A DNA stretch of 64,000 nucleotides. It comes from Parietaria judaica (Eukaryota > Streptophyta > Magnoliopsida > Rosales > Urticaceae). The notes under the pieces are model-generated. The model saw only the letters and a program-made list of their open reading frames with translations. It did no database searches and was not told the DNA's origin. Position 1 is the stretch's first letter, and every line of letters starts with the position of its first letter. The stretch covers positions 6,448,001-6,512,000 of the forward strand of contig OX940865.1 of assembly GCA_954871525.1 (NCBI GenBank), read 5' to 3'. Positions 1-64,000 of this stretch are shown piece by piece. The position numbers and the translations under genes are program-made.

Positions 1-950
1 CTTTAGTGGTTCTGAAACCCACAACTCCTCTCCTTCCCCATCTCCTACGGCGCTTCACTCGCCTTAGAGCATCGATTTGAGTCGATTTTGCGCTGAGGTA
101 GACGATATTCTTATCCAGATTGTTGACTCTGGATTGGCCATTGAATCAGTGGCGGAACCAGGAATTATGTACCGAGGGGGGGGGGGGGGGGGTCGGATAT
201 AATTTTTGCCAAAATTTTAATTTGAGGGGGTTGTATTAAAATTTTAGTGAAAGTTAAGGGTGGTTTAACTATAATTTTATATATATTTACATTAGATTTT
301 TTTAAAAATAGGGTATTATTTAAACAATTTTTTTTGGAGGGAAGTGGTTTGAACCACACACCCTCTCCACATACATCCGCCAATGCATTGAATCGCTCGA
401 CATTTCAAAACGGAAGAGACTTCCGATCTGTGGATTGAGGGCTTTCGCTTCGAAGATCAAGAATTTGCGGGTTTTGAAATGCTCCAAAACGGGTCGTTTC
501 GTAGATGAAGATCTGAAAATCATTGCGCAGGAATTTCCACGTCTAGAAGAGCTTGATATTAGTGAACCCTCCGAAGAATCGCTTCGGTTAAAGTCGATTA
601 CCGATGCCGGAGTCCTTTCCTTGGCGAAGAGGCTAAAGACATCGAGGAAGATTGTCCTCAATGGTAATTTCGATATCACTGGGAAGTCTTTGATAATTTT
701 GTCGACGAGCTGTTCAAACTTGAGCGAGATTGAATTGTTGGGATGTCATATTGAGAAAAGGGACGCTCCTATATTGATCGATGGGTGTGCGAATTTGACT
801 TCATTATGTTTGCCTAACCTCCAGTTCTCTTCGAAGCTCATTGAGTCATTTGTACGCGCAAACACTCTTCGTGAACTTACTTTCAGAAGTCCGAATATGA
901 CAAAAAAGCTCCTGAATCGCCTAGCAGAGGCAACTTTTTGTGGATTTTGT
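1..950 (+). pseudogene. F-box/LRR-type gene, 5' part, broken
   Basis: The frame encodes leucine-rich repeats of the plant F-box/LRR (AMN1-like) type, with phrases such as KNLRVLKC, FPRLEELDIS and SNLSEIELLG. These proteins are substrate-recognition subunits of SCF ubiquitin ligases; any F-box would lie upstream of the window. Reading starts at the window edge in one frame (LLPHLLRRFTRL) and must shift by one base near position 66 to continue as SIDLSRF. The frame is then cut by a 239-bp hAT element at 147-385; if that element and one copy of its target duplication are ignored, reading is continuous (GLAIESLDIS). After about position 945 similarity ends at a larger insertion and resumes near 3425. 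The gene is therefore a pseudogene. Family assignment is by remembered similarity only. Confidence 0.7.
147..385. mobile_element. hAT-type non-autonomous element (8-bp TSD)
   Basis: The element starts CAGTGGCGGAACC and ends with TCCGCCAATG, and is flanked by perfect 8-bp copies of CATTGAAT (139-146 and 386-393), the duplication size of hAT elements. It carries a run of about 15 G at 176-191. It has no coding capacity. A related end (AGTGGCGGATGGATCC plus a G-run) is seen near 36603. Confidence 0.85.
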
Positions 951-1212
951 ACGCAAGTATACGTATCGAAAATAAGTAATATAATAATAATAAAAGTCGA
1001 TCCCACGGAGAATTGTCACTATTAATTTTGTTAAGTACTAGTCTTTTGTCACCATAATTTTATCTAAACAAATAAAATTGAAATAGATTAAGTAAATAAC
1101 AAAAGGAAAATAAATACTAAAGTTAAAATTTTGGACAAATAGAGAAATATAGAATCACAATCTTTCCTCAACACTTCACCCGATTCTTCATACCATTCCT
1201 ATGATCATTAAT

Positions 1213-2716
1213 GGGTAAATGAGCCAAAAACCCATTTGTGATTCAAGGTTTCGAAAAAATGCCAATTTCTATTTATGGTAATCCAAACAATCCATTAATT
1301 AAAATATGGACCAATATACCCTTCCAATTATTAATTAATATTTAGCATTTAAATTATGTTTAAAATTAATTAGTAATTCGAATTAATTAATAAAATCAAT
1401 ATACATATTTTTTCCTTAAATGTAGCTAAATAGAATAAATGATTATCTTAATCATTCCTTAATTATTTTTGAATTTTTTTTCTCTCTAAACTAACGAATA
1501 TCAAACTTTGTATATTAATCAGTATGCTTTTGCGATTCTATATTTACCAATATCAAACTGTAAATTTATTTACCAATCAAACTATATTTACGATTCTATA
1601 TTTACGTCACTATATTTACGATTTTGTATTTACAGTAAATAAATTTACGAAATTATAATAAAGTTGTAGTTATAAAACTGTAAATATAGTTACAAAAACT
1701 GTATTAAACCTGTATAAAACCATTGACAAAAGCATTTACCAAAACTTGTATAACATGTATTAATCTCGCAAATGCATTTACAAAAAATTCTATAAGCTAT
1801 ATAAACTGTATCAATCGTGAGAAAGCATTGATAAAAACTTTGGTAACACTATTTACAAAAAATATTACCAAACTAATAAACTTTACCAATCCAAAATCAT
1901 GTAAACTAAATTACAAATCAAATATATTACCTTAAAACTGTAAATATATTTACAAAAAATTGTTAATAGATTTATAGAGATCGCAGAAAGCAAGCGCCGA
2001 TGGAGCCATAGTGAAGTCGTACTCAGCAGCCAAGGCCCAATGCTCGAAAAGCGCTTCCATCACTTCGAACTACCAGCTCAGCACAATCGCTTCTCGTTTC
2101 TGTAACGGCCTCGCCGCCCGAAGCTCCCCCGGAGTGTGTTGGGTAGCGGCGAGAGGCTTGAAGCTCGTGGTGGCTCCGGCGAGGGCTCGGTGTGGCTTGG
2201 CGGCGGCGAGGCTGCATTTGGCTGCGCCGAGCGAAGAGGCTAACGAACTCATTTTCTCCACCAGACAAACCACTGTCTTTGGCTTGCTTTGTATACACAG
2301 AGGAGTGTGATCAGACAAAGAGGGAGGGAGGGAGGGAGGGAGGGAGAGAGGAGTGTGATCAGACAAAGAAGGAGAAGAGAGAGACGGAGGGAGGGAGAGA
2401 GGAGTGTGATCAGACAAAGAAGGAGAAGAGAGAGAGAGTGAGGGAGGGAGGGAGGAATAAATAAATTAGGAAATTTTTGGTCAAAGTAACAAATTAAATG
2501 AAAATCTGATAAATAGGGGAAGAATTCAACCATAATTTTAGGAAAATATAAAATCAAAATTAAATATTAAATAATTAAACGAAAATACAAAAATATAATT
2601 AAACCAGGGTTAATATGGTCCAAAATATTTTTAAAATGGGTATAAATGTATTGTTTGAAAGTATGGGCAATTCCCTTAAACCTTATGTTGTTTTTGGGCA
2701 TTTCATGAGTTTTTCT
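1213..2716. mobile_element. Mutator-like element with internal GC-rich segment (Pack-MULE-like)
   Basis: The left end begins GGGTAAATGAGCCAAAAACC; the right end, in reverse complement, is a diverged version (AACTCATGAAATGCCC...). Flanking 9-mers match at 8 of 9 positions (ATCATTAAT at 1204-1212, ATCATTAAA at 2717-2725), the duplication size of Mutator-like elements. The interior contains an abrupt GC-rich block at about 2000-2300 followed by GGAGG-type simple repeats (2320-2455) in otherwise AT-rich DNA. A related left end lies at 13785-13900. It could alternatively be another long-TIR family. Confidence 0.55.
2000..2310. other. GC-rich captured-sequence candidate
   Basis: Composition switches sharply to GC-rich at about 2000 and back at about 2310. 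Long open frames exist on both strands, as expected of GC-rich DNA, so the coding strand is undecided. On the minus strand one frame, MSSLASSLGAAKCSLAAA onwards, resembles a plastid transit peptide in composition (Ser/Ala-rich, no acidic residues), but I do not recognise a parent gene. Confidence 0.35.
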
Positions 2717-3424
2717 ATCATTAAATTGCTATAAGTTGTTAACCAAGACCCCTAATGCATCAAAAAGAACTCTTCCGATATTCAATTCGAGTTATCTTTC
2801 CTAACTAACTAACTATATTCCTATGTGAATTAAATTATGAACGATTCATTAAGCATGTGTTCTTAACGGGTTACACATGCTACATAGGTATATTCCTATC
2901 CTACATAAACTCAAGATTTCCATCATAGATCATGTGTTATCCTATCTACGACTAAACACAAATTTCCTTTTCCCAAAGTTCCTATGGTTTACCAAATCAA
3001 CTTAATTAGTGATCAAGCAATTAAAAGCAATAAGCAAAGGATAGAATAAACAAACTTAAGCAATTGTCATTAATCAAAGAAACGATACTTCAAAACGAGC
3101 TCCATGTGAGTTTCGATTGTAATCCTACTAACGGTTTAGATCATGATGAATCTAGAGAATAAACAAATCACAATGATAGACATTATAGAGAAAGAAATTC
3201 AGCAAAAGAAAGTGATACTAATGGAGAGAATCTCTCGAAAGTTCTTCGTCTCCACCGTTATTTTTCGTAAAACCCGATCTCCAATGGCGTTCTTCGCGTT
3301 TCCTAGCCTCTTGTGATGTTTTTCTCTCCCAAAATTTTTCCCTTAATCTCTCTTTATGATTTCCTTATATAGCCTCCTCATTAGGTTAAGATTAGGGTAG
3401 ATCCGAGTGCAGGTTTGGAGATGA

Positions 3425-4190
3425 CCTTTTCCCGATTCGTTCGGAACTCGAGCTTCTGGACTTGTCTTATTGTGGACATTTGAGCGACGATTGGTTACAG
3501 AAAATTACAAAAAGTTGTCAAAAATTGCAGTGGCTCGATTTGAGGTATTGCGCAGATATCACGGGGAGCAGCGTGATCAGCGCCGGCCCAACATGTGGGC
3601 GAGTTGGGCGGTCGCCCAAGGCCCCTTTTAGAGTAGTCTATGTATATGTTTTGCTATATCGTATAGCTCCTGCAATACCGTTATCGCTCCTGCAATATTG
3701 TATTGCAGGCTCTCAAAAAAAGTCTCATATTAATAATTCGCACAAGGCCCAAAAAGAGTTGGGCCAGCCCTGAGCGTGATAGCAGCCTCAACTACGTGTC
3801 GGAAGTTGCGGTACTTGAATATGACTGATTGTACAGGAATAAAGAGTCTATCACTGAACTTCAAACTCGCCGAGCTAGAAGTTCTAACAGCATACAAATT
3901 GAGTATCGACGACAACGATATGGAGTTAATCGGAAAGATGTGTCCGATGTTGTTGGAATTAAATTTGAGGCGTTGCTCGAGAATCACGAGCAGAGGGGTG
4001 TTGGAGATAGTCAAGAATTGCAACCTACTACGGAAGATCAATCTCGTAGATTGTAACAAAGTGGACATCTGCATCATGCCTCATTTGGTGTCGATGCAAT
4101 CTCTCAAGAGAATTGTCTCGCCGTGCAATATCGCTCCGAACAAGAGGCAGAGAGAAGACGACATTGGCCTTGGATGCCTCTTTTATAGTG
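3425..4190 (+). pseudogene. F-box/LRR-type gene, 3' part (duplication unit A)
   Basis: LRR coding resumes with ELELLDLSYCGHLSDDWL and WLDLRYCADITGSSV, is interrupted by a 195-bp hAT element (3578-3772), then continues IAASTTCRKLRYLNMTD to MCPMLLELNLRRCSRIT and KINLVDCNKVDICIMPHL. The frame is continuous if the hAT element is ignored. The last part (NKRQREDDIGLGC) runs into a tandem duplication junction at 4190/4191. Repeats are of the CC-type LRR found in F-box/LRR and AMN1 proteins. Because of upstream lesions this cannot make a full protein. Confidence 0.7.
3578..3772. mobile_element. hAT-type MITE, copy 1
   Basis: This 195-bp element has imperfect 15-bp terminal inverted repeats (CAGCGCCGGCCCAAC and GTTGGGCCAGCCCTG). 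It is flanked by perfect 8-bp duplications AGCGTGAT (3570-3577 and 3773-3780). It sits inside LRR coding sequence between the codons for GSSV and IAAS. Confidence 0.9.
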
Positions 4191-4828
4191 CGCAGATATC
4201 ACAGGGAGCAACGTGATCAGGGCCGGCCCAACATATGGGCGAGTTGGGCGGTCGCCCAAGGCCCCTTTAAGAGTAGTCTATGTATATGTTTTGCTATATC
4301 GTATAGCTCCTACAATACCGTTATAGCTCCTGTAATATTGTATTGCAGGCTCTAAAAAAAAGTCTCATATTAATGATTCGCACAAGGCCCAAAAAGGGTT
4401 GGGCCAGCCCTGAGCGTGATAGCAGCCTCAACTACGTGTCGGAAGTTGCGGTACTTGAATCTGACTGATTGTACAGGAATAAAGAGTCTATCACTGAACT
4501 TTAAACTCGCCGAGCTAGAAGTTCTAAAAGCATACAAATTGAGTATCGATGACAACGATATGGAGTTAATCAGAAAGATGTGTCCGATGTTGTTGGAATT
4601 AAATTTGAGCCGTTGCTCGTGAATCACGAGCAGACGGGTGTTGGAGATAGTCAAGAATTGCAACCTACTACGGAAGATCAATCTCGTAGATTGTAACAAA
4701 GTGGACATCAGCATCATGCCTCATTTGGTGTCGATGCAATCTCTCAAGAGAATTGTCTCGCCGTGCAATTTTGCTCCGAACAAGAGGTAGAGAGAAGACT
4801 ACATTGGCCTTGGATGCCTCGTTTATCG
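4191..4828 (+). repeat. Tandem duplicate (unit B) of the LRR segment, including its hAT element
   Basis: Positions 4191-4828 repeat 3551-4190 with few differences. The hAT element recurs at 4218-4412, so the insertion preceded the duplication; its left flank now reads AACGTGAT while the right is AGCGTGAT. In unit B an AGA codon has become TGA (4620-4622) after the ELNLSRCS segment, and a CAG has become TAG in the NKRQ region. The junction at 4190 joins ...TTTATAGTG to CGCAGATATCAC. Unit B is a dead copy. Confidence 0.85.
4218..4412. mobile_element. hAT-type MITE, copy 2 (duplicated in place)
   Basis: It has the same 195-bp length and termini (CAGGGCCGGCCCAAC, GTTGGGCCAGCCCTG) as copy 1. It reached this place by segmental duplication, since its flanks are also duplicated, not by a second insertion. 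Confidence 0.85.
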
Positions 4829-5500
4829 TGTACTTTGACATTTATAGATACATTTCGGAATTAGAAAAATAGTTAACTGTCTCAAAAGTGGACTTGCATC
4901 AGTAAGAAAGATTTTATATCTTGCGATCGAAAACGATACTTAATGGACACAGAATAACACCGTAACGGACTTGGCTACAAAAGAAACACGTTTCGGAGAG
5001 GAAGTGTTTTGGTTGCGCAGTTCGTTGTTGGACGGTATAAGAGTGGTTCCAATCATTCAAACTTCCCAATCACTGTCACTCTCCAAACAAAAACATCATA
5101 CGAATTCCAATCAATCAAAAGTAGTTAAAGCAAGCTAAAATTGGTCGGACATTAAGCAAGTATAACAAGTGCTCACCAGAATTATATATAGTTCTAACTT
5201 ATAGACTATATTACAATATTGATAATCGGTTCAAGTACTCAGAAATAAGAATTATTTAATCATTTAATAAACTGATAATGCCTCAATTAATTCTTAAAAT
5301 TATATGACGATACCTTTGAGATTCGCATACAAAATACAAGGACCACTCACATCAAAATCTTAAATCGAAAGATAATAAATGCCTTACGTTGCAAGCAAAC
5401 CTTTATAAACGTTCATATATATCCATTACCTATTTAGCATACTGTATTTTATAAACTGCGAATTGGATGTCATTCAAATACGGTGAAATAACACGCGTTG
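4829..5500. other. Intergenic DNA, no gene seen
   Basis: AT-rich sequence between the LRR pseudogene and the receptor-kinase pseudogene. I saw no coding frame with recognisable content and no clear repeat structure. Confidence 0.6.
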
Positions 5501-5504
5501 CACC

Positions 5505-8500
5505 ATTGTCTCAGCGAGAGCGTTGAACGCGATCTTCCGTAAATGGAACGTGAAAAAGCGACATCGTTTTGGAACGTCAACGGAGAGCCGGGCAGTCAAG
5601 GTGACAGTTAGGCATTGAGGACGAGGTAAGTCCCAGCATCAAATGCAACTGCACATACAACAGTAACAACACTTGCCACATCACTCAGCTGTACGGGAGT
5701 TCTTTTTATCGAATCTCCGTTTAGTTGTTATCAAAGTGTGAGGCTTTTGACTAACCATAATGTTGCGGTTCGATTTTCGGTTTCGCAGGAGATCGAGTTC
5801 AGTCTTTCGATGCTCATGGAGAGATAACGGAAGAGATCACGGCTTTTCAATATATATCTGACATACTTGTATGGAATTTCGATTGAACTTCATTAAATTT
5901 CTCCATTCTAATTGTCATTTTTCTTAATCCGTTTGGTTTTGTCGCCTCTCGGTTTCAGTTTGTTGCCGATTCTGTAAGTACATGTGAAACGACCTTGTTT
6001 TTCGATTTGTGATCAAGTACGTTTCTCAAATTTAGACATTGAGATAATTATATGTGATAAGCGTTTTTCTCAATGATTTGTATGTTGTTTGGTTTTAACC
6101 ATGTATCTCAAGAATACTAGTTCAAATAGTCAGAAAACCGAGTTAGCATTAATGTGTTGACCGATTATTATTTCTAATCAAATAGTAAACACTTTTTGGT
6201 CACAATTGAAGATTATCGAGATGCTTGATTGTGTCTCTTTTAGCTCTGATTTTTTATGGGACGATTCCAAAGGAGCTCGGAAACCTCAAGAATCTCTTTA
6301 TGATGTAAGTTTGTCAGAAACGTTGTTCGAGTAAGTATTATGTACTTAACACGTATTCTCACACCTTTTACGTTTACGTTTCGTCAAGTAGAATTAGAGA
6401 TAAAAATATATGTAGTTTACAGCTTTAAACAAAACGGAGAGCACTTTTCTTGCACTTCAAGAAAGCTCATTTTCATTATATGTTGGGTTGGTTTTAAAAA
6501 TTTATCTTTCTTGACGAGTTTTAGAGCGTTGGGATCAAATAATTTCTCTGGATCGCTCCCTCCAGAACTCGGTAATTCGCAAAATCTAGCGCTCGTGTAA
6601 GTTCTGCTCTCAAATTTTTGTTCGTGTAGCTTTCTCACCGATGCATCACAGTTTTGTACTATAAGTTGGATAGACCACGTACGATAAAACTTGATACGTA
6701 GTTTCATGTAAAACCAATTCAGTCTCTGCAGTTACATCGACAGTTGTGGACTCGGTGGTGTAATTCCGCCACGTTTGCAAAGCTTCAAAACATGAGAGCT
6801 TGTAAGGATGTGACATGACTGTACAGAAACTGTTTATTCCAAAGCCTTGCTTTAATATCTTATTTATTTAGAGATTACTTTTTGTGATTTACTTTTGAAA
6901 TCAGCTACACAACGGATAGCCATTGGAGTGCCAAAAAAGAAAAGAAAAAAGGATAGCCCTTTCTCCGGAAAGTTACCAGAGTTCATCGGGAACTGGAGAA
7001 ACCTAGTCGAATTGTAAGCACTAACACGAACTTAAGATCATGTTTCGTTCCGATGATTTTAACGCACTCGCCTCGAAAACGATTTTGTAGGAGATTGCGA
7101 GAGGAAACTCTTTTGAAGGTCCTATACCAGCAAGTTTTTCGAAATTATCCTCATTGGAATCTTTGTGAGTGTATATATACAGTCTCTCTTGTATATTTAT
7201 CTTACTTCGTTTTCTCTCACTCATTAATACTTCTTTACATATATAATGCAGGAGAAATAGTGAAATATACAATGGAAGCTCTTCTTCTCTCGATTTTGCT
7301 CGAAATTTGACGAATTCGAAAGATTATTAAGAAAAAGAATTCTCTCTGGCTCTATTTTCTAAGGATGAAATCGGGACCAAATTATTTCTCACAACTTCTT
7401 GCAGGGATTTGAGTTTCGACAACCTAGGCGAGATACCGAGCTCCTTGTTCACTATGAGCAAACTCACATTCTTGTAAAAAAATGAAACGTTAATCCTACA
7501 TTTTCAGCTCTTCTGTTACTTCTTGATCTGATTATTCTCAATTTATCATATTTATTTTCCAAAAAACCCAACATTTTTCTTTGGTGCTGCAGATTTCTCG
7601 GAAACGACAATCTGACGGCCGGGTAACATTCCTTGAGCTCCAATCTTCAGAGTATTTATTTATTTATTTTGTCGTCTATTTCTTTATACATTGCTTGATG
7701 CATTTTTTAGGAATTCTTCTTGTGTATCCCGTGACCTTTACCGATCAATTATATTTGAAAGGCTCACTTAGAATATATTTCTTCTTATTTTTTGTTGGTG
7801 GCAGTGATTTTCCATACAGTTACCGCCATGGGTGACATCATTGTCGCAACTGTATGCCTCGCTTTTTTCTTAACTCTTATCGTATAACCCGGACATCCGA
7901 TGCCACATACAATTTCTAAAACTGTGAACTCTTTGTCACAAAAGGATTTTGAGATTGTGGCTGCGGCAGGAGGGGTGGAGAAGGCTTTAGTGAAGAGATT
8001 TAATGTTACCGTTACCGAGAATTACCTCGAAATCCATCTGTTTTGTGCTTGTCGTGCAGCTTCAATGTCATACTGTTAGCTGTGTTCCATTGCTTGTCGT
8101 TCTTTACTTATAAACTTTGTGGTTTCGTTGATCAGATTTTACGCTTAACTTCTGGGGGAGATACATAATAACCAGAAAGAGATACATAATAACTTCTGGA
8201 GTATCACACTGCCTGTTGTGGCTATATGCCTCGTTTTGATCGTCGCAGGATTATTTTATAAACGGAGACGATGAAGGTAAAAGGGCATCAAAATCGAAGA
8301 TAATTTAAAGACTACTTTCGATTTTTTCTTTATCATTTTATTTAATGTTTCGATTTTTTCATTGCTTTGTAGTGATTCTTGGTTTAGGCCCGCGGCAAAA
8401 TACTTTTACTTACTCTGAACTAAGAGCCGCCACGGGAGACTTCAATTCGTCAAATAAGATAGGGGAAGGCGGATTTGGCAATGTTTACCGAGTGAACTTT

Positions 8501-9152
8501 TATATATACAGTTGAACCTCTATAAATTAATATTCGATAAATTAATAGTCGCGATTAAATAATATTTTTGTCCGTTCTCGACTCGGGCCTAACTAGCTAA
8601 ATTAATAATTCGCTAAATTTATAAGATAATAATTTTTTCAGTTTGTATATAGGTCCCAAGTGATATATAAATTAATAATTCAATATAAAAATTACATAAA
8701 TAATTATATAAAATATATATATATATATATAAAAACTATGTAATCACATTAAGTAAAAATATAAATTACATCACTAATTATGTAGTCTTCTTTAAATATG
8801 ATTCTATAATAATTATTACAGCTTTAATTATTACTATTTTAAGAAGTTGTTGTCATTCCTTTTTAATATACTGGGGCTCTTTAATATTTCTACATTGGTA
8901 CTATGATAAAATCTTTTTAAATCATAATAATTGTCTCTCTTGATATTCTTAATATTGATACTTTAATATTCTCGATATAATAAATTGAAATAATTTTTTG
9001 TTACGAAAGATGTTTATATACTTATAGCCGACTAATATTTTTTTCTTCATTAATGTATAAATTAATAAATTATTAATTTATACGTTAATTAATAATTCGA
9101 TAAGATAATATTTTTTGCCGGTCCCAACAATATTAATTTATAGAGGTTCTAA

Positions 9153-9183
<31 letters not shown>

Positions 9184-9460
9184 TTTGCAAAATATTTTTC
9201 TGATATTGAATTTTTAAATGATACATATTTATATAATAAATTGTGAAAAAGATGTATTTGTTAATGTTTTATAGGGTACATTTTCCGACGGGAGGCTGGT
9301 CGCTATAAAAGATCTTTCGGTGTCGTCTCGCCACAGGAGGAATCAATTTTTGGTAGAAATTGGGACAAGTTGTTGTCGCCGGAACTTCGGCATCGCTGCG
9401 TCGAACAAAACTTCGGAACCTGTAAAGCAAAGATTAGCTGAAAAATCGCCTCGGCTGAGT
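5505..9460 (+). pseudogene. LRR-malectin receptor-like kinase (LRR VIII-2 type), decayed
   Basis: Exon-sized fragments occur in the order of the LRR VIII-2 receptor kinases: an N-terminal piece (RALNAIFRKWNV near 5520; KCNCTYNSNNTCHITQLY near 5640-5690), LRRs (GTIPKELGNLKNLFM near 6260; GSNNFSGSLPPELGNSQNL near 6530; FSGKLPEFIGNWRNLVEL near 6960; GNSFEGPIPASFSKLSSL near 7100; EIPSSLFTMSKLTFL near 7430), a malectin-domain tail (AAAGGVEKALVKRFNVTVTE near 7960), a transmembrane segment (ITLPVVAICLVLIVAGLF near 8200) and the kinase glycine loop (KIGEGGFGNVYR near 8460). The kinase continues after a GT-AG intron (8492-9274) as GTFSDGRLVAIKDLS and stops making sense after FLVEIGT (about 9365), so most of the kinase domain is absent. 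There are in-frame stops and frameshifts. It is a non-functional remnant of a surface receptor. Confidence 0.8.
8509..9154. mobile_element. Emigrant-like (pogo-type) element, copy 1
   Basis: The element begins TA/CAGTTGAACCTCTATAAA and ends TTTATAGAGGTTCTAATG, close to the published Emigrant terminal repeat CAGTAAAACCTCTATAAA. It is 646 bp with no long frame, and lies within the kinase intron of the receptor-kinase pseudogene. It is followed by a TG/TA microsatellite (9155-9185). A second copy is at 33989-34641. Confidence 0.75.
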
Positions 9461-9469
9461 CGCGGCCTA

Positions 9470-10590
9470 GGTCGCTCTCTTTAAGATGTTTCGCAGTTCT
9501 GCCTTGATGTAGAAGTTCGTGATTGCCCCGTCGCCCCTAAGATAAAATAAAAAAAAAAAAAAAAACATTGTCTCGACCGAAACCGTGCACTAGGCATCGA
9601 TTGAACATTGTCTTCACAATTTGACACTTTGGAAAGTCACTCTCGGGAAAGCTTTTAAGAGAAGAACGATGATATTTTTGTCTTTCGATCTGATCTTACA
9701 AAGGTTAGTAGAGAAAAAAAGTGATCGAAGTGGATTTAGTGGTAGAGAAATTAAACTGAGAAGAACGTTGGTGCACAACGTACATCAAAAAAATTGGGTC
9801 ACCAAGCAAAATAAGTGGTCTTATTGACTGACCACTTCAAAAAACAACCCACGTCGCATAAGATCTTTAAAAATTAAATAAATATTCTTTGGCTGATTAA
9901 CTTGAAGAAAGCCAACGCAGCAGGGGATTCAAATTAATGTTTAAACGAATATTGCATAGTTAATTTGCGGAGAATTATTAAAATCTATTTTAGACAAAAG
10001 CACTAAAATTTTATTTAACTTGTACACAAGTTTCAACCATCTCTCACTTGAAATTTTCACAGAAGAAAGTAATACTCATCGAGCCAAATAAGATTGTATA
10101 AAGTTATGCTTAAGCAAAGGTGCGTGACGACTTGAACCTTTACGTAATGAAAGTGATTTAAAATATACTAGAGTACAACTCGTAGTTTTGAATTCTATCT
10201 CTGACAACATCTCACACATAACCTTATTAGGGTTTAGTTCATAAAGCTCGTGCAATTATGGCCGTGCACGTATATCCCAGTTCTGTGAATGCTCTACAGA
10301 ATTTGCCAAAATCCATAGGAAGCGGACCCACTTTCACATTCACTTAGGTGAGTCTATCAAGAGTACTCATGTAGCTCGGTACTCCACTCAACATAGAGTA
10401 TAGACATCATTAAGAGCTGAAATTCAGCTCAACCTTTCAATGATTCAAGATGTCATGCTTTGACATAAGTCATAGGAACGGGACTGAATAAGTTATCAGC
10501 ATGATTCACTACTTTACACATGCTGAGTTGTTAGTACCCTTTGAACCTATTTATTGGGATCTCCAGTCTATGGGTTGGGTTGCCTCTACT
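9470..10590. other. Non-coding DNA, partly retroelement-derived
   Basis: No recognisable coding sequence. The right part (about 10100-10590) directly follows, on the minus strand, the end of the copia pol remnant and is probably the non-coding tail of that element. A poly-A-like tract lies near 9546-9565. Confidence 0.45.
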
Positions 10591-10599
10591 ATTGTTCTA

Positions 10600-11570
10600 T
10601 CAATCTAATGGAAATAGTCTCATTCTTTGTCTTCAAGACCCTTTCTCGCGCTAATCCTTTTTCATCAAAGGATCAGCCAAGTTCTCATCAGTCCGTACAT
10701 GATCCACTCTAACAGCACCAGTCGAGAGATGCTCTCTAATGTAACTGTTCTTAAGACGAATTTGTCATCTCTTGCCGTTATAATAACAGTTCTGAATTTT
10801 TGCGATTGATGCAGTACTATCGCAATGGATCAAGATGGCTGGGATTGGTGTTTCCCATAAGGGAATCTATGATAACAAACTTCTGAGCGAGCCTGCTTCT
10901 TCGCTAGCTATAGCTAGTGCTATCAACTCAAACTACATCATCGATTGGGCCAATATAGTCTGTTTCTTAGACTTCCACAAGACAGCCCCACCGGCAATGC
11001 TAAACATGTAACAACTAGTACCTTGGAGTCATCTGAAAGGGTGTTCCAATCAGCATCGCTATATCCTTCAAGGACAGTGGGAAACCTATGGTAATGTAAT
11101 CCTAAGTTCTGGGTGCGTTTTAAATATCGCATCACCCTCTCAATAGCATACCAATGCTCTAAACTCGGTCTACTAGTAAACCTGCATAGTAATCCCACAA
11201 CATAAGCTATGTCGGGCCTAGTGCAATCGGCGACATACGCTGTCGATAATGCTCGCATACTCATTTTGTCTAACACAGTCACCGGTGTTCTTGAACAATT
11301 TGACACTAGAATCATAGGGAGTACAAGCGGGTTTACAGTCAAAGTAATTGTATTTCTTCAAGATCTTTTCTACGTAATGAGATTGATCTAAAGAGAGTCT
11401 CTTCTCAGACCTTGTTATCTTGACACTTAAGATCACATCAGCTTCTCCTAAATCTTTCATGTCAAACTTAGCAAACAATATGCTCTTCACATTATTTATC
11501 AAATGAATGGTAGAGCCAAAGATTAACAAATCATCAACATACATTGGTAAGGATCTTACGGATTTACTGC
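10600..11570 (-). pseudogene. Ty1/copia retrotransposon pol remnant (RT and RNase H)
   Basis: Minus-strand translation gives the reverse transcriptase core MYVDDLLIFGS, then KFDMKDLGEADVILSVKI, the RT-RNase H link (CTRPDIAYVVGLLCRFTSRP, YSDADW) and the RNase H end (HCDSTASIAKIQNCYYNGKR, ENLADPL). The order RT before RNase H and the YVDD motif place it in Ty1/copia. The frame is broken near 11218, and a TGA occurs right after NGKR (near 10755). Gag, protease, integrase and most of RT are absent. It is a dead fragment. Confidence 0.85.
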
Positions 11571-11579
11571 ATTGGTCTT

Positions 11580-13380
11580 CAATTTCCTAGAAAACCAAAC
11601 GCGTCACATATTGCATTGATGAACTTGAATTTGATATTTTAACTTTGTTCTTTGACTTTGATTTTTTTCTACATCCCGAAGTGAACAAGAAGAAAAGTGG
11701 TATATTGTTCTAGTGTGTTACATAGCACATAAAGACTTTTCTTTTTTTTCCTTATAGTTACTCGGATTACTTGTCTGATAATTAACTAGATTCCCGAAAT
11801 AGTACACTTAAGAACGGGAGATCGTAGTCACCAAGTTGAATTTGTTCTTCGATTGCAATCTTTCTCAATCCCGATTTAGAATTTTTTTTCTCGAAGGTTA
11901 TCGAATTACTTGCCTGACGCCAGAAAAAGCAAACATCTCTAACCTAGTTGCAATAGTTCATACGAAGAAATTTAGTCTAATAACTCGCAAGAAAGAGCTA
12001 TTTGTTCTTGGTTTGGGGCAATACACTCAGGGCCTCCTGAAGGATATGAACATATGAAATATGTAGCCACAAACAAGTCAAAATGGGTTTTTGACTTAGT
12101 AGTTCAATACTTACATCCGAATTGGGAAACAGAAATCGACTTAAGCAGATGCGCCAAACCATGGTACGTGTCTATTCTCGAGTAGTAAAAACGTCAAAGG
12201 AATCAGTCATATGATTAAACTTAACAAAGAATAACTACATTATTCTTCATAATTAACTTATCAACCAGAGAATTCGCAAAATTTTGCAGATTGGGGAAAG
12301 TGATGTTTATTAGGTAGAGACCACTCACTTCTTGCAGACCTAAAAGGTCTGTAGCCAACACTGTAGAATCCTATAGAGTCACACCGAACTCGCTAGAGAA
12401 AACAGAGTACGATGACTAATCTGCAGCGAAAAGTACTTCAGTTGCAACCTTGAGAAACCATGCATAGATGATTAAGAATGATGTACATGATAGCCATTCC
12501 CGACTTCTATTCTAATCATTGTATGCCCATGAATGTGCACGGGAAATATCCAATCCCGTTACGTTCGTGCAAGTGGGAGATCGTAGGTTATGTCCGAACC
12601 GGATATTGGATTCACCGGGTTCTCGGGTATTGGCTCGAACACATAACTAAACCGACGGGCCCACATAGGCCCGAGTATTAATTATGAGTGTATTAATTAA
12701 TTAAATAATTAATTAATTAAAACTTAATGAGCGTGATTAAAAGTCCATTAGGTTAAATGATAATGGGTATTATATATACTCATTTAAACATATAAATAGC
12801 CTTAATTCAAACCATAATCAGAGAGAAAAATTGACTTCCCTCCCTTATGAGCTCGAGTTTTGCTCTCCTCCCTGGTTCTTCATAGGTTTATCATCCAAAC
12901 ACTGAGGAGGATCTAACCTATCTTTCGAGGTGCTTTTTGGTTATCAAGACGTTCTTGCAGTGACATGGTGGACGAAATAGAGGCACTTCAATTGACGTGC
13001 TGCTGCCCGAAGAAAAGAGGAATCGACCAAGCCCTAAAATCGGCAAAAAATCGGCTTTTTGGTATAGTTGGCAAAAGTACCAAAGTTTGGTAAACTTCCT
13101 GAAACGATTTCTTAATCTTTGATATTAGTCTAGATCTTTATATGTTCGATGATATCCCGTGTTTTCCGCCTCGGGATTGAGAATAGTCATAAAAAGACCC
13201 AACATAAAATTTACTCAAATTATGTGAAGAGATTATTGTTGACGTAAGAATCTCACACCAAGAGTCACGAAAATCGTCGTAGGCTTTCCATTTGAATTTG
13301 CTGAAGGAAATTTGGATCTTTTCCTCCGTGCTGTCAATACTCTTGATGGCGACTAAAATATAAAAAAGCAATAAAGACAA
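11580..13380. other. Non-coding DNA with LTR-like segment
   Basis: No gene recognised. Positions about 12480-13020 look like an LTR or promoter-like repeat (TATAAATAG near 12793, pyrimidine-rich leader after it), but I could not delimit termini or a target duplication. The rest is featureless AT-rich DNA. Confidence 0.4.
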
Positions 13381-13784
13381 TCAGGGCTATTTTATGTTGA
13401 AATCCACGGAGCGGAGGCTGATTCTGTTGAAATCGACGGAATTTTGATCGTTCCGGCGGAGAAAATCAAAGGAAAGAAGTCTAAGGCGATCTTCGTTATC
13501 GAAAACGCAGCCCTGGAAGTTGACAAAGTTGGAAATGTTTTCTACACCAGCGACCATTCAGAATTCCTTGTCAAGCGTGGCAAGGAACTTCAAAAATACA
13601 GGCCCGATATTCTTCATCAGGTTCGCTCTTTCTCCTTTGGCTATGATGGCGAGTACTATTGATCAAATTTCCGGACCAGAAGCCCGTGCTCACCGATCCT
13701 GGTCTGGTTTTACCCCCAAAATTAGTGTGTGTGTGTGTGTGTGTGTGTGTTTTAATTTTTTGGGATTTTTAAGTTATTTAATTT

Positions 13785-13900
13785 AGGGTAAATGAGCTAA
13801 ATGCCCATTTGTGACTCAAGGTTTCAAGAAAATGCCCACATCTATTTTTGGTAATTAAAAACCACTAATTAATTGATTTATGGACAATTATACCCTTCTT
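13785..13900. repeat. Repeat end shared with the 1213-2716 element
   Basis: GGGTAAATGAGCTAAATGCC and the following TTGTGACTCAAGGTTTC closely match the left end of the element at 1213. A TG microsatellite (13724-13750) lies just before it. The other end was not located. Confidence 0.55.
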
Positions 13901-14373
13901 ATTTTATTCGACTAAATTTTGGTAATTAATAATTTCAAATATTTAATTTATTCGACTAATCATTTAAATAAGGAAAATATTTACTTATTTATAATTAATA
14001 TTCCTTGATTGTAGCATAATAAAATTATTCAATTGATTCATAAAAAAATCTCTTATGAATCAATTGAATAAAGGGTCAAATTGAAGGACCCTGTGACCGA
14101 GTTTAACAATGATACACATCTCGTGTTTGTGGTGAGTCAGATTGTAGTTTAGCTTTGTTAGACCCGTAAATCAGACTTTTTTACAATTATTTTTCTCCTA
14201 TGCTCTTATGGGAATTTTGGGTATTTTACTATGATTATAAGATTAGGGTGATATGTGCCCCGAATCGGAAACTCGGAATGGGAATATCGGAAATCTAAAC
14301 CAACACTCACAAACCCAATCTCAATGAGATTAAGTTTTTGAATATTCATTGGCTAATTTTCTCATTAGCTTAA

Positions 14374-14884
14374 TGTCACGTCCCGCACTTCATGGAGGTT
14401 TACAGGGGAAGACTCCGGAATTCTCTAGAAGAACCTACATTATTCTTGAAGGATGGAGAAGGGTGTGGAGTATTCTAGAGTTCCCTAGAGTAGTTTAGAA
14501 AGTAATGGAGTCCTAAAGGATGGAGAGTGTTCTAGAGCATTCTAGGAAGTCCTACATATGTGTATTAGTTTCTAGACTTAGTAGAATGGTGTGGAAGAGT
14601 CTAGAGGGTTAATCTTAGCCATTGATTGTAAACCATGGAGCCTATAAATAGGTGTGGCTCATTCATTTGTAGATCATCCAAGTATCCAAGAAATCCAATT
14701 CTAGAGTTTCTCTCACAAAAGTTCTCTCTCTAAACTAATCTCTCTTTGTCTTGTGTAAGTTTGAGTGTTCTTCAAAGGCTTTGCCTAGGGAATTCGGGGA
14801 AAGGCTTACTTAGTAACTCGGGGGAGTGAAGCTAAGTGCCGCACGGGGGCTTACGAGTTAGGGGAAAACTCTAAGCACGTGACA
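14374..14884 (+). mobile_element. Solo LTR, 511 bp
   Basis: The sequence runs TGTCACGTCC...GCACGTGACA, an LTR-like TG...CA with 8-bp inverted ends. It has a TATA box (CTATAAATAGG, 14642-14652) and is flanked by TTAA on both sides (14370-14373, 14885-14888), a 4-bp duplication. It carries no coding sequence. It lies in an intron of the NEP1 pseudogene. Confidence 0.7.
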
Positions 14885-15320
14885 TTAAGCTCTCTTAAAT
14901 AGAACAAATAGTTATAACCTAAAACATAAATAACCCACATAATAAAGTAACCTAACAACCCGACTAAAAAATCTTAAGAAACCACTTAAATTAAAATACC
15001 CTAATTGACGCAAATAAATGACACTAATTAATAATTAAACGACTCGAAGACTAAATAAAATAACGACATAAAAATCTTAATTGTTCGGGACGTCTAATAT
15101 AGGTTTAGCCGTTTAGTTGTCATGTTTGGTTAGTGGAAAATTTCTAATTGAACACCATTGCAGAAGATCTTTTCCATGTGATTCAATTGTTGATATTCAA
15201 AAAAAGGAGGTTCATTAATTAACTGAATATCCGTTTGTATTATTCTTTGTGGGCAATCGTGTTTGGTCCCATCAGCTTCGCATACCGCCTTTGATAAGAT
15301 TGCTTCTGATTCTTAGTCAC

Positions 15321-16542
15321 TGTTGATGCAGAAAAATGCTTCAATCCATTAGCGGCCCAATTGCTCGTGTTGGGCCGGGCTCAACGTTGTCTTGTGGACT
15401 TATTGGTGGGTTTTGAGTTTGGGCTTCTGGCACCTCAAAGTCATTCGGATCTTTCTCCTGACACGGGACCAGATCCGGGCCCGGACACCGTCTGATGACA
15501 GGTTCAAGCACACAAAGATTCGGTCTCCGCATGGGAAAGGTCGCAGAGTTGACTTTGAGATGAACCCTGGTGGATAACACCTCCGGCCTGCGTCATTAAT
15601 TCAGATCCGGGTCCTGCGCTCTATCCGTAAAGTCAGTATATCTGCGTGAGATATAAAGGCTAAAGGATAGAACGAGCACCAGGCCGATCCCGAACCTAGA
15701 CAGGGGAAGTCGTATATCGTGCCCGAATTTTCTCCAGAGCTTCCGCTCTCGTTGGATTTCTCTCTTCCGGGACCTGACAAAACAACACCGCTGTCAGGGA
15801 GAAACGAGGGTTTTGCCCCCCGATTCACCTCCGACGCTCAACATTAGCGGGATATTTGAGTGAATATCGGTTTTTGGAAGTTTCGAGAGAGTTTTGGGAG
15901 CTTTTGAGGCGTTTCCCAAGTGTTTTCTCGGGTGAAATCGTGTTGTGAATGAAGGAGATCCGAGCTCCTATTTATAGAAAAAAAAAACCCGGATCTTGTT
16001 TTGCAATTATCTCCTCATCCTGGAGGCCCCTGGGAGAATATTATATGTTTTTCTGACTCCCCGAGACGTGACCGATCCATTGCCCCAACATTCACGGCAA
16101 TCGGAGCAGCGACGCGCCCTCACGCGCGGCCGGAAGGCGGCGGGCTCGCTGAAACTTGGGCTCCAAGTTGCTGACTCAGCACCCACGTGTCACGCTGTGA
16201 TTGGCTGGGGTGTTTCCCTCGCGCCCAGTGGCGTGTTGACATGTGGCAGGGTCAGCTTTGACCCTTGTGGGCCCTGCAGAGGGGCGATGGGGCCCATCCA
16301 GAGGTCCCGGAGGGCCCTCGGAGGCCTCGGGTGGTTCCCAAGGCCGATTTTTGCAAACTTTATGTTTTTTTTGGGTGTTTTAATATTTTTGGGATCATCG
16401 GGACCCTTTGTTTTTCGAAAACGGACCCCCGGTGAATATTTTAGGCGAAATTGACCATAATCAATAAAAGAATAATTATCTTGAATAATTCTCGCTTTTG
16501 ATAATTAAATAAGAAATCAATCGCGTAAAAATACCCGTAACA
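15321..16542 (-). mobile_element. Solo LTR, about 1.2 kb, GC-rich
   Basis: On the minus strand it runs TGTTACGGGT...GCATCAACA, with a TATA-like CTATAAATAGG (15970-15980). The flanks GTCAC (left) and CTCAC (right) differ by one base. It interrupts NEP1 coding sequence. It is much more GC-rich than its surroundings, which makes long meaningless open frames on both strands. The inner boundary could instead be LTR plus some internal sequence. Confidence 0.6.
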
Positions 16543-17134
16543 CTCACTATGCAATTCAAGTCGGTGCAATGGCCCGCGGGAAGATTGAAGTGAAGTATAT
16601 CGATATACTCGTTGCAGGTAAGTTTTGTAATCGTTTTCCGCACGAGCGTCGAACAGACTTTTACATTTGTTTTTGTTTCAGTTTCTGCCTACCCGTTAAG
16701 TGGAGCATACTGCGTAACGATGATCTGCCAAGCTTTGGAAGCAAAATGGAACATCTTTTGAACCCTATTTATATAAACGAGAGTTTGTAAATTACTTATC
16801 TACAAATGTATGAGATTATTTATTTATTACATTATGATTTATGTTAGGTTTTTTGGGAATCAAATAAAAATTCAGTATATATATTTCTTAAAATATTTAT
16901 ATATTTTTCACTAATAACTGGTTAATTAGTTGATAAGTTGCGATAACTGCCTAATATCGTTTATATTATCCTCTGATAAATCCGTTAATTACAGTAGTCG
17001 GTTTATCAGTAAAAATCCTAAAAGTCCTGGTTTTGAATTAAAAGTGTTAAGACTTCGGTAGTCATTTAAAAGTGTTGGATATAATCGATAATTTTTTAGA
17101 GTATAACCTTAGTATTAATGACGGTGAAAATACT

Positions 17135-17551
17135 TATGCTTAGCTTTTTATAAACATGTTTTTTATGTTTTGTTTTTAAGTTTTGGTTTGGAAAATTAGT
17201 TCGATAAATTATATTTTTAGAATATTATTTGGTTAAGTTTTCCATTTAACATATTTTTAGAAATAAAAACTGAAATCCTGTTTGGTTAAGTTTTTAAATT
17301 TTTTCCGTATTTTTTTTTTCGTAAAAATTTTAATCTATTTTTTAAATAATAAAATAGATATAAACTCAATTATGAAATAAGCTAACAAATAGACATAAAA
17401 TATATACAATGCATTACATTGCTTATCGTATACTATTTAATATATATATAATATATAATTAATATATATTTAATAGACACACCCATGGTTTGATATATAA
17501 AATATATGCATTGCATATATTAAATAATATACGATAAGCAATGTAATGCAC

Positions 17552-17587
<36 letters not shown>

Positions 17588-17915
17588 CGGGAAGAAAGAT
17601 ACGGTTAATATTGAGGGTAGTTGTGTGATTAAGAACAGTATAATTATATGGTGGTGAGGGAGAGAAAAAATAGGGGAGTGAGTGAAAAGTGGGAGTTGGA
17701 TGATGAGAGAGAAAGACAAAAATAGAAAACACAATTGGCAAAACACCATACCTGTTTTTCATGGTCCTTTATAAAATTTCCAAACCAGAAAATAATTTTT
17801 CTAAATCAATTTTAAAATACTTAACCAAACATGGATTATCAAATCAATTTAACACTTTTTGAGACCAAAACACAAAATCGTGTTTATTAAAAGCTAACCA
17901 AACAGGCCTTTAAAG
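17135..17915. mobile_element. Foldback-like transposon with internal hairpin
   Basis: The right end in reverse complement (GGCCTGTTTGGTTAGCTTTT) resembles the left end (TTAGCTTTTTATAAACATG), and TTTGGTTAAGTTTT-type repeats lie inside both arms. In the centre is a strong inverted repeat: GCATTACATTGCTTATCGTA (about 17410) and its complement TACGATAAGCAATGTAATGC (17529-17551), flanking an AT-rich loop with a (TA)n run at 17554-17584. No coding frame. Confidence 0.5.
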
Positions 17916-18041
17916 TTTGGTCAAAGAGCTCCTCGTGTAATTAAAGTTAAAAATGATGGCAAAAATACTCAAAGTCTCATTTGGGGAGTATACCACTCCA
18001 TTATCGTAACGTCGTTAACTTACCCGTTAACTTTGGGCCCT

Positions 18042-18167
18042 GCCGACAACTCTGAAGATGAAGATGACCCCAACAACTCTAAGGAAGAAGACGACGCAGA
18101 GGACTCCGAGGATGAAAAAGCCGCTCCGGTTGATTCTGAGGATGGGATTTCAGAAGAGGAAGCTTGA
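18042..18167 (+). other. Orphan acidic C-terminal exon-like frame
   Basis: A 42-codon frame encodes an acidic tail (NSEDEDDPNNSKEEDDAEDS, then EDGISEEEA and stop). Such tails end many nucleolar and chromatin proteins. Upstream sequence back to 17920 is non-coding and looks like transposon boundary, so no parent gene can be assigned. It may be a fragment of a nearby decayed gene. Confidence 0.35.
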
Positions 18168-18169
18168 GA

Positions 18170-21100
18170 GGATCTAGAATCTAATCAGAAAGATTCTGAT
18201 TGTTTTCTAATTATGATTAGCATTAATCTTAGATTAGAAATTTTGGTTATAATTTCATGAGACCGATCGAGAGTGTACGATAGAATTGGTGTTATTTTGA
18301 GTTCAATTGGGTTGGGTTAAATTCTTGGGTTGGATTTTTTTGCAGACTCCTATTGAGACTGATCGAGGGTTGTATAATAGAATCGATGTTTTTTTTTTTT
18401 TTTTAAGGATAGAATCGATGTTCTTGTTTCAATTATTTATGCGACAAATTAGAGTATGCCATGTTCTTCGCTCTTTTCTTTTTTGTCGCATTAGACCCCA
18501 ATATATATAATATTTTGCACATTGGTACTTCATGAGATCCGATTTCTGATCTTCAAAGAAATACCCCCGGTTGCATTTTGTTTTTTAAAGTTAGTTTATT
18601 TGAAAGTAATGTCTCCTATGCTTTCCTGACATGATAGCGGCAAATATGCTCAAGTTTTATTTTTTTTGGATTTTGTGTGTTTAAGTTTCCATATGTAAAG
18701 GTAAAAGTACTCAAATTGCAAAAATTGGAAAACTTGTGGTTTCCGTTACTATTTTGTTACTCCCATTAGTTTATACTTTATACATAGTGAAGCGTCATTG
18801 TATTCTCGATTAACAATTAATACATATCTTTATAATAAAAAACGTGTAATAAAATGTGGTAAATAAGACTCGATGAAAAGTCATTGTGAATTAATGGGAC
18901 GAAAAATACATGTACTACACTATTACGCGACTTGGTATCTCAGCTTTTACAATTGAAACTTGGCTAATATATGGTTTTTAGAATACCAATCAATTATTAA
19001 TAAACATATAAAATTTGATCGGTAGTAATATATAATTAGTATTTAAATACTTATGATTTACTCACCCGAAAAAGAGTTTAATAAGAGTAGTTTTTGAGGC
19101 AACAACCAGGAATGCTACTGTTAAGGTGGTCCATTTTGGGCAATCACTTTCTCACTTGGCGTTCAAAAATGGGAATCGGAAGGTATGCATTTAATGGCAT
19201 GAAAATAGACTAGTCTTTTTCACATATACTTATTATCATATATATATTGAATTACTTAATTAATTAATTCTAATAAATTATCTAATATTTGGGCCCAAGA
19301 GCCTATCACATCTAATTAATAATACATGCCAACCAATGCTTCAAAATTTTATCAAGAAGAATATATGTGAACGTTTGCTCTTGTTCATTGTTCAATGTTT
19401 TTGTTAATCAATTATGAAATGACATAAAATTTCCCATAATTTATTGAAAGTTCTCATAGTTTCTTTTAAGATAATTCTCACCTTAGTGTAGTTTGTTTTA
19501 TTTTAGAAAGAAAAAAATGTATACGCGGATTCAGCTCCCACTTGAAATTAACAATTTATTTATAATAAATCTAAAAATTATACAATTATGTCATAAGATA
19601 TCATTAAATGTATCATAATCTTTTCTAATATTTTTTAAGAATCAATCACTTTCTGAAAAATTAATGGGAGATTTAGATATTTACTTCATTTATTTATTAA
19701 AGGTAAATTATGTCTTGAATAATTGATTAATATTCGTCATTGATACAAAACTTATAGAGACCATAATAATTACATATTTCTATTTTACTACAAGATAATA
19801 AGCATATTGGAAACATTTGTGTTCAATCAGCCTTTATTTTTATATTTGGGAAAATCTCAATAATTGCATTATTTTTCTTTTGAAATGGAGATATCATGAA
19901 CCATTTTAGTCAAAGTAATATATAGAGATAATTCATGACTCGTACAAATGAGTTGTTGCCAACAATTAATATGTATGGCCTATATAGATATGTATAAGAA
20001 AACAACTAGCAAACAACTATCGAATTAATGCGTGCAATTTGCAAACACCGTCTCATCTTTCTTTTTAGCAAAATACTTAGAAATTATAATTTGAGATATC
20101 ATGTGTCATGCACGTATTTCTATATCTATTTACTATTTTATTTTTTTTTATTTTTTTGTTGTTGAAAGAATAACATGATTATTGTATTAAAACGTTATTA
20201 TGTTAATTTTATTATAGTTTCTAGAGTAAAATAGAATGTTTGTTCCAAAGTTCATAAATTATATAATTATAGTATTATTATCACAATCGAATCAATGTGA
20301 GGAAGAGTTAATAATGATAATAAATTAACTTAAGATGTCTGTGATTTGATTAACTGAGTGGGAACTTATTAATTGGATAAAGTCATTACTGTGACTAAGT
20401 ATTGTAATTCTATTATGGATTAAGTGTGTGTGTGTGTCACACTCACTAGAACTGCATTAAGTATGAAGCATATTCATACTGTACAGGACATGACTTAAAC
20501 TCCGGAAGTTGTCATATAAGACCGACACTGACAACTTGGAGTTGAGTCACTAGTATATGATCAAATGGATATTCGATCTAAGTCTTAAGTGACCTCGAGC
20601 ATGGACTGTTAACTTGATTGTTCTTTGATTTAACTGTCGTTCCCAATGCTACTATTTTGGGAACATGCTACCCAACGGGAACATGTAGTTTATTCACAGA
20701 CAAGGGCATCATATACCTCTCTTCAGAGTCAAGATGATTCCCTTGATTGTTGGTCATGAGAAGTGAGACGGACCCATGCACAAATTATGAGTCGTAACCA
20801 TAAGGGGGCAACTCATAATATCACCGACCGAGTTGAGGATGAAAATGTAGTGAGGGAAAAAAAAGGTAAAAATTGCTTACTCGTTGGTGATCATCAAGTG
20901 AAAGATCAATAACTGAATTTGAGTGTATCAACGGACACCTTACTATAAAGGGATTAATATATACCATTTCATTAAAGAGTGTAGTCTCGTGTTTATAGTT
21001 GAATAACATCGAGGTCTGATGAACTTCTAGTAGTTTATTGGAGCTTAATTGATAAATGCACTGGAATTTAAATATTTTCCCAACATAATATTGATCACAT
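18170..21100. other. Gene-free AT-rich DNA with a retroelement fragment
   Basis: No coding sequence recognised at 18170-20190. From about 20200 to 21070 the sequence matches 57480-58310 (see the separate repeat entry). Confidence 0.55.
20200..21070 (+). repeat. Dispersed retroelement-like repeat, copy 1
   Basis: Strong colinear similarity to 57480-58310: shared phrases include GTAAAATAGAATGTTTG, CACACTCACTAGAA, ATATGATCAAATGGATAT-like and CTATTATTTTGGGAACATG-like stretches. There is no coding content. Such long non-coding repeats commonly precede the 3' LTR of copia elements, but that identity is inferred. Confidence 0.65.
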
Positions 21101-21116
21101 GTCTTTTGTTGATTAT

Positions 21117-21875
21117 AGGGGTGAAAGCGGGTCGGGTACCCAATTTTTTGCCAAACCCGGTACCCGGATCCGGAATCCGAGTTTCTTTCAAAGAAAAAAA
21201 AACCTAAAATCCGGATCCGGGTCCGGGTTAAAAACCGGTTTTTGTATTAAAAAATTGGTTTTTAAAGTCGGATCCGGATTTTAGGGTTTTCTTTAAAAAA
21301 AACGGTTTTTAAAGTCGGATCTAGATTTCATTCAATTTCAATTTTAAAATAAAGTTTCGCGTAATAACCCGGATTTGAACTTGAATTTTTATATTTTTTA
21401 AAAAAAATTGAAATAATTATAATCAAAGTTCATATATCATACTATATCTTGAAACATCCACATTGCTACACACTAATAAACCTAATATTATCTCGTTTGC
21501 TAAACATAGTTAATCTTCTTGCTATACATAGCACAAAAAAATTATCCGGATTGCTACGGATTGTTGTACATAGCACAAAAACATTTAGCGACATCATTTT
21601 AGGCTAAATAAAACGACATCAGTTTGTACTAAAACATGACTAATCCACTTAGAGAAATAATGAGGTACTTTTTGTGTAAAAATTTTCTAAATATTTATAA
21701 ATATATTTAATAAGCGGGTTTCAGTAACCTACTATCCGGGTTCCGAGGTTTTTATTCTCTAAATTCGGGACCCGGGTCCGGTTTTTTAATAATCCGGTTA
21801 CAATTTTTTTAAAATGCGATTACGGTTCGAATGTGGTTTAAAACCTGCATTTCTGAATTTTATTTACACCCCTAA
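21117..21875. mobile_element. hAT-type non-autonomous element, 759 bp
   Basis: The ends are AGGGGTGAAAGCGGG and TTTACACCCCTAA (inverted), flanked by perfect 8-bp duplications TTGATTAT (21109-21116 and 21876-21883). The interior is rich in CCGGGTCCGG and GGATCCGG repeats in both orientations near the ends. No coding capacity. Confidence 0.8.
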
Positions 21876-21889
21876 TTGATTATAAACAA

Positions 21890-24800
21890 AGGCAAATTTG
21901 GACTCCTACGATGACTGTTTATCTAAATAGAGTCAAAATCAACAAAAATGTCAAATAGTTCAAATATATTAAGATTTCGGACAACATCTACATAAAATAC
22001 CTAGACCTATAAAGTATTCACAATCTTCGACTACTATATAAAGTATAAACATATAAAAATTAATAACCACAATAATCACGTACTGACATCAAACAAACAA
22101 TAAATTAATAATAATTGAAAACTTAGTAGATGCCAAAGTGGGTCATAATTAATGACAACCTAGTAATCACTATCTGAAAGCATGAAACAAGATAAAAAAA
22201 AATGGACAAAATCTTTTATTTTGCATGGCTTCTAGTGCTGGAGTCATTTTCATTGCATATGCTTTGAAAAAATTGGCAAAAATGTATGTGCCTTGTAGAT
22301 TTGAAAGTGATGGGTTTAATTATTTTTGAAGGGATATTTGTGGAATAAAGTATACTTTAATAATACCAAGGTGCTTACTATTTTTAATCTATTTTTTCGG
22401 CAATAGTATCTAAACGTTACAAAATAATATTAAAGTTCAATTTGGTCCATGTCGAGTTAGTATATGTTAAGCTAAAGACACGCATGTGTCTCGAGAGTCG
22501 AGTCTAGTACAAATGTTGCATACAATAGATGTTGTTAGAGTTTAACCTTTTTACTATATAACAAACTTTAATGAAACACATTATAGAAACGGACGGCAAG
22601 ATTATTTTATGGTCTTATTCTCTTAGATATTATTACTGTTAAAAAATTAAAATATGCTAACACATTTATTTTGAAATAAAGTACTTATACACAAATATCT
22701 CTAATTTTAGAGATGTACTTAAGTTAATATAAAATTGATTGGACGTGACACCGTGTGGGTCCAAAAGTCCAAAAAGTGTTAGGTCCGTCTTTGTGATTGA
22801 ATTTGAGAGTATATATATCATAGTGTATACGTAAGAAAATTGCGAAAGCCATGAATCTCTGCCTAAATGAAGGCACATGGAAATTGGTTAAAAATAAATA
22901 CATCTCCCTCTAACTAAAGGTGTCTTTCTCTTCTTCATTGGATTTTGTCAAATTTAGAGATGTTTTATGTCCCCAGACAATGCCATAAATATACTTAAGA
23001 CTTTTGTTTCCTCTCCTTCATGAAATATTTTGTTTAGTATATATTTAGGGTAATCTGGAGGTTTTAATGGCCGAGACGGTCAAAGCTCACCCGTCATGAC
23101 TCATAAAAAATTAAAAGATTTTATTGAGCTGTCTCATTTTTTTCGTCCTAATTAAAATCACTTTGCATTATGTTTTCGTAGAACCGCCCCAAACACCCAT
23201 AAACCTATCTCGTGGCACACCCACCCTACGCCACTATACCAACGCCCCCGATCTTAGGGAAGGGCGGCGGGGCGAAAGAACGAGGTGGCATTGTCTCGCC
23301 ACCTTGCCTTCACCACAAAGTCAATTACATCACATGTTGAGTTTTTCATGATTATGCATTAATATATGCAATAATCTAACAACAAAAACTTAATAAGCAT
23401 ACCCATTATACTTTTAATATACCCGTAAATCAATTATTTACGATTAATGTGCATTTGAACATTTGTGGCAAGTTGATAGAGATACCAAGTATATTTCAAA
23501 GGGATTGGTATTCATGCATACTTTAATTCTATTTTTTTTCTTCTCTAGTGTTTTGCTATAAGTGCATAATTTGAGTCAGCTAGCGATTCACATGCACATG
23601 TAGATGTAGTGAGACGTTGCTAGAAAAAAAAAAATTAAACTAGAGCAAGTTGTGACAATATTAATTATTAAGCGTTTTGCCGATAATGACATAAAGTTTC
23701 AATTATCACTTCGCATCTTTTCTTTTTTCATTTGGAAAAATGCAAAAGAAATGTGATAAAGAAAGAAAGAAATCACTTGATCATGTACACAACACAAAAA
23801 GGTTTTCTTAAGCACGAAAGAACGAAGTCGACTTCTTTTTTCTGAAAAAGGTTGTAAGGATTTGAGCTATTAAATCTATTTATTACTTATATAATTCATC
23901 GCGCTAAAAGTTGTATATGAATCAAAGTACAAGAGTCTGAAAAATAAAAATACAAAATTTTGTGAGGGTGAGATACATTGAGTAAATGTAAATCACACTA
24001 ATTTCTGTAACAATTTAATAATTTATTGTGCCAGTTCGAATTTAAAAACCTATTACTAATATATCGTGTCTCGAATTTTGAAACCCTGACATGAAATCGC
24101 AAGTTATGATTTTTTATTTGATTACATCCGTTTAATGAGCATGCAATATTTCTTATACTTCCAGTAGTGTCCTTATAAAAAAGAATATTAATTTCCGAAG
24201 CTCTTTTTATGTAATAACAAAATAATTAAGTCTCCGTAATCATCGCAAGGCTCAGGCACCTGCTAATTCCAAAGAAAATATAAATTAAGCACATAAAAAA
24301 GAAAATAAATAAATAAATAAGAAAGAAAAGCAAGACAGACTGAGATTGAGATCTCTGCTGGTGAAGGTCAATGCCCCACTAATATTTTGCCTTGCTTATT
24401 ATAATATTGTTTTCCTATAAACAAACTTTACTTATAAAATTACAACCATTGAGTTCCTCGAAACCCCAATTTCTTTTAAAAAATAATTACATTAATGATC
24501 CCTGAACTCTTTCATGTTGCTGGATTTTATTCTTAAGTTTTAGTTTTGAATAGTAGTGTCTTTTATATCTCAGATGTAAGTAATAAAAATGTTGGAATAT
24601 GTAAATTTGTACTTTGCACACGACTAATTAAAATATATTTTTTTAATGACTTACAAAACTGGATCAACATATTAAATTATAATAACATCGTGAATCACTC
24701 ACAAGCTACAATTATTCAAAATTTTGAAAACAGAGCTGCGTTTTGCGACGTCGCGATTCGTCGCGAACAAAATCGCCAGAATCGCGAGTTCCCTCGTCGC

Positions 24801-25180
24801 AACGGGTCGCGACTGACTGCACCGCGAGAAAGCGCGAACCTGCGAGAAATGTGGTAGTTCGTTTGCGGCATATGTACCTAGTTATTTCTAATGTTTATCT
24901 TGGTTAATTTTTACCCGAATTTAATGTTTAACTTGGTTAGCGATTCCTGGACAATCGTTGCGACGCGTCGCGACGCCACCCAATCCGTCGCGAGGCACAA
25001 CTCTATTTCTAAACTTAGGAGCCGTACATGTTCAGAAAAAGATACCTTTGAAAATATACTAAAATAAATAATTTAATGCGCACAATTTAATATTTTTCAT
25101 TGTTTCATTTTACCTTTAGGAACAAAGAACTACTTTTTTGGGGAAAAAAAGAAAGAAAGAAAGAAGAACTACCTTTAAAA
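21890..25180. other. Gene-free AT-rich DNA
   Basis: No recognisable gene. A GC-rich patch at about 24737-25010 carries repeated TCGCGAC words and imperfect inverted ends (AGAGCTGCGTTTTGCGACG and CGTCGCGAGGCACAACTCT), possibly a small element; no target duplication was found. Another modestly GC-rich patch lies at 23180-23330. Simple repeats include AAATAAATAA near 24303. Confidence 0.5.
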
Positions 25181-25183
25181 AAA

Positions 25184-26242
25184 GGGTAATTAGCGAGATA
25201 AGTGGCCAAGGTTTTCGAATTTCCTTAGGCATGATGTCAATGCCTAAAAACGACGGCAAAAGTCCCCAATGTGCACTAATCACTCTAATCACAAAATTTC
25301 ATCCAACTAATTGGATGGATGTTAGTCAACTAATGATGTGGCAGCGTTGACCGCCACGCGGACAACCACATGGCATGCCACGTCATTTTTAATTTTTAAT
25401 TTGTTTCCACATCATTATTTAATTAGTCGTGATATTGTTGATAAATACAAAAATTTATTTCATATTTATTTTACTTTATTAAATTATCATAAGATGTAAG
25501 TATTTAAAACTCTTAAGTAGGATAATATTTACAATTTTAGTAGTATTTTCAGCAACTACCCGAAAATAAACTTATAAGTAGGATAATATTTACAACTTTA
25601 GTAGTATTTTCAACAACTAACCGAAAATAAACTTATAAGTAGGATACTATTTACAACTTTAGTAGTATTTTCAACCACTACCCGAAAAATGACGGATAAT
25701 AATCGAAAAGATATCTCACATATTAATGGATATGTTTGTTATTTAAATTGTTATATCCATTACATTTTGACAACAAATACCTTTGAAGTAGTAATTTAGT
25801 GCTTTGTTTATCTGGGTTTGGTCATGGTTCCAAAATACAAATAAAAAATATTTTGATTACTTATTTGGATGACACGTGGGACAGCTTAGGAAAGAGAGAA
25901 AGAGAGAGGAAGAGAGAGAGATAGAGAGAGTGTACACGTGGCAACGTGGGAGAGGGCGAGAAAATAAGTAGTCCCCGTAAAAAAATAAAAAATAAAAAAT
26001 AAATAAAAAAGACGTGGCAATATTTTATTTATAAAAAAGACGACATGGCGTGCCACGTAGATGTCCACGTGTCAGTCAACACTGCCACATCATCATTTGA
26101 CTAACAATCATCCAATTAGTTGGATGGAATTTTGTGATTAGAGTGATTAGTGCACATTGGAGACTTTTGCCGTCGTTTTTAGTCATTGTCATCATGCCTA
26201 AGGAAATTCGAAAACATTGGCCATTTATGCCGCTAATTACCC
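25184..26242. mobile_element. Long-TIR Mutator-like element, copy 1
   Basis: This 1059-bp element has about 200-bp terminal inverted repeats starting GGGTAATTAGCG and containing GACGGCAAAAGTCCCCAATG and TTGGATGGATGTTAGTCAAC. The interior has three tandem copies of a roughly 61-bp unit (about 25510-25690; word CTTATAAGTAGGATA) and a GA-rich microsatellite (25891-25930). Poly-A flanks prevent a clear target duplication. No transposase frame. Confidence 0.85.
25510..25690. repeat. Three tandem units of about 61 bp
   Basis: The block AAACTTATAAGTAGGATA...TAGTAGTATTTTCA...CTACCCGAAAA recurs three times inside the long-TIR element. Two units are seen, inverted, in the copy at 47.1-48.6 kb. Confidence 0.8.
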
Positions 26243-26249
26243 AAAAAAA

Positions 26250-26472
26250 ATAACAAAATGTCCATTTTGTGTCAAACCTTTTTAAAAACTACCCAATGCG
26301 TAAATTTTTTACTCCTACGAATGAGCATTTCTTAAAAGGTTTGACACAAAAATAGGCATTTTGTACAATTTTTATGTCAATTTTTTTAAAGAAATGCCCA
26401 TTCGTGAGAGTAAAAAATACACACAATGGGTAGTTTTTTAAAAATATTGACACAAAATGGACATTTTGTTCA
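26250..26472. mobile_element. Foldback MITE abutting the long-TIR element
   Basis: Left arm words (CAAAATGTCCATTTTGTGTC, ACTACCCAATGCGTA, ACTCCTACGAATGAGCATTTCT) reappear in reverse complement at the right (GACACAAAATGGACATTTTG, AATGGGTAGT, AGAAATGCCCATTCGTGAGAGT). The arms are nearly 100 bp with a short loop, giving an almost perfect palindrome. No coding sequence. Confidence 0.75.
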
Positions 26473-26479
26473 TTTTAAA

Positions 26480-27572
26480 AAAAAAAAAAACTAAAAGTTT
26501 AGGGCAAACTACACAAGTTCATAGAGTTGATAATTGGGATATAAGTACTGCACATGCATATTTTTAATTTTTTTAGCATAAGTAATACTCAAGAGACTAC
26601 AAAATAACTTCGAGTTTCAATTCCGTCTGTATCACTTTACGGTATGTTAAACGACGAACATGTATATGTCTACACTTAGGATTCAAATTATAAATTATTC
26701 AACATTTTTATTAGACATCAGAACTATTTTTTGGCCTTGGATATCATTGCAAGTAATGAAAGAGGTTGAGAGAACGCTGACACAGCTAATATAAGATTAT
26801 ATACTTATGCCGCAAATAAATTTATAAGCTACATCACTCAAATAATTTTTTTCAATTATTATTATTAATAAAGAATATAATTACGATGAACCGGTTCCAA
26901 CTTCCATGGCTTAAGTGCCTAAAAGTCGGTTTCTTTGTTCTCTTCTGCATTTCTCGTTTCTGTATAAATCCCACAACGCAGAACAGACACACTGACTCTC
27001 AGATTTCGCATCGCTTCGTTGAATCAACTGTCTTTACACACACACATTATATATATATATATATATATAATCACACACATGTACACGAAGATCCCCAGAA
27101 ATCCTTCTCTTTCTCTTTCGCAAAAGACGAGTGATCTCTACAGATAATAATTCAGTGCTCAGCGAAGACGAATACGAAGAAGAAGTGATCCCCAGTGTCG
27201 AGGAACTAAGATTTCTCCCAGGAAATTCCATTTCGACGAACAACACTTCTCGAAAATTTGTGCATTTCGGTTTCGCACATTTTCTCGAGGAGTTTCCATC
27301 ACAGAGAGAACATTTCTGTTTGGTTACCCCGAAAGATTTGAACTTTCCAGTAGAAATCTTCTGGGTTTTTCCGGGTTAGTTTTTTTTTTCTTTTTTTTTG
27401 TATATATAATTTGTGATTTGATGTAAAAAAAAAATGCAAGAGAAATTCATGATTTTAGTGGTGTCGTTTTCATGCTGTAGGATTTGTCGACGCTTTTTGG
27501 TGAATGGGGACCGAGGAATTCTCTTTCTTGTACTGATACATAGATATATAGATACATAAATATTGTGTAAAA
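26480..27572 (+). promoter_or_regulatory. MLO gene upstream region and 5' leader
   Basis: Non-coding AT-rich DNA precedes the MLO start codon. A CA/TA microsatellite lies at 27037-27075. A likely leader intron runs from about GTTAGTTTT (27376) to TGCTGTAG (27480). An open frame at 27131-27379 has no ATG and is not called as a gene. Confidence 0.4.
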
Positions 27573-30500
27573 ATGGAGGAGAACCCAGAGGAAATGAGAT
27601 CTCTGGCGTTGACTCCGACATGGTCCGTTGCGACTGTGTTGACAATCTTCGTGGCTGTGTCTTTGCTTGTGGAGCGCTCAATCCATCGCTTAAGTGCCGT
27701 GAGTTCATGTTTATGTTTTTTTTTATAAATTAATGTTAATCCTTGTTCTCTTGTGCTTGAAGCTTCTGGTTTAGTTTATGTCTTAATCTTAAGTAAACTC
27801 TTAGATATAAAGGAAAGTGGAGTTTTTGTTTCTTCATTTTGTTCTCTTGTGTTACTCTTACTCTTTCATCACTTCCACTTCACTATGTTTGTGTTTGTGT
27901 TTTTGTCTTTTCTTCAATTAATCTTCACTTTAGAATTATATTTAGTTGTTTAATCTATCTAATACTCTTAAGTGAACTCTAAGATATGTTTTTGATACGT
28001 TTCCGAACTCCCGTCACGAGATCAGGGTCGTGTCAGATTTTTCTTTCTCTTTTTCGTTTTCTTGCCATCATCCTATGTCTTTTTTTGTTTGATGAGATTG
28101 TTAAGCTTTGTGGTTTTTGTTTCATGGCTTGATTTTATGTCAATAATCGGTTAAAGCGTTTACTTAACTTTGCTAATTCCTCTGTTACAGTGGCTGAAGA
28201 AAACGAATCGAAAACCCTTGCTTGAGGCGGTGGAGAAGATGAAAGAAGGTACATGAAAAATAATGCGAGAAATGATGTGATGTGTCTGGTATTTCTGTTC
28301 CCTCACTTAAAACTCACCATTTTGACTTTCCCGTGATCAGAATTGATGCTGCTAGGGTTCATCTCTCTCCTTCTAACGGCTACGTCAAGCATGATCGCCA
28401 ATATTTGCATTCCTTCAAAATACTACGATAGCACTTTTGCTCCGTGCTCGAGATCAGAAATCAGTGAAGAGGACGAGAGCGATTCATCTGAGGATCACGA
28501 CCACGAACGTAAACTGTTTATGTCACCACTCATATATCGGAGAGTGCTTAATGGACTTATTCGGAATTCTTGCAAGGAGGCAAGTCTTTTCTCTATTACA
28601 TATACGTTCTTTTACTTGGACATTTATAAGATATATAAAGGAATGTATATACTTTAAAAGACAGTATTTAACGGTCTTTTTTTTTTTTTGTTCTCCAGGG
28701 TTATGAGCCATTTGTTTCATATGAAGGTCTCGAGCAATTGCACCGCTTTATCTTTGTTATGGCCATAACTCATGTGTCGTACAGTTGCTTAACGATGTTG
28801 CTCGCAATTGTTAAGGTATTTATTTGAAGCTTTAATTTATTTATGAGTTTTTTTTTAACGCATCACTCAAAGATGAAGCTCTTTTATCTCATCATGATTG
28901 TACTTCTTTATATCATTCTAAAATTGTACAATCGAGTCCTCAGTCTCAGCTTTACTTTTTAAAAAGATATGGTCCATATATTCAGTTCGTAAAATGAAAA
29001 CCGAAGCTCCTTTTAACAAAACTTATAGCCGATTGCACTTAAGACTTTGTTTTATGGATCTGGACCCTATTATCTGGTTTTTGGTCCACAGATTCGGTTT
29101 TTCCTTGGAATTTACACTGAGCCAATTTTTTCACAACTTTTTTGAAGAGGCTTATATCTAAAGAGTTGGGCACAGAAGGATTTTTCTAATTACATTGTTT
29201 TTGTTTGACGTTGTGACAAAGTACAGATTCACAGCTGGAGAAAATGGGAGGACGAAGCTCATATGGACCGATATGATTCGTTAACGGGTAAGTTTTAGAT
29301 CATGCATGCACAGATTTTATTGTGTTATACAAGATAAAGACTAATTTGTTTATATTCATCATGGCTTTTGGATGCCTTCTTTGTTAATTTGGAGTTTGTA
29401 CAGTTTTATCATGTTTATGTCATGGATTTTATGGGTCAATTTGCTCAGAAAAATGTTTGTCAAATTTATTAAAAGAAATCTCGAAGTTGATTTTGTGATT
29501 TACTTTACAGAAATTACAAGACAGATGACTATGCGAAGGCAATCAACGTTTGTCAAAGTTCATACCAACCCGATGACCCGAAATTGTGTCCTCATTTGGG
29601 TGGTAGGTTCAATGCTTGTAATTTTAAAAATGTGCTTTTTTGGAAACAATAATAATTTTTTTTAAAATTACTTGTTATAGATTTTATAAGCTGTTCTGAA
29701 GTTTCCTCCTTTTTTGTACAGACCTGTTTCTTCCGTCAATTTGGACGATCGGTTGTTCGTGCCGATTATTTAACACTCCGAAAGGGCTTTATCGTGGTAC
29801 GCAAAAATAATTTTTATGATTACTCTAGCATATTAACTATAAATTATAGAACATTTATTCTTTTGTTCAAAAACTTATCATCCAGAAAGTGTGACAATAT
29901 TGTACAGCCATTTTTTAATATGAATTTCCGTCCTCTGCTCAAACGTTGAGAATCAAACTTGACAGTGTGTTAATTTTGACAGAATCACAACCTCGCTCCA
30001 AAATACGACTTCCACAGTTATATGATACGCTCTATGGAAGAAGAGTTTCAAAGAATCGTTGGCGTGAGGTCAGCATACTGACATTTTTTTAATTTCTAGT
30101 GAGGCAAATTATTTATAATCTGTATTTGCAGCATATAGATTTTTGGACTGACAATTATTATATATATCTTGTTTAATCTTTTTCAGTGGTCTACTATGGG
30201 GATTTGTTGTCGCTTTTATGCTGTTTAACATAAAAGGTACGACACAACGAGACGATGAGGCCGTAAAGACCCGTCATTGTTCTTCTTAAAGACGTTTCTT
30301 ACGAAAATATTCTGACAATTTTATATGAACATTAAATGACAGGTTCTAATCTGTATTTCTGGATTGCCATTATACCGGTCACCGTAAGTTTTGGAAATCT
30401 CACTCTCTCTCGCTTAGTTCATATCGTAGACAATTTTTTTTTTTTTATAATTATATATCTTTTGCAGACAATAATTTGTGTATTTCACGTGCAGCTAGTT

Positions 30501-32201
30501 CTTTTGATCGGCGCAAAGCTGCAGCATATAATCGCAACCCTAGCCCTAGAAAATTCTGGTATTACCGGATTATATGAAGGAACAAAGATGAGGCCACGTG
30601 ACGACCTTTTCTGGTTCAAAAAACCAGAACTCTTGTTGTCCTTGATCCATTTTGTTCTATTCCAGGTAGTTCATATGTATGAAATTATCGGGATATTTGC
30701 GGCTAAACTTGTGAAAAGATAGGTGAAAAGGTGGCATATGTTCCTAATATCCAAAGTGTAAATCCTAGGTACCAAAAATATACCCAATGGGTACCTAAGA
30801 TTTACATTTTTGACAGTATTAGGAATATAAGCCGCTTTAAAAAAAAAAAATGGTGGAATATGCAGCCTTTTAACCAACTTTTTTGGTGTTTTTTCCGTAA
30901 GTATTTTTTACTATTAGTAATATATCACTTATGTTTAATTAACGTAAGAAATATAGTAAGAGTTGGGATTTATTTGCAAAGCTAACAATCTTTTTATTCC
31001 TTTTTCTTCCTTTGCAGAATGCATTTGAACTGGCTTCGTTCTTTTGGTTCTGGGTAATTTTTATTTTCTTTCAGGTTTGATTACCGTGAAATTCTTAATC
31101 AATATGTAGTTTTTAACTAGATTTCTGTGACTTTTTCGACCGCAGTGGCAATTTGGGTACGATTCTTGCTTCATCAAGAAACATTCTCTTGTCTATTTAA
31201 GGCTGATTTTGGGGTATGAAATCCAAATTACTACGACATTCTCGTTTTTCTCAGACGTTTAAATGAAGTGTAATCATGAAAATTTTATCATTGTGTAGGT
31301 TCATAGGGCAGTTTCTTTGCAGCTACAGTACCTTGCCACTTTATGCATTGGTGACTCAGGTATGCAAAACATTGTATAAATTAATATGCAAAATTCGACG
31401 AGGCAGATTATATATTAGAATTATGAGCTCTGATGGGCCCTTTGTTGGAAAGTATATTCTGAGGGTATTTACGGAAGTTTAGATATTTAGAAATATTAAA
31501 AAATGTATCTAAACATTCATAAATACCATTTAAAAGTACTTTTTTTTTCATTTCAATTTAACAGTGAAGGCTAAAATTGCACCAAAAACATAATAGAGGG
31601 ACTATTCTCACTCATTTTATTTTAAGAGGGATCGTTCTGCAAATGCCCCCTAGTAGAGGGACCATTGGAGCCAATAATTCTGATTTTATTGGTTAGATAA
31701 GCAAAAATAGTTTTGTTTAGTAATATGTGTCGGTTTCATCACCCGTTTCATTCCGATGAAAGAGCCATCTAACTATTCTGCTAATATCATCTTTACTATT
31801 TTTTTTCTTTTCAGATGGGAACAAATTACAAGGCTGCCCTAATTCCACAGAGAATACGGGAAACAATTCACGGGTGGAAAAAGGAGGCTAGGAGGAAAAG
31901 AAGGCTCGGAATGTTCATGGACGATTCGACTGTACACACAGACACATGCACGGTGATCTCCGTGGAAGAATACGATCACGAGTATGGCGATAACAAGGAA
32001 AACGACACTAAAAGAAAACCCGAAATCGAGATGCACCAAACATTTAGTGATTTAGAGGATGCGTCGTTGGTTAATGAAACGTCAAGTCGGATCGGAACGC
32101 CTCTTCTCCGACCATGCACTTCAGTTCCTTCTTCTGCGGCAATTAATTCTCAGAGGGACCGTACTATGAGATCCGTGTCGATGCCGGTTCAAAGAGAATG
32201 A
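27573..32201 (+). CDS. MLO: MLO-family seven-transmembrane protein (MLO4/11/14-like)
   Basis: Fifteen exons give 555 residues: 27573-27698, 28191-28248, 28341-28579, 28699-28815, 29227-29287, 29511-29602, 29722-29796, 29983-30068, 30187-30236, 30343-30383, 30495-30665, 31018-31053, 31146-31213, 31299-31359, 31815-32201. All joins keep frame. MLO proteins are plasma-membrane proteins with seven membrane helices and a calmodulin-binding tail, reported to act as calcium channels; members set powdery-mildew susceptibility, pollen-tube reception or root touch responses. Seen here: [13 protein letters not shown] at the N-terminus, [90 protein letters not shown], and the tail [19 protein letters not shown] followed by a basic run (about residues 428-457), the calmodulin-binding site. 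The sequence most resembles the root-acting MLO4/11/14 clade. Intron 3 begins GCAAGT (28580), a GC-AG intron. I chose exon 11 to start at 30495 because the family has IPVT joined to LVLL. Intact as read. Confidence 0.95.
30720..30895. mobile_element. Intronic MITE in MLO intron 11
   Basis: Inverted words GTGGCATATGTTCCTAATAT / ATTAGGAATATAAGCCGC and GTAAATCCTAGGTACC / GGGTACCTAAGATTTAC form a hairpin. Related words (GGAATATGCCGCC, GTACCTAAGATTTA) occur in two introns of the choline transporter-like gene. Confidence 0.6.
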
Positions 32202-33069
32202 AGAAATTAGAGCTGAGAAAACCGGGAAAAGGAGAACAGGTAGGTTTTGAATAGGTTGATATTTATAGTAGGATGTGAGATTGTACTTAAAAGTGTTATT
32301 GTATAAAAACAAAATTAGGGCTTGTACTTTTTGATATTTGCATTTGTGCAAGTAAGTAGAATAGTGAGATACACAAGTATTGTAGTTTCTCGTGAATTAT
32401 CATATAAGCTTTGAATGTAACTGACAATCACAGTAATGATAGGCATAAAAATCACAGATATGCTCTCATAGCCGGTTCAAGGAGGTAGCGGGAATCGGGC
32501 AGCTCAGGCCCGTCCGAATCTTCAGATTACCTCTACAATTTCCGTCAACTTTTATATTTTGATATGTTTCGTTTTTCCTCTACTTATGTATTAGCGTAAG
32601 TAGAGGGGTGAATGCGGTTGACGGGAAAAGTATAAATAAAATCGGACCATTAGATTATTAGTGAATGCAGTAAATATTAATAATTTATTAGTGAAAGAAA
32701 TAAAAATTAAAAATCTTTTGGAATTTTCAGTTGCAAAAGTAAAAAAAAATTAGTTTTAGTAAACAAAATGGAAAGAATGATTTTTTTAGTTAAAGCTACA
32801 TTGCTATTTAAATAATTAATATTTTACACGTCGGCTTAGTGTAAATTCATCATAGCCCAACATCATTTTTAATGTAAATTCATTTAAGAATTTTTTCTTA
32901 ATTATCCCTTCTTTTTTTTTTGAAGATTTAAATACTAACTTGCAGTTATAATTTTCGGTAAAAAAAATTAAATCTTACCTCCTTGAATTTAATTCCTAGT
33001 TCCGCTAGTGCTTTGCCATAAACTCGGACCATAAGATTACTATTTCAAAGAAAACACCTTCGTTATGGA
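32202..33069. other. MLO 3' flank and non-coding DNA
   Basis: The probable 3' untranslated region extends to about 32400, with AATAAA-like signals not clearly resolved. The rest is AT-rich with no gene. Confidence 0.45.
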
Positions 33070-33234
33070 CATAGGCGGAACCACACACAAATGTGGTGTG
33101 GTTCCAGCCACCCCAATAATTTTTAAATGATCACTTTTAGCACTAAATTTTTCAAAAATTACAAATAAATCCCTTTTTGCACTAAAAATTTAAATCCGCC
33201 ACCCCGAAGTCCAGATCCTAGTTCCGCGCTTATG
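33070..33234. mobile_element. hAT-type MITE, 165 bp
   Basis: The ends CATAGGCGGAACCAC and GTTCCGCGCTTATG are inverted relatives, flanked by perfect 8-bp GTTATGGA duplications (33062-33069 and 33235-33242). The inner ends contain GGTTCCAGCCACCCC and CCGCCACCCCGAAG. No coding sequence. Confidence 0.85.
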
Positions 33235-33344
33235 GTTATGGAGAAATATTAAAAACAACAAGTTCCAATTCAATCCAATCCATACATACTACAAACCGAT
33301 GAACTGACAGAATTTATGGACGCTAAAAACCACCCGATTCGGAT

Positions 33345-33683
33345 TCAGAACACGCCGTGGCAGCCGCGCATTCTGTGACGAAGGAGAAACGTTGAATACT
33401 TTCGAATGTTGTAATCCGCCAAAGTGCACTCTTCTTTGAGATGTTTCCCGTTGAACATGAGCGTCTGCTCCTCAGCTAAATAGGTGAGCCTCTTCTTCTG
33501 CTCGTAGACCTTGAACTTCACGTATCCGATCGTGTCCGTTATCTCGACTTCGAGCGTTATCTCCTCGCCGGTTAGGGTTAAGACGAAGATCTGCATGGCT
33601 CCATGTCCATGGGAAGGAAGCTCAAGCTGGAGAGTGTCTGTATTCCGGAAGTTATAATCCGAGAGAGTAAGGTCGTCTTCGAG
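33345..33683 (-). pseudogene. Polyubiquitin-like fragment, divergent
   Basis: Minus strand. A half ubiquitin unit (LEDDLTLSDYNFRNTDTLQL) opens just after a TAG (33684-33686) and runs in frame into a full divergent unit starting MQIFVLTLTGEEITLEVE and containing TLADYNIRKYSTF. Polyubiquitin genes encode head-to-tail ubiquitins released by proteases. Here the junction has lost the LRLRGG end (replaced by PSHGHGA), and the final unit ends RMRGCHGVF, so the terminal Gly-Gly needed for cleavage and conjugation is gone. Lysines matching K6 and K11 are lost; those matching K48 and K63 remain; the residue matching I44 is Met. From the internal Met it is an 83-residue ubiquitin-like protein, which might still be expressed. 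The intronless form suits a truncated polyubiquitin copy. Confidence 0.75.
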
Positions 33684-33988
33684 CTAATCTAACGTTGTAG
33701 TTATATAGAACAGCTCGGAAATTGAAGTGTGTTGAAAAACTCGAAGAATTTGAAAAAGTTATTACAAAAATTTTGCACTCCTCGAGAACTCGAAGATACA
33801 AGCGGCGAGTCCAACCATGAAGCCACACTTTCTTTCAATTTCTTTTAGTTTGCGATAACCAATTAACAATTATGATTGAAATTTCGCCAAAAACATATAA
33901 GATATGAGAAACAGTTAATGAAGATTCCCTACTGACAACAACCAATTAGTAAGTAACCGACGAATAATCGCGATAATTTATTTATATA

Positions 33989-34641
33989 CCGTAGAACCTC
34001 GTTAAATTAATACTCGATAAATTAATAACCTCGATTAAATAATAATTTTATCATGTACCGACTCGGACTTAACTAGCTAAATTAATAATTCGCTAAATTT
34101 ATAAGATAATAACTTTCTTAGATGTATATAAGTCCTGACTGATATATAAATTAATAATTCAATATAAAAACAATAATATTGTATATAATTACGTATTCAC
34201 TATGAATAAAATTATAATGTTGCATAACTAGTTATGAAATCATCTTAAATAAAAATAAATTACACTAATTAACTAATCATGTAGTGTTTTTAAAATACGA
34301 TTATGAATTTATTTGCATATTCTTGAAATTTATGTCTTTTTTAACATAAACCTTAAGCTTTCTGCATAATATTAAGAAGGTTCGATGTTTTATTTCCGTG
34401 ATGTAAAAATAATTGTTCAAAGTGATTATCACCATAATTTCATCATTGCATAAAAACGAGCTCCATTTTAGTATTATCATCTTCAAACTATGTATTAGGA
34501 TTACAATATTATTGACATGATATGTAAGAATTTTTCCTTTTAATTATAATGATTATTTATCATAACATTTTATAAATTAATAATTTGATAATAGAATAAA
34601 TTTGGCGATCCTAATATTATTAATTTATAGAGATTTTACTG
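33989..34641. mobile_element. Emigrant-like (pogo-type) element, copy 2
   Basis: The right end in reverse complement reads CAGTAAAATCTCTATAAA, one base from the Emigrant terminal repeat; the left end is CCGTAGAACCTCGTTAAA after TA. The 653-bp element shares most of its interior left part (CTAACTAGCTAAATTAATAA-like stretch) with the copy at 8509-9154. No transposase frame. Confidence 0.8.
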
Positions 34642-34649
34642 TCTATAAG

Positions 34650-35260
34650 TGATGGGGCCACGTAAGAATAAAATTACATAATGGAAAAGGGTTTAAATAT
34701 ATCAAATATTTTTTAATTACATTTATTATTCATTCTTTGGGTGCATGCATTGATCTTACTAAGAAAATGGTCATAAAAAAGAGAAAAACATTTTCATTAA
34801 TCTGTCGTTTGTTCATTTTAAGCTTCAATCGGTAAAGAAGAGTATGCCATGATAGTGAAGAATCAACAAATCAATAGAAGGAAAGATGATTTGCAATATA
34901 ATAACAAGAGTATAATGAATCATTTTCACAACACGAAAATTCATCGATTGAGATTGTAATACAAGTTACTAGTCTTAATGTCACAACTTATTTTGAAAGG
35001 CGTCGTTTTTTTTCTTTTTCCGTTAATGTCACATTTTATTTTGAAAAGCGCCGTTTTTTTATCGGTCACTTAAATTTCCTGGCTTTGCCGTAGGCTATTA
35101 GTCAGCCAAGCTCAAGGCAACACAGATTAAAACTAAACCCATTGGTAGAACTTTGGTAAACAAACTAAAAAACGTCACTCTTTTTCCAAGAATACCGTAT
35201 CGAAGCTGCAAAAACTAGAACTTCCGGAAAAATCTAAAGGCACTTGACACATGTTCTTCA
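34650..35260. other. Non-coding DNA
   Basis: Intergenic DNA downstream of the small membrane-protein gene. A short direct repeat (GGCGTCGTTTTTTTTC and AGCGCCGTTTTTTTATC contexts at 35000 and 35050) is present. No gene seen. Confidence 0.5.
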
Positions 35261-35267
35261 TAGCCAT

Positions 35268-36415
35268 TCAAGTTTCGTCACCATTGCCGTCTGTATCCAA
35301 ATCCTTCAAGCTCTCAGCCAGCATCCGATTTCGGTTCTGCATTTGCCTCTCAGCCATCACCATGTACAATCCTAAACAATAGTGACTAATTATCAGATAT
35401 TCTCATTCAAAACAATTTTTTCTCTAAGATGTTAAAATTGGACCGTTTTCATCAAAATTTCAAGCCACGTTGCTAGTACAAGCCTAAACACTCGTAATCC
35501 TCGGTACCAACAGTAAGCCTAGGCATGTAAACACCGGCAAAATATAACATAAACTTGTAAACTGCAGCAATTTCCCCCAAATCTGAAGAAAATTGTTACA
35601 TTTGATAAGTGCGTAGGAGAAACCGCTACAAAAAAGAGTTAGGAGGAAAAAGTGGAATACACAATAAGGTCCAAGGGTTATAGCTGATACTTACCCGGCA
35701 ATATTTGACAACAAAGTGAAGAATGTTAACACTAAGAATGGACCATAGTTCCAAATTTGCAATCTTCAAAAAACCAAGTTTCCGACATCACAAACTAAAA
35801 ACGTGTAATCGATTTGAACTAGAAAGTTGAGTTTTATTTCATTAGCCCCACGACAAGATAAAATTGCAATTAACTAATCGAGTACAAAAGGACTCAAACC
35901 CTAGAATCATTCAAGAAGGTAGTGCTGAATAGGAGACGAAGACAAATTATACAAAAGCCATATTCTGAAATGCAATTAACATAAAGACTGATTGTCATTA
36001 ATACCCCCCTGAGTTTTGTATGTCGATGCACTTTGTTCCCTAAAATTTCTATGTGTAGCAGCACGTTGCCACCTACGTGTTGAAAATGGGATACGACGTC
36101 AACTTATTCATAACTCATGAATTGCTCGGAGCGTTTTTTTTTTAATCAACATACTAGATTACGAGACTAACATGAAGCAATCAAAATCCAATTTTTTGAA
36201 GAAACATTATGGTTTACGACAAAAAATACTCGAAAATAAGTCATATGTTGCGCACATTTTAACATTGGCCGTTAATTTTAAACGAGCAGGGGATTTGAAA
36301 GTTTAGGGGCGTTACTGGCAATGAGTCGGAAGCAAGAATACATACCAGCTGCACTACCCAATGCACAGAGCCAGAGAACCCTCATGGACCATTTATCAGG
36401 AACTACTCCTCCCAT
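35268..36415 (-). CDS. Conserved small plant membrane protein, 57 residues
   Basis: Two coding exons on the minus strand (36415-36346 and 35371-35268) give 57 residues. The join uses donor GTATGT and acceptor TTTAG and keeps frame. The protein starts MGGVVPDKWSMRVLWLCALG, continues SAAGLYMVMAERQMQNRNRM and ends DGNGDET. A single hydrophobic segment (about residues 11-28) is followed by a charged, probably helical tail. I recall a family of uncharacterised plant proteins with this MGG-PxKWSMR-LWLCA pattern and the same length; no function is known to me. A 5' untranslated exon probably ends at 37273 (CTTCAG/GTAATT), giving a leader intron of about 0.85 kb that contains part of a hAT element. 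It is too short to stand out in ORF searches; the conserved pattern and clean splice sites support it. Confidence 0.8.
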
Positions 36416-36602
36416 CTACTCAATACAAAACCGATTATTAGCATCAACACGACACCATTCAAAAATATACAACATTTCTTAAGTTGAATCTGAAACTCCT
36501 ACCTATAAGTAGGGAAGTTAGTTCCAATTCTATTAGCATCATTCATTTTTCAGAAAAATGTAATAAGTTTAGGACCTATAGCGCATGATTCTCTTAATAT
36601 GA

Positions 36603-36680
36603 CCCAGTGGCGGATGGATCCAGGATTTCACGGAAGGGGGGGCGGGGGGCGAATATTTTTTTTTTTTCTTCATCAAACCC
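36603..36680. mobile_element. hAT element end, partial
   Basis: AGTGGCGGATGGATCC, a G-run and T-run follow the pattern of the element at 147-385. The opposite end was not found. It lies in the leader intron of the small membrane-protein gene. Confidence 0.4.
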
Positions 36681-37399
36681 TAAAAACGTACATTGTCATT
36701 TTAAGAGTCCAATATATTATTAGTTCGCCTTTAACGCGAAAATGAAAAGAAGCAAAGAATGTAACATTCGTGTAGAAAAATTAGTTGCAAACTAAATTAA
36801 GAATATAAACCTGAGAACAAAAGTTCAAAAATTTCAGACCGATATTGAGTAATTACAGCATAAATAATCAATAAGAAGTATAACAATTGAACTAATAGTA
36901 AAAGAAATACAATAAATTACCAACAATGAACCTAAATCCAAACTGAAATTGAAAAGCAGATTCAATAAATACTGAACGGTTAGCAATATTTGAAAAAGAA
37001 TTCAATAATCAATTCCAAAATGATAGAAGAATTACATTGCCGAACACCGAGCAGAGTACAGAGACTGCGTCCCCGATTCCGAGCCGAAATGCGCCGTCGA
37101 GAGTCGAACTAGACTGCGTTTTTCTCTTGATTAAATCCCCTAGAATATAAAATAACGAAGTTTGCTGAGAAGAGATGGCGAACTTAGATTCTCTGCTCAA
37201 AACCCATACCAATAATCGAGCACCGATAAAGCGAAACATGTAATGGAGAAGACAAATTCTTTGAAGAATTACCTGAAGAAGCTGCTCAAGGGAGCTCCTG
37301 AACTGAGAAATCTCTTAAACACAGAGAGAGAAGGCCCGATTGAAGAAAAGGCCACTATTAATGAACAAGCCCGGTGAAAATACCACCAACTACCTTCGA

Positions 37400-38738
37400 T
37401 GTGGCAGTGCTTTCTCACTTTAATCTGTAAAGTCATTTAACTCGGTTCATGTATAGCGAATAAGTTTTTTTTTTTTTTTTTTTTTTGTTGAAAGAATAGC
37501 GAATAAGGTTTTAAACACCTTTTCAATTGCAAACGATAGCATTTTTGTAACGAATTAGGTTTGGTTCCTAATAATTAGGATTGTGAAATTGTATTCAATA
37601 ATAAAACGAGCAAGTATTTATAAAAATAAATTTTCAAACACGAGGAAAGAGCAATTGAGGGTTTTTGAAAATTACTTTTTTTTTTTAAAGTCAAATCAAA
37701 GTACGTTTTGAAAATATACGTGAGTTATTTTTGTGAAAAAATTGAACGAGTATATTTACAGAATTTAAAAATTATAAGTATATAAAAGTATGCCCTATCA
37801 ATTGTTGATCAATAACTTCCAGTGGCATAGTTTTATATATGGTTTGTTTGTCGGGGACTTCGTCGGCCACGGTAACTCGTCGGGCCGGGTTCATCGGGGA
37901 CTTCGTCTTCTTCGTTGTTTTGACTCCAGGCCTCGCCAATTTCTTAGTTCGTCGGCCTCTGGTCTTTGACTTCGCTGGTGGGCTTTGACTTTTAGTGGGC
38001 TTTGACTTTTAGCAAAAAATGACCTAATTTTTATATGTTACGGAAAATGCATATAACATTAATTGCTCATTTTACGAAAAATACATATATTAGGTCGTAG
38101 AAGCTTATGATTTTCTTAACATGTCGGAAAACCTATTTAATGAAAAATGTCATTAATCAATTAATTAGTTATTAATGACAACAAGATATAATGAGAAGCA
38201 TATATATTATATATTTGTTAGGACCCAAAGCTCAGAATTAAACAAAAAATAAATACAAATGACACACCAATAAGCCAAAATTACCAATAGGTATATCAAT
38301 TAATCCGAAATGGTATATCTTTCGAGCCTAATTACCACTTAATTAAAATATTCGAATCGAGAAGAAAGGAGCAATTCAATGAGAAAGGACGAGATAGTCA
38401 AAATAAAAACGAATCTTTGAACCCACTCGAAGAACGAAGAGTAGAACCCGATTCTACGAAGGAAAAGTTTGAGGTTTTGAAAAAATTGAAACGACTGAAC
38501 TCTCAGTTTTAGAATCAAAGCTCAAGGAAGAGATTGTGAATTTGATTTTCGAGGCATATCGCGATTGACTCGGTCCAGATAATGTTTATTTCCTCGTGAA
38601 AACACCTAACTACTTATGTTATATTTCAAACCATCAACACAAAATTATTCAAACTATTTCTTCCATACAACACACGGATTCGAAACCTCGGTTATGTTAG
38701 TAAGAGTTAAACAAACTAACCATGTCTTGGGGCAGGCA
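37400..38738. other. Non-coding DNA
   Basis: No intact gene. A GC-richer patch at 37855-38015 contains the repeated phrase GGGCTTTGACTTTTAG and GTCGGGGACTTCGTC-like words, of unknown origin. Long T-runs occur at 37466 and 37675. Confidence 0.45.
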
Positions 38739-38948
38739 CTAGGCTTCTTCTTCGGGGTCTTCCTCCTCTTTAAGTAGGTTTTCTCGTTTAACGTGTGCCC
38801 AGAACCCGCGCACATCAATCAACATGCTCGCCATCGTCCCGCCCTATTTGCGGCCTAATAGATCGTGCAACGTCATGTGCAACGGATCGGCCGGCTCGAC
38901 CATATCCCATATGTCATCTCTGACATCCTCCTCGATGCACGTCTCTGT
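38739..38948 (-). pseudogene. PP2A regulatory subunit B'' (TON2/FASS-type) C-terminal fragment
   Basis: Minus-strand translation gives DDIWDMVEPADPLHMTLHDL, LGRK then an in-frame TAG (38844-38846), then GGTMASMLIDVRGFWAHVKR and ENLLKEEEDPEEEA with a stop. This matches the C-terminal end of plant protein phosphatase 2A B'' subunits (expected QGGTVASMLIDVRGFWAHDN). B'' subunits target PP2A, for example to the TTP complex that organises cortical microtubules. A plausible acceptor (GAACAG) lies at its start, but no other exon was found upstream. The stop falls where the family has glutamine (CAG to TAG). Likely a stranded last exon. The assignment rests on remembered similarity. Confidence 0.7.
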
Positions 38949-38949
38949 T

Positions 38950-41177
38950 CACCAAATCTTATGTCAGGATCTTGGGATAATTTTGTTTATAATTTCTTAA
39001 CTATTGGCTTTAGAGAATTCAAAGTTCAAAGCCGAGTGAGAAATCTTGTTTTCTGTCTTTTTTAAATATTTTAGTAAAATTATATATAGCAGATATTTTA
39101 ATATGATCACGATTGCATGTGCTATAACATTCAGTTAAAAAATATGTCCCCTGGCCGATAATCGGATGAAAATCTGGTTGTTTCGGTGCGGGAGCGAGCA
39201 GATCTGCTTGGTAAGGAAAAAAGATTAGCCGCTTAGGTCAAAATGTAAATTATCAGCTTGTAGGTTGTGCTCGATGGAAGTTCGGGACGTTTTTTATGTT
39301 TTTTTTTTTTCCTTCAAATTTTTCTTCTTGTAGATTTTTGAGGTATCGATATGCATGTTAACTTAACTCATATTTGCCTCATCGAAGAAAAAAGATAAAA
39401 AAAAAACTCGCATTTAAGAGTCAATCTATATCATTTATATAAAATTTTAGTCATAACAATCTTTTTTTTTTTTATTGAAAGAAAAAAGTATAACAATCTC
39501 ATTTTGATTTGGTAGGAGGAAATATTTCTTGAACTTCTATTTAAAGTTGCTAGTCACTAGATTAGGCCGATGTGTTATTGTATCAGATTGCTGAATTTGT
39601 AATGTTGCAAAAAATAACTTTTGGATGTTATTGCAATATTTTGCGTTCTAATTGTTTCCGAATTTTTTTATAGCAATAGTTTAATAATCAAAATGAGAAT
39701 CTTTAATGTTGCAAGCATATATTTTTGCAATTTATGAAGTTATTCATGCATACTGTAATGAAAATTTTAATTTCTTTTGCATGATAACTAATTTCATTAC
39801 AAGAGAAAGAGTAACAAATTCTAAATGAAGTTATTCATGCATATTTATATACGCCAAGACCATAGCAATTGAATTAAACTGAACGAGCAATAAATGGATC
39901 AACTTTTTAATTATAAAAATATTTTTTTTAAAATGAATTTTTTTGTTTTCTCCTTGCCATGTCATGTGTCAAACATTTTCCTTTTATATTTATATATATA
40001 TATATATATATATAGATAGATTACTAACAAATAAATAAACACAATAATTGTGTAAAATAATATCTTGAGGTGAAGATACAAAGAACGTGGGCAATTTAAC
40101 ATTAGTGTGATTTCATGAATTTCGTTGAATCACTTCATGATTTCATAAATAAATGAATGGAGCTTCATGATTTATCATTTAATCTCATTAACTAATAGGT
40201 TCGTTCAACCAATCACATGTATATATTAAAACGTATGTGTAAATAGTTGCAGACAGTTCCCAATTTAAAAATCTAGAAAGCATGATTTATTCATTTTTAA
40301 TTTGCAAAATAAAAATATAGACATTTTGATTTTGTCGCGTTCCCTGGGAGTTTATGAATGATCATGGCATCATGCTACTATATTATTATGTGAAATGTAG
40401 AGTCAATAGAAACATATATACCTTTTTTAATTTCTTTTGTTGTTACTTTGCTTGTGAATTATAGTATTCGCAGTAATCTCCTTCTTCGTCTTCTTCCTTT
40501 TTCTTCAATAGCAATACATTATTTTCGTACACGCTTAATCGGTCCTGACTTTGTAGGAGCTCCAGGCGGGAAAAGTTTTTAGAGCCCTAGCAATTTAAGT
40601 AGTGTAGAGTTTTTTTTTTTTTTTTTTCATACTGTTATTTAGAGAGAATAAGAGATGCAATTTGCGTTTTTATATTTATTTATAGAGCTATCGAGTTGTA
40701 TTTGATATTTGAAAAAAAATATGTGTTCGGAGTGACAGTGATATCCGGAAGAGCAAGATTTAAAATTTAAGAGAGTTTTTTCAGTTCTTGAGATTTCATC
40801 TTATTGTTCTTTTAACTTATGATCTTCAGAGTACTCGCAGAGATAGCCGATAATCAAATATATTTATCTTTTAATGATATTCTTAATTAAATCGTGTGTA
40901 GTCTAAAACTTTACTTTTTATTTTCCAAAACTCAATTTTCCATCGTCAATCCTCGAAAATCCTCAAAAACGCAACCGATTTATCGGCAAAAACGGTATTT
41001 TGAACCTTGCTCTGACTTCTCATTGAAACCTCAATCTCCATAACTTACTCTCTTCCTTTTCTAGCCCCTTACAACACGCCGTTAAGCAACACAAAAATGC
41101 AGGGGCAAAATAGGAAGAGTTTAAGCTAAATTAGGGACAAAATGAAGATCATACAACCTCGTTCAACATCCATAATG

Positions 41178-41180
<3 letters not shown>
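38950..41180. other. Gene-free AT-rich DNA
   Basis: No coding sequence recognised. Contains a TA microsatellite (39989-40013) and poly-T tracts (39300, 39461, 40611). A tandem phrase (AAGTTATTCATGCATA) occurs at 39736 and 39827. Confidence 0.5.

Positions 41181-41227
<47 letters not shown>
41178..41227. repeat. (AT)n microsatellite
   Basis: About 48 bp of uninterrupted AT dinucleotide, just 3' of the choline transporter-like stop codon, hence within its probable 3' untranslated region. Confidence 0.95.
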
Positions 41228-41228
<1 letters not shown>

Positions 41229-41230
41229 TT

Positions 41231-44200
41231 TCAGTGGGTGAGTCTCTGCAGCTCGTTCTGGTCATTTAGGGTTTCGATGAGGAGCGGAGGGGCGTACTGA
41301 GCGGTCCCCTGGTGCTCTTCGGAGTCTTGGCAGTACGAGAGGATGATTGTCTCGATCGACATCTCCACCACCGAGAAGAAGAGCGTGGCCACCACGTAGC
41401 CGAGGCCCCAGCAAACCTGAATGAGGAGCAAATGCGCTGTTAGGTTACGATGCAGATCCCGGGATCGGAAGTGTGTTAGCAGGGGTAAAAAGCGAATGCT
41501 TAAACTGCAAGGGCAGATTAGTCTTTTGGTATGAGGGTTTAATGTTTGGAGGAGAAACAACACGGTAGAGGAAAAGCAATTAATTAACATAATGAGGGCA
41601 GATTAGTCTTTTGGTATTACAGTTTAGAGGAGCAAATGTGTTGCAAGTTACTAAGCTCCCCCTGAATTGGAATTGTATGTTAGGAGGGGAAAAGCAAATG
41701 ATCAAGATCAACATAACGAGGGCATATTAGTCTTTTGGTATTAGGAGGGAGCAAACATGATAAAAGGTTACCACGGGGATTGGAAGTGTATGTTAGGAGG
41801 GAAAAGCAATCCTTAAAATAACAAGGGCGGATTAGTCTTTCGGTATTAGGGTTTAGAGGAGCAAACACATCGTTAAGTTACGCTCCTGCCCCCGGGAATG
41901 AGAGTTTATGTTAAGAAGGGGAAAGCGAATAATTAAAACCATCAAGGGTGAAGGACATAATGGTCTTTTGGTAGTTAGGCTTTCGGGTTTAGGGTGTAGA
42001 TGAATAAATTACAAACAGGTCGTTAGAATCGGAGGGAAAGTCATTATTAAACAAGGCATATAAGTCTTTTTTGTATTATTACGGCTAAGTTTCCATTTAA
42101 TTTTCTTGTTCTCGGAGGGAACGATCGGTCTCTCGAGTGACCAATCAATCATTACTTCAGGTACCCGCTTATCAATTTACGAACGATTTGCAGTTAGGTT
42201 CATACCAAGACAGGGAAGAGCGGGGACGAGATCTTGTTGTGGCCGCTGCTGTACTTGTGAGTGTCGAGCATGAGGAACGCAAAGAGCGCGCTCGAGAGGC
42301 CCACGCACAGCTTCCCAAGAAACAGAATTACGTCGCCGATCACGTTCACTTTCCCGATTCGCAAAATGTTATTCACGATCAACTCTGTCGCCATTGCCGA
42401 CGATTTACAGAAGCTCTTCCCTGAGATGGCGATCTGCAACGATACGACTAAACTATCAGGAATTTTCTGACTGAATTAACATATAAATTTAGTTACATGT
42501 GTAAATGTTTTTATAGTCTGACAACTAAAAGGAACTGTCCTCGTTAGGATTTTTGCGGCAAAAATACCTATAAATTAGGTGAAAGTAATTAGGTACCTAA
42601 TGATTAATACTTTTAATAATATCAGGAATATACTCAGCGACAAACAAAGAAGTGGAATATGCCGCCACATTTCTTATCATTTAGGTTTTATGCCGGCTGA
42701 TTTCGAGAATCTCGTAGTGTTCAAGAAGATCATCAGTTCAAAACATTGTGGATATGGTGGAAGTGAAGTCTAAAAATAACCATGATGTAGGCGTTCCGAT
42801 TCACCGATCTGATGGTCCATTCAATACACTTCAGGGAGAACTGAGAAACATGGTGAACCATCTTCCCGAACCCGTTATCGGGTGTCGCACTCGAAACTTT
42901 CAGCTTCCGACGGAGCGCCTCGAGCATGAACTGCACCGATTCCACGAGCGGAAGAACCAGCGATCCAAGAGCAACGGAACCGAGGCCGTACCGAATCAGC
43001 CGTTTCATTGACGAAAAGACCGGAAGAAACGGAATCTCTGGCTGCATTTTGAAAGTAACAATAGATATCAATTAAAGGACAAGAAAGTAACATTCTAAAA
43101 AGTTGTTCAATAATATTCAGAGCTAATGAGAATATACTAAAATGTCTAAAAAGAGGAAATAAATTATAAACCAAATCAAATTCTATAATAATTTTTAATA
43201 GACTATAGAGATTTTTGGGAAAATGACCAAAAGATATGTAAATGTGGCGGTATATTCCGCTTCTTTTCTGTCGCGGCGTATATTTCTCAAAGTTGTAAAA
43301 AAAAAAGGTGTGAATCCTTGGTGTACCCAATGAGTATATTATTTGTACCTAAGATTTAAATATAGGGAATATACGCCGTAAAAGAAATAACACCTGGAAT
43401 ATGCCGCCACTTTCACCTAACTTATTTACCGCAAATATCCTAAAACAAAATATAAAACCTAAGAATTTTCGATAACATTCACGATAACAGAGCTAGAACT
43501 TCTCGAATTAATAACAACATTATTCAATATTCTAGCATGTCTAAAGAGAGAAAACAAACTAAATCTAATTCTACTAGAAGAAAAAATATAATAATCCTAG
43601 TATTCGTCTACGACATTACCGATGTTTCACCACGGGCCCAATAATAGGAAGCAACGGAGCCCGCAATAATGGTGGACGAGCACGATACGAAGAACTTAGT
43701 GGCCCAGAAACCACCAAACAAGTGGAAGAGAATGGCAGCACCGATATAGCGAGTGTATCTAATGCTGAATCCGCAGCATTGGTCGCAGTTGACTTGCTTT
43801 GATACGAGATCGTATGTGCAGCAACTCGAACTGCAGTTGTTTTGGACGACCTCGCCGGAGCTGAAGAGATGGAAAGCCGCCGAAAACCAGATCATGAAAA
43901 ACACAGCGAGGATTGTGTACGGTATGAGTGGGAAAATTATCAGCGCTTGGACTTCTCCGATCACCTTCGCAGCAACCTGAAAGCAAGGAATCATTCGCCA
44001 AATGATTTTAACTCTGTTTTTTTTTATATGTACTTAATTTCTTTCCTAAGTTCCAAATTTATATTCAAAATAATCTACCGAACCGATCTTCATAAAAAGA
44101 AAAAATATATTAATAAGATTTTTTCATACGCGTTTATTATATGATAAAACGTTTTTTGTAGATCACACTTGCCTTCAGTACAGATGTCGCCATGAGGATC

Positions 44201-45310
44201 CGGCGGACTATGGCAATCGACGTAAGAACAGAAACAGCCATAACGATTGTCATAAGAAAAGCAACACCACGAATATGATTCAGCTCCTGGAAAATCCAAA
44301 CGATGAAACACTTTAGACATTCACGGAGCACACTCAAGTTGAATCTCAAGCCTATAAATGAACACCCACCCTTGAAGATACATGATCATATTGATCATGG
44401 TGACCAATAATCGGACTTATGGCATCGTTCCCTATCCATCCAGCTGTAATTAAGACAGAAAAATAATTTATAAAGTTTTCAACTTATTATCAACTTTAAG
44501 AAGAAAAAAAAACTGAAAAATAAGAATAACTGGCAGTAATGCCCTCGATACTTCGAAAAAGTAGCACATTGTCCCATACGTGTTAAAAATGACGGCAAAC
44601 TTTAACTTGGGCAGAACAGATGACATCTTTGAGGGTATTTTGATCTTTTTTTTTTTTTTCAATCTTGACGGACTTCCGTCCTTGACTCTTGAATAACTAG
44701 ACTCCATGATTCTTCACAATAGTTCTACAATAGACAAATTTATCCTCAAACAACTCAAAATACTATGCAGACACCGAAAAGGTTTTATAGATTTTTTTCT
44801 GACCTTTTAGATAATAGAACATAGTGACAGATACTATGAGGATATTGAAGAGGGCAACGGTTATCCAAGGCATTGCCGCGACAAAATGGCGAATCAAAAG
44901 CAGCCAAATCACCGCCAGAAACAGCGGTACAATTCCGCCGCAAACCAACAGCACAGGCCACGATTTTCCAATATCAGACATGTACCTCTGAAATGACATT
45001 CGGAAAGGGGTTCAAAGCACCTTTAGATAAATAAAATTTATAACAAAGGAGTAATTTGGATTATTCAATCCCTCGCGGTTTTTACAATACATGTATGATA
45101 CGGAAACGAACCTTCAGAACAGATGACTGAGAATTAATGGACTTATGAATGGATTTGTCAATAAGAATGTCCTCGTTGATGTGGACTCCGCCCATTCGCT
45201 GCCAAAGCGTCATAGACATATTTGACGCACGAGCGATAAATTGGCAGCTCCAGAAAACTGAAAAAGGAGAAGCCTTTTCGAGTGATACAACGCATCAAAA
45301 GACCATATAC

Positions 45311-45345
<35 letters not shown>

Positions 45346-46625
45346 CAATTTGTTCAAACCATATCTAGATAAACAACAAACTCACCGTTTACGCTCGGAA
45401 ATATGACGGGGTAACACGGTCCTCGAAGCTGGAGAGAATTGTTCCTCATTTCCGGCGTGAGAAACTCGAAATAATCATAGTTTCGATCGATCCAATCGTC
45501 CATGGAGAGTTTTATGTCTCCTTCGGGATAATCACAAACCCAAGCTAAAGCATCACCTGACGGCTCAGGGGCAGGGCAATCCAATAAGCATATAGTTCGA
45601 GCATCCACCAGCTCGAACAAGCTATCTTTTCGACCGCTTTGGTAGACTTGATTAGGGTTCATCCAGTATCTGAGCTCCAATTGCCGAAGACCCGGATCGG
45701 CGTTTTTATCCCCACACACGTTTCCTTTGTAGTCCAATCCATAGGTGAGCCTGGTCATTCATATATATACAGGTCACTACGAACGCCACAACAAAGAATT
45801 TTAACGTATTTTATAGCGATTAGCGCCAAATACAGAGTGAATATAAAGTTGTAAGGTTTTATCTTGAGTAATAAGTTAACCGAAAAAAGACCCTAATGAG
45901 TTAAAAGGCCTCTTTATGTTTTACAAAATCGCGTCTAGAAGTTGTTTCTGGGTGTATAAAACAATCAGCCAAGGAAGATGCTTTCAAGTGAAAATTCAAA
46001 TCAGTAAATATTCTGAAGCTTTTGTATTCTCTCTGCTAGGATGATAGGATCCAAAGACGGGTTCCAATCCCGACATTTCCTTCCAAAGCAAGTTCGAACA
46101 TAATTGACCGGAAGGTCCGGAAACACCCTTAAAAACATGAGGATATGTAATCGCGAACTCTGAAGCAAAGTAGTCATAAGCACTTGTTCTCTTTCTTTCT
46201 TTACTGCTTGTGCAGAAAAAGAAAGCAGCATTGACAACGGGAAGGACAATTCATTAGCATTGATGGTTAAATTAATGCTAGCTTCTGGATCATTAAAAAC
46301 AATTACATTTCAACACTAAAATAAATATCCAAATAAACTCAAAACCCAGTAATGGTTTCCAGATCTCTTACCAGAAAAGGAGATGAGTTTGACATAATCA
46401 CTTGAAGGGAAAAAGGTGAAGTCTTTAGTGTTATCACCTTAAAGGGTTTCCTTTGTTGAAGCCGAAGCTGGAATTGACGATCATGGCGACCCAGAAAGCT
46501 ACGAAGATGAGGAGAAACGCAACATCTCTGCACTTCCTGTTGTGCCTGATGATTCCGCCCACTTCGCCACTGCCATCGCTCGACGACGGGTATCTGCCTA
46601 TCACTGCCCCCAAAGGACCCCTCAT
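41231..46625 (-). CDS. CTL1: Choline transporter-like protein (SLC44/CTL family)
   Basis: Ten exons on the minus strand (46625-46438, 45750-45386, 45257-45112, 44987-44804, 44443-44370, 44286-44173, 43976-43620, 43041-42781, 42433-42206, 41416-41231) total 2103 nt, 700 residues, all in frame, the same length I recall for Arabidopsis CTL1/CHER1. Family members are multi-pass transporters of the secretory system; CHER1 is needed for sieve-pore formation and trafficking. Seen: start MRGPLGAVIGRYPSSSDG, first helix VAFLLIFVAFWVAMIVNSSF, a cysteine-rich extracellular loop (ELRYWMNPNQVYQSG, ARTICLLDCPAP, FLTPEMRNNSLQLRGPCYP), SWPVLLVCGGIVPLFLAVIW, the Cys-rich SSSCCTYDLVSKQVNCDQCC, then IGDVILFLGKLCVGL and the C-terminal SYCQDSEEHQG. 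The start was chosen at MRGPLG, not the upstream in-frame codons, because the family begins there. Intron 6 starts GCAAGT (44172-44171), a GC-AG intron. No lesion seen. Confidence 0.95.
41510..42075. repeat. Intronic minisatellite in CTL intron 9
   Basis: The word GGGCAGATTAGTCTTTTGGT recurs with variation at about 41512, 41587, 41724, 41826, 41960 and 42057, each with a following TTAGGAGGGGAAAAGC-type block. The units are roughly 75-130 bp and diverged. Confidence 0.8.
42540..42705. mobile_element. Intronic MITE in CTL intron 8
   Basis: Contains AGGTACCTAATGATTAATAC and TGGAATATGCCGCCACA, words shared with elements in CTL intron 7 and MLO intron 11, plus a CGGCAAAAATACCTAT end. The copy is diverged. 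Confidence 0.5.
43205..43435. mobile_element. Intronic MITE in CTL intron 7
   Basis: An inverted repeat: AATGTGGCGGTATATTCCGC near the left and GGAATATGCCGCCACTTTCA near the right, with GTACCTAAGATTTAAATA between. It ends around ATTTACCGCAAATATCC. Same family as the other two intronic copies. Confidence 0.65.
46001..46249 (-). other. Exon-like open frame inside CTL intron 1
   Basis: On the same strand as CTL, an 82-codon frame includes LRVFPDLPVNYVRTCFGRKC then RDWNPSLDPIILAERIQKLQ. Composition and residue patterning look protein-like (Cys, Trp, Pro, amphipathic end), but I do not recognise the family. It might be a retained cassette exon, a captured fragment or chance. Confidence 0.3.
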
Positions 46626-47132
46626 CTCTCTCTCGACAATGTCGTTCGGGGATTCTCTGCAAGTGTGAAGACTGAAGAAGAGGAGAGTAAAGTTGGTAGT
46701 GGAAGCTAGGAGAGTGTGAACAAACCAAAGCTTCACACTTTCTCTCTCTTGATTGGAATTTTTAAGTATTATAATTGGTCTCAAGATTCGGCGATAAGTA
46801 TATAAAGAATGGTTTGTTTGAGTTTGAGACAAAGATGGTATTTTTGTACAAATCCATGTCAGGCGTGGCTTAACACCCGAGTTATGCTAGTTTAGACTTT
46901 AGAATATATTAACTAAATATTTAACTACAATGAACTAAAATATGTAAGTGAGAAATAATGAGTTTAAAAACCAACAACATTTCCCATGAGACTGCTTTCA
47001 AATGGGACTGCAAATAAATATTATACCATTTTTATTTTTTATCTTCGTGTGATATTATAATGTTACACTAAACTTTAGTGCGATACTATATATAATATCA
47101 TTCACTATTTACTTATTTTATTAATAAAATTA
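46626..47132 (-). promoter_or_regulatory. CTL 5' leader and upstream region
   Basis: The leader is pyrimidine-rich on the coding strand near 46640-46750. Upstream DNA is AT-rich. No clear TATA box was decided. The long-TIR element at 47142 lies about 520 bp from the start codon. Confidence 0.4.
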
Positions 47133-47141
47133 TAAAATGAA

Positions 47142-47433
47142 GGCTAATTAGCGGCATAAGTGGCTTAGGCATGATGCCAATGCCCAAAAATAACGGCAAA
47201 AGTCCCCAATGTGCACTAATCACTCTAATCGCAAAATTTCATCCAACTAATTGGATGATTGTTAGTCAACTAGTGATGTGGCAGTGTTGACTAACACGCG
47301 GACATCTACATGGCACGCCATGTAATTTTTAAAAAAAAAAAAATTGCCACATCTTTTTTATTTTTATTTTTTTTTCAATTTCTTTACGGAGACTACTTAT
47401 TTTCTCGCTCTCTCCCACTTTGCCACGTGTACG

Positions 47434-47508
<75 letters not shown>

Positions 47509-48628
47509 CCCCACATTGTCCCACGTGTCATCCAAATAAGAAGTAACCAAAATATTTTGTATTTATATTTTGGAACCCATGACCAAACCCAGATAAACAA
47601 AGTACTAAATTACTAGATCAAAAGTATTTGGTGTCAAAATGTAATGGATATAACAATTTAAATAGCAAACATATCCATTAATATGTGAGGTATTTTTTTT
47701 ATTATTATCCGTCATTTTCTCGGGTAGTGATTGAAAATACTACTATAGTTGTAAATATTATCCTACTTATAAGTTTAGTTTCGGGTAGTGGTTGAAAATA
47801 GTACTAAAATTGTATATATTATCCTACTTATAAGTTTTAAATACTTACATCTTATGATAATTTAATAAAGTAAAATAAATATGAAATAAATTTATCTATC
47901 TATTGACAATATCACGACTAATTAGCATAGCTACTGTAACTAGCTTATTATGATTAGGTAATAAACATGATGATCATAAATCTATAGAAATTTTAAAAAA
48001 TGAATAATGTGACTCGACTAACGTAAACCCTTTTGATTGTTCAGAAATTTTATACTTATCTTGATAAAGTCCAACTAAAACCAAACTTTAGATAATGTGG
48101 TCTACTTGGCATGCCAATTACACGGGATTATTTCCTATTGGTTTAGTTAATTATACTTATCTTGATAATCTCTTAATATGTTTGCTATTTAAATTGTCAT
48201 ATTCAGTACAATCTGTCATCAAATAACTTCGGTGGTTTAGTGTTTTGTTTCTTTGGGCTCTGGGTTTCAACCTTACAAAAGCAAAAAAAAAGGCTAGTGA
48301 TTTGGATGGCACATGTCATAGTGTAGGAAAGAGAAAATGGACACGTGTCAACGGGAGAAGGCGAGAAGAAAAGTGGGCCACGTAAAAGAATTGCAAAAAA
48401 AAAAATAACGTGGGAAATAAATTAAAAATGACGTGGCATGCCATGTAGATGTCCGCGTGGCGGTCAACACTGCAACATCATCAGTTGACTAACAGTCATC
48501 CAATTAGTTTGATGAAATTTCAATTAGTGTGATTAGTGCACATTGGGGACTTTTGCCGTCGTTTTTTGGCATTGACATCATGCCTAAGGGAATTCAAAAA
48601 CTTTAGCCATTTATGCCGCTAATTACCC
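47142..48628. mobile_element. Long-TIR Mutator-like element, copy 2
   Basis: This 1487-bp element has terminal inverted repeats extending roughly 450-500 bp (outer words GGCTAATTAGCGGCATAAGT and ATGCCGCTAATTACCC; inner words TGTTTGCTATTTAAATTG on both arms). Flanking 9-mers TAAAATGAA (47133-47141) and TAAAAAGAA (48629-48637) match at 8 of 9. The interior carries the 61-bp repeat units in inverted orientation relative to copy 1. A CT microsatellite lies in the left arm. Confidence 0.85.
47438..47507. repeat. (CT)n microsatellite
   Basis: About 68 bp of CT dinucleotide inside the left arm of the long-TIR element. It creates artificial Ser-Leu and Arg-Glu frames that are not genes. Confidence 0.95.
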
Positions 48629-48639
48629 TAAAAAGAACA

Positions 48640-50740
48640 TTAAAAAATTGAGATATCGAAAAGTGATAAAAAAAAAATCAATTGATGTTCTTTGCCTTTG
48701 GTGTTAAATTTAGTGTTGTGGTTGAAAAATAAATAGTATCACGAGTTAAAAAATTTATAAAAATAATAAAATTTCAATATTATTTTAATATTTGTAATTG
48801 GAGATGCTCTAATTGAAGAGTTAATCGATGTAAAAACATAATTTTTTGAAATTTGAAAACCTACATTGAAAAAAGCGGTTTCGGTAATGGTTCTGATTTA
48901 AATTCCCTGTTCCGATTCCGCTTACGGTTCTATTTTTAAAAATTCTCGGTTCTGATTCTAAATTTCCAGGTTCTAAAAGTGTTTGATTTAAAAATGACAT
49001 GTAGTTTTTGAAAAATTAGTAATTAAAAATTACACGTAGTATAAAAAACGACAACAAATATATATTACACCAAAAACGACATACTAAAAACTTAAAAATG
49101 ACATGTAGTTTAGAAATGGAATTGGTTCCAAAAACCGATAAATATTTTTTAGATACCGGTTCCAGTTCCCTGTTTTAAGCTAAATTTCCTGGATTTTTTT
49201 TAAAAATCGATCAAAGATGATCAAAGATCGATACCGAAACCGGGACACAACCGAGAAACGGTTACAAAATTTTCACCCATAATTGATATGAGCTCTAAGC
49301 CCGTAAGCCGACATATAACCTTTCTTACATAAATAAAGCAAGCCGTTATGGGATTATCTGTTTTAAACTATTAATGTAATTAAAGAAATATAATTAAGCC
49401 ATTATACACTGACAACTTTCAATGGACCACAATTCAAATAAGTATTATTTGCTTTTTACCCATACAATTAAAGATACAAATATCCATTGCTTTGTAAATT
49501 TGTATACAAATTACGAATTATTTAAGCGCACAATTTAATACGCTAATATCTTTATAAATTATTGTTTGAACAATAAAATTCATTTTATTATTGAGATTAT
49601 TAATATATTAAGTATAATTTGATAATATTGATTAGAACATGAATATGTAAAATTATAATTTAGACTTATACAGTATTAATTTAGCTACGTCTTATGTATA
49701 TGACAAAATTTGTGATTTGTTGCTGGTGTAACTCAGATAGATACTCAAGATTTCAAAATTTTTTAAATGGGTGAAAACAAGTACCAAACTTTGTAGGCTT
49801 TTAATTCCCATAGTTGGTTGGTAGTTGAGTATAAGTAATCATTTGATTACAACATTTTTTTTTTCTAAAACGGATATAGATTATGGGATTTTGATTTGGA
49901 AAAAAATCCCGAATTTGTATTTCAAATCAGAAAAAAAGAAGAAAAAAAACTTATTTTTATTTGTTATTTAATATGGAGCTTCATATGAAGATTCAAATTA
50001 AATTACATTTCAAATATGAGAATCTAGAACCTGAAATTTTGGATTTCTTCCGAAACCGGTTCCAAAAGCTTCCCAAAAAATTTCAATAAAATATTACATT
50101 ATTGGCCATATTGCTATCATATTGCAAATGTTCTTGTATAATTATTATGCTTCGCTTGCCATTGTTTTCACTGCACAATAATTTAGGACCCAACAATATT
50201 TTTTGGTGAACATATCGGGTTGGTACGACTTTCCTAAGTGGACTTATTGCAAGAATGACCTTATTTGAAATTTGATAGAAGTTTATACTATCGACATTGT
50301 TCACTTTGTCAATGCATACCCTTCATTAAACGAAGTGCGCTCGCAAATAAGGTTAAAGTAAATTTCACTCCTCTCTTATTTTATTGTATCTTTTTCTCGT
50401 TTCTCTTTCTCTCTCCTCTTATTTTATTATATTTCTTGCGCGCTTTTATTCCTCTCTCCTCTTATTATATTAATATTTCTTCGTGCGAACTTTCTTTCTC
50501 TTCTTTTTTTATCATTGATTTTCCCGCGCTATTCGTCTATTCGCCTTCTTCTCCGACTGACCAGTAGTAGAAGCCCTAAGCTCCTCTTCTCTCTTCGACG
50601 ATTCGCCATTTTTTTCTTTATCTCCTGCATTGCCCACTCAACGTTCGGCTCCCATTATTTTGCATCACGTAGCATCAACTTTCACGTCGAACGGTTCGTT
50701 GAAACTTGAAACTTTCACATTTATTATTATTCTTTGGGTA
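48640..50740. other. Gene-free DNA with a diverged hAT-like repeat
   Basis: Positions about 48870-49280 contain many GGTTCC / CCGGTTCC / CGGTTTCGG words in both orientations, ending TTTTCACCCATAATTG, similar in style to the hAT element at 21117. The rest is AT-rich, then pyrimidine-rich (50380-50600). No gene seen. Confidence 0.45.
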
Positions 50741-51449
50741 AACATGCTATAGCGGTACATCTTATGTATTAGCGGTAAATTATACTTCCAGAACTTTAGC
50801 TCAATACTACACTATATTGTTTCAATATAATAGGTACAAGACATTATTATAACGTAGCGGTATGACGTATCGTGATAATAAATAGTGTAGCGGTATCTTA
50901 CAACGTTACGGTATTACGGAATTTAATATCAATATCAGACAATATTGTTTCATTATAACCGCTATATGACATTGTGTATAACTTAGCGGTATTATGTACC
51001 TTCATACTAATTATTATAATGGTATCGTATAATGCTACGGTATTTGAATTCCAGGTTTGATTCCTTTCTGTTTTCTTGATGTCTCCGCACTTGCTGAGCG
51101 TCAGTTGTGGAGGAAGGTGGATATATGATTCTTATATGTGACAGTGGGTTGGACACCGAGACACGAGAACTTGTATTCAGGTTGAAACGTCTACATTGAA
51201 TGGATATGCTGGTGAAAGAGCTTCTCTACGTTCGTTGCAACATTTCAAGGCAACATGATTTGAAGGTAACTTATAAACCTTCCGGCAGTAGCCAACAGCT
51301 AGCCATTGGAAACGATACAGACCTGACAGCGTATTTATGGGACGCCGCTGGGTCGGTGTGGTTGGATCAATTATACATCGGTGTACTGGCAAATGAAGGT
51401 CATGAAGCTGAAAGAGAACGGTTCGTTCATTTCAGCGCGCCTATTGATA

Positions 51450-51600
51450 TGCAAGAAGATCGCCAGACCGATGTGCAAGAAGATCGCCCGATCAATGTTC
51501 AAGAAGAACGCCCGTTTGATGTGCAAGAAGATCGCCTGTTTGATGTGCCAGATTATCATCCCACTAATACGCTAGAAGATCGCCCGACTGATATGCCAGA
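51450..51600 (+). repeat. Tandem 8-9 codon repeat in the transposase N-terminal part
   Basis: Units of the type VQEDRPxD (MQEDRQTD, VQEDRPIN, VQEERPFD, VQEDRLFD, then degenerate PDYHPTN, LEDRPTD) repeat about six times in the linker before the DNA-binding region. Confidence 0.75.
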
Positions 51601-52619
51601 CACTAACTGTAATGATGACGATGTGATATTGTCAAAATTCATAGGGATGTCGAATTAATTTTTGGCACCAAATTCATGTGGTCCGAGCATTGATGGAGGA
51701 CAACTTCCGGCAGTTGGTTTTCGTGATGGTATGAATCTCGAACGTGGTCAGGAGTTTTCATCAAAGTTGGAATTGAAAAGATTTCTGGCCGAGGGTGCTT
51801 TCAAGGGATCCTTTGAGATGAGGTCAATTAAGTCTACAACAAGATTATACTCAGTCAGATGCCTAAATCGGAAATGCAGGTGGAGGATACGTGCAGCGCA
51901 GATTAGGAACTGTAACACGTTCACCGTACGGAGATATGAAAACACCCACACTTGTTCCGTTGCCGGCCGAAAATATGGCTATCGACAGGCCACTTCGTCG
52001 TATCTCGCTATCATGATCTCTAATACATTCCATGGTTGGAAACTACTTCCATGCACGAAAGTGATTTAGGACACTCTTTTAAATAGCGGTATCAATGTCA
52101 GTTCCTGGAAGGCTTGGCGTGCGACGTGTACCGCCATTGACAGGATGAAAAGTACCCCAACTCAGAATTACGAGTTTTTACCGGATTATTTTTATATGGT
52201 TGAAAAAGAAAACCCGGGTTCCCGTACCGCCATTAAGACTACCGCGGAAGGCCGTTTTTTGTACTGTTTCATGGCATTATACGCGTCAGTTATAGGATTG
52301 AAAAGTTTGAGGAAGGTGATTTGTCTCGACGCATGTCACTTGTATAGCAAGTACGCAGGTCTGTTACTCGTAGCAACCGCTATGGATGGCGATGGTCATA
52401 TTTATCCTCTTGATTTCGGTATAACAGACGCGGAGAACCATTTACCGTTGGTATGGTTTTTAGAACGGCTCAAAGAATCAATCCCGGATTAGGAAGACTT
52501 GGTGTTCGTATCGGATAGAGGGGGATCAATCATTCACGGTATACGTACAGTGTATCCGAAAGAACATCAAGGATCTTGTAATTATCACATCAGTTGCAAC
52601 TTGTGGAAGTTTGAGAATA

Positions 52620-52800
52620 AGGAGGAGGAGGAGGAGGAGGAGGAGGAGGAGGAGGAGAAGAAGAAGAAATCAACCCCGATCCCGATGAAGAAACCGCCGG
52701 CGTATCAAGTGATCCAAATCCCAATGAAGAAACCACCGGCGTATCAAGGGATCCAAATCCCGATGAAAAAACCGTCGGCGTATCAATGGATCCCGATCCA
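52620..52800 (+). repeat. (GGA)n run and 39-bp tandem repeat inside the transposase
   Basis: A GGA run of about 36 bp is followed by four units encoding, in the second frame, DPDEETAGVS, DPNPNEETTGVS, DPNPDEKTVGVS and DPDPDENN. It falls between CNYHISCNLWKF and KFKRWLMYNYWD, a place with no insertion in typical MULE transposases. Confidence 0.8.
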
Positions 52801-53609
52801 GACGAAAACAACTTGAAATTTAAAAGGTGGCTAATGTACAATTATTGGGATATAGTACGATCATATAAAGAGAAGAACTTTGAGAAAAGATGGGATGTCT
52901 TCAAGATTAAGTATCCACTTGCTGCACAATATCTCGTTGAACAAGTTGGGAGAAGATCCAATTGGGCAAAAGCATACTTCAGGGGGAAAAGGTATAACGC
53001 ACTGACTTCAAACAACGCTGAATGCATCAATAGTGTGCTGAAAGTAGCTAGAGGTTACCCTATTGTTACCCTATTATCGAGTCGTCCTCTCTAGTCACTC
53101 TGTTGATTCGAGCAAAGATACAAAAGAACGAGGTCAAATGTGAGACAATGAAGGCAGATAACATAAACGATGACAAGTGGGAAGTGACGACGAGTGGAAC
53201 ATAATTGGTAAGCCACCCCAAAGAGGCTGTGGTGATCGGTAGAAGAACGTGCACGTGCTTACATTGGCAAACTACGGAATACCCATGTGCGCATGCCGTC
53301 TTGGCACTCTCCGCTGCTGGGTTAAATCTTGAGAATTTCTATGGGAAATTCTTGAGTTTGGACAACTGGTCTAAAGAGCATTATATTGCCGTAAAACCTA
53401 TATCGCTACGTGAGGATTAGGAAGTACCTTCTCACATCCGTCAAGTCTTTGGGAAGATTACACCGCCGGATGTAGAACCCTGCAAAAAGGGACGAAAGAG
53501 GACAAGAAGATTCCTATCATTTGGGGAGAACGGAACGAAGTATAGGAGGTTCTGTAGAAAATGCTTGTGCGACGGGCATTATGCTTCAACGTGTACTATG
53601 TGAACTCCC

Positions 53610-54200
53610 TCTTTGTGTGTATGAACCTGGACTATGCATTAAGTTAGTTTGTTGATCTACAAAAATATGTGAACCTCATCTTCCCTTCTTATTTTTAAGA
53701 ACAAAGGATTCCTAGAACAGCGGTATGATAATAGCTATAAAAATTTGGACCATGGGAAGTTCAGGATTTCCGAACTTATCTAGAATGGTTTCTGAAGGAA
53801 GCATTCTGCAAAAACGTATAGCGGTATTCATTACATCCTTTAATCCTGAATAAATCTCCACAATAATCTGCAAAAAACGAGAAACAATAAGGGATCGTAT
53901 GGGAATACTGATAAGAAGCGTAAAATGAATGAAAATAATTATAATGCTTGTGAATTGTATAAGTTGACACCTGTTTTCTGCGTTTATTGTAAGTATGTGG
54001 TTCTAATAAGTTGGTGGGTCGTCTTTATTCACTGACATGTATTATTAAATTGGTGGTATTAATTACTGGTTCGTCTTCCCCGATTGGTATTAATTTGGTG
54101 GTTCTGTATGGGTTGACGGTTTGACTTTCCCGCATGCTTTCATATTTGTTTAAATATTTGTTTTACCACTACTTGTATAGAAAAATACCTATCGTGGGAG
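53610..54200. other. Non-coding DNA downstream of the transposase
   Basis: Carries two AGCGGTA motifs (53719, 53820). No gene recognised. Confidence 0.5.
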
Positions 54201-56340
54201 TACTATATTTGGTAGCGGCGGAGAGCATAAATTATACATGATTTCAAATGTTCTCGGATAAGTGGTTGGAGTCGTATAGTGCCTTTATTGCATGCACGTC
54301 GTATTTAATACTCGTTCTCCCACCAAACATGTTTAAACAATCACTCTTTCCCCAAGCGTCTATATAAAGAACAATCCCTTATACTAAAGTTAACATAAAT
54401 AATTAAATATATCCTAGTGTTCTCTCTCCATGATAATATTGTATTAATGCACCGCGCAAAGGTTCGTCAGCTGCTCCTCAGCAATATTTTATGTCGCCAT
54501 GCATTCATACATTATTTACAAGGAGGGGCAAACTTTTCTTGTAATTTCTCTTCGTTCCTGCAGGGATTCGGGTTTCGAATTCATGCACGTCTCTTGCGGG
54601 AAATATAGTGTAGCGGCAAGAAAAGGAAGCTGCAAGTTCTTGTGGAGGATTTATCTTTTGTTGACTCCAATACCTGTGTGATGTATTACCGAATTAAAGG
54701 AGTATTACCGTTACTTTGTAGATAATAGAGGTAGTTCTATGAGTGTTTAGCGGTAGTTATCCTCGGAGACTTATCTTGTACGAAAAACTATCTTAATTCA
54801 TATATAGTATCTTAATACATTTTTATGTTGAAATAAGAACGAGCTAATTGAGTTAAATATGCATTGCTTCACATTAAATATGTATCCCTTACAATTAGCG
54901 GTATACTAGCAGGAATTAATTACTCGAATTAGTGGGTGGCCAAGCACATTATGTTCCTTACACTTAAATCGAAGAGCTATCTCTTACATACCATCTGAAT
55001 CTTAAATTTTTAAGTAAAATCAAATACCGCTACTTCTTACTCTTAGCGGTAGTTCTAGGAGTGTCTAGCGGCAGCTAAGACAATCAATTAGCGGTATGTG
55101 GTTTAGATAGTAAAATTAAGGTTGTCAAGCATATTTACTAGTGTAATACCTTTTTAAGTTGAAATACACACGAGTTAATCGAGTGAAATATGCATCTCTT
55201 CACATATGTGTACGAGTGAAGGAGACTTGTTCTATGATCCAACAATCATGTTAGTTCATTTGTCATTCCCATTATCCTCCCATGACCCATCTAGATTACC
55301 ATTAGTTGTTACAGAGAATTTATTTATCCACACTAACGGTGAAATGAAGCAAACAGATGGAAACACAAACCTTCCCGCCTCTATTGTCTTCCCGCTATGT
55401 AACCGGTAGGTGTTGGTAAACCACCGCTACTAGAATACGTAGCGGTATACTAGCACGAATTAATTACTCGAATTAGTGAGTGGTCAAAACACATTATGTG
55501 CCTTTATTGCATGCAAGTGGTATTAACTACCGTCCAACTCCCCCAAGGCGTTATTAAAAAGAGAGGTAAAGTCTGTTGATATAAAATAATACGTAAATCG
55601 AAGAGCTATCTCTTATATACCATGGGAATCTTGAATTTTTAAGTAAAATCAAATACCGCTACTTCTTACTCTTAGCGGTAGTTCTAGGAGTGTGTGGCGG
55701 CAGCTAAGACAATCAATAAGCGGTATGTGGTTTAGATAGTAAAATTAAGGTTGTCTAAGCATATTTACTAGTGTAATACCTTTTTAAGTTGAAATACGCA
55801 CGAGTTAATTGAGTGAAATATGTATCTCTTCACATACGTGTACGAGTGAAGGAGACTTATTCTATGATACAACAATCTTGTTAGTTCTTTTGTCATTCCC
55901 ATTATCCTCCCATGACCCATCTAGATTACCATTAGTTGTTACGGAGAATTTATTTACCCACACTAACGGTTAAATGAAGCAAACTGATGGAAACACAAAC
56001 TTTCCCGCCTCTATTGTCTTCCCGCTATGTAACCGGTAGGTGTTGGTAAACCACCGCTACTAGAATACGTAGCGGTATACTAGCATGAATTAATTACTCG
56101 AATTAGTGGGTGGTCAAACACATTATGTGCCTTTTATTGCATGCAAGTGGTATTAACTACTCGTCAACTCCCCCAAGGCGTTTATAAAAAGAGCAATCCC
56201 TAACCCTAAACCATAGAATTATATCCATCATCTCTCTCCATGATAATATTTGATGTTCGTCGGCTGCTCGTAGACAATCTTTTATACTGCCGTGTATTCA
56301 TACAATATTTTCAAGGAGATGATGGTTTGCATCCAAGCAT
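54200..56340 (+). repeat. Nested direct repeats, including units of 544 and 628 bp
   Basis: A unit starting AGCGGTATACTAGCANGAA begins at 54897, 55441 and 56071. The copy at 55441-56070 is about 628 bp; the one at 54897-55440 lacks about 85 bp. The last partial copy runs on into sequence (GTGCCTTTTATTGCATGC, TATAAAAAGAGCAATCCCTA, TCTCTCTCCATGATAATATT) that is also found at 54290-54540. Each long unit has several AGCGGTA motifs. Confidence 0.85.
54360..54610 (+). other. Promoter plus 5' gene-end remnant, copy 1
   Basis: CTATATAAAGAACAATCCC (TATA-like) is followed about 65 bp on by TCTCTCTCCATGATAATATT and a frame including KVRQLLLSNILCRHAFIHYL and QGG. A matching segment at about 56180-56330 encodes DVRRLLVDNLLYCRVFIQYF and QGD, suggesting two decayed copies of one gene start. 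Parent gene unknown. Confidence 0.4.
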
Positions 56341-56345
56341 CTTCG
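56180..56345 (+). other. Promoter plus 5' gene-end remnant, copy 2
   Basis: TTTATAAAAAGAGCAATCCC and TCTCTCTCCATGATAATATT, then the frame DVRRLLVDNLLYCRVFIQYF, parallel to copy 1. The frame is not extended in either copy. Confidence 0.4.
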
Positions 56346-57165
56346 CCGTGTAAGCTTCGTTTCCATGATCCTCTTCGCTGTCGGCTTCTTGTTTCTTCGC
56401 CGTCGTGCTTCGACTTTGCAAGCTTCATTTCCGACTATGATGTAACGTATAGCGGTACTCAATATGTACTCGTTTTGTGATGTACTTTAGAGTGAAGAAT
56501 ATCTGATTATTTAATATGCTTCATTTTGTTTTGTACTTGATTGATGTTCCCGCTATTATGTACAGTATAACAGTACTCAATATTTACTCTTTGTGTCACA
56601 TATAGAGGTAGGAATATTATAAGTACCAAAATGCCCTTTAATCGATATAAATAGAAAAAAAACCCTAAAACAAAGCACAATTTGCAATATTTACTTGCCC
56701 GCCGCCTCCTCTCCTTATCTCTTTCTACATCTTCAATGTACTGCCGAATCTATGAGCACCAACTCCGGTATCGCATTACCAAAGTGTTAGCCAACTCATC
56801 TCTCTCAGTTAGTGTCTGACGTTTTGGTGATCCGATACCGAAGAAGGTGCTAGCGGTAATTTATACCGGTGAGCAGGTTTGATTGTCAAATACGATATAA
56901 TAGCTGTAACATAGCGGTAACGATTGAAATACATAGCAGTTTGATTGAAATACTACTATAAAGTACAGTAGTTTGTATTTGAAAGAAATACTACTATTTG
57001 TACCGATAGTGGTAAGTAAATAAAGAACTCTAAATGAGTAGCGGTAAGGAATTGAAACAACTTATATTAGCAGCAGTAACGAGGTAAAGCAAGTTATATT
57101 AGTAGCGGTAAAAGAGTAATGCAACTTATATTAGTAGCGGTTACAATACTAAGTTATACTAACTT
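56345..57165. other. Motif-rich non-coding DNA
   Basis: Six AGCGGTA or near-AGCGGTA sites between 56451 and 57137. A TATAAATAG sits near 56649 followed by AAACCCTAAAAC; no long gene follows. A short phrase (CTTATATTAGTAGCGGTAA-like) repeats three times at 57060-57140. Confidence 0.5.
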
Positions 57166-57169
57166 CTAT

Positions 57170-57408
57170 GCAAATCAATCGAAAACTTCCGCCAAATCCT
57201 TCTCGCGACGGAGAGCCTTCCGGACAGACGCCGCGTAGGGAAGACTGCTCTCGCTCGTGCAGACCAGGGGCGACAGGTACGGCGTCCCCGGGCCAACGTC
57301 CAAAAGAAGAGGACCACCGAGATCGATGTTTCCCCAGCCCATCCGCAACCCGGAGTTCTGGTAGGCTCTGTGAGGGAAGGGTTGTTGGACATATGTGTCC
57401 TTAAACAA
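57170..57408 (-). pseudogene. Coding fragment cut by the 57.4-60.1 kb retroelement
   Basis: A GC-rich patch with an open minus-strand frame (YQNSGLRMGWGNIDLGGPLL, VCTSESSLPYAASVRKALRR, KDLAEVFD) ending at a stop near 57175. It may be the 3' part of the minus-strand gene at 60134-60880, separated by the inserted retroelement; that link is an inference from strand, position and composition. The product is not recognised. Confidence 0.4.
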
Positions 57409-60115
57409 GATATTTATCCATTTGTAAAAGATTATGACAAGTCATTGAATAAAGATGGTACTTCTTATGATAATCTTATTATAGTTTCTGGTAGAGTAAA
57501 ATAGAATGTTTGATTCCTTAGTTCATAAAGGATGCAATTATGATATTATTATCACAACAGAGTCAATGTGAGGAAGAATTGATAATCATAATAAATGAAC
57601 TTAAAACGTTCGTGACCTGATTAACTGGGTGGGAGCCCATTAATCGTGTAAGGTCATTAATGTGACTAAGTGACAATCCTATTCTGGATTATGTGTATGT
57701 CACACTCACTAGAAGTGCATTAAGTGTGAAGTGTCTTCATACTGGACTGGATCTGACTTAAACTCAAAAAGTTATCATATAAGACCGTCACTGATAACTT
57801 GAAGTTGAGTCACTAATAGATGATCAAATGGATATTAGTTCTAAGTCCTGAGTGATCTTGAGTCCGAGTTACTGGCTTGATTGTTCTTTGATTTAACCGT
57901 TAAAGAGCACAAGATATTACCGCTGTTCCCAACACTATTATTTTGGGAACATGGGCATCACAGCTCTCTTTAGAGTCATGATGATTCCATTGATTGTCAG
58001 TGGTGAGAAGTAAGATGTACGCGTGCGCAACTTATGAATCGAAACCATAAGTGGGTTGCTCATAATATTACTGACTGAGTCAAGGAGGAAAATGCATTGA
58101 GAGGCATTACGGTAAAAACCGACTGCTCCTGTGTGAATCATCAAGTGAAAGAACAATAACCCGAATTTGATTGTATCAATGGACACCCTGCTGTATAAAG
58201 GGAATAATATATACTGTATCACTAAAGAGTGCAGCCTCAGGTCTATAGTGGAATCACTTCGAGGTTTGACGAACAACTAGCAGTTCGTTGGAGCTTAAGT
58301 GATACGAGTCCATGGTCCCCAGGATAGCTCCGTAACGGATGATACGTACGTGATTAAAATACATTCTGGATAATGTTTAATCATTTGGCTAGACTTATTA
58401 AACTGACAATTCTGTGGCAGACGTCAGATAGTTTTATCGCCAGCGTGGCAAAAGTACCATATTTTGATACACGAAATTAACTGATAAAACGAAAGTTAGA
58501 ATTTATATTTTCTATCAGCACCATGTTTTGTTAAATTAAATTTTAAGCAACTTTGCTTTTTGAACCAAGTCTTTTACACTTACGGTTTGTGATTTATGGA
58601 TTTTCTAAGTTTATGACTCGGTTCGATAAATTAGGAAATTAAATCACATGTCACGAATTTAAATGATGGTATGTCACCATGACATTTTAATGTGTGATAT
58701 TGAGATCATGAATTATTAATATAGTTTAATTATTAGGATTTAATTATTAATATCTTATTAATAATTAATTAATAATTAATAGATTTATATTAATAAATAA
58801 AATATATATTTATATATATTAAATGTGTAAAATTCGAATTAGGGTTTGGGTAAATGAAACCCTATCTAATTAGAATGATGAGATTTGAATATTTCATATT
58901 TGCGGCATAAGTATCTAATGTTTTTGTATTATAGCAAATCCCTAAAATCAATTTAATCCATTGGATCGGTCATGACTTAATATCAACCGTTGGATTGAGA
59001 TAATTGATTTAAACCCTAATGATAATTCCAAATTAATAGCTTGGTGACCAAGCTTAGGTATTTCGAATTTTCTTAATTAATTATATCTGTTGGATTGGTT
59101 TTAAGATTTAATCTTTACCGTCGGATTAGAAATTAATTAATATTATATATATATATATTATATATAATTCGAATAATAAAAGGATAATAATTCGAATTAG
59201 GGTTTTGTTAAAACCCTAGGGTATTTGATTTTATCCCTAATTCATTTGATCCATTGGATTGGTTTAAGATTCATTTTGAACCATTGGATCTAGATAATCA
59301 TTATACAACTCGAATTTTATATTATATACATATATATATATATATATGTATATATATATGTATATATATATATAATTCGAATTTAATAAAAATGATGATA
59401 AGATTAAATATTATGATCTTATCATGTATTTATCATTTAATTAAATCCCTGATTAATTATATCCATTGGATTTAGATGAGATTGAATGTGGACCATTTGA
59501 TTGAAATAATTAATTGAATTTTATTAGAAGAATTCGAAAAATGGGAGGGAAAATCTCCAATTCGATAACAGTCTGAGACCTATAAATAGGAGGCTTATTC
59601 TACACATTTTCACACCTTCCCCAGAGCAAAAACTCGAGCTCTCCCTCTCTCTTTCGGGTCTGCGAGTTTTCTGCTCCCGATCTCTTTTTCTTTTTCAGCT
59701 TAGGAGATATTATTCTCCGGTAGCTTAAAAAGATCCGTCTGTTAAATTTTGCGACGGTGTCCTGCCGGCAAAACCCACGCTTCGATACGAGGAGTACAGG
59801 AGAATATCCCGGAAGATCACGGGAGTTTTCCTCAGCATCGGCAGAGCCCTGCCTGAGTTCAGAACGCGCAGCCGGAATCGTCAATGATGTACGACCTTAT
59901 GCACTGGGTCAATAAATACAACCATTTATTACTTTCTATTTATTTCCTATTCGACTAGAATATTAATAATGTTTATGAAATATTATATTCGTAATATTTA
60001 TCGGATCTTGATGAAATGGTAATTACTCGATATCCGTGTCATCGGGCCGGTAACAAGTTTTCCGCTTTAAAATAATTTTTTAAATGTTACCGGGACGCCT
60101 CGGAGGCTACTTTCA
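57409..60115 (+). mobile_element. LTR-retrotransposon-derived insertion, copy 2 of the 20.2 kb repeat
   Basis: Positions 57480-58310 match 20200-21070. From about 58310 to 59900 follows an AT-rich stretch with a TATA-like CCTATAAATAGG (59580-59590) and a pyrimidine-rich leader, as in an LTR. The fragment has no gag or pol and is clean of AGCGGTA apart from one site. The exact ends and duplication were not resolved. A TA microsatellite lies at 59327-59372. Confidence 0.55.
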
Positions 60116-60133
60116 TGGTAATGAAGTCGGGAA

Positions 60134-60880
60134 TCAAACCCCAATTTCCAACAAGGGCCCCATGCGAGCCCATTCATAGAAAAGGCATGCATCCCGCAAA
60201 TTGCGGTAGCTTGTCAACTTGCCTAAGATGCGCTGACTGGGAGGGAGCCTGACTATAAAGGTGGCATATTTCCTGTATTTATCTAGACAATCGAATGATG
60301 CAAAGGTCCACCTCGGACTGGCGGTATGATCATGCAACTCCTCTGGCCCCGCCACGAAGAAGTACCGACTCGGTACACGGCTAAGTGCGTTGGCTTCTCT
60401 GTAGAGCACGGTCCCCCCCATATGGCGAATCCAGGGCCTCTCTGTAAGTGTGTAGAAGCCGCCTCCAAGTTCCTTCAATCCAAACAAACTATGAACATTG
60501 TTCTCCGTTCGACGCGGCAACCCGACTTGGTGTGCGAGGACATACAGCGCCGCAATGATCTGGTTGCTCTCCGGGACAAGCTTGAATGGGGCCAGACCAT
60601 TAGCCTTCAAAATCTCCATATACTCCGGTGCCAGGGGGAACGTCACCCCCGCCTCCAAGTGTTCTCGGCTCCATGCCGAGTAAGTTCGGCCATCGTCGTG
60701 CTTGTAGGTATGCTTGTACTTGCAATGAACCTTGTCTTTGAAAACATCCTTCCGGTCTTCATAATCAAACTTGTCGGGCAATGTCGCCTTCAGTTTCCCC
60801 CCTTCAAAGCCATAAAAACGGGCAATATCACTCAGTGTGGCTTCATCGGTGAGTGGAAGAACCCTTTTTTCTCGGTCCAT
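60134..60880 (-). CDS. Putative gypsy-type transposon domain protein (PF04195-like), 248 codons
   Basis: An intact minus-strand frame of 248 codons begins MDREKRVLPLTDEATLSDIA. Its centre (LEAGVTFPLAPEYMEILKAN, GLAPFKLVPESNQIIAALYV) follows the pattern of the plant 'putative gypsy type transposon' domain (PF04195): a phrase of the type FPLPPFVxxLLxxxGLAPxQLxPNxW. Such proteins occur in plant transposons with unknown role. The C-terminal end (FYEWARMGPLLEIGV) stops 19 bp from the retroelement, so the original gene may have continued into 57408-57170. No AGCGGTA motif lies within the frame, but one lies just upstream at 60999 and three more at 61171-61215. Within this motif-marked territory it could be an accessory protein of the Mutator-like element. 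Confidence 0.55.
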   Translation of the reverse strand: MDREKRVLPLTDEATLSDIARFYGFEGGKLKATLPDKFDYEDRKDVFKDKVHCKYKHTYKHDDGRTYSAWSREHLEAGVTFPLAPEYMEILKANGLAPFKLVPESNQIIAALYVLAHQVGLPRRTENNVHSLFGLKELGGGFYTLTERPWIRHMGGTVLYREANALSRVPSRYFFVAGPEELHDHTASPRWTFASFDCLDKYRKYATFIVRLPPSQRILGKLTSYRNLRDACLFYEWARMGPLLEIGV

Positions 60881-61164
60881 TGTGTAGATTTTTGGCGACT
60901 TACTCAGGGAAAAAGAGAAATAAATATAGACTTATGGACCGAGCTCGTAGCAGTTACCGAGACATCGAGCAAATCAAACGTGATTGATTGAGTTCTATAG
61001 CGGTAATCAATTACGATCATGATTATAGGAGTTGAAATCTCAAACATTTGTATTTTTTATTATTTATGCTCAATAAAGACTGTAACAACTGGAGTGAAGC
61101 GTGATACATATTTGACATGACGCGTTCGTCATCTTAAAAACACGTGGCATGTAAGAGTTGTATA

Positions 61165-61216
61165 ACAACTAGCGGTATCATTATCACCTAGCGGTATCAT
61201 TATAAACTAGCGGTAG
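61165..61216. promoter_or_regulatory. Three clustered AGCGGTA motifs between divergent genes
   Basis: CTAGCGGTATCATTATCAC, CTAGCGGTATCATTATAAA and CTAGCGGTAG stand in tandem at about 19-bp spacing, midway between the minus-strand gene at 60880 and the plus-strand F-box gene at 61452. Confidence 0.7.
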
Positions 61217-61451
61217 GGAGAGACCTCGTATAAGTTACTGAGACACCGAGCAACTCTACCGTCACAACAAAAAGGTTGGATCAGATCTGTGGCGGTTATG
61301 ATTACGTCATGGAAAATCTCAAGAGCCGTTTTAATTTAATTAAGCGCAGTTTGGATTTGCTATTTGAAAGGACTTGTCAGTCAGTGTCTATTAAGAGGAT
61401 GGTTCTACTTCCATCTTTGTAATATCAGAAATTGTAATATCAGAAACCACG

Positions 61452-62304
61452 ATGGAATACACGTCAGAGGACCTTCCCGAAGACCTTGTGCTCCACAAGA
61501 TCCTATCCGAACTGCCAGCAAAAATTCTGATGAGATTAAAGATCGTCTCAAAACGTTGGCTGGCAAGAATATCAGGGGGGGACTCGTCGTTCATCAACAC
61601 ACATCATATTCGACAGCGGACCAGAAATGGCCCACTCTTGATTGCCGCCTCCAAACGGGACTACCAACAGGTAATACTGCTGCTCTCCGGCCAAAGGGTG
61701 ACGGACATCAACGTGTCGTATCTTCATGCAGAAAATTACGAACACTTCGAGATAGTAGGCTCCTGCAACGGCTTGATATGCCTGTCATTCGGGGGGGATG
61801 GATACGAGACTCGTGATTTGGAATCCGGCGACTCGACAAGTGAGGCGACTTCCCGTTCCAACACCCTAATCACATGCCTTTCATGACACTGGTGTGTTAG
61901 GTTTCATCTATGACGTCACTATCAACGACTACATGGTCGTCCGACTTTGAGCAGCCAAGGATTTGATTTCCGTATGTGCACAAGTATTCTCTAAAAGAGG
62001 ACTTGCATGGAGAGACTATGGGTCCTTGACACTACCAGGGGAGCTTCGTTGGCCACGGGACCCGGTAACGGTGGATGTGGTACTTCATTGGGTTGTTCTG
62101 ATTAACCCCGGACAAAATAAATCATCATTCATTTCATTCGACTGGCGTCACGAGGTGCTTCGTCTTGATGAAACTCAACCCGTGCTTCCGACCGTAGAAC
62201 GGTTAACGATGGAGTACTGGTGGAGAAATGTATGGGGCGCAGAGAATGACATGTACGTTGAGCCCGCCCATAATTACGAGGAGAGCTTAGTCTCTGTATT
62301 TTGA
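61452..62304 (+). pseudogene. F-box protein gene (FBA-type), frameshifted
   Basis: The first frame starts MEYTSEDLPEDLVLHKILSE and continues LPAKILMRLKIVSKRWLARI, a clear F-box (about residues 5-45) that binds SKP1 in SCF ubiquitin ligases. It proceeds with FEIVGSCNGLICLSFGG, typical of F-box-associated domains. Then the frame slips: WNPATRQVRRLPVPTP, the expected continuation, is in the next frame (about 61818-61868). A further shift leads to GFIYDVTINDYMVVRL, a TGA (61947-61949), and DLISVCAQVFSKRGLAWRDY to the end (62304). So at least two frameshifts and one stop break it. Its intergenic position among AGCGGTA motifs suggests it was captured by, or inserted in, the transposon territory. 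Confidence 0.85.
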
Positions 62305-62309
62305 TTATT

Positions 62310-62935
62310 GGCGTGCATATTAGTTATGTATAGCGTTTATAAGGTTTCTAGCTTATTAGCGCAACAACTTTTTATAGCGGTAACCTAATTATTTCGTAAT
62401 ACTTATGTCGTATGTGTCACGCTTTGAAATATCGGTAAAAGATAGTTTTTGTTAACGGTATAACAACGATTGTTCACAAATAGTTATATGAAGTTTCTGT
62501 TTATTGCTCGACGGTTTAAATTTAAGTATATTATCTTGAATGTATAGCGGTATACTTAACTTGGTAACAACGGTATAACATTTTACTAGAGGAGATAGTA
62601 TCTGAGAATGAAAAAACTATATTATCTCGATTGTATAGCGGTAGACGCACATTGGGTAATAGAGGTATTAGCAAGGCTGTATCATTTTACTAGAGGTTAT
62701 AGTATCTGAGAATGAACCTAGCGATAGCCCTTGGGGCATCGATAAATATGTTATACAGATTGGCAAAACAAGTTAATAAAAAAACATAAACTTACTCGTA
62801 CATCGTAATTAAACAAGGTGAATAGAGAACATACTTGTCCAAAGTAATAAGCATAGTTACCACATACTGGTCCAACGGTCCAAACAAAATAGGTAACAAA
62901 ACGTAGTCAAAATATTACAGAGCTTATATAGAGTT
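62310..62935. other. Motif-bearing intergenic DNA
   Basis: Three AGCGGTA sites (62376, 62546, 62637) and a repeated phrase TTTTACTAGAGG-GATAGTATCTGAGAATGA (62580-62610 and 62687-62715, written in two parts). No gene. Confidence 0.6.
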
Positions 62936-62939
62936 AATT

Positions 62940-64000
62940 CTAAAGTTGGAACGACCAATTCGTCCAGATTTCCATCACGTGTAGGGACCGGGCTGAAGGT
63001 ACTAAACGGTCAACTATCGTAATAGGGTGGCATCCAACCATGTCTAGTTCTATGAACTTCATAGCAAATATTCCAGAGTCAACAGGCCGGTTCCAATCTG
63101 GCCCTAAGGTGCGCCTCCATGTCCAACGCCGGTTCTTGAGATGTGCACGGCATGGTAATGCAGTCAAGTTTGACGCTTCCAAAATCCAAGGGAAGTAATC
63201 CTCTAGATCCCGCAATATCATTGACATCTTATATTCACTACCGTAGTTCGGCCGAGGAATAAATAAGTTAAACCGCGCTGTTTCGAAATCAGCTGTGCAT
63301 GCTATCCATTGACCGTAAAAATAGATCGGGAAGTACAGCTTGTCCACGTTTTCCCACGCTCGACCGTAAAACCTTGGGATGTCTCCTGATACCGAATCTA
63401 TAGACCAAAATCATCAACTTCCAGTGAACCGGTACGGATATTCCCATTAATGATAGTCACTAGCATCATGAAGGAACTGTCGACTACAGCGATTACATCG
63501 GAATTGGGAATACTTCCGGGAAAAGTAGCAAGTCGCTTACGGAGCCCGTAGGTGATCTCGTCAATGAACTGCATTTAATATCAATGAATTGGTTACAACA
63601 AATAATAAAAAAAATATAGAAATATTGCCATCGAAGAATTATTACCCCGTCGTCCAGCGACCCATCACGGTCAACTAGAGTATGAAAAAAGGCCCGGTCG
63701 TATTTTCTGATACCACATACGACGGGCGTGGAAGCTTCTTGATCCAACCACCGGGTGAACAGGCGTTCGAGGTACTTCGGTGATGGTGAGAGTGGCAATA
63801 GATTCGGGTAACAAGCTTTATCTCCATCCGAGTCCGAGTCCGAGTCCTCGCCAGCCTCAGCACCAGGCTCAACATCTGACCCGCCGCCTGGCTTAGCATC
63901 TTCACCTCCAGGCTCACCATCAGACGCACCATCTTCACCTTCAGACTCTCCATCTGCCTCACCGCCGCTGTCACTCTCCACTGGCATCTCCACGTCACTA
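62940..64000 (-). pseudogene. Ulp1-like (C48) protease-domain gene, catalytic residues lost, partial
   Basis: The minus-strand gene enters from the window edge with an acidic region (ESDSGGEADGESEGEDGASD), then KYLERLFTRWLDQEASTPVV and RDGSLDDG with a donor (63645). The next exon starts FIDEITYGLRKRLATFPGSI (about 63570). A one-base shift near 63400 is needed to join FGL to IDSVSGDIPRFYGRAWENVD KLYFPIYF. The rest is the Ulp1 core: GQWIACTADFETARFNLF and WNRPVDSGIFAMKFIELDM, ending SFQL. C48 proteases need His-Asp-Cys; here the HW position reads QW, the YDS position reads FIP, and GDCGVF reads VDSGIF. Ulp1-like genes are carried by several plant Mutator-like families (KI-MULEs, VANDALs). Either a dead enzyme or a repurposed domain. 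Confidence 0.7.

Follow-up and report, generated by a model that had tools for sequence, protein, structure and literature searches.

A short, exact and oriented word in the non-coding DNA of a MuDR-type transposon relic, putatively the target of a VANC-like anti-silencing protein

What does a short word signify when it recurs, letter for letter and mostly in one direction, through the non-coding gaps of a single transposable element? The question is raised by the right-hand end of the 64-kb stretch of DNA analyzed here (the window), in which AGCGGTA is present in 32 copies against 3.65 expected (sd 1.95; none of 100 shuffles as high). Within 50751–62643 there are 31 of the 32, with 28 on the plus and 3 on the minus strand, exactly the count in about 12 kb that an earlier note on this DNA had reported. 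The note had noticed none elsewhere in the window; one further copy lies at 44923. The base 5′ of the 28 plus cores is T in 26 cases, C in one and A in one, and the base 3′ of the core is free. In the consensus YAGCGGTAN of the earlier note, the core and the free 3′ base are thus retained and the leading Y becomes T; because T precedes 26 of the 28 plus cores, the unit is taken to be TAGCGGTA. It occurs in 26 plus and 2 minus copies in this territory and is absent from the remaining ~50.7–52 kb of the window.

To judge this number against chance, the region was simulated under Markov models (300 simulations each, with the motif itself present in the training sequence). On both strands together, TAGCGGTA appeared on average 0.31 times (maximum 3) at order 2 and 2.17 times (maximum 7) at order 3. 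When the LTR-like insert described below was excluded and 8-mers were limited to those with at least three different letters and at least two G or C, the commonest 8-mer never exceeded 7 copies in 200 order-2 or order-3 simulations. An order-4 model trained on the array itself produces some 8-mer in up to 25 copies against the 26 observed, which counts against reading TAGCGGTA as a protein-binding word. Unfiltered, TAGCGGTA ranks 7th among the same-strand 8-mer clusters of the window, and those ahead of it are one- or two-letter runs only (TTTTTTTT, TCTCTCTC, ATATATAT, TATATATA, CTCTCTCT and AAAAAAAA). In a literature text search for TAGCGGTA, none of the matches listed looked related by title.

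The word and the genes around it are arranged as follows.

50750–50991, plus: 5′ array of five TAGCGGTA (50750, 50770, 50855, 50888, 50984), ~240 bp, upstream of the transposase
51200–53602, plus: degraded MuDR-type transposase with DBD_Tnp_Mut, MULE DDE domain and SWIM finger (from Pfam, reading frames and homologues)
52084–52091, plus: sole exact TAGCGGTA in coding-relic DNA, inside the transposase
53718–57141, plus: central non-coding territory with 13 plus and 2 minus TAGCGGTA, holding the next two features
54962–56193: 630-bp duplication
57021–57141: 32-bp tandem array
57150–57382, minus: downstream part of an orphan ORF, severed by the LTR-like insert; frame uncertain, all three minus frames being open
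57383–60153, no strand assigned: nested solo-LTR-like insert, TGTTGG...CCAACA, with flanks AGGGT/AGGGC (4 of 5 alike)
60154–60931, minus: upstream part of the orphan ORF (MDREK...), with a weak, sub-threshold Transposase_28 match
60998–61215, plus: third array, four TAGCGGTA (60998, 61170, 61189, 61208), the last three forming a 19-bp tandem repeat
61452–62304, plus: F-box gene fragment (Pfam F-box 1.1×10−5) with a frame break and no TAGCGGTA
62375–62643, plus: fourth array, three TAGCGGTA (62375, 62545, 62636)
62943–64000, minus: fragment of a Ulp1/C48-like gene that contains an acidic stretch and is cut by the window edge; a candidate KIU/VANC-type gene

The carrier is a MuDR-type element, as the earlier note had proposed from its transposase. 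Pfam matches were obtained to DBD_Tnp_Mut (8×10−12), MULE (1.9×10−12, in a read-through piece) and SWIM (1.5×10−7), together with a sub-threshold match to Plant_all_beta in the N-terminal piece (51200–51655); a C-terminal CX2CX4HX4C was read by eye in a piece that has no Pfam match. The frame is degraded, with in-frame TAG at 52067 and 52490, further stops, and changes of frame at or near a GGA microsatellite and again near 53050–53090. The best match is an A. lyrata protein, 44% identical over most of its length. In a tree of 29 of 80 proteins, a set that holds no labelled VANDAL reference and in which the query was flagged as a long branch, the transposase joins two unnamed proteins (90/75) beside Brassicaceae transposases (84/91). 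Three pattern matches to the transposase in viral contigs gave none confirmed, and the 5′ half of the territory (50740–57200) had no match among plasmid records. VANDAL elements have absent or short TIRs and a 9-bp target-site duplication. A search of the window for terminal repeats or an 8–11-bp duplication gave no convincing pair of ends, and the element may extend past the window on the right; our reading draws on a single copy of the element, within the 64-kb window.

The copies of TAGCGGTA are strongly oriented (26:2, P = 3×10−6) in an element with ORFs in either direction, and the bias persists when one copy of the 630-bp duplication is removed (24:1, P = 1.5×10−6). One-mismatch forms in the region show no strand bias (14 plus, 14 minus); with the insert excluded, the element holds 27 such forms (14 plus, 13 minus), which counts against the binding-word reading. 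With coding borders drawn by the analyst from open frames and Pfam hits, 27 of the 28 copies fall in the 5205 bp of non-coding DNA and one in the 5325 bp of coding or coding-relic DNA (P = 8.5×10−8), in agreement with the earlier description of the motif as lying almost entirely between genes. For pairs separated by at most 150 bp, the periodicity of the spacing is strongest near 10.6 bp (18 pairs, V = 0.51; P = 0.019 by a jitter test), which suggests that the copies would be bound from a single side of the helix; the phasing is weak, as the pairs are non-independent and a plain Rayleigh test at 10.5 bp gave P = 0.31 for pairs no more than 100 bp apart. Sasaki et al. in 2022 reportedly dealt with helical periodicity, with gain and loss of DUF1985, DUF287 and Ulp1, and with about ten systems in Arabidopsis.

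The observed-to-expected ratio of CpG is 1.82 in 50700–51050 versus 1.04 in 1–50000, and 1.05 in the element. At the CG of TAGCGGTA, C-to-T changes account for 2 of the 27 one-mismatch forms and G-to-A for none. The rarity of such CG-decayed forms was considered as a sign of protection from methylation and rejected: because the window has no CpG depletion, the mismatch pattern is silent on this point.

A close parallel to these features is found in Arabidopsis, where the sites of VANC21 are a 9-base word, dense, in the same orientation and non-coding, with a high density unique to VANDAL21 (PMC5735166). The relic resembles VANDAL21 (Hiun) and its VANC21 in being a MuDR-type MULE with a short exact word that is dense, same-oriented, mainly non-coding and limited to the element (here, within the 64-kb window). 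The available text of PMC6446971 likewise gives the VANDAL group a Mutator-type DDE transposase with a SWIM (and CCHC) finger. The frame AG-NNN-TA is common to TAGCGGTA and the VANDAL21 word YAGTATTAY, with CGG in place of TAT, so that the word here contains a CG; most of its copies also lie outside tandem repeats, unlike those of VANDAL21. A second case of a family's own word is provided by VANDAL6/8 with VANC6, whose words are AGTTGTCC and AGTTGTAC. The frame that the earlier note had seen shared with VANC21 extends to AGTTGTAC, with different middle bases; the CC-type word AGTTGTCC falls outside it, which counts against our reading, and the likeness, judged after the fact, could be due to chance. 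VANC1 is another VANC with its own target set, listed as VANDAL1, 2 and 22 in the portion of PMC10398659 available.

Could the element have encoded a protein that reads the word? The Ulp1-like fragment matches Peptidase_C48 with E = 0.0029 (17.9 bits, under the cut-off of 20.7). At the expected catalytic positions this fragment has QW and DSG instead of the HW and DCG of active C48 proteases. A PDB sequence search with it gave one match (E 0.95), taken as chance, and single-sequence AlphaFold models of this piece (mean pLDDT 35.9) and of the orphan ORF (34.0) were too poor for searching. DUF1985 and DUF287, domains of the VANC genes and a point of difference from VANDAL21, had no match (Pfam, E up to 1) in the 14 ORF pieces scanned (10 + 4, leaving out the minus-strand piece 57150–57382 and with the right-edge gene cut by the window end). 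For the orphan ORF (60137–60931), none of 1284 candidates from a large protein set passed E 0.001. The insert that severs it holds no TAGCGGTA and one CAGCGGTA on the minus strand; an empty-site join across the insert yields a continuous ORF of 310 aa, or of 309 aa when exactly 5 bp are removed. Joins losing one or two more bases than the first likewise stay open for long, and the continuity is weak evidence because all three downstream frames are open.

KIU (Kaonashi) MULEs carry a VANC gene with a Ulp1 domain, and motif-specific anti-silencing by Ulp1-carrying VANC genes of Mu-like transposons in eudicots is credited to Sasaki et al. 2022, according to the accessible part of PMC13317346. As far as that part goes, the relic would resemble KIU in combining a Ulp1-like gene, if that gene lies inside the element, with motif-bearing non-coding DNA, and differs from it in that the Ulp1 fragment is weak, cut by the window and altered at the catalytic positions. 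The earlier proposal of a possible new anti-silencing target code stands as a fair hypothesis. It is supported by a region-specific word that mostly keeps one orientation in the non-coding DNA of a MuDR-type MULE, and is less new than claimed, since anti-silencing by Ulp1-bearing VANC proteins in KIU has, by the same partial source, already been described.

Taken as a whole, the locus is rather probably what remains of a large VANDAL/KIU-like MULE of MuDR type, in which TAGCGGTA is the putative binding word of a VANC-like protein active in anti-silencing; for the word itself, binding by such an element-encoded protein, whose existence we infer, is the most likely role. The many same-direction copies in the non-coding gaps would let the protein coat the element, and that family alone; once bound, it would strip or block DNA methylation, and the transposase would be transcribed. 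The first candidate for the protein would be the Ulp1-like gene that runs off the window, and the second the orphan ORF. The pattern of the word was presumably selected while the family was active. The present copy, lacking an intact transposase frame, may still be acted on in trans should there be an intact relative. A bolder version seems doubtful: a separate VANC-type lineage with a CG-containing word, whose reader senses methylation at its own site, so that the very mark it removes switches its binding, AG-NNN-TA being a common framework whose three middle letters form an interchangeable code.

Other explanations of the word have to be weighed against binding by a VANC-like protein. It might be a site for the element's own transposase, comparable to terminal or subterminal repeats and serving excision rather than anti-silencing, given that a MuDR DNA-binding domain is present and that the first array lies directly upstream of the transposase. 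Sites for end binding should be concentrated at the two termini, usually in opposing orientation, whereas the copies here, in a window that gave no convincing ends, occupy all four non-coding gaps over ~12 kb with 26 of 28 in one direction, and we regard this explanation as improbable. About equally improbable is an origin in the host, the word being a promoter element or transcription-factor site that the transposon genes recruited and that no protein of the element reads. Arrays do lie upstream of the transposase and the orphan ORF and adjoin other ORFs; however, the direction is shared regardless of gene strand, 13 plus copies are scattered over the 3.4-kb central gap, and TAGCGGTA is missing from the remaining 50.7 kb of the window, where a host element should be shared by host genes.

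Least probable of all is that the word is the remnant of an old tandem duplication without selected function, a possibility close to one under which the earlier note would have given up its proposal. Some copies do sit in the 630-bp duplication and in the 19-bp and 32-bp arrays, and VANC targets likewise evolve through tandem repeats (PMC5735166). Yet the 26 plus copies, themselves exact, are embedded in mostly unrelated sequence: their flanks have a median pairwise identity of 0.28 (325 pairs), and just 8 of the 325 pairs exceed 55% identity over 32 flanking bases; the copies are therefore not a single tandem repeat. A neutral repeat would decay evenly in core and flank, whereas here 26 exact 8-mers stand in mostly unrelated surroundings.

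If the binding of TAGCGGTA by a VANC-like protein is true, an anti-silencing target word can be read from raw plant sequence, as an exact, oriented, non-coding word of one MULE. It would be a further word beside those of VANC21 and VANC6 and the sole CG-bearing one of these, and the CG makes methylation-sensitive binding testable. The word and its protein would then also offer a tool for locus-specific demethylation, as proposed for VANC (PMC5735166).

The window contains 32 copies of the core AGCGGTA, compared with 3.65 expected, and 0 of 100 shuffles reach 32. Of these copies, 31 (28 plus, 3 minus) lie within 50751-62643, a decayed MuDR-type MULE, which agrees in number and strand with the earlier note's count in 12 kb. 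The note reports having noticed none elsewhere in the window; a single copy is in fact present at 44923. In a comparison of 8-mers inside and outside 50700-62700 with no word preselected, the top word is TAGCGGTA (T followed by the core), with 26 plus and 2 minus copies inside and none on either strand in the other 52 kb. Among same-strand 8-mer clusters within 12 kb across the whole window it ranks 7th, ranks 1-6 being runs of one or two letters, and among 8-mers filtered for three or more different letters and no fewer than two G or C, its closest unrelated competitor has 7 copies. When all 64 AGNNNTA words are counted on both strands, AGCGGTA alone reaches 28 within 12 kb, and the runner-up 7. 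In the form YAGCGGTAN, the final N holds, the base after the core being free, and the Y is nearly always T: the base before the core in the 28 plus copies is T in 26, C in one and A in one. These counts confirm and sharpen the observation of a region-specific word.

The word can be placed against the following features.

51200-53602, plus strand: decayed MuDR transposase, from Pfam domains in plus-strand frames
57383-60153: solo-LTR-like insert of 2.77 kb, with ends TGTTGG...CCAACA and flanks AGGGT/AGGGC
61395-62304, plus strand: F-box fragment, its frame broken, with a motif array on either side (F-box 1.1e-5 in 61395-61883)
62943-63410, minus strand: Ulp1-like piece (Peptidase_C48 0.0029, below cut-off)

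With coding borders of our own, drawn from open frames and Pfam hits, 27 of the 28 TAGCGGTA copies are located in non-coding gaps (5205 bp, nested insert excluded), whereas one is in coding or coding-relic DNA (5325 bp; P = 8.5e-8), in keeping with the claim that nearly all lie between genes. No copy is found in the nested insert (2771 bp) or in the remaining 50,699 bp of the window. The solo-LTR-like insert, which appears to break the orphan ORF (a minus-strand frame), serves as a built-in negative control for this word. The strand ratio of TAGCGGTA is 26:2 (P = 3e-6), or 24:1 with one unit of a 630-bp duplication (54962-56193) removed, and its direction is independent of gene strand, the transposase and F-box piece being on the plus strand and the orphan ORF and Ulp1-like piece on the minus strand. 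One-mismatch forms show no strand bias (14 on each strand within the region; 10 plus and 11 minus beyond it), which counts against the argument from orientation.

The copies could have originated from a single tandem repeat, a possibility raised in the earlier note. The 16+16 bases flanking the 26 plus copies speak against it, with a median identity of 0.28, near chance, over all 325 pairs; 8 pairs exceed 0.55, including those from the 630-bp duplication and from the short arrays. An exact word amid differing surroundings is the pattern expected if selection acted on the word. Decay of its CG was considered as a clock and dropped, because the window lacks CpG depletion (observed/expected 1.04 in 1-50000), which is unusual for a methylated plant genome. 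Inter-copy distances of up to 150 bp show a preferred period of about 10.6 bp (V = 0.51, 18 pairs, jitter test P = 0.019), the peak among periods of 5-25 bp, the next separate peak being 0.44 at 6.5 bp. For a 10.5-bp period, Rayleigh tests give P = 0.31 with pairs within 100 bp, 0.029 within 150 bp and 0.004-0.007 within 250 bp. The pairs are not independent and several cut-offs were tried, and the phasing is a hint only.

The proposed MuDR-type transposase is borne out by DBD_Tnp_Mut (8e-12) and a partial MULE domain (3.1e-5, below its cut-off) in adjoining open pieces of one frame, the latter rising to 1.9e-12 on read-through of two TAG codons, and by SWIM (1.5e-7, 53205-53417) in a different frame. 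The frame shifts first at or close to a GGA microsatellite and then once more around 53050-53090. The microsatellite (52620-52657) is pure, has about 13 units and lies beside the DDE domain, followed by a 39-bp repeat of about 3 units (52679-52808). Homologs of the read-through piece number 4, all plant by name, or 79 (those 4 included) with the alignment as query; the top identity over most of its length is 44%, in Arabidopsis lyrata. These relatives point to a plant host. In a tree of 29 of 80 sequences (hand-picked rows; P0005 and P0064 removed from an initial 31), which has a long-branch flag and contains no labelled VANDAL reference, the transposase groups with two unnamed proteins (90/75), beside a Brassicaceae group (84/91).

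The orphan ORF has a weak Transposase_28 match (E 0.02, below its cut-off), and no homologs were found in the protein-set search. The F-box fragment may be a captured host gene. At the expected catalytic sites, where active C48 enzymes carry HW and DCG, the Ulp1-like piece reads by eye as QW and DSG (Gln for His, Ser for Cys), and it is therefore unlikely to be a working protease. An acidic stretch and more open pieces upstream of this piece continue past the window end. Elsewhere in the window, a choline-transporter-like exon (43611-44033, minus; Choline_transpo 1.9e-21) apparently belongs to an ordinary host gene close to the element, and a Copia-type reverse transcriptase fragment lies at 11221-11586 (minus; RVT_2 1.3e-15). 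One 61-bp tandem unit occurs at both 25507-25688 and 47720-47837, in opposite orientations and with similar flanks on either side, probably as two copies of a single repeat family.

In Arabidopsis, the anti-silencing protein VANC21 binds YAGTATTAY, which is dense and in a single orientation in non-coding VANDAL21 DNA, and surrounding methylation is lost; VANC6 targets contain AGTTGTCC/AGTTGTAC (PMC5735166). RdDM acts on the same non-coding parts as VANC targets (PMC10398659). By analogy, TAGCGGTA, which is present as a label on its carrier element, may serve as an address by which an element-encoded protein would locate and free its own family; we infer this reader, its binding to the word and the demethylation, and an anti-silencing interpretation is plausible. 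Ulp1-bearing VANC genes (KIU) are described as acting on motifs in the elements that carry them, and the capture is dated to the monocot/eudicot separation (review PMC13317346, citing Sasaki et al. 2022), so MULEs that combine a marking motif and a Ulp1-like gene are to be expected in other plants. As far as the literature passages go, with supplementary tables and Sasaki et al. 2022 outside their scope, what is new is TAGCGGTA itself and its CG.
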